NCBI GenBank assembly: GCA_021234155.1
Contig: JAJEKV010000039.1
Span: 13,400,241 to 13,464,240, forward strand
Reading direction: 5' to 3'
Length of the DNA stretch: 64,000 bases
Source of the DNA: Isoetes taiwanensis
Taxonomy: Eukaryota > Streptophyta > Lycopodiopsida > Isoetales > Isoetaceae
Made by a program: the position numbers and the translations under genes. The notes below the pieces were generated by a model that saw nothing but the letters and a program-made list of their open reading frames with translations, was not told the origin of the DNA and searched no databases. This document shows, piece by piece, positions 1 through 64,000 of this stretch; within the stretch, counting starts at the first letter, position 1; each line of letters begins with the position of its first letter.

Positions 1-2297
1 AATATCGCTCCCCAGTCAGAAATGGATGGGAAATGGGTATTTTCAGGTTCTGCAGTCTTTGGACTTTGATTTGTAGAGGATTGCTCATCTAGCGCTTCCT
101 CAATCACTCCCCTAGCCATAGTTTAAATAACACTAAGACAAATTCCAGGAAGGGATCCCGGTAGGACCTCCAAATATGTTTCTCACTAGCCTGGATCTTG
201 TGAGAACACACTCGGAGAAAATGAAATTCAATGGGTTAGGACCTCCAGGCCACTAATAAGCAGGCGGCCTCTGCTATATATTCCTTTCGTACATGTATAC
301 AACCATAAAAATCAATCCTCTTATGCTAAGAAACCAAGAGCCATTCAAGAAATCATGCTTCTCCATACAGTAAATTTCATAAACATGCACCAAGTCTCTT
401 ACTTTTTTTTTTTTAGAATGCAACAAGCAATGTCTACATAAAATTTCGATGATGCATGCCTACCGTGTGATGCATACAAACAGAATATTTCATACAACAC
501 AATGCTCTTTATCCTTTATGATAAATTAAGAATTTTATGTTGATCAAAGGACTTAGCTGCTTAAAGATTTTGCCTAAACAAAGGGGATCTAGGTGGATAT
601 CAATGCCAAATCCCAGATAATCGCTTAACTCAGTGCTCAACCTATGCTGCTGCTTGCCAATTAAGATATGCCCTCAAGTGTAAGACCAAGGGAATTTTCA
701 AAGCAAGAAAAATCAGATCACCACTTAAGGAATTGAAAACTAACTGTCAGCAGAATATAAGAGTGAAAACATCAAGCACTGTTAACTTGTACATGAGCAT
801 AATTTTAGAATAGAAAGGTAAATGTATTGCTCATAACAGTTTAGAATTTATGGATAACAAAAGGAAAGGAGATGCTCATAAAAGTTCAGAATTTATGGAT
901 AACAAAATAGAAGGAGATGAGATGTGATGTAATTGTCTGGACTGTCACCAAAATGCCACAATAACAGTAACAATTCACAAGTGAATCAACCAACAAGCGA
1001 AATCAAAGTTCAGATTTTTCACAAAATACCAGGGATGTGTCATAGCCATCATAGAAGTCTTCAATCTTCAAGCAATTGCAGCACACAGGCATCTTCACCA
1101 CATAAATGTAGCTTCCTCCAAGGTTTCGGTAGAGCAATATCCTCCAAAATACGGCCTTGTGAAGGAAACCCTCTGTGCAAAGACTACCTGGATCCAAAAC
1201 AGCCGCAGCACTTCTTCTGTAGCCGATCAGATGGGGAAAATGCATGCCTCTTGTCTCTTTTGTTGCAGTCCCATCCAAAAACAGCCTCCAATCATCTCGG
1301 AAACCCACTTCTGTAACAGATCCTTCTTTCTTTTTACGGAACCGACATACATGCCATGGATTTTGGACAGATAAGGATAAGGACGTTTTCTGTAAGGGCA
1401 TTTCCTAAGCAAGTGGATATCTTTGAAAATCAACAAGGTAAAAAAAGGCAATGTAGTTTAGAAACAAAAAGGCTTTTGGCTACGTTGAAACATGGCACCA
1501 TAAAAATATCATGCATATTTTTGGGAGACGATTGATAAGGATATGATTGGCTTAATATAGCTCATGTTTATCCACCATGGTCATATAAGGTAATATAAGG
1601 AGGAGGCACAAGGGCATTCATGCAATAAAAACTTTTCTTTCTTTGTCTTTTTTTTGTTTCAAAGGTAAAGGAAAATGAAAGCCAAAAAACAATGCACGGC
1701 AACACTTTTTTGTCTTTTTCAATATCAAGGGGGAAAGCAACAAGACAACCCCTTTTTTTCTTTTTTTTTTGGATCTTTTTTTTGGCAAATAAAGATGTAG
1801 GAAAAGAAAGCAAATGGCCCAGATTGTGCTCCATGGACTAGACATTGATACCCCCTTTTCTTTTGCTCTTATGGTTACAAGGAAGAACTCCATGGAAATA
1901 TAAGAACACTACATGGGCATTAGAACATGGGCATTAGAATGAGGGCAGGAGAAGGTCTCATAGATGCATGGGATGGAATATATGAAACAAGAATAGGAAA
2001 AAGCCTTTTAAGGTGCATGGCATGGAACATGGAATAGAAGGGCAAAATATAGAGAAAAACCATGGCAAACCTTTCTTTCCTTAGAAACTTGCGCAAACAC
2101 CAAACTTCACTTGGCTAACTTGTATCCTCGTCAAACACTTACTTCTGCAAATCCACTGCCCGCATCTTCTATGATGGTATGATATCCCTTGTACTCTGCT
2201 ATTATCTGACCTGAATTGCTTGATTGTTCACCTGCTAAATGCAAACTAGATGAGCTAACAATTAGTGCTAGATAAAAAGAAACTAGAGACAAGACAT
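1..2297. other. No recognisable gene; AT-rich intergenic DNA
   Basis: Six-frame reading gives only short ORFs (the longest about 130 codons near 930-1400, overlapping on both strands) with no family motif. The stretch holds T-rich runs (about 404-414 and 1,640-1,790), ATGG-rich low-complexity sequence near 1,900-2,050 and one short tandem duplication listed separately. I see no splice-bounded exon series. Confidence 0.6.
828..917. repeat. Two-copy 45-bp tandem duplication
   Basis: The block starting TGCTCATAACAG at 828 is repeated at 873 (TGCTCATAAAAG) with a few substitutions. Both copies share AGAATTTATGGATAACAAAA followed by a purine run. No function is suggested. Confidence 0.8.
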
Positions 2298-2309
2298 GAT
2301 GGCTACTCG

Positions 2310-3331
2310 CAAGAGTAAGCCATCAGATTCCAAGCCCAAGTGGATTCATCACACGTGAGTTTATGAATGGGGTCAGCTATAGCTGCAAGTCCAGGAATGA
2401 AGGTGGAATAGTAATTTACCTTACCCAGGAAAGGGTAAAAGCATGAAAGGGTGTACGTACATTGTACTGAATTGATGTACAAATATGGATACTTTTCACG
2501 TACATTTTGGTTATTTTTTATTTGTATAAACATATACTTTTCGATTTTATGTACTTTGCATATACATTTAAGCTAAATTTCGGATATGTTTTGGCTATGC
2601 ATGTACTTTTTGGGTACTTTGGGTGATTTGTGTAATATAGCCACATGTACCAAAAGGGATACATTTATAGACACCCTTTCATGCTTTTACCCGAAAGAGC
2701 GTGTCTCTTTGATATTAGACGGTGCTTGAGCTTTCAGTACACAACTGATTTTAGCGGGATCAGTGGTGATGCCTTCTTTACTGACCACATGACCCAACAG
2801 AACGCCTGAGGTGACGCAGAAAGTGCACTTCTCAGGATTGAGACTAATGCCAGATTCATCACATTTTTGAAAGACAAGCTCCAATTTGTCCAAATCCATG
2901 GAGCTGTAGGCAGAAAAATCATCTTGGAAGATCTGAAGAAAAGGTTTATCCTTCATAAAGTCGTGAAAGACGGAGAGCATTATGCGCTGAAAGGTTGAAG
3001 GAGAGTTTGACAAACCAAAAGGGACCACCTTGTAGGCAAAAGTGCCCCACGGGGTGGTGAAGGTAGTTTTGAGTTGATCTTCTTGCTTGATAGAAATTTG
3101 ATTGTACCCCGAAAAACCATCCATGAAAGAGTACATCTCATGACCAGCAACTTCTTCAAGAACCTGGTCAGTAAAGGGAAGCGGAAAGTGATCACGCTCC
3201 GTGGCTTGATTGAGTTTTCTGTAATCCACGCAAACGCGGATCTTACCATTGTGTTTGAGAGCAATGACGATGGGGCTCACCCATTCAGAATGTTTGACCT
3301 CATAAATCAGGCCAGCAGGTGGCGTGAACAT
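2310..3331 (-). pseudogene. Ty3/gypsy reverse transcriptase fragment, interrupted by a MITE
   Basis: The polymerase palm is visible: a motif like SPIVIALKHNGKIRVCVDYR (fingers), the catalytic-Asp segment YSFMDGFSGYNQI, the PFGLSNSPSTFQR block and the Q-D-D metal-binding pair (FLQIFQDDF), then LGHVVSKEGITTDP. The frame runs to SNIKETRSF at 2,693, is broken by the 260-bp MITE, and resumes at 2,432 as FLGKVNYYSTFIPGL, the usual gypsy continuation. A four-base TTTC is duplicated at the break. The protein would copy the element RNA into cDNA inside a virus-like particle. Without RNase H and integrase this copy cannot be autonomous. Confidence 0.88.
2433..2692. mobile_element. MITE copy 1, 22-bp perfect TIRs, 4-bp TSD
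   Basis: The element is 260 bp, AT-rich and non-coding. Its ends are perfect 22-bp inverted repeats: 2,433-2,454 (GGGTAAAAGCATGAAAGG...) and 2,671-2,692 (...CCTTTCATGCTTTTACCC). GAAA flanks it on both sides. It sits inside a gypsy RT frame that resumes after the insert, which independently fixes the boundaries. Related copies are at 6,505-6,760 (opposite orientation) and about 3,886-4,031 (degenerate). A 4-bp TSD does not fit Stowaway (2), Tourist (3), hAT (8) or Mutator (9). I do not assign a superfamily. Confidence 0.92.
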
Positions 3332-5546
3332 TGGCTAAGGTTCGACCTTCCGCAGCCTGCATGAGTTTCAGAATACTTTGTCTCACTTTAGGCATGACGT
3401 GAGGCATGAGTTTGTCAAGATCAGGTGCGAAGTGAACTTTTTTATCATCTTCATGAGGGACTGTTTCTACAGCAAAAGCAGGTTGCGTGTCATGAGGAAT
3501 GATGGTCAAAGGGTGTGAAGCCCGTGGGTGACGTGAGACAAGACCAACCCAATTGGACTGTTGGACGGGAGGGTTGAGAGCCTGATAAATCTCCTCCTGA
3601 GCTTGTTGATCCATAGGATTGGAAGTAGACACGGCTTGCTGAGGTCGCTGTTGTTGAGGCGGCCGAGGAGGCTTTCTCAAAACAGGACGAGGGCCTTGTT
3701 TACCATTGGCCACCCAGAGTTGATAAGCCGTGAGACGGACAAAAGCTAGTTGATTTGAACCCGGAAGTTGAACTTGAACTTGAGGAAGTTGAGGACATGC
3801 CGTGGTGGTGTGACCCCATTCATGGCAATGATAACATTGAGCTTTTGAAGGATCAAAGGCGTGGGCGAAAGGGTTGCCTTGTCCCCAAATATGGATACTT
3901 CCGAGATTTTTTATTTGTATAAACATATACTTTTCGATTTTATGTACTTTGCATATACATTTAAGCTAAATTTCGGATATGTTTTGGCTATGTTGTACTT
4001 TTTGGATATTTGGGTGAGACACCCTTCATGGCTGATTGAGATAATCAAGAGTTGGATATGGTCGAGGGCTGATATGTTGTTGTTGAGGAGTGGTCTGGAC
4101 TTGAAAGACCATTTTATTGCGAAAAGGTGTAGGATGAGAACGAGTGCATTCTTCCGTGGCGTGATTGCACATATTGCATCTTTTACAATGAGGAGGGCCA
4201 TTGGAGGAGTTGCATTCATTGGCCAGATGACCTTGATATTTACAAATAGTGCACCAGATGTGAGCGTTGGGGATTTGCTTGTCGAGGTCGAAACGTAGTT
4301 CCGGGGAACCATGACGGGGCATGAAAGGGAGTTCCCGGAGAGCAACACCAGAAGAAACATTTACCGAAAGTGATTGACCAATTCAATGGCCCGCCCAAAG
4401 ATTTGGGGCCGCAGTATTCTCATCATGAGTCGAATGGCGGGGGGAAGGCTCCCCGAAAACCGGGACGGAAACCGGCTTTGCGTGGGGTACTCCTGGAGTT
4501 TACTGACGAGAATGTGAAGTACGGTCCGCAAAATCCCTGGCGGACTCCGTGGGTTCTTGCTAAAGGTCATTTAGTTGCTTGAGAAGTAATTGATCATCGT
4601 TAAATGGTGCCATAATGAGACGTAAAGGCGCTTTCATTTCTTGCCAACTTTGTTTCCAAAGTGACTCTTATTGGCCATTAACCACCGATGAGGGGCCTAC
4701 GTAGCGTGGTCGAAAGATATGAAATTTGAGTTGTGGTTGCGCATGACCATTCAGAATGGCCAAGGCTTCAAATTCCTCCATGTGGGCTTGAGCACTCTGA
4801 TCCAGAGGTTTGCCTTTAGTGTTACCAAAGGTGGGATAAGTCGCCTTCAAATTATGAGAGGGCGATGAAGGCTGAATCGGGCGATAGATAGGTGGATTCT
4901 ATTGGGATATGTAGAAGCATAGAGAGGTGGTACGGTTTGAGACCGAGAGCAAGGGGGTGGAAACTAAAAAAAACATGTGGGCCAAAGAAAAGCAAAGATC
5001 GGTGGGGAAGGGCCTTGGGAGCCATCCCTCATTAGGGCTTGAGATCGCTGGTTTGGTAGACGTGAAGAGCATGTCGAAAAGATGGGGAAGACTGAAAAGT
5101 CGAACGTGGGTAGGGCCAAAAAAGACACTTGATGGTAGCCCATCCCACCGTGAGGTGAAGAAGGTTGGGACTAAGAGGGGTGTGACCCGGGATATTGATA
5201 TAGGTGCCGCTGAGTCCGAAATAGTGAGGCGGGGCTGAATAGGGTATGTTGTGGAGATTACGGTTGAACAATGACGACACACAGGGGGAGACCCTGGTCG
5301 AGAATGAGCACGAGGGGTAGGAGGGGCCGACTGAGCTCGGGAGCGGATACGGCCACCCTCAATGTCATAGGCAGAATCATACATATCCCTCACAGCTTCG
5401 CGTCGTTGATGGCGCTCCAGGCGAGCCGCCGTTTGGCAGAGAAGTTCTTGAGGAGTGAAACCTCGAGCCGACATGAGTGAAGAAAGATCGGACTGGCGGC
5501 AGCATGATAATGTTTGGGGTTCTGGTTCGAACTCCCCGCAAGACAA
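3300..5546 (-). pseudogene. Ty3/gypsy gag remnant with at least three zinc knuckles
   Basis: Gag packages element RNA. Three CCHC-type knuckles are readable on the minus strand: CTICKYQGHLANEC and a CxxC-NHATEEC knuckle between 4,322 and 4,030, and CYHCHEWGHTTTAC near 3,800-3,845. Upstream pieces include a segment at 4,668-4,850 (AQAHMEEFEALAILNGHAQ) and an Arg/Ser/Pro-rich N-terminal part near 5,270-5,500. Frames change at least twice and a degenerate MITE sits between the second and third knuckles. Multiple knuckles are more than the usual one or two. Frameshifts make the exact protein length unknowable. Confidence 0.7.
3886..4031. mobile_element. MITE copy 2, truncated
   Basis: About 145 bp matching the interior of copy 1 (CAAATATGGATACTT, then the TTTGTATAAACATATACTTT... 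and ATTTAAGCTAAATTTCGG segments). It ends in a decayed right terminus GACACCCTTCATG; the left TIR is missing. It lies inside the gypsy-1 gag, between the second and third zinc knuckles. Confidence 0.8.
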
Positions 5547-6504
5547 CCGTGAGGACCTTGTATCTAACAGGAGAATCCGGGAGCTATGTCACGCGGGATT
5601 TGCAAGAAAAGAACAAGAAAAAGAGAACAGAACAAAAAGAGAACAATGAGATCACAATAATGAGAACAACTTCCTTGATGTCAATGAAAATACATGAGCT
5701 CTCGCAATCGAGAGAAAACTGATATGAGACAAGACTCAAACTCATCTAAAAACTAGAGCGCTAGCTCTACTCATATATATAGTACAATGGCCTTTGGCCC
5801 AATATAGACACTCTGCCTGATTTCGGTGCCGACTCCTGGAAGGAGGCCTGATTTGCAGGAATGCTGGCGGTGCCTCTTGAAGTGCCTGAAATCACGCTGA
5901 CGCTGACGGAGGCGGTGACGGGCCGTCACTTGTCTTAGCACCTCCTCTTGACGCCAGGCGTGGTCTTAGTCTGCGTGGTCTGCTTGGTCTTCTGCTGGGC
6001 CTTTGACGACTGACCCGTGCCTGGTTGTGAATCCTTGGCCTTGACTTGGTCCGTCGTATGCATGAATAGTCCTGTACCTGGAGGCACAGGACTAACAAAC
6101 CCGAACTTCTAATTGTTCTTTCCTTATAAATTGCTCTTTTCTTGATAGTTCATCAAGAACCGCTTTGGTTTCAATCAAAAAGCGGCATCTACTACCTGCA
6201 GATTAAAATAATAGGGATCAACATCACATGTAGAACATGATCGTGTCATTCATGTAATCAGATCAAAATAAGCTTAGAAATCGAGTCCAATCTCCTATCT
6301 TATAATTATAAACAGTTTAAATACTCAAGAGGGCAATGAGAATGAGGGTTTGTGTTTGTACAGTTTCTATTTGGTGAGTACACACAATCCCGGGATCAGA
6401 TAGGCTCTGACAAAAAGATCTGCTCCGGATAAAACTCAAAGCAAGGACGACTGGCCATTTTTTCACGTTGGAGCTCAGTTAGAACAGCTAAAAGATCAAC
6501 CTCA
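5547..6504. other. Gene-free stretch, possible 5' LTR/leader of gypsy-1
   Basis: No supported ORF. A TATATATA run at about 5,774-5,781 and a GC-richer block at 5,820-6,090 could be LTR promoter and R/U5 sequence of the minus-strand gypsy element. I found neither a PBS nor a second copy that would prove it. Confidence 0.3.
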
Positions 6505-6760
6505 AAAAGCATGAAAGGGTGTCTATAAATGTATCCCTTTTGGTACATGTGGCTATATTACACAAATCACCCAAAGTACCCAAAAAGTACATGCATAGCC
6601 AAAACATATCCAAAATTTAGCTTAAATGTATATGCAAAGTACATAAAATCGAAAAGTGCATGTTTATACAAATAAAAAATAACCAAAATGTACGTGAAAA
6701 GTATCCATATTTGTACATCAATTCAGTACAATGTACGTACACCCTTTCATGCTTTTACCC
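6505..6760. mobile_element. MITE copy 3, inverted relative to copy 1
   Basis: The sequence is the reverse complement of copy 1 over essentially its full length. The right TIR is intact (...CATGCTTTTACCC ending at 6,760). The left end is preserved only from AAAAGCATGAAAGGGTGT; the outer four bases differ. No clear TSD can be called because the left edge is changed. Confidence 0.88.
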
Positions 6761-7146
6761 GACACTTTTGTCTTCAGAAGCTCCGTTATGTGGTTTGCAT
6801 CATCCTGGTACCTTCTTAAATCCCGCACTACCTGTTGCACTTCCCTGCTCAAACCCTTCCTACTGCGCCATAGCGGTCCTCGAGGCCTTGGTAGCCTTTC
6901 AGCTTTCAAGTCGCTGAAATACCTTATTATATGAAGCTGGGGAAATAATAATATGGATCTGACCTCTTGTGCTTTTGTTAATACAGTGCAGATGCTTCTG
7001 TCTCGGTTCAACATTCTCAAATCCGTCGAGCTTTCCAAAATTGGTATCGAGGATTTGAAGCCACAGAGCCATGTCCAATTCAAAAATATTTGCCGATATC
7101 TGCCCTGCCTTGTACTCCAGATGCTTGGACGAAGACTGAATCTCAT
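6761..7146 (-). CDS. Unidentified ORF fragment beside MITE copy 3
   Basis: An open frame of about 128 codons reads into the MITE at its 3' end. Its composition is protein-like: charged, with a helix-forming stretch such as LSREVQQVVRDLRRYQDDA near the C-terminus. I do not recognise a family. It could be the end of a host exon truncated by the MITE, or chance. No start context, splice site or partner exon is clear. Confidence 0.25.
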
Positions 7147-7362
7147 CTCGTTAAAACCTTAGGTTTCAAAATGGAACACATTGGCCGGTGAGTGAAACCG
7201 GCCTGAAAACTTACTACACTGCAATGACATGTATACTCCAGCCAGCTAGTTGAACATAAGCATCCGGCATGCATAAGAACTAGCTGAAATAAGGGTCCGG
7301 TGTGTATAAAAATTTCATTTTAAATGTGCGGCTCTCGGTATCTTTCAGTACCTGTGAATCCG

Positions 7363-9660
7363 ATAGAATAAATAGAATAGAATAGAATAGTTTTTTTATC
7401 GTCCACTGAGACCAATCGGCCTATGGGACCCGAAGGGCCTTGACAAACTTATTCTTGTCGGGTTAAAACCCCCCAGAAGAAGGGTTTTCGAGGGAAAACC
7501 GTGGGCGCATAAGAATCTTTGTCAACCGCATAAGTATACATCATCATGAAATAAATGTGTATGTACATGTCAAGTCGTGCGAGGACATAGCTGATCTCGC
7601 ATGTCCATGACCTCCCCGGTATGATCCTAGCATCCGTCACGGATCGCCGTGGCTCAATGTCACATGTAGCGGCGGGCCGCGGCGACCAACTTCGGCATAA
7701 GATAGCGTCCGGGATTTGATCATATCTTTGGGCAACTTTGAAGGGTATGAGATTCATCCTCAATGACTCCCATTTGGCGGCATTGATGAGCATGTCCCCG
7801 TGGCTCACCAATCCATCTACTTTGTCTCAATTGAAGATGATGTGCCCCAATGCGAATGGAGGCAATGAGTCTCAAGCGTCTTTCCATGGGCAAGTGGGTG
7901 CGCAGTAGCATTGTGGGCCTCGTTCAATGTGGGATTTATGTGGCGCCGGTAGTGTCTTTGTCTTGACCTGTTCAAGGGCGCTGGCATCCCAAAGCTTGCT
8001 GATGAAGCAAGCGCGTCAAGATATTGCCTCAAGCTATGGCGATCCGCCTTTGTTTGCACATGTATGCACCTGTGTTCTCGCACATTCCATCTAGCCATCC
8101 ATTGAGCTCTCTTTTTCCTCCAGAGGCCTTGAGGCGTTGTGGCCCCATTGCCATGATATAAGCTAGTTTTGGGAGACGAGCATCGTCCATGTTGACCACC
8201 TTCGAAAAATAAAATGTGGCGATCAAGGGCTCCCTCTGAAGAGGCAAGAATCATTTTTCTGATGGGAATTTGATATGGGACTTGTGGACTTCACCCCTAG
8301 TGCTTTCATTACCAAGAAGGCTTTCTGCACCTGCTCCAAGTCATTCCAAGTAGCGAGGGATACTACTGGGCCCCATACTTCAACCCCTTATAAAAGGACA
8401 GGCTCCACTAAGACTTTGAACAGGTGTGACTGATGGGTCCAATCATACAACTCCGCTCTATGACTATTGTTTTGCATTGCATATAGTGCTTTCCAGCCCG
8501 CCGTAACTTCGTAGCCGTATGGATGTGTCCCAAAGCATAGTAGGCGGAAACTCCACTCCCAAATATTTGTATGTGGATGCTACTTCCACATTCTCGCCCC
8601 TCGAACGGAAGGAGGGGGATCCTCTACCGTCGTGGAAGATGATATGAAAACCACCTTAGTCTTGGCCAAGTTGACGTGCATATCCGTCCGCTTGGCAAAA
8701 TGTGTCCGGGCATCGAGATGTCGCTTTGCATGTCCGCTGGTGTGTAAGCTAGGAGGTCCACATCATCAGCATATATTAACTGCTTGATGATCTGGTAGAG
8801 AAGGTGAGCCCCGTCACCCCCATTATCAGCAAGCCAGCTCTCCAATTGATCAATGTAAAGCCCAAACAATGTTGGGGAGAGGGGCATCCCCGGCGAACCC
8901 CGATACTACTATTAAATGGTTGGCTTGTCGGCAACAACCGACCGAGCATCTTTCATAAAGCCCGTATTAATCGCTTTGCATTTGGCAAATCTACGGAACC
9001 CCCAAATGCATAATCTTGCCCATAGTTTTTCTTGAGGCCGCGTGTCAAATGCCTTTGCAAAATCCACGGCAACAATATAGATCCCGACGGTTCCTCGCCG
9101 TCTTCAAACTTCGAGCTTCGCGAATGTGAAGATGTGGTCAATGGTTGAGTGTCGTGGGTCTCAATCCCGCCTGGTGAGGGTCAGATCTCTGCCGCCTCTA
9201 CCCGGCCCAAATAACTTTGCTTTCGAGAATCCCGCCAAGCAATTTTTGCAAACACCGAACCCGACCATGATTGTTCGGTAGTGGGCTGGGCGGGCAAAGG
9301 GTCACCCGCCTTATAGATGGGAACAACTCGCTATTGGTCCACTGCATCGGGAAGCCTTCCTGTAATGCCTTGTTGAACAAGGCGGTCAACACTGGTATTA
9401 TGGACGGCCCTGCCCACTTAAGCAATTCTGCCTGCATGCCATCCAGGTCCGGGGCTTTCCCATTGGCAAAAAGAAAACAGATAGAAAGAAGACAGTGAGA
9501 AAAAAGGCACAACCTAAACCTTGGAGCAAGACCCACGGAGTTAGCCCTCGATTTCAAATTCGCCCCCCTGAGTAAAAACAGTCGCACACGACCAAGAAAA
9601 TCCCGCATGGGAAGGTGGAACGCCGCATGCGTCTGCACATGCGGCGTTCCTGCACGCAAC
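7363..9660 (-). mobile_element. LINE-A, degenerate non-LTR retrotransposon ORF2
   Basis: Read on the minus strand, the pieces follow LINE order. The RT fingers lie at about 9,480-9,200 (KAPDLDGMQAELLKWAG, then ALFNKALQEGF). The palm is at 8,887-8,624 (MPLSPTLFGLYIDQLESWL, then the catalytic YADD in IYADDVDLLAY). A C-terminal zf-RVT-like domain is at 7,911-7,720 (RRLRLIASIRIGAHHLQL, then a C-x-H-x-C segment). Many frameshifts separate them. The 3' end is marked by a (TATTC)n-type tail at 7,363-7,397 next to a short A-run, as expected for target-primed reverse transcription. The 5' end, with the endonuclease domain, is missing or unrecognisable. Confidence 0.85.
9617..9650. repeat. Perfect GC-rich hairpin, 13-bp stem
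   Basis: GGAACGCCGCATG and CATGCGGCGTTCC are exact inverted repeats separated by eight bases. It lies at the upstream edge of recognisable LINE-A sequence. Its role is unknown. Confidence 0.85.
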
Positions 9661-10870
9661 CCAGCACGCTCCCATTTTAATAAAGAAGATTATTGTATGA
9701 AACATTTTTCATTTGCAAGATCCCAATTAGAATAAAAAAAGCTACTTTTAGATAGAAAGGTTACACAAATACATGTATTCAAACAATAGAAGATATGTGA
9801 AATCAATTAAAGGCCATAACTCCATGCCACGTCAAAACGCACGCGGCCAATGGGGAGGCGAGCTTGTATAGAATTTTGATACCGAGCCTCCTAAGTGCCT
9901 TCCAGGTGTCATCCATAGGTAGGTTCGGCAATGCCCGTGCCTCTTGGTGTGGGTGTCAGATAGGACAGAAACAATAATGATGCTCCTGCCTTCAATTCCC
10001 GTCCAAGGTTTTTCATTCCAAAACTTAAACCACAAATTCGTGCCAAGAGAGGTCAAATCAACTGCTTGCTCCCATTCAATTGAAGTAAATTTGATGAGCT
10101 TCTCTTATTAGTAGATCTATTCTGCCACTCCATAATATTTTATATATTGTTTTGTTGCCTTATAATGGGTCAAAAAAACATACACCAAATAGTGTCAAAG
10201 ATGTGAAATAAAGTATTGTTAGTCCATTGTAAAAGAGCTAAAAAAAACAGTAGCCACGGTGTGAATATACATCTCCCTGCGGGAAAGGAAACGTGCTTTT
10301 TGCACTGTGACGACTGTTAGCTTTTTGTTCATTTTTTTCCTTTTCTTTTTATGGATTAGAAACATTTCTACTCAAAATCTGTCAAGACAGAGAAAGAATG
10401 TTTGTCTTTGATCTTCAATCCAAGAGCATAAAAAATGGAGGTGAAAATTCTGAACAGAGCAAGAAGCAAAGGGTTTAATCCAGGGCAGTATATAGAGCAA
10501 CATAACATCCGTTTGATTCTTGTCACTATTGATGCATCACCAAAATCATGCTTCATGAGTCGAAAGATGGGGTAGACCATGCAGGCCATTGCTGACCCTA
10601 TCTCAATAGTCTGCAAATCCCACAAGATTACAAGCCCCAACAAAATTATAAACTCTATGGCTACCCGTGAAAATAAAACACTTCACAGTTCATTGAAGTA
10701 CTTCTAAATTCCTCCATGAACTAGAATGTAATTTAATTCAACAATTTTAAGTTGCATGCATGTTTCTGCTAAATAACTAGACATCACTCAGGTAGCTGAA
10801 TGATATTTTGAGCTTATGAACAAAAGGCATGAACAAAAGGCTGGATCTACGATTTGAGAAGGCCATGAGC
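9661..10870. other. No supported gene
   Basis: AT-rich DNA. An ORF at 10,368-10,643 (minus, 91 codons) has a hydrophobic, protein-like composition but no family match that I recognise. A ~26-bp segment containing GGTTACACAAATACATG near 9,758 recurs near 14,267, which suggests a dispersed repeat. Confidence 0.5.
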
Positions 10871-10876
10871 AAAGAG

Positions 10877-11046
<170 letters not shown>

Positions 11047-11286
11047 GAAATGAAATGTTTAGTAATTTTGAGGCGTCATGCCACTTATAGAAAATATCAT
11101 CTAATGCATCTTCGGACAATAATGACCACAACACCACAAAATTAAAATTCTGACTAAAGTCAAAAAATTGCTTTTTTAATAAAATACGGTTTAACGATAA
11201 AAACCCGCCAGTAGGAACCAAAAATTTTCACAGACGTTAAGCATTTTTTTTTCGTCTGAACCATGAAAAAACAGCTATCATGAAAA

Positions 11287-11388
11287 ATTTTTTTTTTTTT
11301 TTTTTTGACCCCAAGCGTCTGAAAAAAAAAAAACTTTCATCGGGCGGTCTCGAACTTGAATTTAAACCATATATATATATAATATAAC

Positions 11389-11441
<53 letters not shown>

Positions 11442-11459
11442 TTAGGTTCGTGTGTGTGT

Positions 11460-11494
<35 letters not shown>

Positions 11495-11530
11495 GTTTCG
11501 AGAGAGAGAGAGAGAAAAAAATATATATAT
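11287..11530. repeat. Cluster of poly-T, (TA)n and (GA)n simple repeats
   Basis: A T-run near 11,288-11,304 is followed by (TA)n at about 11,371-11,432, (GA)n at 11,459-11,513 and a second short TA run. The cluster lies just downstream (in element orientation) of the LINE-B coding end, where a LINE 3' tail would be expected. Confidence 0.93.
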
Positions 11531-11671
11531 ATTTTTTATTAATCACGCCCCAGACACCGTTTTACTTTTTCTATGAGAAGGTTTCGCAACGCATAAAATT
11601 CCAACGTATTTTTTTTACGTTTTATAGAAAATATCATCATAAATTCATCTTCGTATAAAATGCATTAGAAC

Positions 11672-12334
11672 CTATCCTCCCAACTCCTCTCCTATAGAAT
11701 TATGACCAAGTTGTTCCCTCAGACTCATGACATCTCTTATGAATTTCCCTATGCATTTGCCTTCTAAATCAAAAAACTCCAACAAGGTTGATGCTGAAAC
11801 ATTATACCTGTTTCGAATTTCCAGATACGCAGGGCACCTCAAGAGCACATGTTGTTCATCCTCCACTTCCTGTAAATTACATGCTTTGCAATGCCTCATT
11901 TCATTCGGGATTCCACTCCATCTGCCAATTTCAACCTCAAGTCTATGTGAACTGAGTCTCATTCTGCTGATTAAATGTCTAAGCTTCAGAGACATGCTTT
12001 CTCGAAGGTACTTAGCCTCTTCGAGCTTTGGATTAATACATCGTATGTAGAAATCCTTCTTAATCTCTGGGACTCTCCAGTTTTTCAAAATGACCTGCTC
12101 TTTTACCCAGGTTCGAATATCCTTGCGGTGTACATATAGATCATGAGTGTTTAACCCCCATTTCCACATCCACTCCTCAACGTCGGCATACCAGCCCTTC
12201 AGTTTTGTCTCCTCCATTGCCAAACGCGGCAAGTTATCATCATCCCCTCCAAATCGTAGCTTACAAAGATACGTAAGCAGTTTACACAAGGCTTCTGCCT
12301 CAACAGGCATCATATCACATTCAGCAAGCATCAT
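11672..12334 (-). pseudogene. LINE C-terminal region with zf-RVT-like zinc finger (LINE-B)
   Basis: The 220-codon frame continues LINE-B after a frameshift. It contains SSHRLEVEIGRWSGIPN followed by CKACNLQEVEDEQHVLLRCP, a C-x2-C...H...C pattern typical of the zf-RVT domain at the end of plant and fungal LINE ORF2 proteins. This region is thought to help bind element RNA or target DNA. The stop at 11,672 is a plausible natural C-terminus. Confidence 0.85.
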
Positions 12335-12441
12335 GTCATATGGTGTTTGTACCTTTGTGCCTAGCTCCGTTCTAAGGAATTTTTTTTTGGACCTTCTCTA
12401 CCCTTTTCCATGTATCCGCTGCCAAGCCTGGTCCCCAAACC

Positions 12442-13390
12442 TCACATCCGTATAAACAGTACTGTCTGAACAAGTACTCTATACAACATCCGTTTCATGT
12501 CAAAATTCCAAATTTCAGCTTTGGCACTTCTGCGTTGCATGCTATACAAGGCTTTGAGACCCGCATTCACTCTATGCTCTACGGCCATATTCCAGCTCGG
12601 ACTTTTATCCACTTCCACTCCCAAATACTTATACGAGTTTACCAGCTCAACTGGCGTGTCTTTGTAGAAGAATGACAGATGGTCTGTTTTATTTGCCCCA
12701 AAGACAATCATTTTTGTTTTAGCAAGGTTTACTCGCATTCCCTTACTATCACAAAAATATGCCAGCGCATCCAAGTGCTTCTGCATCCCTGCTACTGAGC
12801 GTGATAGGATGACTATATCATCCACATATAGCAAAAGTTTCACCACATATCCATTTACCATTGTGCCATCGCCCCCATGTTCAATCAGCCAGCTCTCCAG
12901 CTCGTCAATGAATAATCCAAACAAAGTTGGAGATAAAGGACATCCTTGCTTGACCCCAATATTACTAACCACAACACTATCACACTCCTTTACATAAGGT
13001 AGTGACAACTGAACCAGGACCTTTTCATATAGTACCTTAACCGCTTGTCTTAGTTCCACTGGGACTCCAAGTAACTCCATTCTCTGCCATAGATTGTCCC
13101 TATTCACTGTGTCAAAGGCTTTAGCATAATCTACAAAAAGAGCATATAAAGGCTTTTTCTTGCCAGTAACTGAATCTATCATAGCACGTAAAGTGATCAA
13201 ATGATCTATGGTAGACCTTTTAGGTCTAAATCCCGCTTGGCCCATAGCCCTGACTCCATTTTTTTCAGCCCACATATTAATCTTATTGTTCAACATGGTA
13301 GCAAACAATTTTGCAAAGAAGCTACAAATCATAATCATCCTATAATTACCTGGATCCTTATCGTCTCCCGCTTTGTATAATGGAATAACT
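12442..13390 (-). pseudogene. LINE reverse transcriptase domain (LINE-B)
   Basis: About 316 codons without a stop cover the RT core: GNYRMIMICSFFAKLFATML, GQAGFRPKRSTIDHLITLRA (template grip), the catalytic Asp segment ALFVDYAKAFDTVNRDNLW, GVKQGCPLSPTLFGLFIDEL and the catalytic YVDD (LLYVDDIVILS), where YADD is usual. The thumb follows (KYLGVEVDKSPSWNM). Both catalytic-site Asp residues of motif C and the motif A Asp are present. An ORF track extending upstream into the (CT)n tract is an artefact of the repeat. The fragment lacks an endonuclease and the C-terminal part is in another frame. Confidence 0.93.
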
Positions 13391-13391
13391 C

Positions 13392-15539
<2,148 letters not shown>

Positions 15540-15540
<1 letters not shown>

Positions 15541-16110
15541 TGCCAGTTGGCCCAAATCGATTAGACAAGGTAGAGCTGCTAACTTTGGGTCACCTAAATT
15601 GGGGTCCCAATTCGAATCGGGGCCAATTGAAGAGGGAGGAGGAGCTTATTCAACCAGCAGAGCACGGAGGACCTGAGAGATGGGAGATCTAGCTCAGATA
15701 CTGGTTAATAGGCTTAGTTAGCTTGAGATTCTAGTTAGAGATTAATCCTTGCTTGTCTAGATGGATGATTAATCTATATTTCATGTTCTATTTGAAGCTA
15801 TGGATAGATGTAGGTATTGTGACAGTTCTCTTTCTGTACCTCTTGTGTTTGTGGGGATTAAGCGGGGGTAGAGACCTCAAGGCCACGTAGAAGTAGAGAT
15901 GCTCCTAGCTAGACTCCCTTAAATCCCATTAAGTGCAGCTGTGCACAAGAGCCCTCCTAGCTGGGGATGGTATGTTGTGGTTGAGTACCATACACCGGAC
16001 GTGGTGGTGAAGTGGTGGTGGAATCTTGCCTAGCATGGCTACAAGGATTCCTAGAGTGCTAGACTTATAGACAGTCAATGTGTGTGGGCTGGGTATGAAA
16101 CAAACATGCA
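15540..16110 (+). repeat. Divergent LTR-like remnant related to the 13-kb element
   Basis: Segments occur in the same order as in the 13-kb element's LTR read on its own (minus) strand: GGGGGTAGAGAC, then GATGCTCCTAGCTAG, then a CATTA block, then ACAAGAGCCC. Upstream, the ...GGATAGATGTA... and ACTGGTTAATAGGCTTAG stretches also resemble that LTR. Similarity is patchy, so this is an old or different-subfamily LTR in plus orientation. No coding region or PBS is attached within the adjacent 3 kb, so it may be a solo LTR. Confidence 0.55.
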
Positions 16111-19043
16111 TTAAAAAGACCATGTATCGAATAAGACAATTCAAACTATGAGAATATAATAGTACGGGGAGGAAATGTAAGATGATAAAATGCCTACATT
16201 ACTATAGAGAGTAGGTAAAGGTAGCACACAATCCATAATTATGCCATCTTCGACATGGGACCCTTCTCTAATATTCTTGCTTGGAAAATTAGTAAGCATT
16301 CATGCTACATGGGACCCTTCCCTAGTTCTCTTATTTGGAGAATCGGTAAACCTTCATGACATTTAGAATAGAAAACGACACTTCTATTAATGATCTCGCA
16401 TAAGGATGGTCTCCCAAAACTAGGCCTTTAAAATAAAAAATGGATGCATAATGGAAACGTCAATACTAAAGCACAATGCATGTGAGCAAGGGCAAGCAAA
16501 GCCAGGTATCCGGACGTGCATGCAATGGCTTCTTACATTTTTTTCAGGTAAGAGTAGATATTTCCATTTAGAAAATAACAAGTACATAGTGCAACAAATG
16601 TTGCTTTCTAGATAGCAGCACAGAGCAGTACAATGTTTTATAATAAGTGAGCCATTTTTATTAAAAAAGGCTTACTGTAATATCAAAGGTACAAAGGTTT
16701 AAGAAGCCACTTCACAATATGGTACTAAGATTTGCAGATTACTTCGCGAGCACAAAGATGCTCGATATATCATTAAAATTGATTGCAACAGAGAAGAGGG
16801 TCAATGCTGGATCAAAATTCTTCGTCTTGTAAGCTGCATCGTATAGCACGAACCGGAAGGAAATCTACGACTACTGTACATGCCCAAAATAGGTGCTAGA
16901 CTATGCAATCAAAGCAAAATAATATTTTGATGATAAGCAAAAAAGTTCCATGGATTCACAAATAAAAAGTTATGACTTCGAACATGATAGTTTAAACTAT
17001 ACGGAAGATAGATGAAGCATAGTTGTTCCAAAAACATATGAATCCTTTTCCCAGCCATTTTCCATAAAGAAATGCCAGATGTATTCACTCCCCATCGACA
17101 GTAGAAAAGTTATATACAAATCTGCCATCTGCCTATGATCGTAATACATGGTCCTGTATCTTACTAAATTATGTTTTTTTGCTTCTTTCGTTTGCAATCC
17201 TAACTATAGCACTCGGCAAATTGCACATTTGCATCAATGAACTCTTTTTGTATAATGGGGCCTCATATAAATCTGGCTGATTACCAAACCTGTTACTTCC
17301 AGAACCTCTCAAGAACTCAAGATGACTTATGATCATCGGAGAAAGAAAGATTAGAATCAACAACATTTAAATTAGAAGTAAACATATCATACAAACCTTC
17401 ATAACTTCTTGCACTCTATAAATTAACCTGCAGATCTTTAAAATTGAACCTGAAGTGAAAAAAAGGCCATACCATCCAGTGAACTAAGTTGAAATGTTAT
17501 GTGCTTATATGCAAGATAGAACCAGCACGAGGATGCAATGGTATATTTGATGCATTGGGTTGGAGATATAGGCAACTATAAACATCCGGGAAAAGCTGGC
17601 CGGACAGACAACGAGATCAAGAACTAAATCATTCCTTCTATGTCATGCCCCAATAGAACGACCAATTCATGATCACATTGTCTGTGCGGCCAGCTAATTC
17701 CTGGAGTTAAAGGACTAGTAAAACATAATTGAATTAACTTAGAGAACATCACAAGAATGAAAATTATATATGACGATATGACAGAAGGGTTATCATACCA
17801 ATCGCCAGACGCTTGGCTCATTCAATAGATAGTAGTTTCTACGTCATACTACCTGTTTATATATTATCCTCTATTCTCTTCTCAACAATCAATATGGGGA
17901 CCCACTTTTAAACGATAAAATATATTGGTCACTATTGTTGTGTCTATCTCATGACAGATGTCTTCTTGTATACCTTACATTCACAAGTTGTTAATGTAAA
18001 GTTTGGGTTTGTGCAATTTTGCTCGCGCAACGAATCATACAATGCTATGTGGACAAGTTTCTAACCTGAATGCGATTAGTTTCTTTACTCTAGGGTAACA
18101 CATTAGTCCTAGAACATGTATGTTTTGACTTTGAGACCATCCAGAGTTGCACTATTTATAGATCCATCCCATGGCCCCTATAGGATCCACTTGGACGATT
18201 TAAAATAATATCTATCTATCTTTAGTTGCAATTTTTATGGTTTTACCCATCATTCCAAATACAAGCATTAAAATGGTTGTAAAGCTTAGAATATCAAGTG
18301 TTATGAAATGGCACTTCACCTGCTTGTTAAGCACTACTAGATCGTTGGGTAGGGTCAAAGAAAAGCATATAAAATAATACGAACTTAAAAGAGAAATATT
18401 TATCTAATAGTTCAAATATATATCAAGATAAGATATTGTCCAAATTTGCTATATAGTCCATCAGTTATTACATTTGCAAATGCCTGTTACAAATTTTTGG
18501 TTGGAAAAAAATGTTTTAACAAAAAATAAAGATTTTTATAAAAGGTTTTGTCCTACCAAGCTGTTACATGTAATATCTAAGTCGCTGAAATTAGATATAG
18601 AAGAGAAGCACTAGAGAGAAAATGCCAATTGTTGCCGCGTGTATACAGAGGTCAAATTCAGAGGACCTTGGGCTCATTGGAAAGCTTATGTAGAGAGCAT
18701 TCCGTTTTCTATTGGCATATGATTTGACCTAGATCTGTGAAAATAAGTCCTGACTTTTTGTACTTTTCAAACCGGATACCTTTTTACAAAGTGCGTGCCT
18801 TGCTGATTTGATTGTAATATGGTTTTTATCATAACTTTTGAATCCGGACTCCATTTTGAGTGTTTATTATTGCTTTGGAAAGCTCTCTCTGGGATCTTTC
18901 TAAGAATGTATGATATGCTCGTATTCAGTTAAGATTTCAAGGCCAAAATAACAAATTTCCTGGCAGATTTGATAGGGTTTCACACCCCACTAGTTGATTA
19001 AAACATGATTTGCACAGCAGCAAATCATACTCTATGTCCAGCT
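16111..19043. other. No supported gene
   Basis: AT-rich DNA with only short ORFs (up to about 70 codons). No motif, RNA gene or repeat boundary is recognisable. It ends at the left target-site flank of the 13-kb retrotransposon. Confidence 0.55.
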
Positions 19044-20518
19044 TGTGACGTCCCCTACTCGTATACGATGCCCGCACCGTACACAAACAGGAGTTCATCC
19101 CCCATACCAGCTCCATACTGATACATGGCCCTCCACATATCACTGTGACCGTCTGGAGTCCACAGTGGGAAGAGTGAAGGGGTCATTTTACCCCGTCTCC
19201 CTCAGGGCCTCCCTAGCTGCGGAAGCGTAAACATACACGTCAGTAACATAACATCATATATCCACCTCGAAGGGTGGCACATCAACATCTGCATAGACAA
19301 AGATCAGCACAATACAAAGGGAGTTCCTACCCAAGGCTCAGACTCCAGGGGATGACTGACAAGCTTGGGTCTCGAGTTCGCGCATGTCAGAATCATGACA
19401 ATGGATTGGGCTGGCATAAGAACATGGCTTAGGGTTGTCCACTCCATCCGCCCCTCCTTGTGCACACTTTGCAGAGTAGGTTGAAAAGTGTTGGGACCTT
19501 TGTAGCCAGCACACGGCATAGCCAAGGGGCTATTCTGGGTTACATCTCCCCAGTCCCGGATGGGGCGGTAGGGATCACTCCCTCCGAGATCTACATCTTT
19601 GACCCAAGGTGACTAGAGAGCCACCGCCCTTATTCGACTTAACCCACTGGAAGGTGAACACCACCCCACCGGGTGTCGAGCCCATGCCTTATCCACACAC
19701 TCGGTGGCAAGCCATTAGACCTAGTCATTCGATCCCCTAGACTTTACACTTTAGGATTCCGGTCAAGGGTCGAACACCTAACCTCATTCTAAGACAGATC
19801 GCCCCTTCACCCACAACCCGGTGGGCTCTTGTACACAGGCGAAATCTAGTAATGCACTAAGAGGGACTAGCTAGGAGCATCATCTACTAAGCTTTAAGTC
19901 TCTACCCCCCTTCCCAATACAATGAGTCCACAGGGAATACATCCGGTCCATCATCCGGACATAAGAAATGAGAACTAATCTAATACATAGAGTTAGGTTC
20001 TTTAGTTAGAGTCAATCTCGGGGATCTGCTTGGCTACTAAGGGCGATTCAATAGGCTAAACCTACTGGTTCGCAGGCTGGAATAAGGTTTAGGCTATTCA
20101 ATCGACCAAATACCGATCCTCAGTTCACTCCTCTTGATCCGAAGGCGTCCATGACTCGATTACCCAGATGCGGTGGGAGGGATGATCGACAAAATGATGG
20201 GGCGCAGGCGGTCGTGGGAGTTGGAATTGACTCCTCGGCCTTGAATCGAGCTTCGGGAGGTCTATGGGCGAAAAAGGAATGTTAGGGTTTGGTGCCTTAT
20301 GAAGGCTATCCGATTAGGTTTAGGGTTTCCATGACCCTTGGTCTACCTTTAATGGGTTAAAGGTCTAAAGGTCGCGCGCATTGCTAAATGTGCGCACCAT
20401 TGCAAGTTGCCCCCCTAGGGCGTCCTTGCTTAGGTACACGTCCGTCGGGGGCGTGTACAGCGTGTGGCCTTGATGCGGTATCGCCTTGAGACCGTGATAT
20501 CGTCTTTGGAACGCCACA
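19044..20518 (-). repeat. 3' LTR of the 13-kb chromovirus
   Basis: 1,475 bp, homologous along its length to 30,603-32,082. Left edge TGTGACGTCCCC, right edge GGAACGCCACA; the partner LTR keeps GGAACGTCACA here. Small ORFs inside both LTRs are co-linear and not coding. Confidence 0.93.
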
Positions 20519-20532
20519 TTCTCCCCACCTTG
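20519..20532 (-). other. Polypurine tract of the 13-kb element
   Basis: Directly inside the 3' LTR, the plus strand reads TTCTCCCCACCTTG, so the element strand is CAAGGTGGGGAGAA, a typical plus-strand primer. A second near copy (TCTCCCCACCTTGG) lies about 43 bp further in. Confidence 0.8.
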
Positions 20533-21457
20533 AATTGATGCTGTCCGCAGCATCGTTGGTCTCCCCACCTTGGGATCTTCTTATCCTGCAATCAACCTCA
20601 TGCATAGGACATCCTTATTACTACCATTTTAATAGGATTACCTCAAGGTAATATTTATAGAACATTATTATATTATTATTCAATCCACTAGTTATCACTT
20701 ATGTCATTATAACAATAACTCCTATTGTTTCGGTTTTATTATTATATGTACAATTATTCTTCGAGGTACTCGTTATTCCTTGCAACACATTACAACAAAA
20801 TTGTGTTGCAAGTCTTCGTAGTTCGACCTCCTGGCCCTCCAGAGCGCTCTATTGGCCTGCAGGTCAACACTACGTTAGTACCATTATTATTAATAAAATT
20901 TTGGTTATATGGTGACCACCCCACCTATCTACATGAATGCATGGCTAATCTCCCGGCGTAGGAAGAGGATGATTCTTCCATCGTGGCCGAGGAGACAAAA
21001 TGCCATAATGCCTATATGGCGCTCATGCCTACACCTTTAGTTGCCCAGCGTGGAGGATAGGTCCTTCCCGTATATGGGGCGTGAAGGCCAGATTCCTCCT
21101 ATCAAAGCATATATGGGGCTAGAGGTGCTTTTCCTATCAATGCATTCCTCAATGCTTGGTTGGGGGCAGGGCCCAACCAACCAAGCAATGTAGTGTGGTG
21201 TGTGGTCACATGTCCAGTTGGATGCTGCCTAGTGGCGTGACGTTAAAACTACTATCTATCTATCTATCTATCTATCTCTCGAGGTCGTCTACTTCCGTGG
21301 GACAGAAGTAGACTTTCCAAGCGGAACCGCGGTCATGCCTACATTGACATTACACCACGTCCTAGAGATCATCGTAGTAATCTCATCATCGGTAACAACG
21401 CATGCAACCCTTACCTCATAGGTTGCATGCGTAGATTATACTTAACTAGGCAAGCTA
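20533..21457 (-). other. Non-coding 3' region between pol and PPT
   Basis: About 0.9 kb without a supported ORF, AT-rich in its PPT-proximal half. It contains a (CTAT)n microsatellite at about 21,250-21,276. Confidence 0.5.
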
Positions 21458-22507
21458 TTAATCTACACAAATCGACATGCCTGAGCCGATTTCTTCGGAG
21501 ATGACCTTGCCGTCCCATTGCTCCATAAACTGTGGGTACTGTTTTTCCAGATCTCTTTTAAGTACCCATGTGGCGTCTTCCACTGGCAAGTGTTTCCACT
21601 TGACCAAGTATTGGAGGAACTCCGATCTCCTTGTTTTCTTGAAGGCCTTATCAAGAATTAGCTCTGGAACTATTTCTAACTGCTCCTCTGTCATTTCCAA
21701 CATCGTTGGAGTGTCCAAAACTTCCTCCGGATTGGGAGTATGCTTCTTCAGCAGACTCACGTGGAAGACTTTGTGGATCTTTAAGTGTGCTGGCAAGTCT
21801 AACTTGTAGGATTGGTTACCCACTCTTTGGACTATTCTGAAGGGTCCAGCCCACCTTGGAGCAAGCTTCTTGCAATTTCCGATGCGGAGTTTCGCCTGCT
21901 TTACCTTGATCTTGAGCCATACATCCTCTCCGACTTGGAATTCTCTAACTGTCCGATGTTTGTCGGCAATGCTCTTCTGCCGACTCCTTGCTACTAGAAG
22001 GTACCCTCGAACTTCTTCCACAAGCTGCTGCATGTCGCTCAACATTTGCTGCGAAACTTCCACTTTTGACACGGGATTGTGCCAAGTGTCTGGAGTTAGG
22101 CATTGGTAGCCGTAGTTGATCATGAACGGCGACATTTGGGATGATTCCTGCTTGATGCTATTGTATGCAAACTCCACCAAGTGAATAAATTCCTCCCACA
22201 TACCTTGCTTGTTCCAGACATAGTTTCGGAGCATGTCTTCCAATATTCTGTTGACACGCTCCGTTTGCCCATCCGTCTGTGGATGATAGGCCGTGCTCAT
22301 GGATAGCTTCGTTCCAATCGTTGTGAAGAGATCCTGCCAGAAGGCACTGATGAACTTCGGATCTCGGTCGGAGATAATTTCCCTTGGCATGCCATGAAGT
22401 CTGAAAATCTCTTTGGTGAAGAGCTTTGCCGTGTCCATAGCTGTGTCCGTGGTCCTGCAAGGCACAAAGTGGGCCATCTTCGACAACTTGTCGACCACGA
22501 CCATCAA
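21458..22507 (-). pseudogene. Integrase catalytic core, C-terminal part and chromodomain
   Basis: Integrase inserts the cDNA into the genome. This 349-codon frame carries the second and third catalytic residues (IISDRDPKF and DGQTERVNRILED). The first Asp (VVSMDFYN) is in the preceding frame, and a one-base difference in a T-run near 22,548 separates them. The GPFRIVQRVGNQSYKLDLP-type module follows. The end is a chromodomain (PELILDKAF..., YLVKWKHLPVEDATW). Of the three aromatic cage positions known from HP1, only the Trp of KWK is evident, as in the plant chromovirus subgroup with a reduced cage, so H3K9me binding cannot be assumed. The stop at 21,458 looks natural. Confidence 0.92.
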
Positions 22508-22514
22508 GGCATCC

Positions 22515-22960
22515 TTATCTCTTACTGTCCTTGGCAGTCCTATTATAAAAGTCCATGCTGACGACTTCCCACTTAGCGTTTGGCACCGCTAATGGTTCCA
22601 ATGCCCCTGGTATTCGGAGTTGTTCTGCCTTTGTTTGCTGACATAGCTGACACTCCTTGATGTAGCGGGCTATTTGCTTCTTCATTCCCGGCCAATAGTA
22701 GCTGCTACGCACTTTAAAGTATGTCTTCATGAATCCTGCGTGGCCAGCTATCGGGCTATTGTGGGTGTCGTGGAGGATCAACTTCCTTACTCCAGATGAT
22801 TCTGGCACGCACAACTTGTTCTTACGGTATAGGAGGTTACCTTCCTTCTTAAAATTTTTGAAGGTTTCCCTCTCCTTATCTGTTCTTGCTTCCTTGCACA
22901 AGCTTGCCCATACTTCCTTGAAGTCCACATCTGTTGGCAAGGTTTCTTCTATCTTTTTCC
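22515..22960 (-). pseudogene. Integrase zinc-binding (HHCC) domain
   Basis: The frame holds the H-H-C-C finger (HDTHNSPIAGHAGFMKTY ... CQLCQQTK) and then the start of the catalytic core (WEVVSMDFYN, first acidic residue). It is offset from protease-RT-RNase H near 22,960-23,000 and from the rest of integrase near 22,548. Both offsets are single-base-scale. The HHCC domain assists multimerisation and cDNA end binding in this family. Confidence 0.9.
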
Positions 22961-25195
22961 CGAAATCGCTGAAGAGCGTCGAGATTTGGTTGTCAGTGGA
23001 TGCCTTGAAAGCGCATCTGCTACCACATTAAGCTTCCCGGGCTTGTAGACTATCTCAAAGTCGTACTCCTCGAGAAATTCCATCCACCTTCTCTGCCTCA
23101 GATTGAGATGTGGTTGCGTGAATACGTACTGGAGGCTCTGGTGATCAGTGTCCAGCTGGAACTTCCTCCCTAAGAGGTAATGCCTCCAGATTCTCAACGC
23201 CCTGACAACTGCTAGCAACTTTTGGTCATGCGTCGGGTAACACGTTTCGGCGTCGTTCATCTTCCTTGAGTCGTACGCTATTACCCGCTCTTCTTGCATG
23301 AGCACTGCACCTGTGGCTATCTTGCTTGCGTCCGTCGCCACTAATTTGTCATTTTCCGGGTCTGGCAGGGTCAAGACGGGGGCGGTTGTCAAAGCTTCCT
23401 TCAACAACTCAAATCCTGCTTGGGCTTTCTTAAGCCAATGGTCTGCCCAATTTTTTACTTTCTCCGCCTTTGTCAAGTCTGTCAGTGGGGCTGCTATCTT
23501 TGCGAAGTTCTTCACGAACTTTCTGTAATACCCTGCTAGGCCAAGGAAACTTCTGACCTCATGGACGTTCTTTGGTGCCGGCCATTGGATTACTGCTTCA
23601 ATCTTGGCGGGATCTGTCGAGATTCCTTCTGCTGAGATCACATGACCGAGGTACTCTACCTTCTCTGTTGCGAAGTGACACTTCGACAACTTGGCATACA
23701 ACTGATGCCTCCTTAACTTCTCGAGTACCTTTCTTACGTGTTGTGCATGCTCTTCAATGGATTTACTGTACACCAGAATGTCGTCGAAGAATACTATCAC
23801 AAAGGTGTCCAAGTATTCCCTGAAGATGTCATTCATGAGTCTCATGAACGTAGCTGGGGCGTTGGATAGCCCAAATGGCATTACGGTGAATTCGTAATGC
23901 CTATATCTGGTCCTGAAAGCCGTTTTGTGGATGTCCTCTTCTTTTATTCTGATCTGGTGATAACCTGACCTTAGTTCGATTTTGGAGAAGATCTTTGCCC
24001 CTTGGAGCTGATCCATCAAGTCGTCTGATCTGGGGAGTGCGTACTTGTTCTTGATGGTGTGTTTGTTCAGTTGTCTGTAATCTATGCACATCCTCAAGCT
24101 TCCATCCTTCTTCTTGACAAAGAGGATGGGTGCCCCAAATGGTGAGACGCTCGGCCTGATGAAGCCCAGATCGAGCAATTCTTGTAACTGCTTCTTTAGC
24201 TCCGTGAGTTCATGTGTGGTCATTCTATATGGGGCCTTGCTCGTCGGCTTGGTCTCTGGTTCGAGTGTTATCTCACACTCTACTCCCCTGTAAGGAGGAA
24301 GCTTCTCGATCTCATCTGGAAAGAGATCGTGGAACTCCGTGATCAAGTTCGCAATTTGCTTGGGCAACTTGCTGAGCACTTTGTCTTCTTTGCTTCCCTC
24401 CGACTCGGGTTCCTCAACCTCGAGTTTGAAGATGTATGCTACCTGCTTGCTCTTTATAGACTTGAGCAGCTTCTTAACAGACATACACTGCATAATGGGA
24501 GTGACTTCTTTACCTGTGATCTCAATGGCTTTGTCGTCGGGCGTTGGGAAGGTCACCTTCAGCTTTCCACAATCAATGATGGCCCCTGCTGGTCCAAGGT
24601 ACTCCATTCCAACGATCAAGTCATATTTGCCAATGCCCATTACTTCCGCCCCCATCTGGATATTAATCCCTGGCAAGTCGATGTCGAAGTTGATCCTTTT
24701 TCCAGCTGTATGTCTTACTGCCCCGCTTGCCAAGATTACGGGTCTTGGTTTGGACTTTAGGGGTTTCAATTTCAACATTTCAACCATCCTCGGGGATGCG
24801 AAGTTATGGCTACTCCCAGAGTCTATCAAGACTATGAAAGACTTGGCCTTTGCCTTCCCTATTGTGGAGATTACCTTATACTGGGTCTCTGCCTGTTCTG
24901 TATCTATAGCAGCGAAGATGTGGCACTCACCCTGAATGTAATCTCGTGCCTCCTCGCCGTCCTCGTCTGACGGAGTGTCCCATCCGCCCAATTCTGCCAG
25001 CGCTGAGCTCATAACAAATGGGCAGTTCGCCATTCGGTGGCCCGGTTGGAAACATCTAAAGCAGAGCTGCTTCTCTATGCATTCACCGCTTTTCTCCTTG
25101 GGCATCGCCAGTAAGAAGGACCGTCTTGCTTTGAGTAGTTGGAACCTTCTGTTTGTCCTTGAAGGACACCCGCTTTCTTTCTGTTGTTTCCCCAC
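22949..25195 (-). CDS. Gag zinc knuckle, aspartic protease, reverse transcriptase and RNase H
   Basis: A 748-codon open frame; its first Met is only the first in frame, not a true start. The CCHC knuckle [14 protein letters not shown] is at residues 45-58. The protease active site ([13 protein letters not shown]125) follows. RT spans about 320-560 with [23 protein letters not shown] and [10 protein letters not shown] (D471-D472). RNase H (about 615-730) has VATDAS (D622) and LDTDHQSL. Two catalytic positions look altered. RT motif A reads [12 protein letters not shown], with Glu407 where the family has Asp. RNase H reads [10 protein letters not shown], with Lys659 where the family has Glu. 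These suggest weakened or dead enzymes despite the long open frame. Confidence 0.95.
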
Positions 25196-26240
25196 AGTTT
25201 GCTATTGTATGGGGACTTTTCTTTGGACTTGGGGCTGGCTGCCCTAGGATCAGTAGCTCCTGTTGCTTTGCCTCTATCACGATAGTAAGGCTGCCTGCCT
25301 CTATGTTTTTGTTTTATGCCCGGATCCTTGCAAACTAATTGCTTTGGATTCTGCTTCCGATACTGTTTTAGGGTCTATTGCCCTTACGAGCTTCCGGATT
25401 TTCTCGTTCAGTCCTTCTATGTAGCTTTCCACTCGTGTTTCTCCCTTTCGGCTTTAGGCACATACTGATCTTAGCCTCATGAACTCTTGATGTACTTCTC
25501 GGACCGTCTTGTAACCTAACCAGAATCACGTAGAACTGCTGCATCATATTCGACTTGTGTTCCCGAGGAACATAGTGGTTCTTGAAGGCTTTTGAGAACT
25601 TAAATCGGCATGCATCTCTGCTCAACCCATGGGCTTTGGCATAGCCCTTCCACCATATCGCGTGCCCTTCCCCTTAGTGTTGGTTTGTCGCCACCGCCTT
25701 TGTCCTTATCCTTCATTCCGTAGGCATTGCCATACTAAACTCATTTAGGTGCCGAGCCATGCCTCTCGCCTCTAAAAGCGGATCTGTTTCGCCCGAACTG
25801 TTGAAGTTCAGAGGCTTTCCATACATTGCCCAGTCTTTGAGTCCACCTTCTTACGGTAGTCCGGGGCCTTAGTGTCCTTCCTTCTTTGTCTCTACGGTCC
25901 GGCGCCTGCTCGGCCTCTTTCTCGGACTCAGAATCCGAGGTCGAGCTTGAGTCGGAGGTCTCTGTGCTAGGGGACCTCCTTCTCTTATTCCTCCTCTTGT
26001 CTTTCCCCGACTTTCGGGGTGTCGTTTGTGGCCCGGTAGGGCCTTTATCTGGTCCAGCTCTGTTCGCATCTGCGACATCTCCTCTTCTGGGGTCAGGGGA
26101 CCATATCCTTCGAACAGGTTCCTTTGAAGGGGTTGTCTGTCAGGAGTCTCTTCATCTCTGTTGGGCCTCCTATTTTGTTCGACCGTTCGTTGTTCTCTAT
26201 CTGCACACACAGTTGGTTATGGCTGTACGGTTAGTTTTAT
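25196..26240 (-). pseudogene. Gag capsid region of the chromovirus, frameshifted
   Basis: Readable gag blocks in order on the minus strand are an N-terminal acidic helix (EEEMSQMRTELDQIKAL, near 26,110-26,030), a capsid segment with KPLNFN and DPLLEARGMARHLNEFSMAM (near 25,830-25,730) and ACRFKFSKAFKNHYVPRE (near 25,610-25,560). The frame changes several times and has stops, for example after MAMPTE. Gag normally forms the particle. This copy could not do so without help. Confidence 0.8.
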
Positions 26241-26382
26241 TTGTTCTCTTGCATTATATGTGATGTTGGTATAGTTGTGGAACAAAAATACATCAACAAA
26301 ACATTTAAAGTGCAAAAAGAAGTTATATTCATATTATATAATATGTTAATACAAAAAAGGCTTCCGGGATCAAGATTCCTAA

Positions 26383-27897
26383 CTATTCTTGATATCGCCG
26401 GTAGGATGGATTATCCTCAAGGAACTTCTTCACTTGGGCTGTTCCCACTGAATGACCTAAGTTCCTAAGGACGTTGACTGAAGATCCCCCCTGCAAAGCT
26501 CTCGCCAACTCTTCTATCCTGGCCCCGGAGGTATAGGCGGCTGTCACTTGGTCTTCCCTGCCGTCTGTAAGGTATGGCGAAGTCAAAAACATCGAGTGCT
26601 ACCGCTCTCTTCACCATGATGGCATACTCGGTGTTGGGAGCTAGCCGAGCATGCCGGCCAAAGCCTGAGAGTGCAATTAGCATCGATACTCCTTCCTCGC
26701 CCCTGGGGGTGAACTTGCGGTGAATTACATCCCATCCATCGGCGGGGAAGGTAATACCGCAACGACACAATGGTTTCGCGTAGGTCCTCGCCTCCTCGGC
26801 CTCCAGCTCTGTGTCTACCGGCATAGTCATCGACTTCCACCGTGGTGAGCTCCCTGTAGTCTCTGACTGTTGCTGAAGCTCTCCTTAGGTCGAACTCGCC
26901 TCTTCGCTCCCGGGGAGGCGTTGTCGAAGAACTTGCCGTTAAGATGTTCGAGGTCGCGTGGCGGATCCCCATCTGTTCCTGTAGAGCAAGGAACTCTTCC
27001 TCCGTCGGTAGTTCCCCTGCCTCCATAATCTGCCTGATGTTGCTGTAGGCTTGGATATCGGAGGTCGACTTTCCCGTGTAAGTGTCGGCTTCCCTTACTT
27101 GGAGTGGGAAGTCGGAGGTTCCTCGGACGATGAAGTCGTCCAGGTCTGTTCTCCGGAGTTGGTGCAGCAATTCGTCCAGTCGATACTCCCTTTCCCTGCA
27201 CTTCGGGAGGTTCTGGATGTCGCTTAAGAGCAAGTACTCTTCGCCCTCGACGATGATGGGGGCTAGGCTTGTGATGCCTAGCCCAAGGGGTGGCGCTATC
27301 CTGAGAGTCTGCCGGCTTCTTTCGAATTCCTGCAACTCTTGTTCTACTAGCCGCTGCTCTTCCGCTGGGTCGAGCTCGACGTAGTCGTCATCTTCTTCTT
27401 CTGACTCTTCGTCTTCTTCCTTTCCTTCTTGCTCCTGTTCATACTGCGAAAGGAGCTGTTGTGCTGCTGCGGTGGCTAATGGGTCCACGTCCATGGGGGG
27501 AATGGAGGTTTCTCCCATGGGGTTCTCGGCACGGTGGGTAAGAAAAAATTGCTAAGGCAGAGTTGAAAGAGAAGTACTTGGTCCTGTTGACAGTCAGGAC
27601 CATTGGCTCGGGCATGCGCTGGGCCTTGTTTGTGAGATACTTGGCAATGTTAGGAACATCGCCTAAGGCTGCTTGAAGGGATTGCCTAGGAACAAAGTAG
27701 CCTATGCAAGGTGGGAGCTGTACTAATGATGGCTCTACCCTAGCTTGGAATTCGGACAGGACTCTGCTATATGCTGGGGTTGCGTGCAAGGTTGCTTGAA
27801 CATCTATTTCTTTGCGGAAGACCCGGAAAATTTCATCGATGTCCTCGGCAGCATGAGCGCTGACGCTGTACCATCGCCTGAAATTAGAGGTTGCCAT
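26383..27897 (-). pseudogene. Unrecognised additional ORF2 of the chromovirus, frameshifted
   Basis: About 500 codons in three or four frames that overlap end to end (27,897-27,545; 27,545-26,830; 26,830-26,590; 26,590-26,383), so one ancestral protein is likely. The first break lies at a run of six T. The likely start is ATG at 27,897. A strongly acidic tract (EEDEESEEEDDDYVELD, about 27,430-27,345) is followed by Glu/Gln/Arg-rich helical sequence; the C-terminal third is more globular (VSMLIALSGFGRHARLAP). I recognise no family. It is neither the gag capsid, which lies downstream, nor a histone fold that I can see. Acidic tracts are common in histone chaperones, so a partner role for the neighbouring H3-like protein is a speculation worth testing. 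Confidence 0.65.
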
Positions 27898-28209
27898 GAG
27901 TTAAGCGAGGAAGAGACTAGCAAACGAATGCAAGAGCGCCTCAGGGAGCTGGGAAATCGGCTAAGGGGGCAGGAGCAAACTCGTAGGGTGCTACGTATGA
28001 AATGAGGGACCTATTTATAGAAAAGGTGAAAACCCTAATTTTTGGGTGACTTGGAAAATTCTTGGGGTTGGGCAATTCTAGCCTATATTGAGGTCAAAAT
28101 GGGAATTGGAAGACTAACTTAAGGGTTTGAGCATGACTGGATTACCTAAAGATGCTAATACAACAGGTTGAAGATCATTTGGACAAGTTATGGTGAAGAA
28201 ATGGTAGGA

Positions 28210-28280
28210 GGTCTCACAGGTAGCGCCTCGTTCAAAAACTACACTTTAGTTTCTTGAGCAGGCGCGACGTGTGAGACATC
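28210..28280. repeat. Hairpin repeat h1
   Basis: A ~70-bp imperfect palindrome: left arm GTCTCACAGGTAGCGCC..., a CAAAAACT / TTTAGTTTCTTGA core and right arm ...GGCGCGACGTGTGAGAC. It lies between the H3-like ORF and ORF2. The arms pair over about 30 bp with a few mismatches. Confidence 0.9.
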
Positions 28281-28409
28281 AGTCCCATTTTGATCAAAAC
28301 ATGTCCAATTTAGGTAAAATAAGGGTGTAAGGATGACAGACTCATCAAATCAGGCAGAATTGACCCCTTATTTGGTCAATTTGGGGCTGTTTTGGGCAAG
28401 TTTGGGCAA

Positions 28410-28480
28410 GGTCTCACAGCTAGCGCCTCGTCCAAAAACTAAACTTTAGTTTCTTGACCAGGCATGACATGTGAGACATC
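28410..28480. repeat. Hairpin repeat h2
   Basis: Second copy, beginning exactly 200 bp after h1 and in the same orientation (GTCTCACAGCTAGCGCC ... CCAGGCATGACATGTGAGAC). It lies about 140 bp beyond the H3-like stop codon. Confidence 0.9.
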
Positions 28481-28620
28481 ACACTTTTCGGTCCGCAATT
28501 GTCCTATTTTACTAAAACAAAAACTAAAACCTGCTAACTTGTCCTAATTAAACAGGTTCAGACACACAAAGTACTCAAAATTGATTTATATTACAAAATT
28601 TTTGACTATTTATAAAATGT

Positions 28621-29952
28621 TCAAGGTCGCTCTCCCTTGATGCGAGTAGCAAGATGCATATCTTGCCTCATCAGTGTTACTCGCTTTGCATGAACAGTGC
28701 AAGCCGTCGAGTCTTCAAAATGTTGCACTATTTTCTGCTCCGCCGCTTCCTGCAGTGCCAGCAGCATTTCATCCGTGACCCTCATGTCAGTCTTGAAGTC
28801 CTGCATCACTTCTCTGACTAGACGGGCAAAGGGGGCATGGGGGATTAGGAGGCCGTAGCTGCGCTGAAAATGTCGGATTTCTCTCAGTGCTCTTCTTTCG
28901 GTCTCCTTCCTGCTGAGCTTCTTCTTAGCTGGTCTCTTAGGGGCCTTGGGCTTTGGTGGTGGTGGCCTTAAGGTCTGGCTCTTCGTTGGATGGCCACCCT
29001 CGATGGCTCTGACTCTATTCTCCTGGTAGTAGGAGTTGTAAGCCTCCCACTCCTTCATGTATGCCTCGTGCTCCCGCATCTTTCGCTCGTAGATCTTTAC
29101 GGGGTCCATGACATAAGATTCTCGGGCAGGCCGGGGTTGCTTCTTCCTGTCCCACTTTGGATAAGGAGGGGGCTTCTGCACTTTGTCCGATTGCTCCTCC
29201 TCGGGCGCTATCTGCTCGGTTACCACATGCTCAACGATCGGGGGTTTGGAGGAGCCTGCCCCCTCAGTGTTGGGGTTATGGTCTTCGTCAGAATCCTCGG
29301 AGGAGGCCGGGGGCTGATCAGGTGGCCGTTCGATAATGGTGATCTTGGGGTTGGGCTTCTTTACTTTTGGGACCTCCTTGAGCTTCCTTGGGCTCCCCAC
29401 CCATTTCCCTTTCTTCTGCTTCAGTTCCTCTGCCGCTTTCGCCTCCTCCTCTTCCCTCTTCCTCTTCTTTTGTTCCCTTTTCCTTTCTCGGCATTCATAC
29501 TTTGCGATAAACGCAGCGAGGTCTGCTTCCTCCGCCGGCTCAAGCCTCGGCTCCCGGTGTTCCTCTCGTTTCTCGGCCTCCTTCTCGCGGATCCAGGCTT
29601 CGAGTTGCTCTTCAATGGTGGGCTCGGGTGTCGGTAGTCTCTGCTCCTCACGAGCCTTGGTCCTTTGTTCTCGCTGTGCTCCCTCCTCTTCTTCTTCAAT
29701 TATCTCCGTTCCTGCTTCTGAGTGCACCTCTTCTTCTCGGTCGACCTGCCGGTCTCTCTCCTCATTCCGCTCTGTTCTCTGCTGGGATCCTTCACTATTG
29801 TGCTCATTCGAGGGTTCTCCCTCACTCGAAGAAGATTGACCGTTGGGGTCAAGAAGGCGCTCCTGAAGCATGCGTCGAATCGTGCTGGAATCAAGGGCGC
29901 TGGTCGATTCGCCTGGGCGGGCTTTCCTGGCAATTTGTTTGGTCCGTGCCAT
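28621..29952 (-). CDS. Histone H3-like protein with a ~330-residue insert between tail and fold
   Basis: 443 residues, no stop or frameshift. Residues 1-11 are [11 protein letters not shown]; canonical H3 starts (M)ARTKQTARKS, so R2, K4, R8 and K9 are kept, T6 becomes Ile and S10 becomes Ala. Residues 14-340 are a low-complexity charged insert: acidic tract 82-90, basic clusters 157-168 and 180-200, and a Pro-rich segment 330-342. Residues 355-443 are a full H3 fold ([44 protein letters not shown], ending IKGERP). By eye these 89 residues align without gaps to canonical plant H3 recalled from memory, with about 52 identities. The H3-H3' contacts C110, H113, D123, L126 and R129 are all present (offset 308). 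K56 is Arg and K122 is Gln. Loop 1 lacks the extra residues usual in CENH3. It is the first ORF after the PBS. Probable role: nucleosomal or nucleosome-like H3 variant; function unproven. Confidence 0.93.
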
Positions 29953-30162
29953 GTTTGACGGTTCGACAATCGGATATCAGGTGCCAAAGATCGCCTTAGG
30001 GAGCGGGAGCAGATTTCAAGGGCGGGAACGTACAAATGAGGGGGGTCTACATCTATTTATAGTTTGGGCAATTTTAGGTCAAAGTTCAAGTTGCTCTATT
30101 TAACATGCCAAGGCATCTATTTATTTAAAACTTACACTTATTTCAGACTTTTTCTACTTATT

Positions 30163-30231
30163 GGTCTCACAGGTCGCGCCCTGTTCAAAAACTAGAGTTT
30201 AGTTTTTTGACCAGGCGCTAGCTGTGAGATC
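30163..30231. repeat. Hairpin repeat h3
   Basis: Third copy (GGTCTCACAGGTCGCGCC ... TTTTTTGACCAGGCGCTAG ... CTGTGAGATC), about 210 bp before the H3-like start codon in element orientation. It has the longest perfect core pairing of the four: TCAAAAACTA against TAGTTTTTTGA. Confidence 0.9.
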
Positions 30232-30329
30232 TTACACATTTTTAAGTAATTTAGACATGCTATTCTAATTAATTCCTACCTTGGAACTAGCCTTACCATA
30301 TTACTTTTCTCAAATTCATCAAGTTTAGT

Positions 30330-30398
30330 GTTCTCACAGGTAGCGCCCTATTCAAAAACTAAAGTTTAGTTCTTTGACCAGGCGCGAGCTGTGAGACC
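30330..30398. repeat. Hairpin repeat h4
   Basis: Fourth copy (TTCTCACAGGTAGCGCCC ... TTTGACCAGGCGCGAGC ... GTGAGACC). It starts 167 bp from h3 and lies about 190 bp downstream of the PBS in element orientation. Confidence 0.9.
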
Positions 30399-30589
30399 AC
30401 CTTGCCTGAGGAGGTTCTGGCTCATTCTTTTTAGTCTTATTAAGTTCCAATTCACTCAATTGTTACTAGCTTAGCATAAACTACCAAAAATGAGAAAAAA
30501 TTTTCCCACTTTTCGAGGCTTAAGGGTCCTATCAAGTTAGTACTACTGGGAGCATGGTCAGTGCTTTGCTCTTGGTCTCCAAGAACATT

Positions 30590-30601
30590 GCTCTGATACC
30601 A
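30590..30601 (-). other. Primer binding site, tRNA-iMet type
   Basis: On the element strand the sequence next to the 5' LTR is TGGTATCAGAGC after a single spacer base. This is the plant initiator tRNA-Met PBS and fixes the element's orientation. Confidence 0.95.
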
Positions 30602-30602
30602 T

Positions 30603-32082
30603 TGTGACGTCCCCTACTCGTATACGATGCCCGCACCGTATACAAACAGGAGTTCATCCCCCGTACCAGCTCCATACTGATACATGGCCCTCCACATATC
30701 ACTGTGACCGTCTGGAGTCCACAGTGGGAAGAGTGAAGGGGTCATTTTACCCCGTCTCCCTCAGGGCCTACCTAGCTGCGGAAGCGTAAACATACACGTC
30801 AGTAACATAACATCATATATCCACCTCGAAGGGTGGCACATCAACATCTGCATAGACAAAGATCAGCACAATACAAAGGGAGTTCCTACCCAAGGCTCAG
30901 ACTCCAGGGGATGACTGACAAGCTTGGGTCTCGAGTTCGTTCGCGAGCATTTCATGACAATGGATTGGGCTAGCATAAGAACATGGCTTAGGGTTGTCCA
31001 CTCCATCCGCCCCCCTCACATTGCACACTTTGCGAGTAGGTTGAAAAGTGTTGGGACTTCGATCAGAGTAGCGGGGTGCATAGCCAAAGGGGCTATTCTG
31101 GGTTACATCTCCCCCGTCCCGATGGGGCGGTGGTAGGATCACTCCTCCTCAGATCTACATGCTGACCCAAGGTGACTAGAGAGCCACTGCCCTTATTCGA
31201 CTTAACCCACTGGAAGGTGAACACCACCCCACGGGTGTCGGCCCATGCCTTACCCACACTTTCGATTGGCAAGCCATTAGACCTAGTCACTCTGATCCCC
31301 GGTAGACTTTACACGCCAGAGGGATCGGTCAAGGGTCAGAACACGAACCTCATTCTAAGCCAGTCTGGCCCCTTCACCCACAACCCGGTGGGCTCTTGTA
31401 CACAGGCCGAAATTTAGTAATGCACTAAGAGGGACTAGCTAGGAGCATCATCTACTAAGCTTTAAGTCTCTATCCCCCTTCCCAATACAATGAGTCCACA
31501 GAATACATCTGTCCATCATCTGAACATAAGAAATGAGAACTAATCTAATACATAGAGTTAGGTTCTTTAGTTAGAGTCAATCTCAGGATCTGCTTGGCTA
31601 CTAAGGGCGATTCAATAGGCTAAACCTACTGGTTCGCAGGCTGGAATAAGGTTTAGGCTATTCAATCGACCAAATACCTGATCCCTGGTTCACTCCTCTT
31701 GATCCGAAGGTGTCCATTACTTTGTTCTGCTTCGAGATGCGGTCGGAGGGATGACCTGACAAGCTGGGGCGCACGGGCAGATCGTGGGAGTTGGAATTGA
31801 CTCCTCAGGCGCGCGAATCGGAGCTCGGGAGGTCTATGGGCGAAAAAGGGAATGTTAGGGTTTGGTGCCTTATGAAGGCTATCAGTTATTCCATGACCCT
31901 TGGTCTACCTTTAATAGGTCTAAAGGTGCGCGCATTGCTAAGTGTGCGCACCATTGCAAGTTTCCCCCTAGGGCGTCCTTGCTTGGGTACACGTCGGCGT
32001 ACACGTCGACTGGACGGCGTGTACGCGTGACGGCGCAGTACGGTATACGTCTTGAGACCGTATATCGTACTGGAACGTCACA
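30603..32082 (-). repeat. 5' LTR of the 13-kb chromovirus
   Basis: 1,480 bp, TGTGACGTCCCC ... GGAACGTCACA as read on plus. It differs from the 3' LTR by scattered substitutions and small indels. Both termini contain an ACGTCAC-type core on one strand, a sequence that plant bZIP factors can bind. Whether this matters for transcription is not shown here. Confidence 0.93.
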
Positions 32083-32951
32083 CATCTGATCATTCTAGTC
32101 TTGTCCTTTGTCTTGCATCATTGTAGTACAAGAAGATTTTATGAAGATATTGAAGAGATGATGTTATCATAGCCGCGTTTTGTATAAAAAAAAAATGGAA
32201 CTTTCTACTTTCACATGTTATGGAATTTGTGCTATATTTGATGGTTTATATGTTATTCATGAACTTGCCAATGTTTGAATTTTTAATTCTTTTCTAAATA
32301 AAAAAAACAACATCTCCCATAATGCACTAAATAAATACATTCATATTCATATTCAGATTTTTTTTTTTCATTTCATAATTCCTGCAATCTAAGTTATTCA
32401 TGGGGCACCACTCAAGTTTAATCAGTATATTTTTTTTCGAAGGACGAACAAAAAGTTTATAAGTCGCATCTAATTAAAGTGGGTCACATCTTGACGTTTG
32501 GGGCTCATGCAGGAAAATGGAACTCATAAAAAAAAAAGTTTTGCATTGAATGCCTGATAGAAATACACATCATAGAACAAGAACTGGCTCACTTGTATTT
32601 CTCATAAAATTTATAAACCACAGTTGAGAAAGTTCTCAGGAATTTCAAGCACAATGTATAAATAATATTATCTACTCTCATACAATGCTATAGCAGGAGG
32701 TTGCTCATGGCTTTGTCCATTTCCCTAAAAACAATTCTATTCTATTCTATTCTATTCTAACTTATTCTATTCTTTTGGGGATCTTGTGGGTTGTCCTTTG
32801 AAATGTGACAAGTAGGGTATGACCATAGCACACACTCCACCAATTTCTCCTTTGAGGATCAGCAGCATTTTCCCTCCTTCTCCCAGCAGTCGGAGCACTC
32901 CTCCTTCAAGTTGCCCCTTTTTTGCCTTCCAACGGGTTCCCAATATTGAAC
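32083..32951. other. No gene; pentanucleotide tail-like tract
   Basis: AT-rich DNA. At about 32,733-32,776 an (ATTCT)n tract follows CCTAAAAACA and resembles the 3' tail of LINE-A and the tail-like tract at 52.6 kb. It may be a severely truncated LINE. Confidence 0.5.
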
Positions 32952-33583
32952 CTAGAATCCAGGACGCAACTCCTCCCCATCAGGCATGGTAGTGATAACA
33001 TCAGAGAGTGTCATCCCTAACCATATTGGACAATCGTCATCGTCAGGCCTTACTAGCACAAAGTATTCTTCTTTGATGTCCTCGAAAGGATTCCACTCAG
33101 GAAGCTCAAACCACTTTGGCTTTGAGGCCTTGCTTCCTCTTGCTTCCCACAAACCACTTGGAGCCATTGTTGGGATCCAAGCCAACTTTTCCATGAGAAC
33201 CCTTCCACCTAGACTCTGGCAAGAAACCGTCTCTCAGCTTCCTCCCGCATGGTTGTTATGTCTCTAAGTATGTCACAACTATCTTCCAGTAATTGATTAC
33301 ATAAGATTTTTCTTCAGGGATGAGGTGTGTTTTCCCTTTCGAACATCCTCCCATTGTGTTATGTAATCCTGAATGCCCTTCACTAGTTGGCTAGGGTCTT
33401 TAACAGTCTTGAAAGGAGGAAGTGGTTTTGGCTCCCCCGTAAAAAGAAGAACTTCACCCTTAGGTCCCCTTTGCCATATTTCGGTTCTTTGCACAGGCAT
33501 CCACAACTTATCGGCTGGTCTCCACTTGTATTGCATGATTGGTATTCCATCCCTCACCCAAACCTTAATATGAAGTGGCTTTC

Positions 33584-34009
33584 TGTAACGTTCCTAACCG
33601 ACATGCCCTTAACCAACTGGGCAAAACCGTCTAGACGTTTATGAGTAGTCGCTTCTACCCATTTATGCTTTCTATGGGTTCAATATCGAAAGGTCTACCA
33701 TGGGCCCGTTACAGTCTCTCCCACTAGAACTATGCTCGTCCTCGAGCATCCAAGGCTATACTATATCACTATGATTACCAAGTCTTTGCAAATTACCCAT
33801 GCATATAGGCACCCATGGAGACTCGAACTCGAGACTTGCTCTGATACCAACTGTAACGTTCCTAACCGACATGCCCTTAACCAACTGGGCAAAACCGTCT
33901 AGACGTTTATGAGTAGTCACTTCTACCCATTTATGCCGGTGTCTCGGGAACGCCCCACAGGCACATTCAAGGTTCGAATACTCGAGCGGTCTACCATGGG
34001 CCCGTTACA
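33584..34009 (-). mobile_element. TRIM (miniature LTR retrotransposon) with perfect TSD
   Basis: LTRs at 33,584-33,713 (130 bp) and 33,852-34,009 (158 bp), both TGTAACGTTCC...GGGCCCGTTACA. They flank 138 bp with no coding capacity. Inside the right LTR the element strand reads TGGTATCAGAGC (iMet PBS). Inside the left LTR it is purine-rich (GTGGGAGAGAC, PPT). CTTTC is repeated exactly outside both ends. The interrupted DUF7869-like frame continues across the empty site (DQLIDHRK-PLHIKVW). Movement would need enzymes supplied by another element. Confidence 0.95.
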
Positions 34010-34277
34010 CTTTCTATGGTCTATCAATTGATCCTTACCGTCCAATAAGCATCCCTCGACAAATTTTGATCAATCTGGGTTAGGATCAATGCAGCTCTCA
34101 AATACATCCATTAGTTCAGGGAGACTTGTCAAATTCTCTCTCTTGAGCTTGGTAGAGAAACTTCCGAAGAATGCATCTATATCGTCATGTGTATGCCCAA
34201 CCATCATAAAACCCACCTTCACAATCTTGAATACTCCTACTGTCGTCAAATATGACATTGCCCCAAACATCTATCTA

Positions 34278-35399
34278 TTCTTGTTTTCTTTCCAAGAGTT
34301 GTCCAGCTGAACACATAACTCCTCTGGCAATTGTTTTTCATGTATGGAGAACTCGTCCCAAATCCTCCTTGTTTCTTTCGACACTTTGGATGTGAGCTCC
34401 TTTATCTGCCTTTGGTAAATAAGCAGTTGATCATCCATCGAAACATAAAAAATGGGGGCTGAGGGAGAATCTCCCTTCTGTAGACCCTCTCTCTAGTGTT
34501 CTCAAGCACTTGAATGGAATTCACATGGAAATTCCGATCATCCCTCCAAAGATCAAGCCTTTGTGGACATGACATGGCCTTTGTGGGCATCTCCATTCCA
34601 TAACTAGAAACATGTTACATACTTTTGATCTCAAAGAGAGAAGCTTATCCCCGGGATGAAAACCTCGCCCTTTCGGGTTTTCGAGGAAACCCTAAAGATA
34701 AACAACCATCTAAGAGATCTTGTACACACATGAATAAAAAAAGCACCCTCATGCCTACGGGCCTTTTTGGGTTTACAGATGGGTTGTAGAAATAATCCAA
34801 GTGTTAGTGAGTCACGCGGCTATGCATGAACCTGTTTGAAAGCAGCATCTACGCCAGCCAAAATCGCCAACATGACAATATCATCCTGCAAAACAAAAGC
34901 ATGGGTAAGACAAGACCTTGGGCCCACTGGCACCAAAGGATACCTTCGCAACCACTGCTGCAACCAGTCTTAACAGCCAACCAGGCTCACATACCACCAA
35001 CATAGCCATGTTGGATCCAGTACAAACATAAGCCACCAAGGCTCCAAAATCATACCAATAGTTCCATATGAACATAAGCCACCAAGGCTTCCAAAACCAT
35101 AAACAATTAATTCCATAGCAACATAAGCCACCAAGGCTCCAGCATCATGATCAGACAAAATATCAGTAGCCAAGAAAGGACATATAGCAAGGGCAAACAA
35201 GAGAAACTAGAAAGACAAGCTTATATATCAATAGAGGGGAAGAAGGAGGGAGGGTGGGGAGGGGAAGTGCGCTCTAGCAAATTCCAGAAATGGAGATGCG
35301 AAACAAAGCACTGATGCAAAGAACCTAAAAGGCACGCTACTAATAGGCAAGGGTCTGGCAGTTGCCAACTGCCCGGGACACTTGTCCCTTAGCTCTAGA
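34278..35399. repeat. Tandem duplication unit A
   Basis: The unit contains the coding block LDLWRDDRNFHVN...LDNSWKENK and about 0.85 kb of other DNA. That DNA carries a possible exon (element strand ...TTTTGCAG then DDIVMLAILAGVDAAFKQ then a GT) and three copies of AACATAAGCCACCAAGG. It is nearly identical to unit B at an offset of 1,166 bp. Confidence 0.93.
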
Positions 35400-36565
35400 A
35401 GTCCATTTACCATCTATTCGTTGAAAACGAAGGTAAATGTGACTTCTTGTTTTCTTTCCAAGAGTTGTCCAGCTGAACACATAACTCCTCTGGCAATTGT
35501 TTTTCATGTATGGAGAACTCGTCCCAAATCCTCCTTGTTTCTTTCGACACTTTGGATGTGAGCTCCTTTATCTGCCTTTGGTAAATAAGCAGTTGATCAT
35601 CCATCGAAACATAAAAAATGGGGGCTGAGGGAGAATCTCCCTTCTATAGACCCTCTCTCTAGTGTTCTCAAGCACTTGAATGGAATTCACATGGAAATTC
35701 CGATCATCCCTCCAAAGATCAAGCCTTTGTGGACATGACATGGCCTTTGTGAGCATCTCCATTCCATAACTAGAAACATGTTACATACTTTTGATCTCAA
35801 AGAGAGAAGCTTATCCCCGGGATGAAAACCTCGCCCTTTCGGGTTTTCGAGGAAACCCTAAAGATAAACAACCATCTAAGAGATCTTGTACCCACATGAA
35901 TAAAAAAAGCACCCTCATGCCTACGGGCCTTTTTGGGTTTACAGATAGGTTGTAGAAATAATCCAAGTGTCGGGTGAGCTGCTGGCTATGTATGAACCTG
36001 TTTGAAAGCAGCATCTACGCCAGCCAAAATCGCCAACATGACAATATCATCCTGCAAAACAAAAGCATGGGTAAGACAAGACCTTGGGCCCACTGGCACC
36101 AAAGGATACCTTCGCAACCACTACTGCAACCAGTCTTAACAGCCAACCAGGCTCACATACCACCAACATAGCCATGTTGGATCCAGTACAAACATAAGCC
36201 ACCAAGGCTCCAAAATCATACCAATAGTTCCATATGAACATAAGCCACCAAGGCTTCCAAAACCATAAACAATTAATTCCATAGCAACATAAGCCACCAA
36301 GGCTCCAGCATCATGATCAGACAAAATATCAGTAGCCAAGAAAGGACATATAGCAAGGGCAAACAGGAGAAACTAGAAAGACAAGCTTACATATCAATAG
36401 AGGGAAAGAAGGAGGGAGGGTGGGGAGGGGAAGTGCGCTCTAGCAAATTCCAGAAATGGAGATGCGAAACAAAGCGCTGATGCAAAGAACCTAAAAGGCA
36501 CGCTACTAATAGGCAAGGGTCTGGCAGTTGCCAACTGCCCGAGACACTTGTCCCTTAGCTCTAGA
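35400..36565. repeat. Tandem duplication unit B
   Basis: A full 1,166-bp unit; few substitutions relative to A, so the duplication is recent. Its first ~45 bp, absent from unit A, contain an inverted repeat CATTTACC...GGTAAATG. Confidence 0.93.
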
Positions 36566-37114
36566 CATTAGGGATTTTTTGAGATCATAAAAGGGCCTTC
36601 TAAGAACTGCTGACTAAGCTATATGAACTACCAATCAGAAAACAGAATTGGTAATCCAGTCGCAAAACAGTTATAACTAACTCACTGGATCACATTTGCT
36701 AGCATAAGTGTTGATAGAAAAGTCCCAATGAGCTTTTGTTTGGTGCAATAGATAGATCTCATTGAGATCTTTGCAACCTTGGGTGGTTTGCATATCTTTT
36801 AGCCCCGTGGGATAGTAAAAAATGGTAAAAACCATATTTTTTGGAGTTTTGACAATCATAAGTGGTCAAAATATGTGCAAAGCACCTAAGGTTGGAAAGA
36901 TCTCAACGAGATCTATCTATTGCACTAAACGAGAGCTCATTTGGACTTTTCTATCAATAGTTATGCTATAAAATGTGATCCAGTGAGTTAGTTATAACAA
37001 TTTTACTGACTGGACCCGTCAGGCTCTGATTTCTGATTGGTAGTTCATTTATCTTCATTTAGCTTAGTTGGCATGTTTTGAAGGCCCTTTTTTAATCTCA
37101 AAAAAACCCTAATG
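36566..37114. mobile_element. 549-bp foldback element with ~220-bp inverted arms
   Basis: The ends are CATTAGGG...CCCTAATG. The arms pair over roughly 36,566-36,787 and 36,880-37,114 (for example GATAGATAGATCTCATTGAG against CTCAACGAGATCTATCTAT), leaving a loop of under 100 bp. The A/B junction (CTAGA-AGTCC) is the exact empty site. Compared with it no target duplication is present. An RNA across this element would form a long hairpin. Confidence 0.92.
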
Positions 37115-37439
37115 AGTCCATTTACCATCTATTCGTTGAAAACGAAGGTAAATGTGACTTCTTGTTTTCTTTCCAAGAGTTGTCCAGCTGAACACATAAC
37201 TCCTCTGGCAATTGTTTTTCATGTATGGAGAACTCGTCCCAAATCCTCCTTGTTTCTTTCGACACTTTGGATGTGAGCTCCTTTATCTGCCTTTGGTAAA
37301 TAAGCAGTTGATCATCCATCGAAACATAAAAAATGGGGGCTGAGGGAGAATCTCCCTTCTATAGACCCTCTCTCTAGTGTTCTCAAGCACTTGAATGGAA
37401 TTCACATGGAAATTCCGATCATCCCTCCAAAGATCAAGC
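37115..37439. repeat. Tandem duplication unit C, partial
   Basis: 325 bp identical in order to the start of unit B. It then diverges after GATCAAGC into the upstream coding sequence (GHFV-LDLWRDD), so unit C keeps the original 5' junction of the gene and unit A the original 3' junction. Confidence 0.9.
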
Positions 37440-38390
37440 ACAAAATGCCCATAGGTATCAATGCTATGTCCATGTGTTAAGATACCCCCCAAACTCACTT
37501 TCATCTGAAAAGCGTTTTGACAACACTTGGGCAAAGATCTAGCTTTGGCAAGAAAGTCTTGTGTTGGTCCATCTTATCATGGATAAAATGCTTTTATCTA
37601 TCAGGCTGCATCTGGAAAATTGTTCTCCAGTGCCAATACAGTTGTCTACATTATACGGTCTGATTACTGATCTGCAAATTGCTCCCTGATTGCCATCCTT
37701 TCTTTTGCTACGCAGTTAATGCAAGTGTATCCTTCAGGTGAATGCAGGTGTTGCACTTTGAGAATGGCATTTGTTGCAAGACACACACGTCTAAAAAGTG
37801 AGTTTTCCATAACCTGCTGAAAAATGACTGAGAAAGAGGCCGACCACCAGTAGCTTCTAGAATGGAGTTGACCTCTTTAAGGCACTCTTTCTAGATGCAA
37901 TGTTGTGGCAACATTCTTTGCACCACTTGTACACCGCGCCTTGGACTTATAGGGCATACGTTGGGACATATATTTCACAAAGCTTTCGAAGACTGCAATG
38001 GCCCTCAAAGAGTTTGCTCTAGGTTTCAAAGTCACTGAATTGTCATGCTGGAATAGTTTGTGCCCTCTTCTGACCTGTTCCCAATATCTGTAAAATGATG
38101 TCTTGCTCAAGCCAAGAATCCATCTTAATACTCTCATACACACCCTCAAGCCCTTCAATTGATAAAATAATATTCCTGTGGCATCATCATAGCAGGAATT
38201 TCTACAATCTTGTCTTTCTGAAATTGTCCAATGTATTGAGACTGTATTCAACAAGGTCATTTACACTATATTGAATTGTGCAATCGAGACTGCAACACTC
38301 TTGTCCCTTGACCGCTTCTAGGTTTTCTTTGGTTGCTGCCATACTCTCCATCCTTCGTAAACACCTCACACTTCTAGCCCTTTTAGGCAC

Positions 38391-41300
38391 CTTTGGCTGC
38401 CTTTTATGAAATACCTTTTCCTATGGATGCTCATCCATCACTAAGTTTTCCACATGGCCTAGATTGGGCCTTTGGATATCTTTTTGAGATGGGGCTTCTA
38501 GGTTCTTCCCATCCTTGTATGTAATATGTCTAATTGGCCATCTTAGCTGATCTTGAGACTCGAGCAATCCAGAGCACACAATACAGTCATTGGAGGTCGC
38601 TTGAGGCATGGTTGTATCAACTTCAATGAGAAGCTTTCCAATGCCAACACCCAAATGGTCATCCCCAAGCCTCTAATCATTTACACTATCAGATGGATCC
38701 ACTGCGGTTATGATGCCCTCTATAAAGGCCGTCCCAGTGCATGGGTGCGCCAATAAGCAATCCATCTTCTTCTATTAGAGCCCAGGACACTGTTTCACGC
38801 CTTGCTTGTCTCAATTTTATTTTGGGCAGCTCCCAAACATTAAACATTTAATATTTACACTAATATTAAACATGTAGCATACAATATTCCACCCAATGCA
38901 CTAATACTAGAACATTTAATATAAAACCATATAACCACATTTGACATGTAGAAATAAATTAAACCATAGCACTATCATTTTACATTTTACATTAACTATT
39001 AAATTATTAAACCATCAACCTTTAAACATTAAACCATTAAATCATTAACCGGCCACGTGTTGGCTTCTCCCTCTATATTTACCGCATACATGGCATACGC
39101 ACTCTCGATGCCCTCTCGCGATTACCTCATACTGTTTTATCTCCCTAAGTTCATAAGTACCGAAATAATCAGCCATTATTTCGCACTTTTGTCCCTATCC
39201 CTTCGGATCACCTTCTCACACACTCTCCTTCGGCCTTCCTCCTTCCGCCTTCTTCCATTCCTGCGTGCTTCCATCGATTCACCACGCAGAATCGGCTCCT
39301 CTTATGACTCCGGCCGCTGGTCAACGACCACGACATGCATCTAGCCGATCATCGCCTAAAATTTGTAGCCTTGGTAGCCTTAGAAGAAAGTGAGGGTTTA
39401 ATAGTAAGTTTTTTCGCGCTATAAAATTTGTTACTATGGTTATTTCCATGTCCTTTTCTATATTCTTACTTGGATGATTTTTCTTATAGTATATATACCA
39501 TTTCTACGTAACCAACAACTACCATTGGCGTTAATAGAAATATAACCATTGGATCCAAACACATTTAAATTAAAATCCCCTTAAACCCCTTTGTGGTTTG
39601 GAGTGCGTATTCACCACGGGGGTGACTCCGGGCAGCTGTCAGTTAGCATGTCGCCTTATTCCATAATCACACCCGTGCGTGGAAATTCCTGGGTACATGG
39701 GGTATGCAAGTACAAGATTTGCTATCTTGTATAATAAGATTAGCAAAATACTATAAGATTTCAGCGGAGATACTATATGAGGTGTTGATTTAAATGCGAT
39801 CCAAAATACAATTATGGGAACAAACTCGTCTAGGTATTGAATATGCACCCAAAACCAAAGGGGTTTAAAGGGATTTCTTCTATTAATATTAATAATGTCA
39901 TCAGCAATTATATTGAATACTAACTAAAAATTTTTTGGCCCTTAGGGCCATAAAAAGGCGTGTGAATATAAAAGGACATTTAAAACATGTAGCAATATAT
40001 GTGTTATGTGTTTATGTTAATAATGTGTAATTAGCTATGTGGTTGTTATATCGAAAAATTTGTGCCAGACCCTAAAGTTTCATTCTCGTTATTCTAATCA
40101 GAAGCTAGAGAGCATAGCGGTTGCATAAAAATGGAAGCGGAGAGTCAATTATGCTCCCATAACAACTTTTTCATTAAGAAATGTACACCTTGACCAAGGT
40201 TTAGTAGCTTCTTATCTTTGAGGAAAATGAAATGAGGAAGAGCTACGTAGTTACTTCCTCCAAAAAGCAACAAATTAACTACCCATTGGATACAATGAGT
40301 GTCATGAATGGGCAAGAAGGCATGAGAGTTTTTGGAGTGCATGGTAATCATTAATTAAAAGGAAGATACACAATAGAGTCAAGTATTTAAATGCATTGCC
40401 AGCCCAAATAGTTACATTGTATGAACAATAACCATGTCCACTTTACACTCCAGCGTGATTAAATTAATGTTTCCACCTAATCGTAACAACATTATGTTGT
40501 TCGACATCGAAAAAAATCCTTTGTATCTTGCATTGATGTCTATATGATTACGTACCCGGAAAGAGTATCATGCAAATAAGGAGAAGAGCATGCATGCAAA
40601 TGGGGAGAAGGAAAATATATTGAGCTTTTCGTGGGGAAATGAAACAATAGAAAATCTACTGCTGCAAGCTCACTTTAAATAAAATTGGGATCGGCGTCTT
40701 GTTACTTTTTCATTTGTGAAGCGTGGATGATCTTTTAATTTAGGAGTTAACCAAATAATCAAAAGAATCCAGCGTGTTGCTGAAGCCCACGACGCAGGAA
40801 AACCATAATGGCGTGCCTCACATGAGAGTAATTTCGTTCCGGTGAGGTAACATACCTTTAGAAAGCGGCTGGAAAGCGGTGGGTTATCTCTTGGTTTTGT
40901 AGATGCTTCTAAGGGTTTCTTGTTCAATGAGAAAGACTTTTGCATGGAAATGACGTGCTGCCTTTAGTTTGTAGGACAAGATGCGTATAATTGAATCAAC
41001 TTGACTTTATCACGAATGTCTTCCAATAGAGATGGTGGCAGAAGGTTATAACTTACATGTTCGATGAGCACGGAAGCGAAGCGAACTGGAAGCAGTCGGC
41101 GCTGTCTGATTTGTCTCTTTCCACTTCCACCAAATTCTACGGACACGAGATGTGTGCATAGGATTATTGTGTGCTACTGATTCGGTGGGACCTTGAAGGA
41201 GTTTTCACCAAGCTCTTCAATGCGCCTTTGCCATTGCATGCATGGCCTCGCATCATCCTCCATCAAAAGCAGTCTTTGTTTTTGTGACTTAAGGAGTTCC

Positions 41301-43789
41301 TTCTATATGCGTATCCAGCACAAAAAGTCACTACTAGCGTGTTGGTCGGAGTTCAGCTCATAATCAAAAAATGCCTCTTTTCATCCATTTCGACCAAACA
41401 GAACCATCTTTACTTTTAATCTACGGGACAAAGGAAAAAGGAGGATCTTTGACTGATTGTCGGATGGCATCATGCGCTACCGATTCTTATGCTTGCCCCA
41501 AATTTGGATCAATGCCCAAAATTCTCCAAATCTAACCTCACAATCCTAAAATAGAGCTTGTTTGCGATTCACGAGGGCTGTTGCCCAACCAGAAATCAAG
41601 CTCCTTGAATATATCCTTGCTCGAAACAAGAGGCGCAAACTGCTTTTCCCTTCTATCTTTAGGTTGCATTGGCCAAAGGGCTCAACCCGGGGAGGCGTTG
41701 CCAATCTCTAATTAGTTTATGTCGAAACAAGGCTGAACCATCTCTTTTTCACAAACAGCGGGTCTCTATCTACTTCTGAGATCCTCATAAACTACAGAGA
41801 TAGATTTCCATTTATCGTTACTTTAGAGTCGCAGAGAACCAGGAAGAAGAGAAAGCAGCAGATCATCTTTGTAGGATATAGCATAGATGTGGGAAGTATG
41901 GCCACCTCCCGCGAACCTAAAGTAACCCTAAAATAACCCTAAAGTGAATAAAAGAAATAAAAGGAATAAAATAAAAGGGGTAAACCATTGGGGATATGGG
42001 ATTTAGACCATAAAAATGCGAGTCACACTCTAGATATCTTGATTAGTATGCTTAAGCATATCACATACATGAAATCATATGAAACCATGCCAAAAGGCAT
42101 TATGGAAATCACAAAAAAACCCCTGGTATGAAATGCTGCATATTCTGGCTCGACAAACCATTATTCTCGGGTTGCAGAGTTCACCGTTTTAAAGAATGTA
42201 GCGCCATGGAACCGACTTCTTCTGTGGGGCTTGAATCTGGCGGTGCGTTAGAGGGAGAGCCTCAATTTACTTCCTACAAGTTCCACTATTTCTAATGGGG
42301 TCAAGTTCAGGAAAAACTTCTACATTTAGATGGACCATAGTTATTGTTTTCATTTACCCAGAGCCTTGAATAAGAAAAAGTACAATGAACATTTCTCATC
42401 TAGCTTTGCAAGCATAAGAAGATGTTGTTGGAACATGAGCCTGAGGCTTTGTGTACTTACTCCATATAGATAAGAAAAAGGAGATACGGCTCCACTTAAG
42501 GGACTAACTGCATTGGACTTGTAATGGAGTCAAACTAGATGGGAGTACTAGAATCTCAAGGGAGTTTGAAGTTGTATCTTGGACATGTGGCAAGGCAATG
42601 TTATCTTCGATCAAATCAGCTCATTGTAGTAGGGCATAGCGACCATATGCAACAAGAGGAGCGGAACCAGATAAAACAAGAATGAGAAGAGCTGAGATGC
42701 AGAATTATTAGAACCTTTAGCTGATTTTTGAGGTTGACGAAGAGCAGGTGGATGTTCAGGTGGGGGGTAGGCATCATGGTCTCACGGGAATCTCATCCGG
42801 CCCTTTGCTTACGTTGATCCAATATATGGTAGAATCTTGACTGGAATAAGTAGAAATCATCTGAGATAGAAGTACCGAAGAAGAGGCGGGACTAGGAGTA
42901 GGAGGTGCAGCAGACACCAATGGAGGAACCTATTGGTGAGACTTATGATATTGCGCAAAGAGAGGGGCCTCAGAAAACATGAGAGCCAACTCTGGACCAT
43001 TTCACAAATGTAGCTTGAAAAGAAAGACCATGAGCCCATTGAACAATAATTATCTGAGGCATAGCATGATGAATGGGTTGTGCTACACAAATCTTGGCAA
43101 TGCCATCGGTTATAATATGTTGCAAATGAAGTCCAATCTCGTTAAAAGGCATCCAGAATAGGGCAAAATAAGGCATTTGGCTTACTTGAGATTGAACTAG
43201 GAACATACTGTTAATACAACAAGAAATGTTCCCAAAAAATAGCAGTGATCTTTGGCCACAAGCTTGATAAACTGATATATAAGAAACCCTAAGCTGTATA
43301 GATGCCTAGATAACATGCGCTACAGATCCAAGAAGGGACTAGTGAAGTAACACGAGCATGCTACCAACTGCTCTACATGACGTCAGTGAGCCTCAAAACT
43401 AATCTGCGCAATAGGTGCCCCAAAATATTCGAAGGTTGATCCGCGCTCCTGAACCTCATAAAACATTTCACCTAGTATAACAAGATATCTACGGAGTCTT
43501 GTTTGGCCTGCAATTGCTAAAGATAAGATACAACTTCTTTTTTATTATTGTCCACTTTGGTGGCAACGACCTCTTAGACATGAAGGGAGGTGGCTATAAA
43601 TGATATATAGCCACTTAGAAAAATAACCTAAAATCTGTGTCACTGTGTCAGAAGATCTCCAAGGTGTAGAGGAGACATTGAAAGGAATATTGTCAAAAGA
43701 TCAACCCTTTGAAGTAGCTCTAGAACCTTATATTCAATGTCTAGCTGAAAAAATATTCAAATAACAAAATATCAGTATTCAATGGTTCA
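38391..43789. other. No supported gene over 5.4 kb
   Basis: AT-rich. 38,820-39,050 is rich in ATTAAAC/CATTTAA-type short repeats. A minus-strand ORF at 40,964-41,146 includes LPPSLLEDIRDKVKLIQLYA, which reads like a genuine exon piece, but I cannot name a family. Short CCCTAAA-like units near 41,920-41,940 are too few to be telomeric. Confidence 0.45.
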
Positions 43790-44198
43790 TGTTCTACAGT
43801 AAAACTCGATATTGTATAGACACTATTCCATTGTTTCATTATACTCCGATAACACAAGCGCTTCAATCATTCTTGTCTGGAATCCTGCAAAGCTTCAGTT
43901 ATTTTAACAGATATACTCATTCGAGTTATTAACAAGCAGATCCGGCCGCTTAGCCGGACCGCTCTCAGAAGTCCTTGCCGCCTTATTCAAACATGCTACT
44001 TTCGCTTCATTTCTATATGGTATCAATAACCTTCCAAAATCAAAACCATATAAGCCACATTACATAATATCTTAATACCATTGAAATATAAAATTCAATG
44101 GTCTTAGATAAAACATGGTCTTGGATAAAACCATCTGCACTAATAACATCTCTTCTCTGTATCCCTTGTCTTAGATATTACATGAACAATCTCTAACA
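43790..44198 (-). repeat. Putative 3' LTR of a copia element (copia-1)
   Basis: On the minus strand the sequence begins TGTTAGAG right after a purine tract (AAGGGAAAAT, 44,199-44,208) that follows the RNase H stop, the usual copia arrangement. A matching AACA end lies at 43,790, giving about 409 bp with TGTT...AACA termini. No partner LTR is seen, so the far edge is a prediction. Confidence 0.6.
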
Positions 44199-44207
44199 AT
44201 TTTCCCT

Positions 44208-44540
44208 TCATGTAATATCTATACACTGTAACCTTTCTTTAAGGTCTTGAAATCTAGTTACAGACAAAGCTTTGGTTAACAGATCTGCTAACTGCTCCAA
44301 AGTCTTTACATACATTAATCTCAATTGATTTGTACTTACCATGTCTCTTACAAAGTGAATTTCCAGCTCAATGTGCTTTGATCTTTCGTGTAACACGGGA
44401 TTTTTAGACATAGCAATCTAGCTTGTACTATCACAAAACATAACTCTAGGATCACTTTGAAATGAAACCAAAGTTCATCAGCAATGAGTCTTTCCCAAAA
44501 CCTTTTGGATTTGTTAGAAACTGACTGAATTATATTCTAC
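44208..44540 (-). pseudogene. Ty1/copia RNase H C-terminal fragment (copia-1)
   Basis: The minus strand reads a decayed MFCDST-IAMSKNPVLHERSKH segment, then HIELEIHFVRDMV, YVKTLEQLADLLTKAL and a natural stop at 44,208. This is the classic end of copia pol. Upstream the frame shifts and homology fades by about 44,540. Confidence 0.9.
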
Positions 44541-44564
44541 TTGGTGAGAGGATAGCCGCAATCT

Positions 44565-44830
44565 TTGACCTTGATTTTTGACATTCAGACTCGGGGAGCT
44601 CCTCTAGTAATAATGCGTATCCGGTCGCGGCTTCCTTTTGGTGCAAAATGCGCCACATCTTTTCCTGTATCATGTAATCAAGTAAGCAATCAACAGATAA
44701 AGAATTTAATCAACATAATAAAGACTTACCTTTACTTGCTTATTTGTGCGTCCTCTTTGGGCTTTGAGGACTATGGCCCAAATAGTTTCTACGATGCTTG
44801 TCGGCCTTCACATCATCCCAATTAAATTCG
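44565..44830 (-). pseudogene. Pseudo-exons resembling the MMTAG2 family, copy 2
   Basis: The minus strand encodes NWDDVKADKHRRNYLGHS, then (one base out of frame) LKAQRGRTNKQVK. This resembles the conserved N-terminal block WDDVK-DK-RENYLGHSxxAPVGRWQKGKD that I recall for MMTAG2-type proteins (nuclear, poorly characterised). A GTAAGT donor at 44,729 and an ACAG acceptor near 44,665 define a 65-bp intron. A degenerate second exon follows. The frameshift, the loss of the VGRWQKGKD wording and the missing rest of the gene make it a pseudogene. Confidence 0.55.
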
Positions 44831-45159
44831 TGCAAAAATGGGATAGTAAAGCACCATCGCAACTACCAGTCACTTCGATTTAGAATGGAATCATATGCAA
44901 TATATTATTATGTTGGATCAACAAATTGCTTGAACACCATATAACATCGCTTATCAAACATGTTGTTATCATAAATTATGCACAAAGACCTGTACTGTTG
45001 TTGAAGAAGTCTTGATAAGCTTAGTCTATTGCATGACAAAGACTCTGCTTTCATCTAGATTTGAAGGAAACTTTCCAAACGACACAAAGAGGGGTGCACT
45101 TATAGGTTCAGAAACAAAGTAGAAATGCCAGAGGGCAAAATAATAAGTAACCATTAAAC

Positions 45160-45420
45160 ATCCAAAATGAACAAGGTTTCACGAATTGATGGTTCCTCCT
45201 CTTGTTTTATTCTCTCAAGCTCTGCCTTGTCTGCATCAAAAAGCAGTCACTCCAATTTCCTATCCTTTACATACCGGTCACGAGGTCCTTTCACGTATCA
45301 TGTAATCCCAGTAAAAGCGATCAACAGGAAAGAACATTCAATCAATAAAGATTTGCCTTTTCTGTCGGTCGAAGGTCACTAAAGAAGGAGTTTGCCACAG
45401 TGGCAACAAATGAGGTAATC
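45160..45420 (-). pseudogene. Pseudo-exons resembling the MMTAG2 family, copy 1
   Basis: The intron end TTACATGATAC and the following exon parallel copy 2. The exon then reads YVKDRKLE, a stop, and DADKAELERIKQEEEPSIRE, like the ELRRIKEEEEQAMREAL segment expected further along the same family. Traces of a first exon (TFDRQKRQ) lie at about 45,380-45,420. With copy 2 this suggests a duplicated, broken host gene. Confidence 0.45.
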
Positions 45421-48400
45421 CCTGCAGATGCCTCAATTCTTTCATGAACAAGTTGAAAAATAATTATAAGAAACAAAAAGTTTCCTAATTAAAAATTTAA
45501 GGAAATAGTTATCACTTACCAACATAAAGCAAACGTATAATTACTCGGACTATTGTATTTAATTAAGGTTTCTTAAGGTATTTAGTTTCTTAAGGTTTCT
45601 CACGAATTTATTATGCACGATAGCTGACCATGTGAAGTACCGGCATTGCATTTGGTTACAAGCCATTTGATTGTTTAGGATCAGCATATTATCATCTTCT
45701 CTAGAAGATTTTTTGTAACATGTGGCTACCATACACCCAATAGCATATGATTGTGATGAGCAAATAGCATAATGCAATTATATTATGTCGAATAGCACTT
45801 ACTCTCCATACTTGGGTTTTTGAAGGCTTACGTTACGTTGAAGGAATGGTGAAAGCCTTGGCGAGTAAATGCAATTTGTTCTCTGGAAACAAAATTATGG
45901 AACAACTTTGCATTTGCGATGGTTGTTTTGGATAATCAAAGCGTCTGCAGCGAGTGAGACTCGCCGGGCAAGAACAATGGACCATGTAATGATAGGTGCT
46001 GCCATAGACACACATGTAAAGTATCAATGATACAGCGAGGAGAGAATAACAAGTTATGGCGGAATCTGAATCAAATTACCATGCTGCCGTTGATTGCAAT
46101 AAAATAAATTATGGTAGCCGCGATCACAAAAGCACAAAAAAACATGCACTTTGTTACGTGAATTCATATATCATCTACATGCGTCATCGGTGTCTAATAT
46201 TTAGAGACACATTCACAGGCCCACATTTCCTAACCACTCATGAAATTACATGGTATATGTGAATGCATAAAAATGAACCAAAATGAAAAGATGCTAATAC
46301 ACCAATAGAAGGATCTAAGATCTTCATCATCTCCATATGACTATTCTTGCATGTAGTAATGACCTTTGCATGGTAATGCGACTGCCAATATCTTAACAAT
46401 TATTAATGAGCGGAGAATGATTGTGCAGCTGATGAAAACTCCTCCCGCTAGTATTGAACCTAGTATTGAATCTATTAGAAAGAGGGACATTTTTTGTAGC
46501 TTTAACAAAGGCTCAGTAGCCTACACCAATCCCACATTGGCAAGCCCGTAGCCAGAAGGAATGCGATCAATTGAACCTTGGTATAGAATTCCAATGTAAC
46601 ATATAAGATGGAGATATTCCACAATTCTTATGATAGGCGCCAAATGTCCCATTCAAGGGAAGCATAAAGCTGGGTTACCCATGAAATCGGTGCTCCTATT
46701 TCATGTCCATCATCGCATGGTACGTGGAAGGAAAAACATAAGCCCCAAATATCTAAGTCTTAGACATTAGTGCCTTAATTTGTACCATGCTTGCCATCAA
46801 CTTACAATGACTCAAGCTTCGCGTTCATAACTATTTTACAACCCATTACTCATTGGTGTAAAACTTTCAACTTGAACTTCTTTTGATGCGCCCTTGCTAG
46901 CAATGAGGGACCATGTCGAGGAATATAGGTGAGTATTGCTATCTCAATCATAAATTGTGTAAAGATCCGGTTAAACTATCAGTTCATGGTGAGATTGTCC
47001 TCCAAAGGGGCGGTTCTGGGGCACGAGAACAATACGGCAATGGTAAAAGTGCGAGAAAGGGCCATAATATTGTTCCCCATCTGGTTTAGTGCTGAGAGAT
47101 GTCTAATTACATGGCATTCTCTATGGTGAGGTACAAACCTGGCGCTCATTCGGTGAACGCCCGACTGCGATGCGGGAAGAAATGAGACTCCACAAAGAAG
47201 CCCGAACAATGCGAACAGCTTTGCAAGAAATTGGTGCAGGCACATATACCCTACAATCCAATCGGCCGATAGTATAGGGATGGGCATAAATTTAGTTACT
47301 TTTGTGCGACACCATATTGCCATATTTCTATCAAGAGCTTCAAGCTTACATGCATTGGATAGTTTAGAACCATGTTATTCTTTTTGCTCCTCAACCAGAA
47401 CCTATCTAAAAGGCATCGGAAGTTGCACAGAGCATCAAAATTGCACACAATTTCCACTAGGATCATTAAATTCTGATTACCAGATACCTTTCAAAGACAT
47501 CATAGAAATGGAACTGAAGGAAGAAAACCAAAGTGTTATCAGAACATCTGAAGATAGCTAGGCTCGACTTCTGGTCTAAAAGTCCTTTCTAAAAATCAGG
47601 GAATGGTAGTCGGAACATGAAAGAATAATTGCTTTGCATTGCATTAGAGCGACATATCACGCTTTGAAGCTGGGTTTGGCACCTGGCGGATATAGTGCAA
47701 AAAAATGCCATAAAGCTTGCATAAAAGTAAGCTTAGGGTTCTCATGCCAATTCATAGATGCTTTACGAATGCATTTGGTTCTTCTACGCTACATTCACAG
47801 CTAAGTTCCGCGATGCATAATGAAAAAATTAGCATTTCCGAGGTTATCACAACAATTAAAATGAAAGTCATTTGAAACAAAAGTTATAAGTACATTGTCG
47901 CGATGCGATCGGCACAATGATCAATGCACCTATTTCATCCACACACCTCCAATCCAATCTTATCTCCGAGGAGATGCGCCGCTCCCAGCTCCAGTTGTTG
48001 ACTTCCAACAGTTAAATCATAAATAATTTGCCACCAAGAGAAGTGGAGGAAAAGGATGAAGAAATAATAGAAATAAAGGTGTAGGCAATGGAGGAAGAGA
48101 GGGAATAGGAGGAAGTGGAAGTACAAATAATGGAAATGGGGAGCATACCAAGTGTAGGGCCACAAGGACATCTCACGGAGATCAACAACGATTCCCTCGA
48201 TCATTTCAAGACACGGAGGTCCACCGGAGTCTCGGCCGGATGTACATAATCTTAAATGCTAAAAGCCCGAGGAGGAAAGGCGTGCTTAAGACCCGGAGAA
48301 TCGAGCGAGTCAGACAGCAAGGCAAGTGACATACATCCGACCCTTACCCTAAAAAAAAATTGAATGCCTTGAGGATTGCGCCTGAGACTATCTAAAACTC

Positions 48401-49500
48401 TATTAGTATTATATATAGATCCTTAGGTTCATCTACTAAATCATAAGTACACGTCTCTTGAAGGAGTCCATTTCTTCTCGCATTGCCAATTGCGGTCATC
48501 GAATTCTTCCGCTTACTTGCTTACGCATAAGTTTTAGAGTATACGGGTTTTCCAAAACAAGACATGAAAAAAGATTATGTATTTCCCCAATTCGGGTTGG
48601 ATTCTCCACCCTTCTTCCCAACTCGGCTGCTTAAGTTGTTCCACTAATTATCCATTCTCATCTGCCGAATTTGTGCCTCGGTTCTTCTTGCTGCTCTCTC
48701 CCTTCTTTGCTGATGTTGCACCCTTCCATGTTCTTCATGCTGTACATCCAGCCTATACATTGCGCTGTGGGTTGTTGGCGTCATCCTCCACAGAGTTACC
48801 CAGGTCGTAGGCGATTATTGTCTTAGCTTGATTTTGCTAAAACGATGGTGTTGATTGGGGCTTCTTGGAAGTGTCTTCTTGCACTTGGGTTTGGGAGTCA
48901 TTCACAAGGAATGTCATGAGCTCAGCTACATCAGCGGATCTCTTGATACTTTCGAGTGAGCCATGGATATTTTTGTGAGTGGGTAGAGATTGCGACAAGG
49001 TTCCCTTAGCACCCTTGCTTTTTCACAATTATTGGCAGTATTGTCCGGCTCTTCTCAGTAGCTGCAAGATAGCAAGTTATTTAAGGCCTCCCAATGGGCG
49101 ATGGTTCTCAAGAGGGTATGTAACCAATATCATAGATGACACTTTTATTCCTAATTAGAAGTGAGAGAGAATCTTAGTAATGCTAAGCTATTATTAGACA
49201 CATTCTCCCTTAGCATCGAGGAGTTCTTGTAGGATAGCAAAAATGTACGACTTTGTGGGCCGTTGGACAGTCCATCCCTCACTTTGACGTTTTGGACTAT
49301 CCGTGGAAGATTATTGCGCGTAGCAGTATACAAAGTTGGCAGTATCCCGGTTAGATTCCGTCTCTTTTGCCCGGATGCTTGGGATGAAATCATTAGTGGG
49401 TTGCAAAAGCGCGTTTTCAGTGGAATCTGATAAAGCTGTCCATGCCGTGGAATCTTTGTGGCTAAATGTGTTCTTAGTAATACTCATGTCTACATGGCGT
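45421..49500. other. No supported gene over 4 kb
   Basis: Only short ORFs without motifs (the longest about 114 codons at 46,979-47,323, minus). No repeat boundary or RNA gene is recognised. Confidence 0.5.
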
Positions 49501-50560
49501 CTGCTCTATTAGCTCCACAGGTGTAAGATGGAGGAGATTGTGCGTGTCCGGAAATTTTATTTGGGGTGGAAATGAGTTAGGGCTTGATGGTCCAAGGTAG
49601 CTTGGGTGAAATGCATTAGACCCTAAAAGGCAGTAGTGAGATCTTGGTATGTTGGATTTTCACCTCCAACAAGGTAGTAATATCAAAGTTCATTGAGTTT
49701 TCATTGGTAAGGATGATTCTCGGCACGGGTTGTTGGTGCGATCGATTCGTATTGTCTCCCATTTCCTTAGGAAGGCCACCATTAAGCCCCTCCTTCCTTA
49801 GGCCTTTATCATATGCATCCGTATCCTAATGCTTCTCCCTTTCCTAAAGGGTTGCTTCTTTGCTTAGGACCTTTGTCAGTCTCTTTCCATATTAATCACA
49901 GAGGCATGTCTTGATTTATCCCTCCATCTTTGGTGGATTCTTGCAGGACACTCAGAGAATGTGCCTCTAAGTGTGATTTGTTCATCCAAGGAACACAGCG
50001 GCGATGGGTAGCGGTATTGTCGGCTTACTATTGCGACTTGGTATGAGTGGGTCATCTCATGTCATGAGAGCTTATTTAGAACAAAGTTCTTTGTTATTAG
50101 AGATGGAGACGGAATGTCACGGAATCATATTCTTTGCATTGTTGCCACAAGATTAGGTCCACGGTGAAATTTAGCCATATGGGGTTGCCATCGGGGATAT
50201 CGACCAGGCGGTTTGTGTCTTGTGTATAAATTGCTTTTGCATTACGAAATCCACTGCCCCTCCATCTAATAGATTTGGCATCTTGGTCCCTCGACCACAA
50301 TGGAAAGTGTTTGGATATGGGTATGCTGGGACCAAAGGCTGCTTCATCCCAAATGGGATTTTGTGGTGGCAGTGATCCATAGATGCCTCGAGTCCAGCGA
50401 GTCGATCCATAAAATGGATAATGGGATTCCGAGCTCATCCTTTATGCCGACAAAGGGTTGTGAGAGTATTGAGCATTGTTTTCTTGTGTGGCCGGCTTGG
50501 GGCATGGTCTTGGTTGGGCCTACGTCGATCTAACCGACAAATTTTACTTACTATCTATCC
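49501..50560 (+). mobile_element. LINE-D fragment, L1-like C-terminal region
   Basis: Plus-strand frames contain a segment like GNFIWGGNELG followed by a decayed KVAW-K-C-RPK block and LDFHLQQ (49,550-49,680). These match the region after RT in plant L1-type ORF2. Near 50,420-50,530 HPLCRQ and CESIEHCFLVWPAWGMVL resemble the zf-RVT finger. Multiple frames are needed. It belongs to a different LINE lineage from LINE-A, B and C. Confidence 0.6.
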
Positions 50561-51440
50561 CCGATGCTTGGCCCCAAACTCTGAGGCGAGCTTTTCATCT
50601 GCGCGTAATGGCTTTATGGTCAATCACGGAAGAAGGGGTTGTTTATCTTTAAGGCGTGAATCACTGCCGGATGAGATTGTTCTTGAGTGGTATGAAATAA
50701 AGTGTTATGGCTTACAATTGTTCTTCTCTGGTCAAGAAGAAATCTTGATCGGCATACTTACCTTGATTCATTCTTTTGCATAAGCGGTGGTTGTGCTCCG
50801 ATTGGATCGGTTGTCAGGAGTTATAATCATCTTTGCATTTATGTTGCTCTGATTTTCAGTTGGTGAATAAAGCTTGTTGTCCTTCAAAAACAAGATCTTG
50901 CTTCAAAGCGGTTGAATTCATCATCCTCACTATCATAAGAATGATTTCTTGGTTATAACATCTTTTTAGTCATTTCTTCACTTATCTCCTCTTCAAAGTT
51001 GCTTTTCGCAAATTCCTTTGTTGTGTTTGCCTTGAAATTGCCTTATAAAATTGCTCTTCATCAAAATTGCGTCTCTACTTGCAATGGTACTGTGAGCCGG
51101 ATCATATGCTATAAGCCTTGGAGTTGTTATCATAACCACCATATAAGTGATGTAAGCTTCGGTCATCTGGTTTTGTACCATAAATGTCACCGAGACGTGG
51201 GCAGATGCAGAACATCCATATGCCTTCAAAATGATCATAAAGTGGCATCTTACCCGGACCATGTCATCTCGAACCGTTTCTTTTATTGCTTATAGATGGC
51301 AAAATATTTTGCACATATCTGCTGCCTTCACGACTTCATCTCCGCAGGGTAATTAGGTGCGCCCTGATATTTCAACAGTAACCTTACTACATTCCATGAT
51401 GTTCTAATGGCCACTACTTTCCGCTACTCCGTTTATTCGC
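50561..51440. other. No supported gene
   Basis: Short ORFs on both strands at 50,990-51,300 are mutual shadows. Nothing recognisable. Confidence 0.5.
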
Positions 51441-51842
51441 GGTGAGTATCGACAAGTTAATTATCTTTTGATTCCAAGATTAGCCTGTGCTTCTTGAACC
51501 ATAAGATAAATACTCACCTTAGCCCGGTCGGCATTATGCATGATGATCTTCTGCTGTTTCTCCCTGAACTTGACTACATACATTCTTAGTGCATCAAAGG
51601 CTTGATCTTTAGTTTTTTGAATTAGCATTTTGCCTTCTGGCGGGGAAATCATTTATGAAAGGTCATAAAGTATCACGCTTCTGTTATACTTTCGTGACAT
51701 TAATTGGACATAAAGATCATTATAGACGGATCTAAGATTTCTTTAATGCTCTTTTCAATGACCTTTTGAATGGAAGCTGGTTTGCTTACCAAGAATGCAC
51801 CACCGCGCATATAAATTATTTGTTCTTTCTTCATTTAGGATA

Positions 51843-52166
51843 TCAGCCTCTCTTTAACCAAAGGTTCAATGTTTCCAACATTTGGTGGCACGATACGTGA
51901 TGCCACATTTTTAAAGATGGACATTCGACAAGATTCATACTAGACAGTTTATGATAAAACCCATAAAGATTCCCAACTCTTTTTCCAATAAACTTTATTT
52001 CATTGTTCAGAAAAATTTTATATTCCAACTTCTCAAATACGACCTTATATTCCAACGACCTCAATACGACTAGTTGACATACTAATATTAGGTTCCTAAC
52101 CAAAGTAGGTACACATAAAACATCTCTAAGTTCTACTGCTCTTCCATTTAAATCAAATATTTCCAA
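51843..52166 (-). pseudogene. Copia GAG-pre-integrase domain (copia-2)
   Basis: The frame reads LRDVLCVPTLVRNLILVCQL, then FLNNEIKFIGKRVGNLYGF, the conserved block between protease and integrase in copia polyproteins. It is nearly the same wording as in copia-3 (FLGRRFGNLFAL), so copia-2 and copia-3 are related families. Confidence 0.85.
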
Positions 52167-52516
52167 GATTCCAGTGTCCTCTATCTTCTATAGACCTCTG
52201 TCTCCTAGTTGAACATGTCCATTGCTAACTTCTTGCTTTTTTTAAGTAAACTTGGTCTACAAGTCACTGTTTTCTCAGCTTCTGAATCTATGATCAAGAA
52301 ATTATTATCTAATTTGTTAGGCTCACAAGAAACAGACAAAATATCAGCAAATCTTACCTCAACAGTTTCATCTTGTTCCTCTTCTTCACTTTCGTTTGCT
52401 ACTCGGACAACATTAAAGGTTGACTTTCCTCTGAAACCAGCCTTGCCTTTTCCTGAATATTCTTGAAGTCCCCTTTGGACTCGGACAATTTGCTACGACA
52501 TGACCTTTCCCATCGG

Positions 52517-52605
52517 TTAGCCTGCTGCTGTATGGGTCCCATGACCTGTGAATTAGCCGTGGGCCATTAAAAACTATTCTGTTCTGTTCTGTTCATCACT
52601 TGCGG
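52517..52605 (+). repeat. Truncated LINE 3' tail inside copia-2
   Basis: GGGTCCCATGACC ... GTGGGCCATTAAAAACTATTC followed by (TGTTC)n resembles the 3' end of LINE-A (GGGTCCCATAGGCC ... AAAACTATTC(TATTC)n on its own strand). Extreme 5' truncation is typical of LINE insertions. Confidence 0.6.
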
Positions 52606-52891
52606 CGGACAATGCGCTTAAGATGTCCGTATGAATCATATAAGTAACAAGTTCCAACCTTGTTCATATTTCCTCCTTTCTTAACTTTACCAGCATATAA
52701 TATCTCTGTTGAATCTTCTTCATCTTATGTATCATCAAACTTTTGCTCAAACTCCGTCCTTATCATTATCGATTCTATTCTTATCATTTGAATTGCATGC
52801 TCCTTTGACCTGGCAATATTTCTTAATAAAGTGGCTAATTGCTCATAATGTGAGAATGGTCGGCTAATGACAATGTTGATATTGCTTTCAT

Positions 52892-53080
52892 TCAAAGATT
52901 ATTAAAGCTCCCTTCTAGATCTGCAATTATAGAGTCAAACTTTTCTAGATATTCTGTTATATTGTCTTTATTGTGCAATTTAAGTTTCCTGAGCTGTTTT
53001 TCCATAACATCAAACTGAGAGGAAGTTTTTACCTCATACTGACGCTCATATAAGTCCACATTTCCTTTGGCTTCATACAT
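52892..53080 (-). pseudogene. Copia gag (UBN2-type) fragment (copia-2)
   Basis: 62 codons containing QFDVMEKQLRKLKLHNKDNI and EYLEKFDSIIADLEGSF, the helical gag core typical of copia elements. Flanking frames are broken. Confidence 0.8.
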
Positions 53081-53250
53081 TTGAGCTTCAGTTTAATAGC
53101 TATGTCAACCTTACTTGTGATGATTGCTTGAGCCTCCATAATATTGATTTCATCACTTGTTGCTGCCACAATTTGGCAGCATAGAAGAGCAATTGACATT
53201 TCTCATTGATGGCTAACAATTTCTTTGAAATAATATTGCATATACCAAGT

Positions 53251-56200
53251 GCATCCTCAGAGACAATTCAAAGCAACCTCAAGTTGAGAACCAAGCAAGG
53301 ACTCTCATTTTGAAGTGTGCAAAGAAGGGTTGAAGGAAGGTCAAAATGTAGTGCAAGGTCAACATAAAGAGACTCTATAGCAGATCAAGATGGGAAGACC
53401 CCTAAGAGTAAGATGTTCGTTCAAGTTCTTTGGCATGATCCTATACCTTAAAGAACTCCCTTGACTCCAATTGCCTCCTTTTACTCACCATTATTCCAAA
53501 TCCAAAATGGCTTGAAATCTATCTCTAGTCAAGAACAACACGCACTCCATCCACACATCCACTATTTTCCTAAATCCCTATTGAAATTGTATATTAATGG
53601 CCAATAGGGCACACTCTCTCTCTAAAGAAACAAGGGAGGGGAGAAAAACACTCATTCCATTACAAAGTCCTTGAATAAAATTTGGTCTAAGCATTATTAG
53701 ATTTAAATTGCCAAAAGTGCTGCATATAATTGTCACATCATCATCCACCTCACCAAAATGCCACCTCACCATACATGTCATCTACCATTTTGTTTTTCCA
53801 TCTCACACAAGTTGTTGACTAGGAGAAAAGATTTTTTGCCATGTCACCATGCCATGTCATCATCCACCCCACCAAAAGTTAGCCACCTCATCACACATCA
53901 TATTCCTTCTTTCACACATCATATTCCTTCTTTCATCTCACAAAGTTTTGACTAGAGAATTACATGAGTCACCATATGCCAAGTCATCACATGCCGTCAC
54001 GTTGGTTGCTTACATACCCTACACTTACCGCGTGTCCAAACTCCAAGATCATACCATTTAAAAAGAAAAAATGTAATGCGTGCAATTATTTCCTATGAAC
54101 CCTTTGTCTAGGTATGATTTCATCGAATTCCCATCGCCATGCTTGCCCACAGGATTATTTTTTAGAAAGAGAGCTGTGGGATATTGTTCCTCCCGCCCGA
54201 AAATTCTTTGACCTAAAAGGTCGAGGCCAGATCCGACCTCTTCCGGTGGATGCGACGATAATCATGACTTGAACATCTCTTTTGTATCCTTATGCTTCAA
54301 AAGAAACATCACAACACACATAGGCCAAAACCAAAACAGCCTCGGATGTGCCAAGAATGTCTTAGAAATAAGAAAAATAAAAAGGGGGGATCACGTTCTA
54401 AAACAAAGGGGTCGGTAGCGATTAAATACGACCTCTATGTCACCGGTTGGAGTATTTAGCGAAGAATAGCCTACCTTGCATGAAGTTTATTTGAATTTAA
54501 TGCAAAAACAGCATTGTTTATCTTCTTGCAGATATTTTGGATCACGTGCCCATGGCTGTGAGCTTAGGAGTGATGTTTACCTTCTATGTGATAATCAAAT
54601 GAGAGAAAATCGACCTTGGTAGAATTATTGTTATTTAACGGTCAATGAATTCTTATTCTTATGCTAAAATCATAAAACCGCAGAAAATGAGGTTATTATT
54701 AATGCGAGTTGAGTTTTGCACCATGGAGTTCTTTATAATAAGTACCAAAAAATCATTCAAAACATATCTCTAGAACCCATGCAATACTGTTCATTCTTGA
54801 ATCAAGGCTGTATTGGTACGATAAATGAATTTTTCCCCACAAAATGGTGCAAAATTGGCACCCATTGATACGTATCACTTGTCTGCTTGAGTCATTAGAA
54901 GTTAAATCAATTGTCAAAACTAAAAAGTGCTTTCGATCTCAAAATGGCAAACAAATACCGGTTGGGATGTGTCTCAAAATTGACGGTGAGAAAGCCAATT
55001 CCATGAAGCCTAAGGAATCTACAAAATAGGCCTTGGTATACTAATCAAGCATATTGTCCACAAGCTTTGTAGTTGGAATTGTAGAAAAACTCTCAAAGAT
55101 TGTGTCAGGGCAAGTTTTTGTTGTGATTGGTTTTACGTTTTGGGAAGCCCGTCTATTAGAGTTTTGAGCATGAGCCATTTAGCAGGAATTCTCTGCAGGT
55201 GGTTGCCTATAGCAACCTAGAAGTCCCTATACCCTTGAGGTTGAGGGTTTTGTCGAGAAAACCTTCAACATTTTGGAGGAATTCTGAGGGCCCACACGGA
55301 TCTTGGGAACTCATGGCTCCTAGAAAGATATTGAAACAGGCTGACGATTTACCTGCTTGAACCACAGGAGAATATAGGAATGTCTCTGATTAGGGAATGG
55401 ATCTACTGGTCCAGCTTAACCGCAGTGTGCTGTGCTTTGAGGCAATATGCGTTCCTCCACCAACTTGCAGTCAAGTGTCAATGCTAACAATTTTCTCAAA
55501 ATTTTGAGGAATACTATGCGGAGTATATTACAAGAGGAGGTAGTTCGAATTCAAGAAATGTTTCAAAAATGAGGAGGTAAGAGCTTGGGCTGGATTATGT
55601 GATCGACACAAGGAGTAAGTACTTGGGGAAGGGTGAAAGCAATTCTTAGGAAGGTTTGTTAAGACTATAGAACCACAAGATTTAGTCTTTGAATTCTGAT
55701 CTTTTCGATTATTAGACTTGAGAGTGCATCAATATGTAGAAAGATTTCATGCTTATCTAATTAAGTGCCAAGTCAATCAAGTTCAAATCACACTTTGCAT
55801 CACGGTAGCTTTGTTTCATAAAGGGATTGGCGACAAGAGGGTTTGATACTATACACAAGGCCTTTACCAAGGCTATTGAAGTACAAACATGTTTTCTTAT
55901 TTGTCGATGACTTAATATGTCTAATGACCCTGCTTTCCAGTTATGAGAGCGAGAATATGGAATGACCCTATACATTATGTTCCAAGAAGAAGAAACCAAG
56001 GATGGAAGAGGTAAATGCTCACGAATCGATGTGAAGCGAGATCTGCAAGGTTTACGAGCCACCTTGAGAGTTACTAGGCAATTGCAAGAAATGAAGACCT
56101 ACAAGGCGAAAGGAAAACCTACCATCCTTGTGCTCATTGTTTAGGACATTCTTGAGACTATTGTTAATTACCAGCCTTGTACTAATGTGATAGAGGACAT

Positions 56201-56270
56201 TTTGGTAGGAATACTTATTTGTACTTACGCAAATCCATTAGCCATTATGAGATAGGTGTAGTGTGAAGGA
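53251..56270. other. No supported gene; local direct repeats
   Basis: Between 53,720 and 53,960 short blocks (CATCATCCACC-CACCAAAA; ACACATCATATTCCTTCTTTC twice in tandem) are duplicated. The remainder has no recognisable coding potential. 55,960-56,270 may include decayed gag of gypsy-2. Confidence 0.45.
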
Positions 56271-56279
56271 GTATTTTTG

Positions 56280-59110
56280 CAAGGCAGAGGAAGCATCAAA
56301 AATGCGACTCAAACATGTCAAGCAACCCCTACTCGGGGCCTCAAAACCTTCTTCATGATGAGTTTGTTCTTGATCCGATGATGTCAATTAGGTTTATCAC
56401 GAGAAATCAGAAGAAGCGAAGGAGATTATGCGTGATTACATACCTAAGGCTATCTGAGAACACAAAGGGAAAGGGAAGTTGTTCAGGAAGAGATGGAACC
56501 AAAAATCTTTGGAAAAGAAAAACAAAGAATCTGTCGGTTATACCTATTCCTCCTCACCAAAGGTGTGTAAGAAGAAGAGGTAGATGAATTTGATTCATTG
56601 ATGAAGAATGCAAAGGTGGTGTAGACTTTGCTTACTTTGTTGAAGTGCACCATCCTATAGGGAAAAGTCTTAACAAGTCCCTAGCCAAGGAAGATCATGT
56701 AGGTGACACAAGAAGAAACGAGGTGGCTTTACAAACCATATCAATGAACAAATCTTGGTACAAAGTAAGATATGATCCGGGAGCTTTCATATGCTGCAAA
56801 ACTTGGCAAAACAACTTTATCAAGGTATTTGCTAGATGGAGGTCTCCTTTGAATGTCATGCCTCATCACATAATGAGTATTGTGGCTTAGAAATAGATAA
56901 AAAGCCCCCATGGTACTTAGGGTCCTTTTCCAGCTTTCGAGAATCAATCCCTGGGCATCCTAAGTAATGTATTAATTGATGTGGAAGGCATTATTATTTG
57001 CTGCTAACTTTGTTGTGGTAGCTTTTGAAGGTGTGGATGATAGAAAACTGATTATATATGATTTGCTCTTGGAAGTGGGGAATTGGCTTTCTCTGATTGG
57101 ATGCAAGACCTGTTGGTCCAAGGAGATGTACCATATCGGATGGTAAGGCATGAAACGCTTGTAGTAAGTGGGAGAATTTGAATCCTTAAACTTTATTGAA
57201 GACATGCTAGCATCAAACCTTTTGGTGAATATAGTTATCTCTTCTTGTTTTCCAACATGGAGACGGGATCATTGACCAAGGTTAGCATCCCTTCACAAGA
57301 AAATTTTTGCTTTCTTATGGTTTTGATAGTGGAATATCAAAAATTAAATATAATACTCTTATTTGCTATCTTGAAAAATAAAGAAAATAAGTTGCTGGCT
57401 AAGGTAGGAAGGATTTATCCTAATACTATAGAATATGGCCGAGAATATAAGGCCATTATAGCGGTCTTCGTCAAGAAGCCAAACATATTAGTATAGCCCA
57501 CGACATAAAGTGATTTGGAAATTCCCAATTAGTTTTAGAGGCAAATTTTAGAATATCGAGGCCAACAAGAAGATATGATAGCCCTCAGTCAAGCATTGTG
57601 AGCTCAACTGGTTTCAACGGTGGGAACTCAACCATGTTACAAAGGAAAGGGACCTCAATAATTGAAAGCGGAATCTTTGTTTGCCGCAGTGTGTTATGAG
57701 CACTTGCCAAGCGAGAGGAGCAATAAAAAGAAGATGAATTAGAAGAGGACTTGAAGCGATTACATCCATTACAGTGGCGTAATGCAAGTGAAGAAAAAGA
57801 TTGAGTGAAGTAAAGAGAAATGAGCATTAAAAAGAATGAGAAAAGAATTTTATCTTGGGGATCTATTGAGGAAAGAGGAAGATGAACATCGGGTAACAAT
57901 TCTTTGATGAATGGAAGGATGTTTTGCCAGGATTATAAAGAAGCCCGATAGGAGTGGATGGAAAGAGATGAGTTGAAATTAGGATCAAGAAATGAGGAAA
58001 CTGTTATCGCGAGAAACTAAGAAGAATAAATGTTGCGCCAAGGTGTAAAGGGAAGAGTTGCCTGAGAATGAATCTTTGGGGTCATAACGAGAAATAATAA
58101 ACCACGAGATAGTTGTCATGTATTGTACGGTTGAGAAAAAGAACAAAGCAATAAGGATATGCGCATAGATTATAGAGATCTAAATAAAAGGCTACTATTG
58201 AGTTGCTATCCCTTACCCTTTACGGAATAGGTTCTATCTTTGGTAGATGGAAATATCTCTCCTTCCTAGATGGATTCTACGGTTTTAACCAAATGTATCA
58301 AAGAAGATCGACCTAAGAGCGGCATTCATTACACCTTGAGGAACATTTGCCATGAAAAGGATGCCCTTTGCTCTCATGAATGCTCGGCTACATTCCAAAA
58401 AGAGCCATGGATACTATATTTAAAGAAATGCCATCATATTTGTTCAGGGTTTTTAGATGATTTATGCTTAGGTACTTCATTTGATAACACTTAGACTATT
58501 TGACTAAACTCTTTGCTATGTGCAGGAAAGGCGGTTAAGTTTGAACCCTCTGAAATGTATGTTTCTATGTAAAGGAGATTTGTTGGGGCATGAGATATCC
58601 ACCAAGGTAGGTATGACAAGTTTTCTGCGAATGTATGTACCACATTTTTCCCATCTGATTAGCCCTATTACCAAATCGACTTAAAGATAGGTACAAAACA
58701 AGAAGTAAGCACATTAGGGTTGAGTGGGTGAACCTTGTCAAGAGGCATTTGTCAAAATAATTCCGGGCTATCTGTGAGTCCACCTTGTTAAAACCTCAGG
58801 ATCATGAAATCTTTTCCAAGCTTACATTGAGTATAACAAAAAAAAGGTATAAGTGACTCTGTTACAAAGCAATATAGTTGTCATGTTCTTCAGTAAAGTC
58901 ACAGTCCGGTCTGAGAAGTTAGATACTCTAGAGCTTGAAAAGAAGTCTGTTGCTCTTATATTCCTAAGTAGATAGGCAAAGGAACACCTTTTGAATAGTG
59001 AGGTGCAAGTTCTAATGAGACAAAAATCCTATGGCTTTTGCTTTTTGCAAAAAAACAACACAAAGTCAAAATCTACAAATGGGCATGCAAAGTCTTGAAC
59101 CTATAATATC
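56280..59110 (+). mobile_element. Heavily decayed Ty3/gypsy remnant (gypsy-2)
   Basis: Plus strand, many stops. A retroviral-protease-like region (56,600-57,230) has PLNVMPHHIMS and related segments like INLMPHHVM in other plant gypsy elements. RT follows: RIC-DYRDLNK and YPLPFTE at about 58,140-58,230, a decayed DGFYGFNQM at 58,265-58,295, MPFALMNA near 58,360, F-DDLC near 58,455 and LNPLKCMFLC...GHEIST near 58,540-58,600. The order matches an autonomous element, but no frame is intact. The same RT style (SFMDGFSGYNQ) occurs in gypsy-1, so both may be one lineage. Confidence 0.7.
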
Positions 59111-59216
59111 AATGTAAAGGTGATTAAAACCATTGAGGACCCAGTGCATACCTTCCCTACATTTTCTTTGAACATGAGGACCAAGATGGTTTTGGAAGAA
59201 GTGTTAAATGGTGTCA

Positions 59217-59648
59217 TGTTATTTGGAGACCTATGGCTTTGATGGCGGTAGGTCAAGTCAAAGTCAAAGTCAAAAGTGGGGCACCCCCTACCCAGTGTTC
59301 TTTGGGCTTTCGCTAAACACACAGACACCCCACTTGCCCGCCACTTAGGGTTTCGTTGACCGATCAAAGTCCACAAAGTCAACTAGAGTAGGATTTTAGG
59401 AAGCAATCTATCTACTCCGGATTTTAGGCAAGTTGGAGGGAAACTTTCCATATGAAGGGAGATACACAATATAATGATGGATGCACCCGGTGGAAAGGAA
59501 ATATGGACATAAATAATAAGGAGTGATACAAAGAGAAAAACTTGCGGAGTCGAGATATAGAAGCCGAGGGAAATTGTTTGGCGCTGATTGATCTTATTGT
59601 CGGTGTATTGTGTATCAATTTGTGAATACATCATCTTCAAATCTAACA
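59217..59648 (+). repeat. Putative 5' LTR of copia-3
   Basis: It ends ...CTAACA directly before the PBS. The start is set at TGTT to mirror AACA but is uncertain. It contains CATAAATAATAAGG as a possible TATA region and a (GTCAAA)3-like tract. No second LTR lies in the window. Confidence 0.5.
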
Positions 59649-59649
59649 T

Positions 59650-59660
59650 TGGTATCGAGC
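59650..59660 (+). other. Primer binding site of copia-3
   Basis: TGGTATCGAGC matches the iMet PBS TGGTATCAGAGC with one base deleted. It is one base from the LTR end and is followed immediately by gag. Confidence 0.75.
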
Positions 59661-60490
59661 CATGTCAAGCGAGGTTTGAAGCGGGGTTGTTGAACTCTAT
59701 TGCGGTGTATGAAGGGGACGGGTTTTTGATTTGGAAGGAACAAATCAAAAATGTTCTTGAAAATGAGGGCTTTGGGAATTCCAAGGGAACTGGTTCAGAG
59801 TGGAGATCACCTGGGTCTGCGTGGTACGCAGAGAGTTCTACCTGCGGTGGAAGTAGACTCCAGTAGAAATTGGTATTGGATGAAGTTGTTAAACTTGTAG
59901 AAGCTTATATGAGCCTGACCAATAAAGTTAGAGCTTCAATTCCCTACTTGAAAAGATAAGAGAAAGTCACCTAAGTGATATTTGGGTTCACAACTCCAAA
60001 ACTATGAGGAAAAAACATCATCTCAGTTGATGTTCTTGTCACTTTCCTGGGATGCTAAGGGGTAAAAAGAAAGGTGATGACACCACCAAAGTTTCTCTAA
60101 GTTTGTCTTTGTGTGGCCGACTTAGAAGTCTTTGGGAATTATTCTTGTTGAGCGGCAAAAGTGTGTTACGCATGTGGCAAGAAGCGAGTTGAGGGAACAG
60201 GTTGTCAACTCTTGACCAAGATATGGCCAAAACGGTGAAGAAATGATTGACGAGAATTTGAACAAAATAAGGTATTGTATGATGATGACATTGAAGATAA
60301 TGTTGGTGTTGTTGTATCTTGAGGTAAGAACCAAAAGCAACAAAGTTTTGAGGAAAAAGTGCTAAAGATAAAAATTGAAATAGGTCCTTGTTTTCTAGCG
60401 CAAAACAAAGGGCATTTAAAGATAAGTTGTCCTAAATTGAAAGAAGTTGATTCTTTTAGCTGTGGAGGCGGTCACTTTGCAAACAAGTGC
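59660..60490 (+). pseudogene. Copia gag with two decayed zinc knuckles (copia-3)
   Basis: The N-terminal block reads LNSIAVYEGDGFLIWKEQIK, the usual copia gag opening. At the end lie two CCHC-like motifs with lost cysteines: CFLAQNKGHLKISC (second Cys is Ala) and SCGGGHFANKC (first Cys lost). Stops separate them. Confidence 0.75.
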
Positions 60491-60534
60491 TCAAGCGTAA
60501 AAATGAATAGAAGCTGAGACCAAGTGAGGAAGGA

Positions 60535-62800
60535 AATTATTGTAATGTAATGTAATGTATTATCAACGCCATTATAGACCCCAGGCCCATATGGCAAAGT
60601 TTACATCAGTCAATTGTAAAATATGAGTTTTACAATTACTAATCAAAAGCTTCCACTTTCGCTTCCATGTACTCACAAGCGGCTCTACAATTTCATTCCT
60701 CTCCTTCCAAACATCTTTTATATAGACTCAAGATGCTTGGTGGGAGGGCAGTTCTAGCAAAATTAGAACATGACATTGTACTTGTCTCGATGTACTCATG
60801 GCCAGAGACGTTCCAAAATATTATTGATTTTCAGATTAGAGCTTTAGGATCGAGACAACTTGGACAATAGCATCACATCTTGGAATATCCATACACCTAC
60901 ACGTCTCAATATCACGAGATGGTGCGAAGATGTCCCTCAGCTGTGAAATCGTATCAGATTAGGCCTACTTATATCGACAACGGGTACACGGTTCCTTATA
61001 TTCTATCATTGGGTTTATTCCAGTCTTATAGAAGTGCTTCTTGACCTCAGGTGTAATCAATATTCCACATAATAGCTTCAAGATCTTAGGCATGACATCT
61101 TCTTTAACATCTTGTAATTTTATGGGCACCGACCAATGAGGCCCTTCAACCCCGGTGCAGCCACTTATACCAAATCATACCAGCCGCAATTTAGAATGGT
61201 ATGGCGACGTAGTGCTTTGTCATCACGGTAATGTCTTCAACCTATTCACATATGAGATGGTCAGACAAAGCCTCAACCTCTAAGGGGCATTCCGATACTC
61301 TGCAAAGCCTTGACATGGTATGGTGTTTGAATTTTTTTGCGCAAGCTCCTCCATTAAAACCGTTTCTGAACTTTCTCAATCTTTTCCCAACTCTTTCTTG
61401 ATAAACTGATAAACGTATACCGTTCTAACTTCTTGTCTTAGCTTGGATTCCATATGGCAATCTTGAATCTTCCATGCCACCGTTTCCAGCTTTCGACCGT
61501 GTGTAACGTATATAAGGCTCTAAGCCCTCTAGATACCTGCGGCTTTTCGATGACCATATTCAATTATATTTATCGGATATTTAGGCCCACAGGAACTATA
61601 ATTGGATACTATTTCAACCAGGACTTCTCAATCTTAAATCCGGCCTTATCGCAGCGTGCCTATGATCATGATTTTAGAACTGCCCGGCATTAAGCGTCAT
61701 TCCCTTTAGATTACGCCCAAAAGGTGCGTAACACATTTAGGTGTTGTTGGAGTCAAGCCTGGCATCTTTGATATAAACACAATGTCATCAGCAAAGATCA
61801 ATAGCGGATTATATATTTACCAAGTCTACAACACCACTTGCCACCCATTCTCTCCGGCCCGACCTTCGGTTCATCGATAAAGAGCCCAAAAGAATTGAGT
61901 GACGAGGGGGCGCCACGTTTCACACCCTATTGTCTTTACGTCAATATGCTTGTCTTAGTGGAATGGAAAAGAGAGATCAAAATAAGGACCCTCTGGTAAA
62001 AGGTAAACAGCAACATCTAAGCTCAAAGCATCTAACATCTCGAGGAAAGCGATCGGGAAAGGTACCTCTGTCATCTACGATCAAAAGCTTTGGCTAGATC
62101 TATGATGAAACCTTTTATTCCCACAACCCTTTTGCTCCCTTATTGATACCATAGTGACAAATGGTCGATTGTTGAATGCTCATGGCGCTTTGCTTGCCCA
62201 TAGGCTCTTATCTCATTTTAAATACGCCCATTTGTAATCTTTTCAATCCATAGGCATTCAATTGCGAATGTCGTTCTTGACAAGAATGGTGCGGTGATTT
62301 TAACATTATCTTTGTCTCTGATTTATACCTTTGGCACTACTTTCGATTCGCTCCAATCCAGGATCATTGATCTTGAGAGTTACATATACGACAAGCTTTT
62401 CATAAAGCATTTCCACCCCATTTCATTATTCGTGATAAGCCCGGTTTATATCAGTTGCCATTATCCATTCCTTTGTGACTTAACATCGGCCATATAAACC
62501 AGCATCACTACACTTGCCCATATATACGCCCATTGACTGGGTCACAATAGCTGTGTGAACTCAATCTTCCATTATACGGTCTGTTTGAAGTTTCAATACA
62601 CCTTTGTGTGATTTAGTTTCATCAAAACCTTTTTGGATCTAATTCTATCGCTCATGTGGTTTGCAATATCTCTAAGCCATCTTTTCTTTTCTTTGATTAT
62701 TTATAAGCTTTCTTGGCGCTATATCGAGGAAGCACTTTCACAGGCAACAGCTGCTCACATTGACATCATACCATTTTGGATTTATAACCAAATTGTAGCA
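60535..62800 (-). mobile_element. LINE-C inserted in copia-3
   Basis: The minus strand contains a decayed RT. A GVKRGAPSSLNSFGLFIDE block lies near 61,880-61,940 and the catalytic-site segment FADDIVFISK near 61,770-61,800. Then come GLRALYTL and KSWEKIEKVQKRF, all parallel to LINE-B. Its 3' end is a (TTACA)n tail at 60,538-60,560, right after copia gag. Copia homology resumes on the far side, so this is a nested insertion. The upstream edge (62,600-62,880) is approximate. Confidence 0.75.
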
Positions 62801-63229
62801 TTTCCATATATCAATGTGTCTTCGCGACACTAGAACGCTATGTTCTTTAAGGCTCATTCATACTAGTGAGGTATCAGCCGCTAGCTTTCTCAATGGCGGC
62901 CCAGTTAAAGAATCTTTTCGTGTTTCTCGTAAGCGATATGACGTCGCGAAGCTTAGGAGGAGCATACCTCCTCTTCCCTTTTCTAGTCGAGAAGAAATCC
63001 ATTTGAAAGGTGCAACGCCAATTTGGTGCAAGATATTGAAGAAGAATCAAGTGAAGAGGATAGAAGATGTTAGGTATAATGAATATGACATTTCATTTGC
63101 TTTCAAAGAAAAATCTAATAATGATGATATTAATGATAGTGAGCGGAAAAATCCGTGATTCGGCCAAATTATTCACAAGGAGAAAGAAGGAAAAATTAAG
63201 CATATCAAGTTGGAAAATGGGAAGTTACA

Positions 63230-63500
63230 AGATGTTCAATACCGCAGGAATGTTAGGGTGTTTGACCTTCGAGGTAAGTAAACTTGAAGGATATGTTTGT
63301 ATGTGTACCTTCACTAGTCAGAAATTTAATTTAAACTACACGATTAGTGAACATGGATTACCACTGTTGTTTTAAGCAGAAGTATCAATGTAAAGTGCTT
63401 TTGAATAATGAGATCAAATTTCTTGGAAGAAGATTTGGTAATTTGTTTGCATTGGATAGTGGTTGTTTGCCTGTGTTAATTGTTATGATTCGAGATATGG
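63230..63500 (+). pseudogene. Copia GAG-pre-integrase domain (copia-3)
   Basis: Plus-strand reading gives VFVCVPSLVRNLI, then LLNNEIKFLGRRFGNLFALD, the block found in copia-2. It is shifted out of frame and contains stops. Confidence 0.8.
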
Positions 63501-63584
63501 ACACTTATCACGAGGTTATATCGTAATCATAGCACCATGAATATTGTCTTACTATGATTAAACAAAAATAATCAAAGCAAAAAA

Positions 63585-64000
63585 ATGAAGTTAGTGGGCA
63601 AGAATGCTGCCCTAGGTTGCATGCAGGAAAACAGCAAGATTGCCTTTTAAAAGGCAAGAGAAAACCAAAGGGTGTTGGAGCTAGTGCATCTGAGATCTGT
63701 GGCCCTCTTAATGTTAGAGAATATGGAAAAAGGTATTTCATTACCTTTATTGATGACTGTTGAAAGACAACATGCATGTGTCTTAGAACTAAAGATCAGA
63801 AGCCTTTGGGCTTATAAAATGTTTACTTTCGCAGTGGAGTTAGAAAGCAGGGAAAAAAGTGAAATGTATTCGATCGGCGAAGTGGTGGGGGATTCATGTC
63901 CATACGGGTTATCAAGTTTTGCAAGGTAAAGGGGAATAAAGAGACAGTTTACATGTAGTTTTTCTCCACAAACTAATGGCGACAGGCAATACGTAACCCC
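63585..64000 (+). pseudogene. Copia integrase, partial (copia-3)
   Basis: KGKRKPKGVGASASEICGPL, then REYGKRYFITFIDD with the first catalytic Asp, then a TKDQKPLGL segment and, after stops, the GNKETVYM region that precedes the catalytic Glu in copia integrases. It continues past the window end. Confidence 0.8.

Follow-up and report, generated by a model that had tools for sequence, protein, structure and literature searches.

A histone H3-fold open reading frame in a chromodomain Ty3/Gypsy retrotransposon family of Isoetes taiwanensis

The window, that is the whole stretch of 64,000 nucleotides of Isoetes taiwanensis DNA that was analysed (assembly GCA_021234155.1, contig JAJEKV010000039.1), contains a complete LTR retrotransposon with an open reading frame for a protein that ends in a histone H3 fold. 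The element and its features, in their order on the minus strand, are as follows:

19044-32082, minus: complete LTR retrotransposon (Ty3/Gypsy, chromodomain), 13,039 bp, delimited by LTRs, PBS, PPT and flanks
32083-32087, minus: 5' target-site flank AGATG
30603-32082, minus: 5' LTR, TGTGACG...CGTCACA
30590-30601, minus: primer binding site (PBS) TGGTATCAGAGC, one base past the 5' LTR
30329-30401, minus: hairpin up1, before the H3 ORF, z -6.2
30162-30234, minus: hairpin up2, before the H3 ORF, z -6.1
28621-29952, minus: H3-fold ORF, 443 aa, open from ATG to stop
29923-29952, minus: H3-like N-terminus, residues 1-10, with I6 in the window copy (MARTKQI)
28627-28890, minus: H3 histone fold, residues 355-442, from Pfam and alignments, with helices in a low-confidence model
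28409-28481, minus: hairpin dn1, after the H3 ORF, z -5.7
28209-28281, minus: hairpin dn2, after the H3 ORF, z -5.9
26386-27897, minus: ORF2, second additional ORF, split over frames in the window copy
25087-26216, minus: gag, broken, outer limit inferred, with capsid-like similarity at about 25516-25304
22949-25195, minus: CCHC knuckle, protease, reverse transcriptase and RNase H
22515-22940, minus: integrase zinc-binding domain (Pfam)
21458-22507, minus: integrase core, SH3-like domain and chromodomain (Pfam Chromo, 3.5e-11)
20519-20531, minus: polypurine tract (PPT) AAGGTGGGGAGAA
19044-20518, minus: 3' LTR, starting TGTGGCG in the window copy
19039-19043, minus: 3' target-site flank AGCTG

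The element displays the hallmarks of a Ty3/Gypsy chromovirus, namely TG...CA LTRs, PBS, PPT, a target-site duplication, gag with CCHC, protease (PR), reverse transcriptase (RT), RNase H, integrase and chromodomain, and its order reads LTR, PBS, hairpin, hairpin, H3, hairpin, hairpin, ORF2, gag, pol, PPT, LTR. The PBS TGGTATCAGAGC is presumably of the plant initiator Met tRNA type, and the target-site duplication is a near-match with 4 of 5 bases identical between AGATG and AGCTG. An alignment of the 5' and 3' LTRs over 1,530 columns shows 58 substitutions and 64 gap events with a patchy distribution; most of the differences are clustered small indels, and the final 330 columns are nearly identical, with 3 differences. 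Since the differences are patchy and indel-rich, dating from the LTRs was dropped. They resemble leftover consensus errors of nanopore reads more than the effect of age; the assembly is described as nanopore-based with racon and pilon (PMC8566536), and some of the frame breaks in element copies probably come from assembly error as well. For I. sinensis, HiFi reads were used (PMC10541799).

A preliminary description, made from the letters of the window alone, had pointed to a 443-codon ORF with an H3 N-terminus and a gapless H3 fold, and this was borne out: all 443 codons are open and the Pfam Histone family matches residues 327-439 at 7e-28 (97.8 bits against a curated cut-off of 26.4). Furthermore, H3.3 is matched in the PDB at 6.4e-28, and the fold aligns without gaps to the plant H3 contained in P0001 with 52 of 88 residues identical. 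The plus-strand reading of 28621-29952 is broken, and the ORF, like the other element features, is read from the minus strand. Its placement by that description in a chromodomain gypsy element, on the gag-pol strand between PBS and gag and with a charged linker, is likewise supported. The protein departs from a standard H3 in several respects. Its 443 aa are far from the ~ 135 aa of a standard H3, the canonical tail from K14 to K36 is absent with a charged linker of more than 300 residues in its place, and the PGT motif before alpha-N is missing, ERRAL being found there. Residues that contact the nucleosome are changed as well, as assessed by reading the sequence (R63P, K122Q and R128T, with K64H in the window copy). 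Predicted models of the protein are of low confidence (pLDDT 58.7 and 63.2): in the second of these four helices are placed as alpha-N to alpha-3, and for the first, which covers the whole ORF, the top six PDB matches, all at E of 0.0047 or above, come from chains of the H3, CENP-A or Cse4 type. Long helices are predicted in the linker, also in a low-confidence model.

Searched against a protein database, the whole H3 protein gave at least 1365 matches; all 120 that were listed have histone domains, and the six that were inspected are fused or tandem canonical H3s. The linker alone found no match among 8000 candidates scored, and a scan of viral contigs gave 31 stretches that fit a pattern with 0 confirmed among the candidates scored. 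As to an H4, H2A or H2B partner inside the element, tblastn and phmmer gave nothing credible among the matches listed: the segment of an H4-like string seen by eye scored E 3.4, and the single H2A match (0.002) falls in a shifted frame of ORF2.

ORF2 is one open frame of 508 aa in the copies L009 (3358-4881, plus) and L025 (5106-6629, minus), and neither Pfam (below E 0.05) nor the PDB (below E 0.2) has a match to this 508-aa protein. The stretch 27897-26465 had earlier been called gag; its ORFs have no Pfam match to gag and the stretch corresponds to ORF2, the capsid similarity and the CCHC knuckle being found further downstream, at about 25516-25000. Indeed, a melon gag (P0177) matches 25435-24794 at 2e-8, and Ty3_capsid matches weakly at 25453-25304 (E 0.013, which does not reach the cut-off). 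In the window copy, the reading frames of gag and of pol are both interrupted. In the chromodomain, the first and third aromatics of the methyl-lysine cage seem to be missing so that one of three is kept, as judged by eye. Group II chromodomains are reported to keep one of the three cage aromatics, and their partner had not been found according to the same source (PMC3350952). Because two cage aromatics appear by eye to be missing, it is doubtful that the chromodomain reads a K9-methylated H3 supplied by the element itself, attractive as such a self-reading loop would be.

Four palindromic stem-loops of ~ 65 nt each flank the H3 ORF in most copies. Among 21 sequences, up1, up2, dn1 and dn2 are found at fixed positions in 17, 20, 19 and 21 respectively, counts that include two downstream matches in L020 that look spurious and a weak one in L015. 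Their stems vary little, and two-sided compensatory cells number only 0, 3, 2 and 1. In the rest of the window just two stretches fit the arm pattern, each with three mismatches. A match of the hairpins to the mir-77 RNA family scored 27.4 bits, below the gathering score of 83, and was treated as chance.

The genome (1,658,258,908 bp in 1110 contigs) was searched with the 443-aa protein and at least 98 matching rows were obtained (95 candidates scored of 23,304), with identities from 65% to 100% except for three short fragment rows at 40-58%. Of these 98 rows, 38 have no internal stop, the three fragments included, which does not prove an unbroken frame. The 20 best copies after that of the window were then taken as long copies with 10 kb fetched for each, and 20 further ORFs were fetched, 19 of which were chosen for having no stop. 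In the long copies ORF2 is found downstream in 18, a capsid match in 16 and a PR-RT match in 18, and an exact PBS adjoins the same LTR end in 15 of the 20. The full order PBS-hairpins-H3-hairpins-ORF2-gag-pol is seen in 13 of the 20 under a strict count with exact PBS, which includes L024 on PR-RT alone without a capsid match. Among the exceptions, L012 has no gag or RT match, L022 no ORF2, and L027 only H3 and two hairpins; the exact PBS is lacking in L009, L014, L015 and L020. The two-mismatch PBS matches in L009 and L020 are false and lie within hairpins.

The preliminary description had considered that no second copy with H3 inside the same LTRs might exist, which the copies contradict, and that 26-30 kb might be a chimeric assembly joint. 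Such a joint is very unlikely because other contigs repeat this arrangement of LTR end, PBS, hairpins and H3 ORF with almost the same spacing. The order LTR-PBS-H3-gag that it proposed to look for does recur, but with ORF2 between H3 and gag. Its reading of the N-terminus holds for the H3-like start, whereas the MARTKQI of the window copy is atypical: MARTKQTARK, the canonical H3 start, is exact in 28 of the 40 fetched copies, for which MAR was not required, and ARTK is kept in 33 of the 40. In five of the fetched copies without MARTKQTARK the start is plainly misplaced or lost. The H3 gene is a family trait of the element.

Selection was analysed on 22 of 41 ORFs (20 long copies, 20 fetched ORFs and the window), each taken from ATG to stop with at least 330 aa. 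This set is enriched by the choice of stop-free ORFs, a MAR start was required, and L021 and L022 end ~ 20 residues early. With Nei-Gojobori counts pooled over all pairs (pS about 0.5), dN/dS is 0.014 for residues 1-10, of which residues 1-3 are biased by the MAR requirement, 0.23 for the linker (residues 16-340) and 0.09 for the fold (residues 353-442). Judged from these ratios, purifying selection clearly acts on the H3 ORF; it is at its strongest in the N-terminal 10 residues and in the fold, whereas the linker evolves fast. Genes were also compared over the 20 long copies and the window, using alignment pieces of at least 70% identity. In this comparison dN/dS is 0.185 for H3 (21 copies), 0.376 for ORF2 (13 copies) and 0.217 for PR-RT-RNase H (13 copies). 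ORF2 is hence under purifying selection too, milder than that on H3, and H3, with a ratio near that of PR-RT-RNase H, is thus under a constraint similar to that on the polymerase; the fold is probably under tighter constraint than the polymerase, although the copy sets differ.

The H3 module is also the most divergent part of the element. Median nucleotide identity to the window element is 81.3% for tail and linker, 86.3% for the fold and 84.3% for gag, and 87.9% for the 5' leader, 88.8% for ORF2, 89.8% for the spacer and 92.8% for PR-RT-RNase H. Synonymous divergence follows, with a pS of 0.417 for H3 versus 0.234 for ORF2 and 0.193 for PR-RT-RNase H in copy sets that differ. The greater divergence of the H3 module could reflect either allele exchange between element lineages or a module that is diversifying.

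The genome was further searched with the fold of plant H3.3, and 150 places were scored of 8,811 candidates. Fifteen of these are canonical H3 genes (98-99% identity), and in the other 135 the fold is 85-90% identical to canonical H3, many of them lying in long open frames. Four of the latter (L053-L056, open frames of 451-540 aa) have another N-terminal part and an H3 fold ending in GERP or GEWP, with Y41, H87 and L90 as in plant H3.3. A fifth ORF, L059, which comes from a search for the host CENH3, is an open frame of 471 codons (404 aa from the ATG) that starts MANTKSA, likewise has another N-terminal part and an H3 fold ending in GERP or GEWP, and has F at 41 and 87. From their identity we infer that the rest of the 135 places belong with these ORFs. 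The host H3.1-type gene has Tyr41, a residue reported in the H3.1 of plants that precede ferns (PMC5809374). In the search for the host CENH3, the places scored (150 of 8044) were taken up by canonical H3 genes and element-type H3s, from which a host gene was not separable, and the word "histone" does not occur in the main text of the Isoetes taiwanensis genome paper (PMC8566536).

These frames represent a second H3-bearing lineage, which is probably a sister of the family of the window. It is called so because L057, the context of L054, has two short stretches in common with the window LTR (87-92%) and a weak ORF2 match (9e-8); no pol match was found in its 9 kb. The MARTKQ tail is missing from the five second-lineage ORFs inspected, which argues that the tail is not needed for the role of the fold there. 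Moreover, the C-terminal GERP and a HP..T..P.P string before the fold are common to the two lineages and speak for a common source of both.

In order to place the fold, a maximum likelihood tree was built from 33 folds, including 19 of the 22 family ORFs, three short folds being dropped. The human CENP-A and yeast Cse4 sequences were verified; the three plant CENH3 sequences in the tree and alignments are provisional versions rather than database records. In the unrooted best tree the family of the window groups with the three provisional plant CENH3 (UFBoot 97); the family alone has a UFBoot of 100, and the second lineage joins canonical H3 at 80. A tree constrained to a single capture together with the second lineage gives a p-AU of 0.068 and one constrained to an origin within canonical H3 a p-AU of 0.118; AU rejects neither, although RELL and ELW exclude the former. 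Identity of the fold is 53 of 89 to plant H3.3 versus 54, 48 and 49 of 88 to the three provisional CENH3. Of the 36 positions at which the fold departs from H3, 12 agree with at least one provisional CENH3 and five with all three, a count made without a control. The fold alignment holds no insertion of the CENH3 loop-1 type. Furthermore MARTKH and PGTVAL, which are named as CENH3 identity motifs (PMC9842635), are absent, with MARTKQ and ERRAL instead. Because AU leaves the alternative trees unrejected, a CENH3 affinity of the fold is favoured but not established, and the capture of a host H3 by the element, as the preliminary description had it, is uncertain.

Compared with known systems, the element is a chromovirus, hence a known kind of element, with a new cargo, H3. 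It has the LTR, PBS, PPT, CCHC, PR-RT-RNase H-integrase and chromodomain of plant chromoviruses, to which it adds two pre-gag ORFs, one with an H3 fold, and four conserved hairpins. Histones are encoded by DNA viruses, such as the H4 of bracoviruses and the histone doublets of Marseillevirus, and core histones are found in DNA virus genomes; in contrast, the histone here, a lone H3 with a linker of more than 300 residues, is encoded by a retroelement. With CENH3 and CENP-A the protein has in common a short conserved start, a variable tail and an H3 fold, and in the best tree it groups with the provisional plant CENH3, but it is without the loop-1 extension, MARTKH and PGTVAL of CENH3. Extra ORFs are known in plant LTR elements (PMC7264820), and gypsy elements of Phalaenopsis carry an AlkB-type m6A demethylase ORF proposed to counter host surveillance (PMC9289625). 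The latter are likewise a gypsy lineage with a fixed host-type domain, AlkB-type there and H3 here. The corresponding screen of 121 angiosperms, which covers angiosperms only, lists no histone domain in its consulted part (PMC9289625). In Dothideomycete fungi, histone H3 was captured by hAT transposons and is present in many copies; those of P. fijiensis are inactivated by RIP except for the original gene, and P. tritici-repentis has potentially active copies (PMC6710886). Both cases have an H3 coding sequence in many copies on a mobile element, but the fungal one is a DNA transposon with passenger copies, for which the consulted part of the source describes no selection as an element gene (PMC6710886). 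The hallmarks of a hAT-captured H3, namely a hAT transposase, TIRs and an 8-bp TSD, do not apply to the element: it has LTRs and 5-bp flanks, and the Pfam hits include no hAT domain. The literature searched, mostly outside subscription journals, showed no account of an LTR retrotransposon that encodes a histone. To our knowledge, no other retroelement has a histone as cargo.

Because of its fixed place in the element, its many copies and its purifying selection, we read the H3 ORF as a working accessory gene, for an element-encoded H3 variant that would pair with host H4 on element DNA, and we give this reading a slightly better than even chance. The protein would enter nucleosomes or tetrasomes on that DNA, either the cDNA en route to the nucleus or integrated copies, and would replace host H3 there. 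It would offer a K4/K9 tail to host chromatin factors, the K14-K36 region being swapped for an extended spacer that is flexible and charged. Overall, element chromatin might become harder to silence, or easier for the element itself to recognise. The preliminary description had suggested that the protein could mark, package or retarget the chromatin of the element. Several findings stand against this proposal: contact residues differ, PGT is absent, the models are of low confidence, dN/dS was computed mostly on ORFs chosen as stop-free, the second-lineage ORFs inspected are without the MARTKQ tail, and the chromodomain cage is mostly missing by eye.

Alternatively, the protein could be a histone mimic, a soluble decoy whose N-terminus occupies host readers or writers of H3K4 or H3K9 and weakens silencing without entering nucleosomes. 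The first 10 residues are indeed the most constrained stretch (residues 1-3 are biased, but the MARTKQTARK count supports it), and the linker to which they are joined is long, evolves faster and is predicted to form long helices. However, the fold is strongly constrained too (dN/dS 0.09), and the related ORFs of the second lineage keep the fold and not the tail. A soluble decoy is not obviously in need of a fold this constrained, which favours an H3 variant that enters chromatin; we consider a mimic unlikely.

A centromere-type variant, that is a CENH3-like histone captured and used for deposition at, or for reaching, centromeric chromatin, seems quite unlikely to us. The best tree (UFBoot 97) and the matches to plant CENH3 at 12 of the 36 H3-differing positions, five of them to all three, would agree with it, but the plant CENH3 sequences are provisional and overall identity does not separate H3.3 from CENH3. 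Neither alternative tree is rejected by AU (0.118 and 0.068), although RELL and ELW exclude the tree with the second lineage. Moreover, the protein is without loop-1 extension, MARTKH and PGTVAL, and the host CENH3 is not separable from element-type copies.

The basic fold and charged linker could also condense element RNA or cDNA within the particle or next to it and play no part in host chromatin. The position of the H3 ORF upstream of gag and the charge of the linker fit such packaging, as does the neighbouring ORF2 with no known domain and a milder selection (dN/dS 0.376), but the conserved N-terminus identical to that of H3 is left unexplained and we consider this reading decidedly improbable. 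That the ORF is a retrotransduced H3 pseudogene carried by chance is almost certainly wrong: transduction of host genes by retrotransposons is known (PMC7264820), but the ORF recurs family-wide in one place, with open frames and a dN/dS far below 1 at a synonymous divergence of ~ 0.5.

Taking the accessory gene for an H3 variant as the preferred reading, a broader one can be put forward tentatively, which may well be wrong: a lycophyte retrotransposon clade would make some of its chromatin itself. Proteins with an H3 fold would be encoded by two or more related lineages, in one case with a CENH3-like fold and a canonical K4/K9 tail and in the other with an H3.3-like fold and another N-terminal region; these would be deposited with host H4 on element DNA and set its chromatin state, and a contest with host silencing would drive the divergence of the linker. 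Transposons are usually pictured as silenced via host histones, and a conserved H3 encoded by an element would reverse these roles, since H3-carrying elements may change chromatin using their own protein. The family thus offers a testable model for mobile elements that write their own chromatin state and for the birth of new histone variants. Open H3 copies exist, so expression, localisation and biochemistry are directly testable.

Outside the element, other repeats are present in the window. A tandem duplication of 1.17 kb (98%) with a third partial copy close by accounts for 34278-36565 and 37115-37458. A remnant of a Gypsy-like RT at 2687-3331 is matched by Pol proteins, and a second RT remnant, at 11672-13563, has a weak zf-RVT match near it (LINE-like). 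Short-period tandem repeats lie at 10873-11046 and 13395-13559, the second one within an RT-bearing frame.
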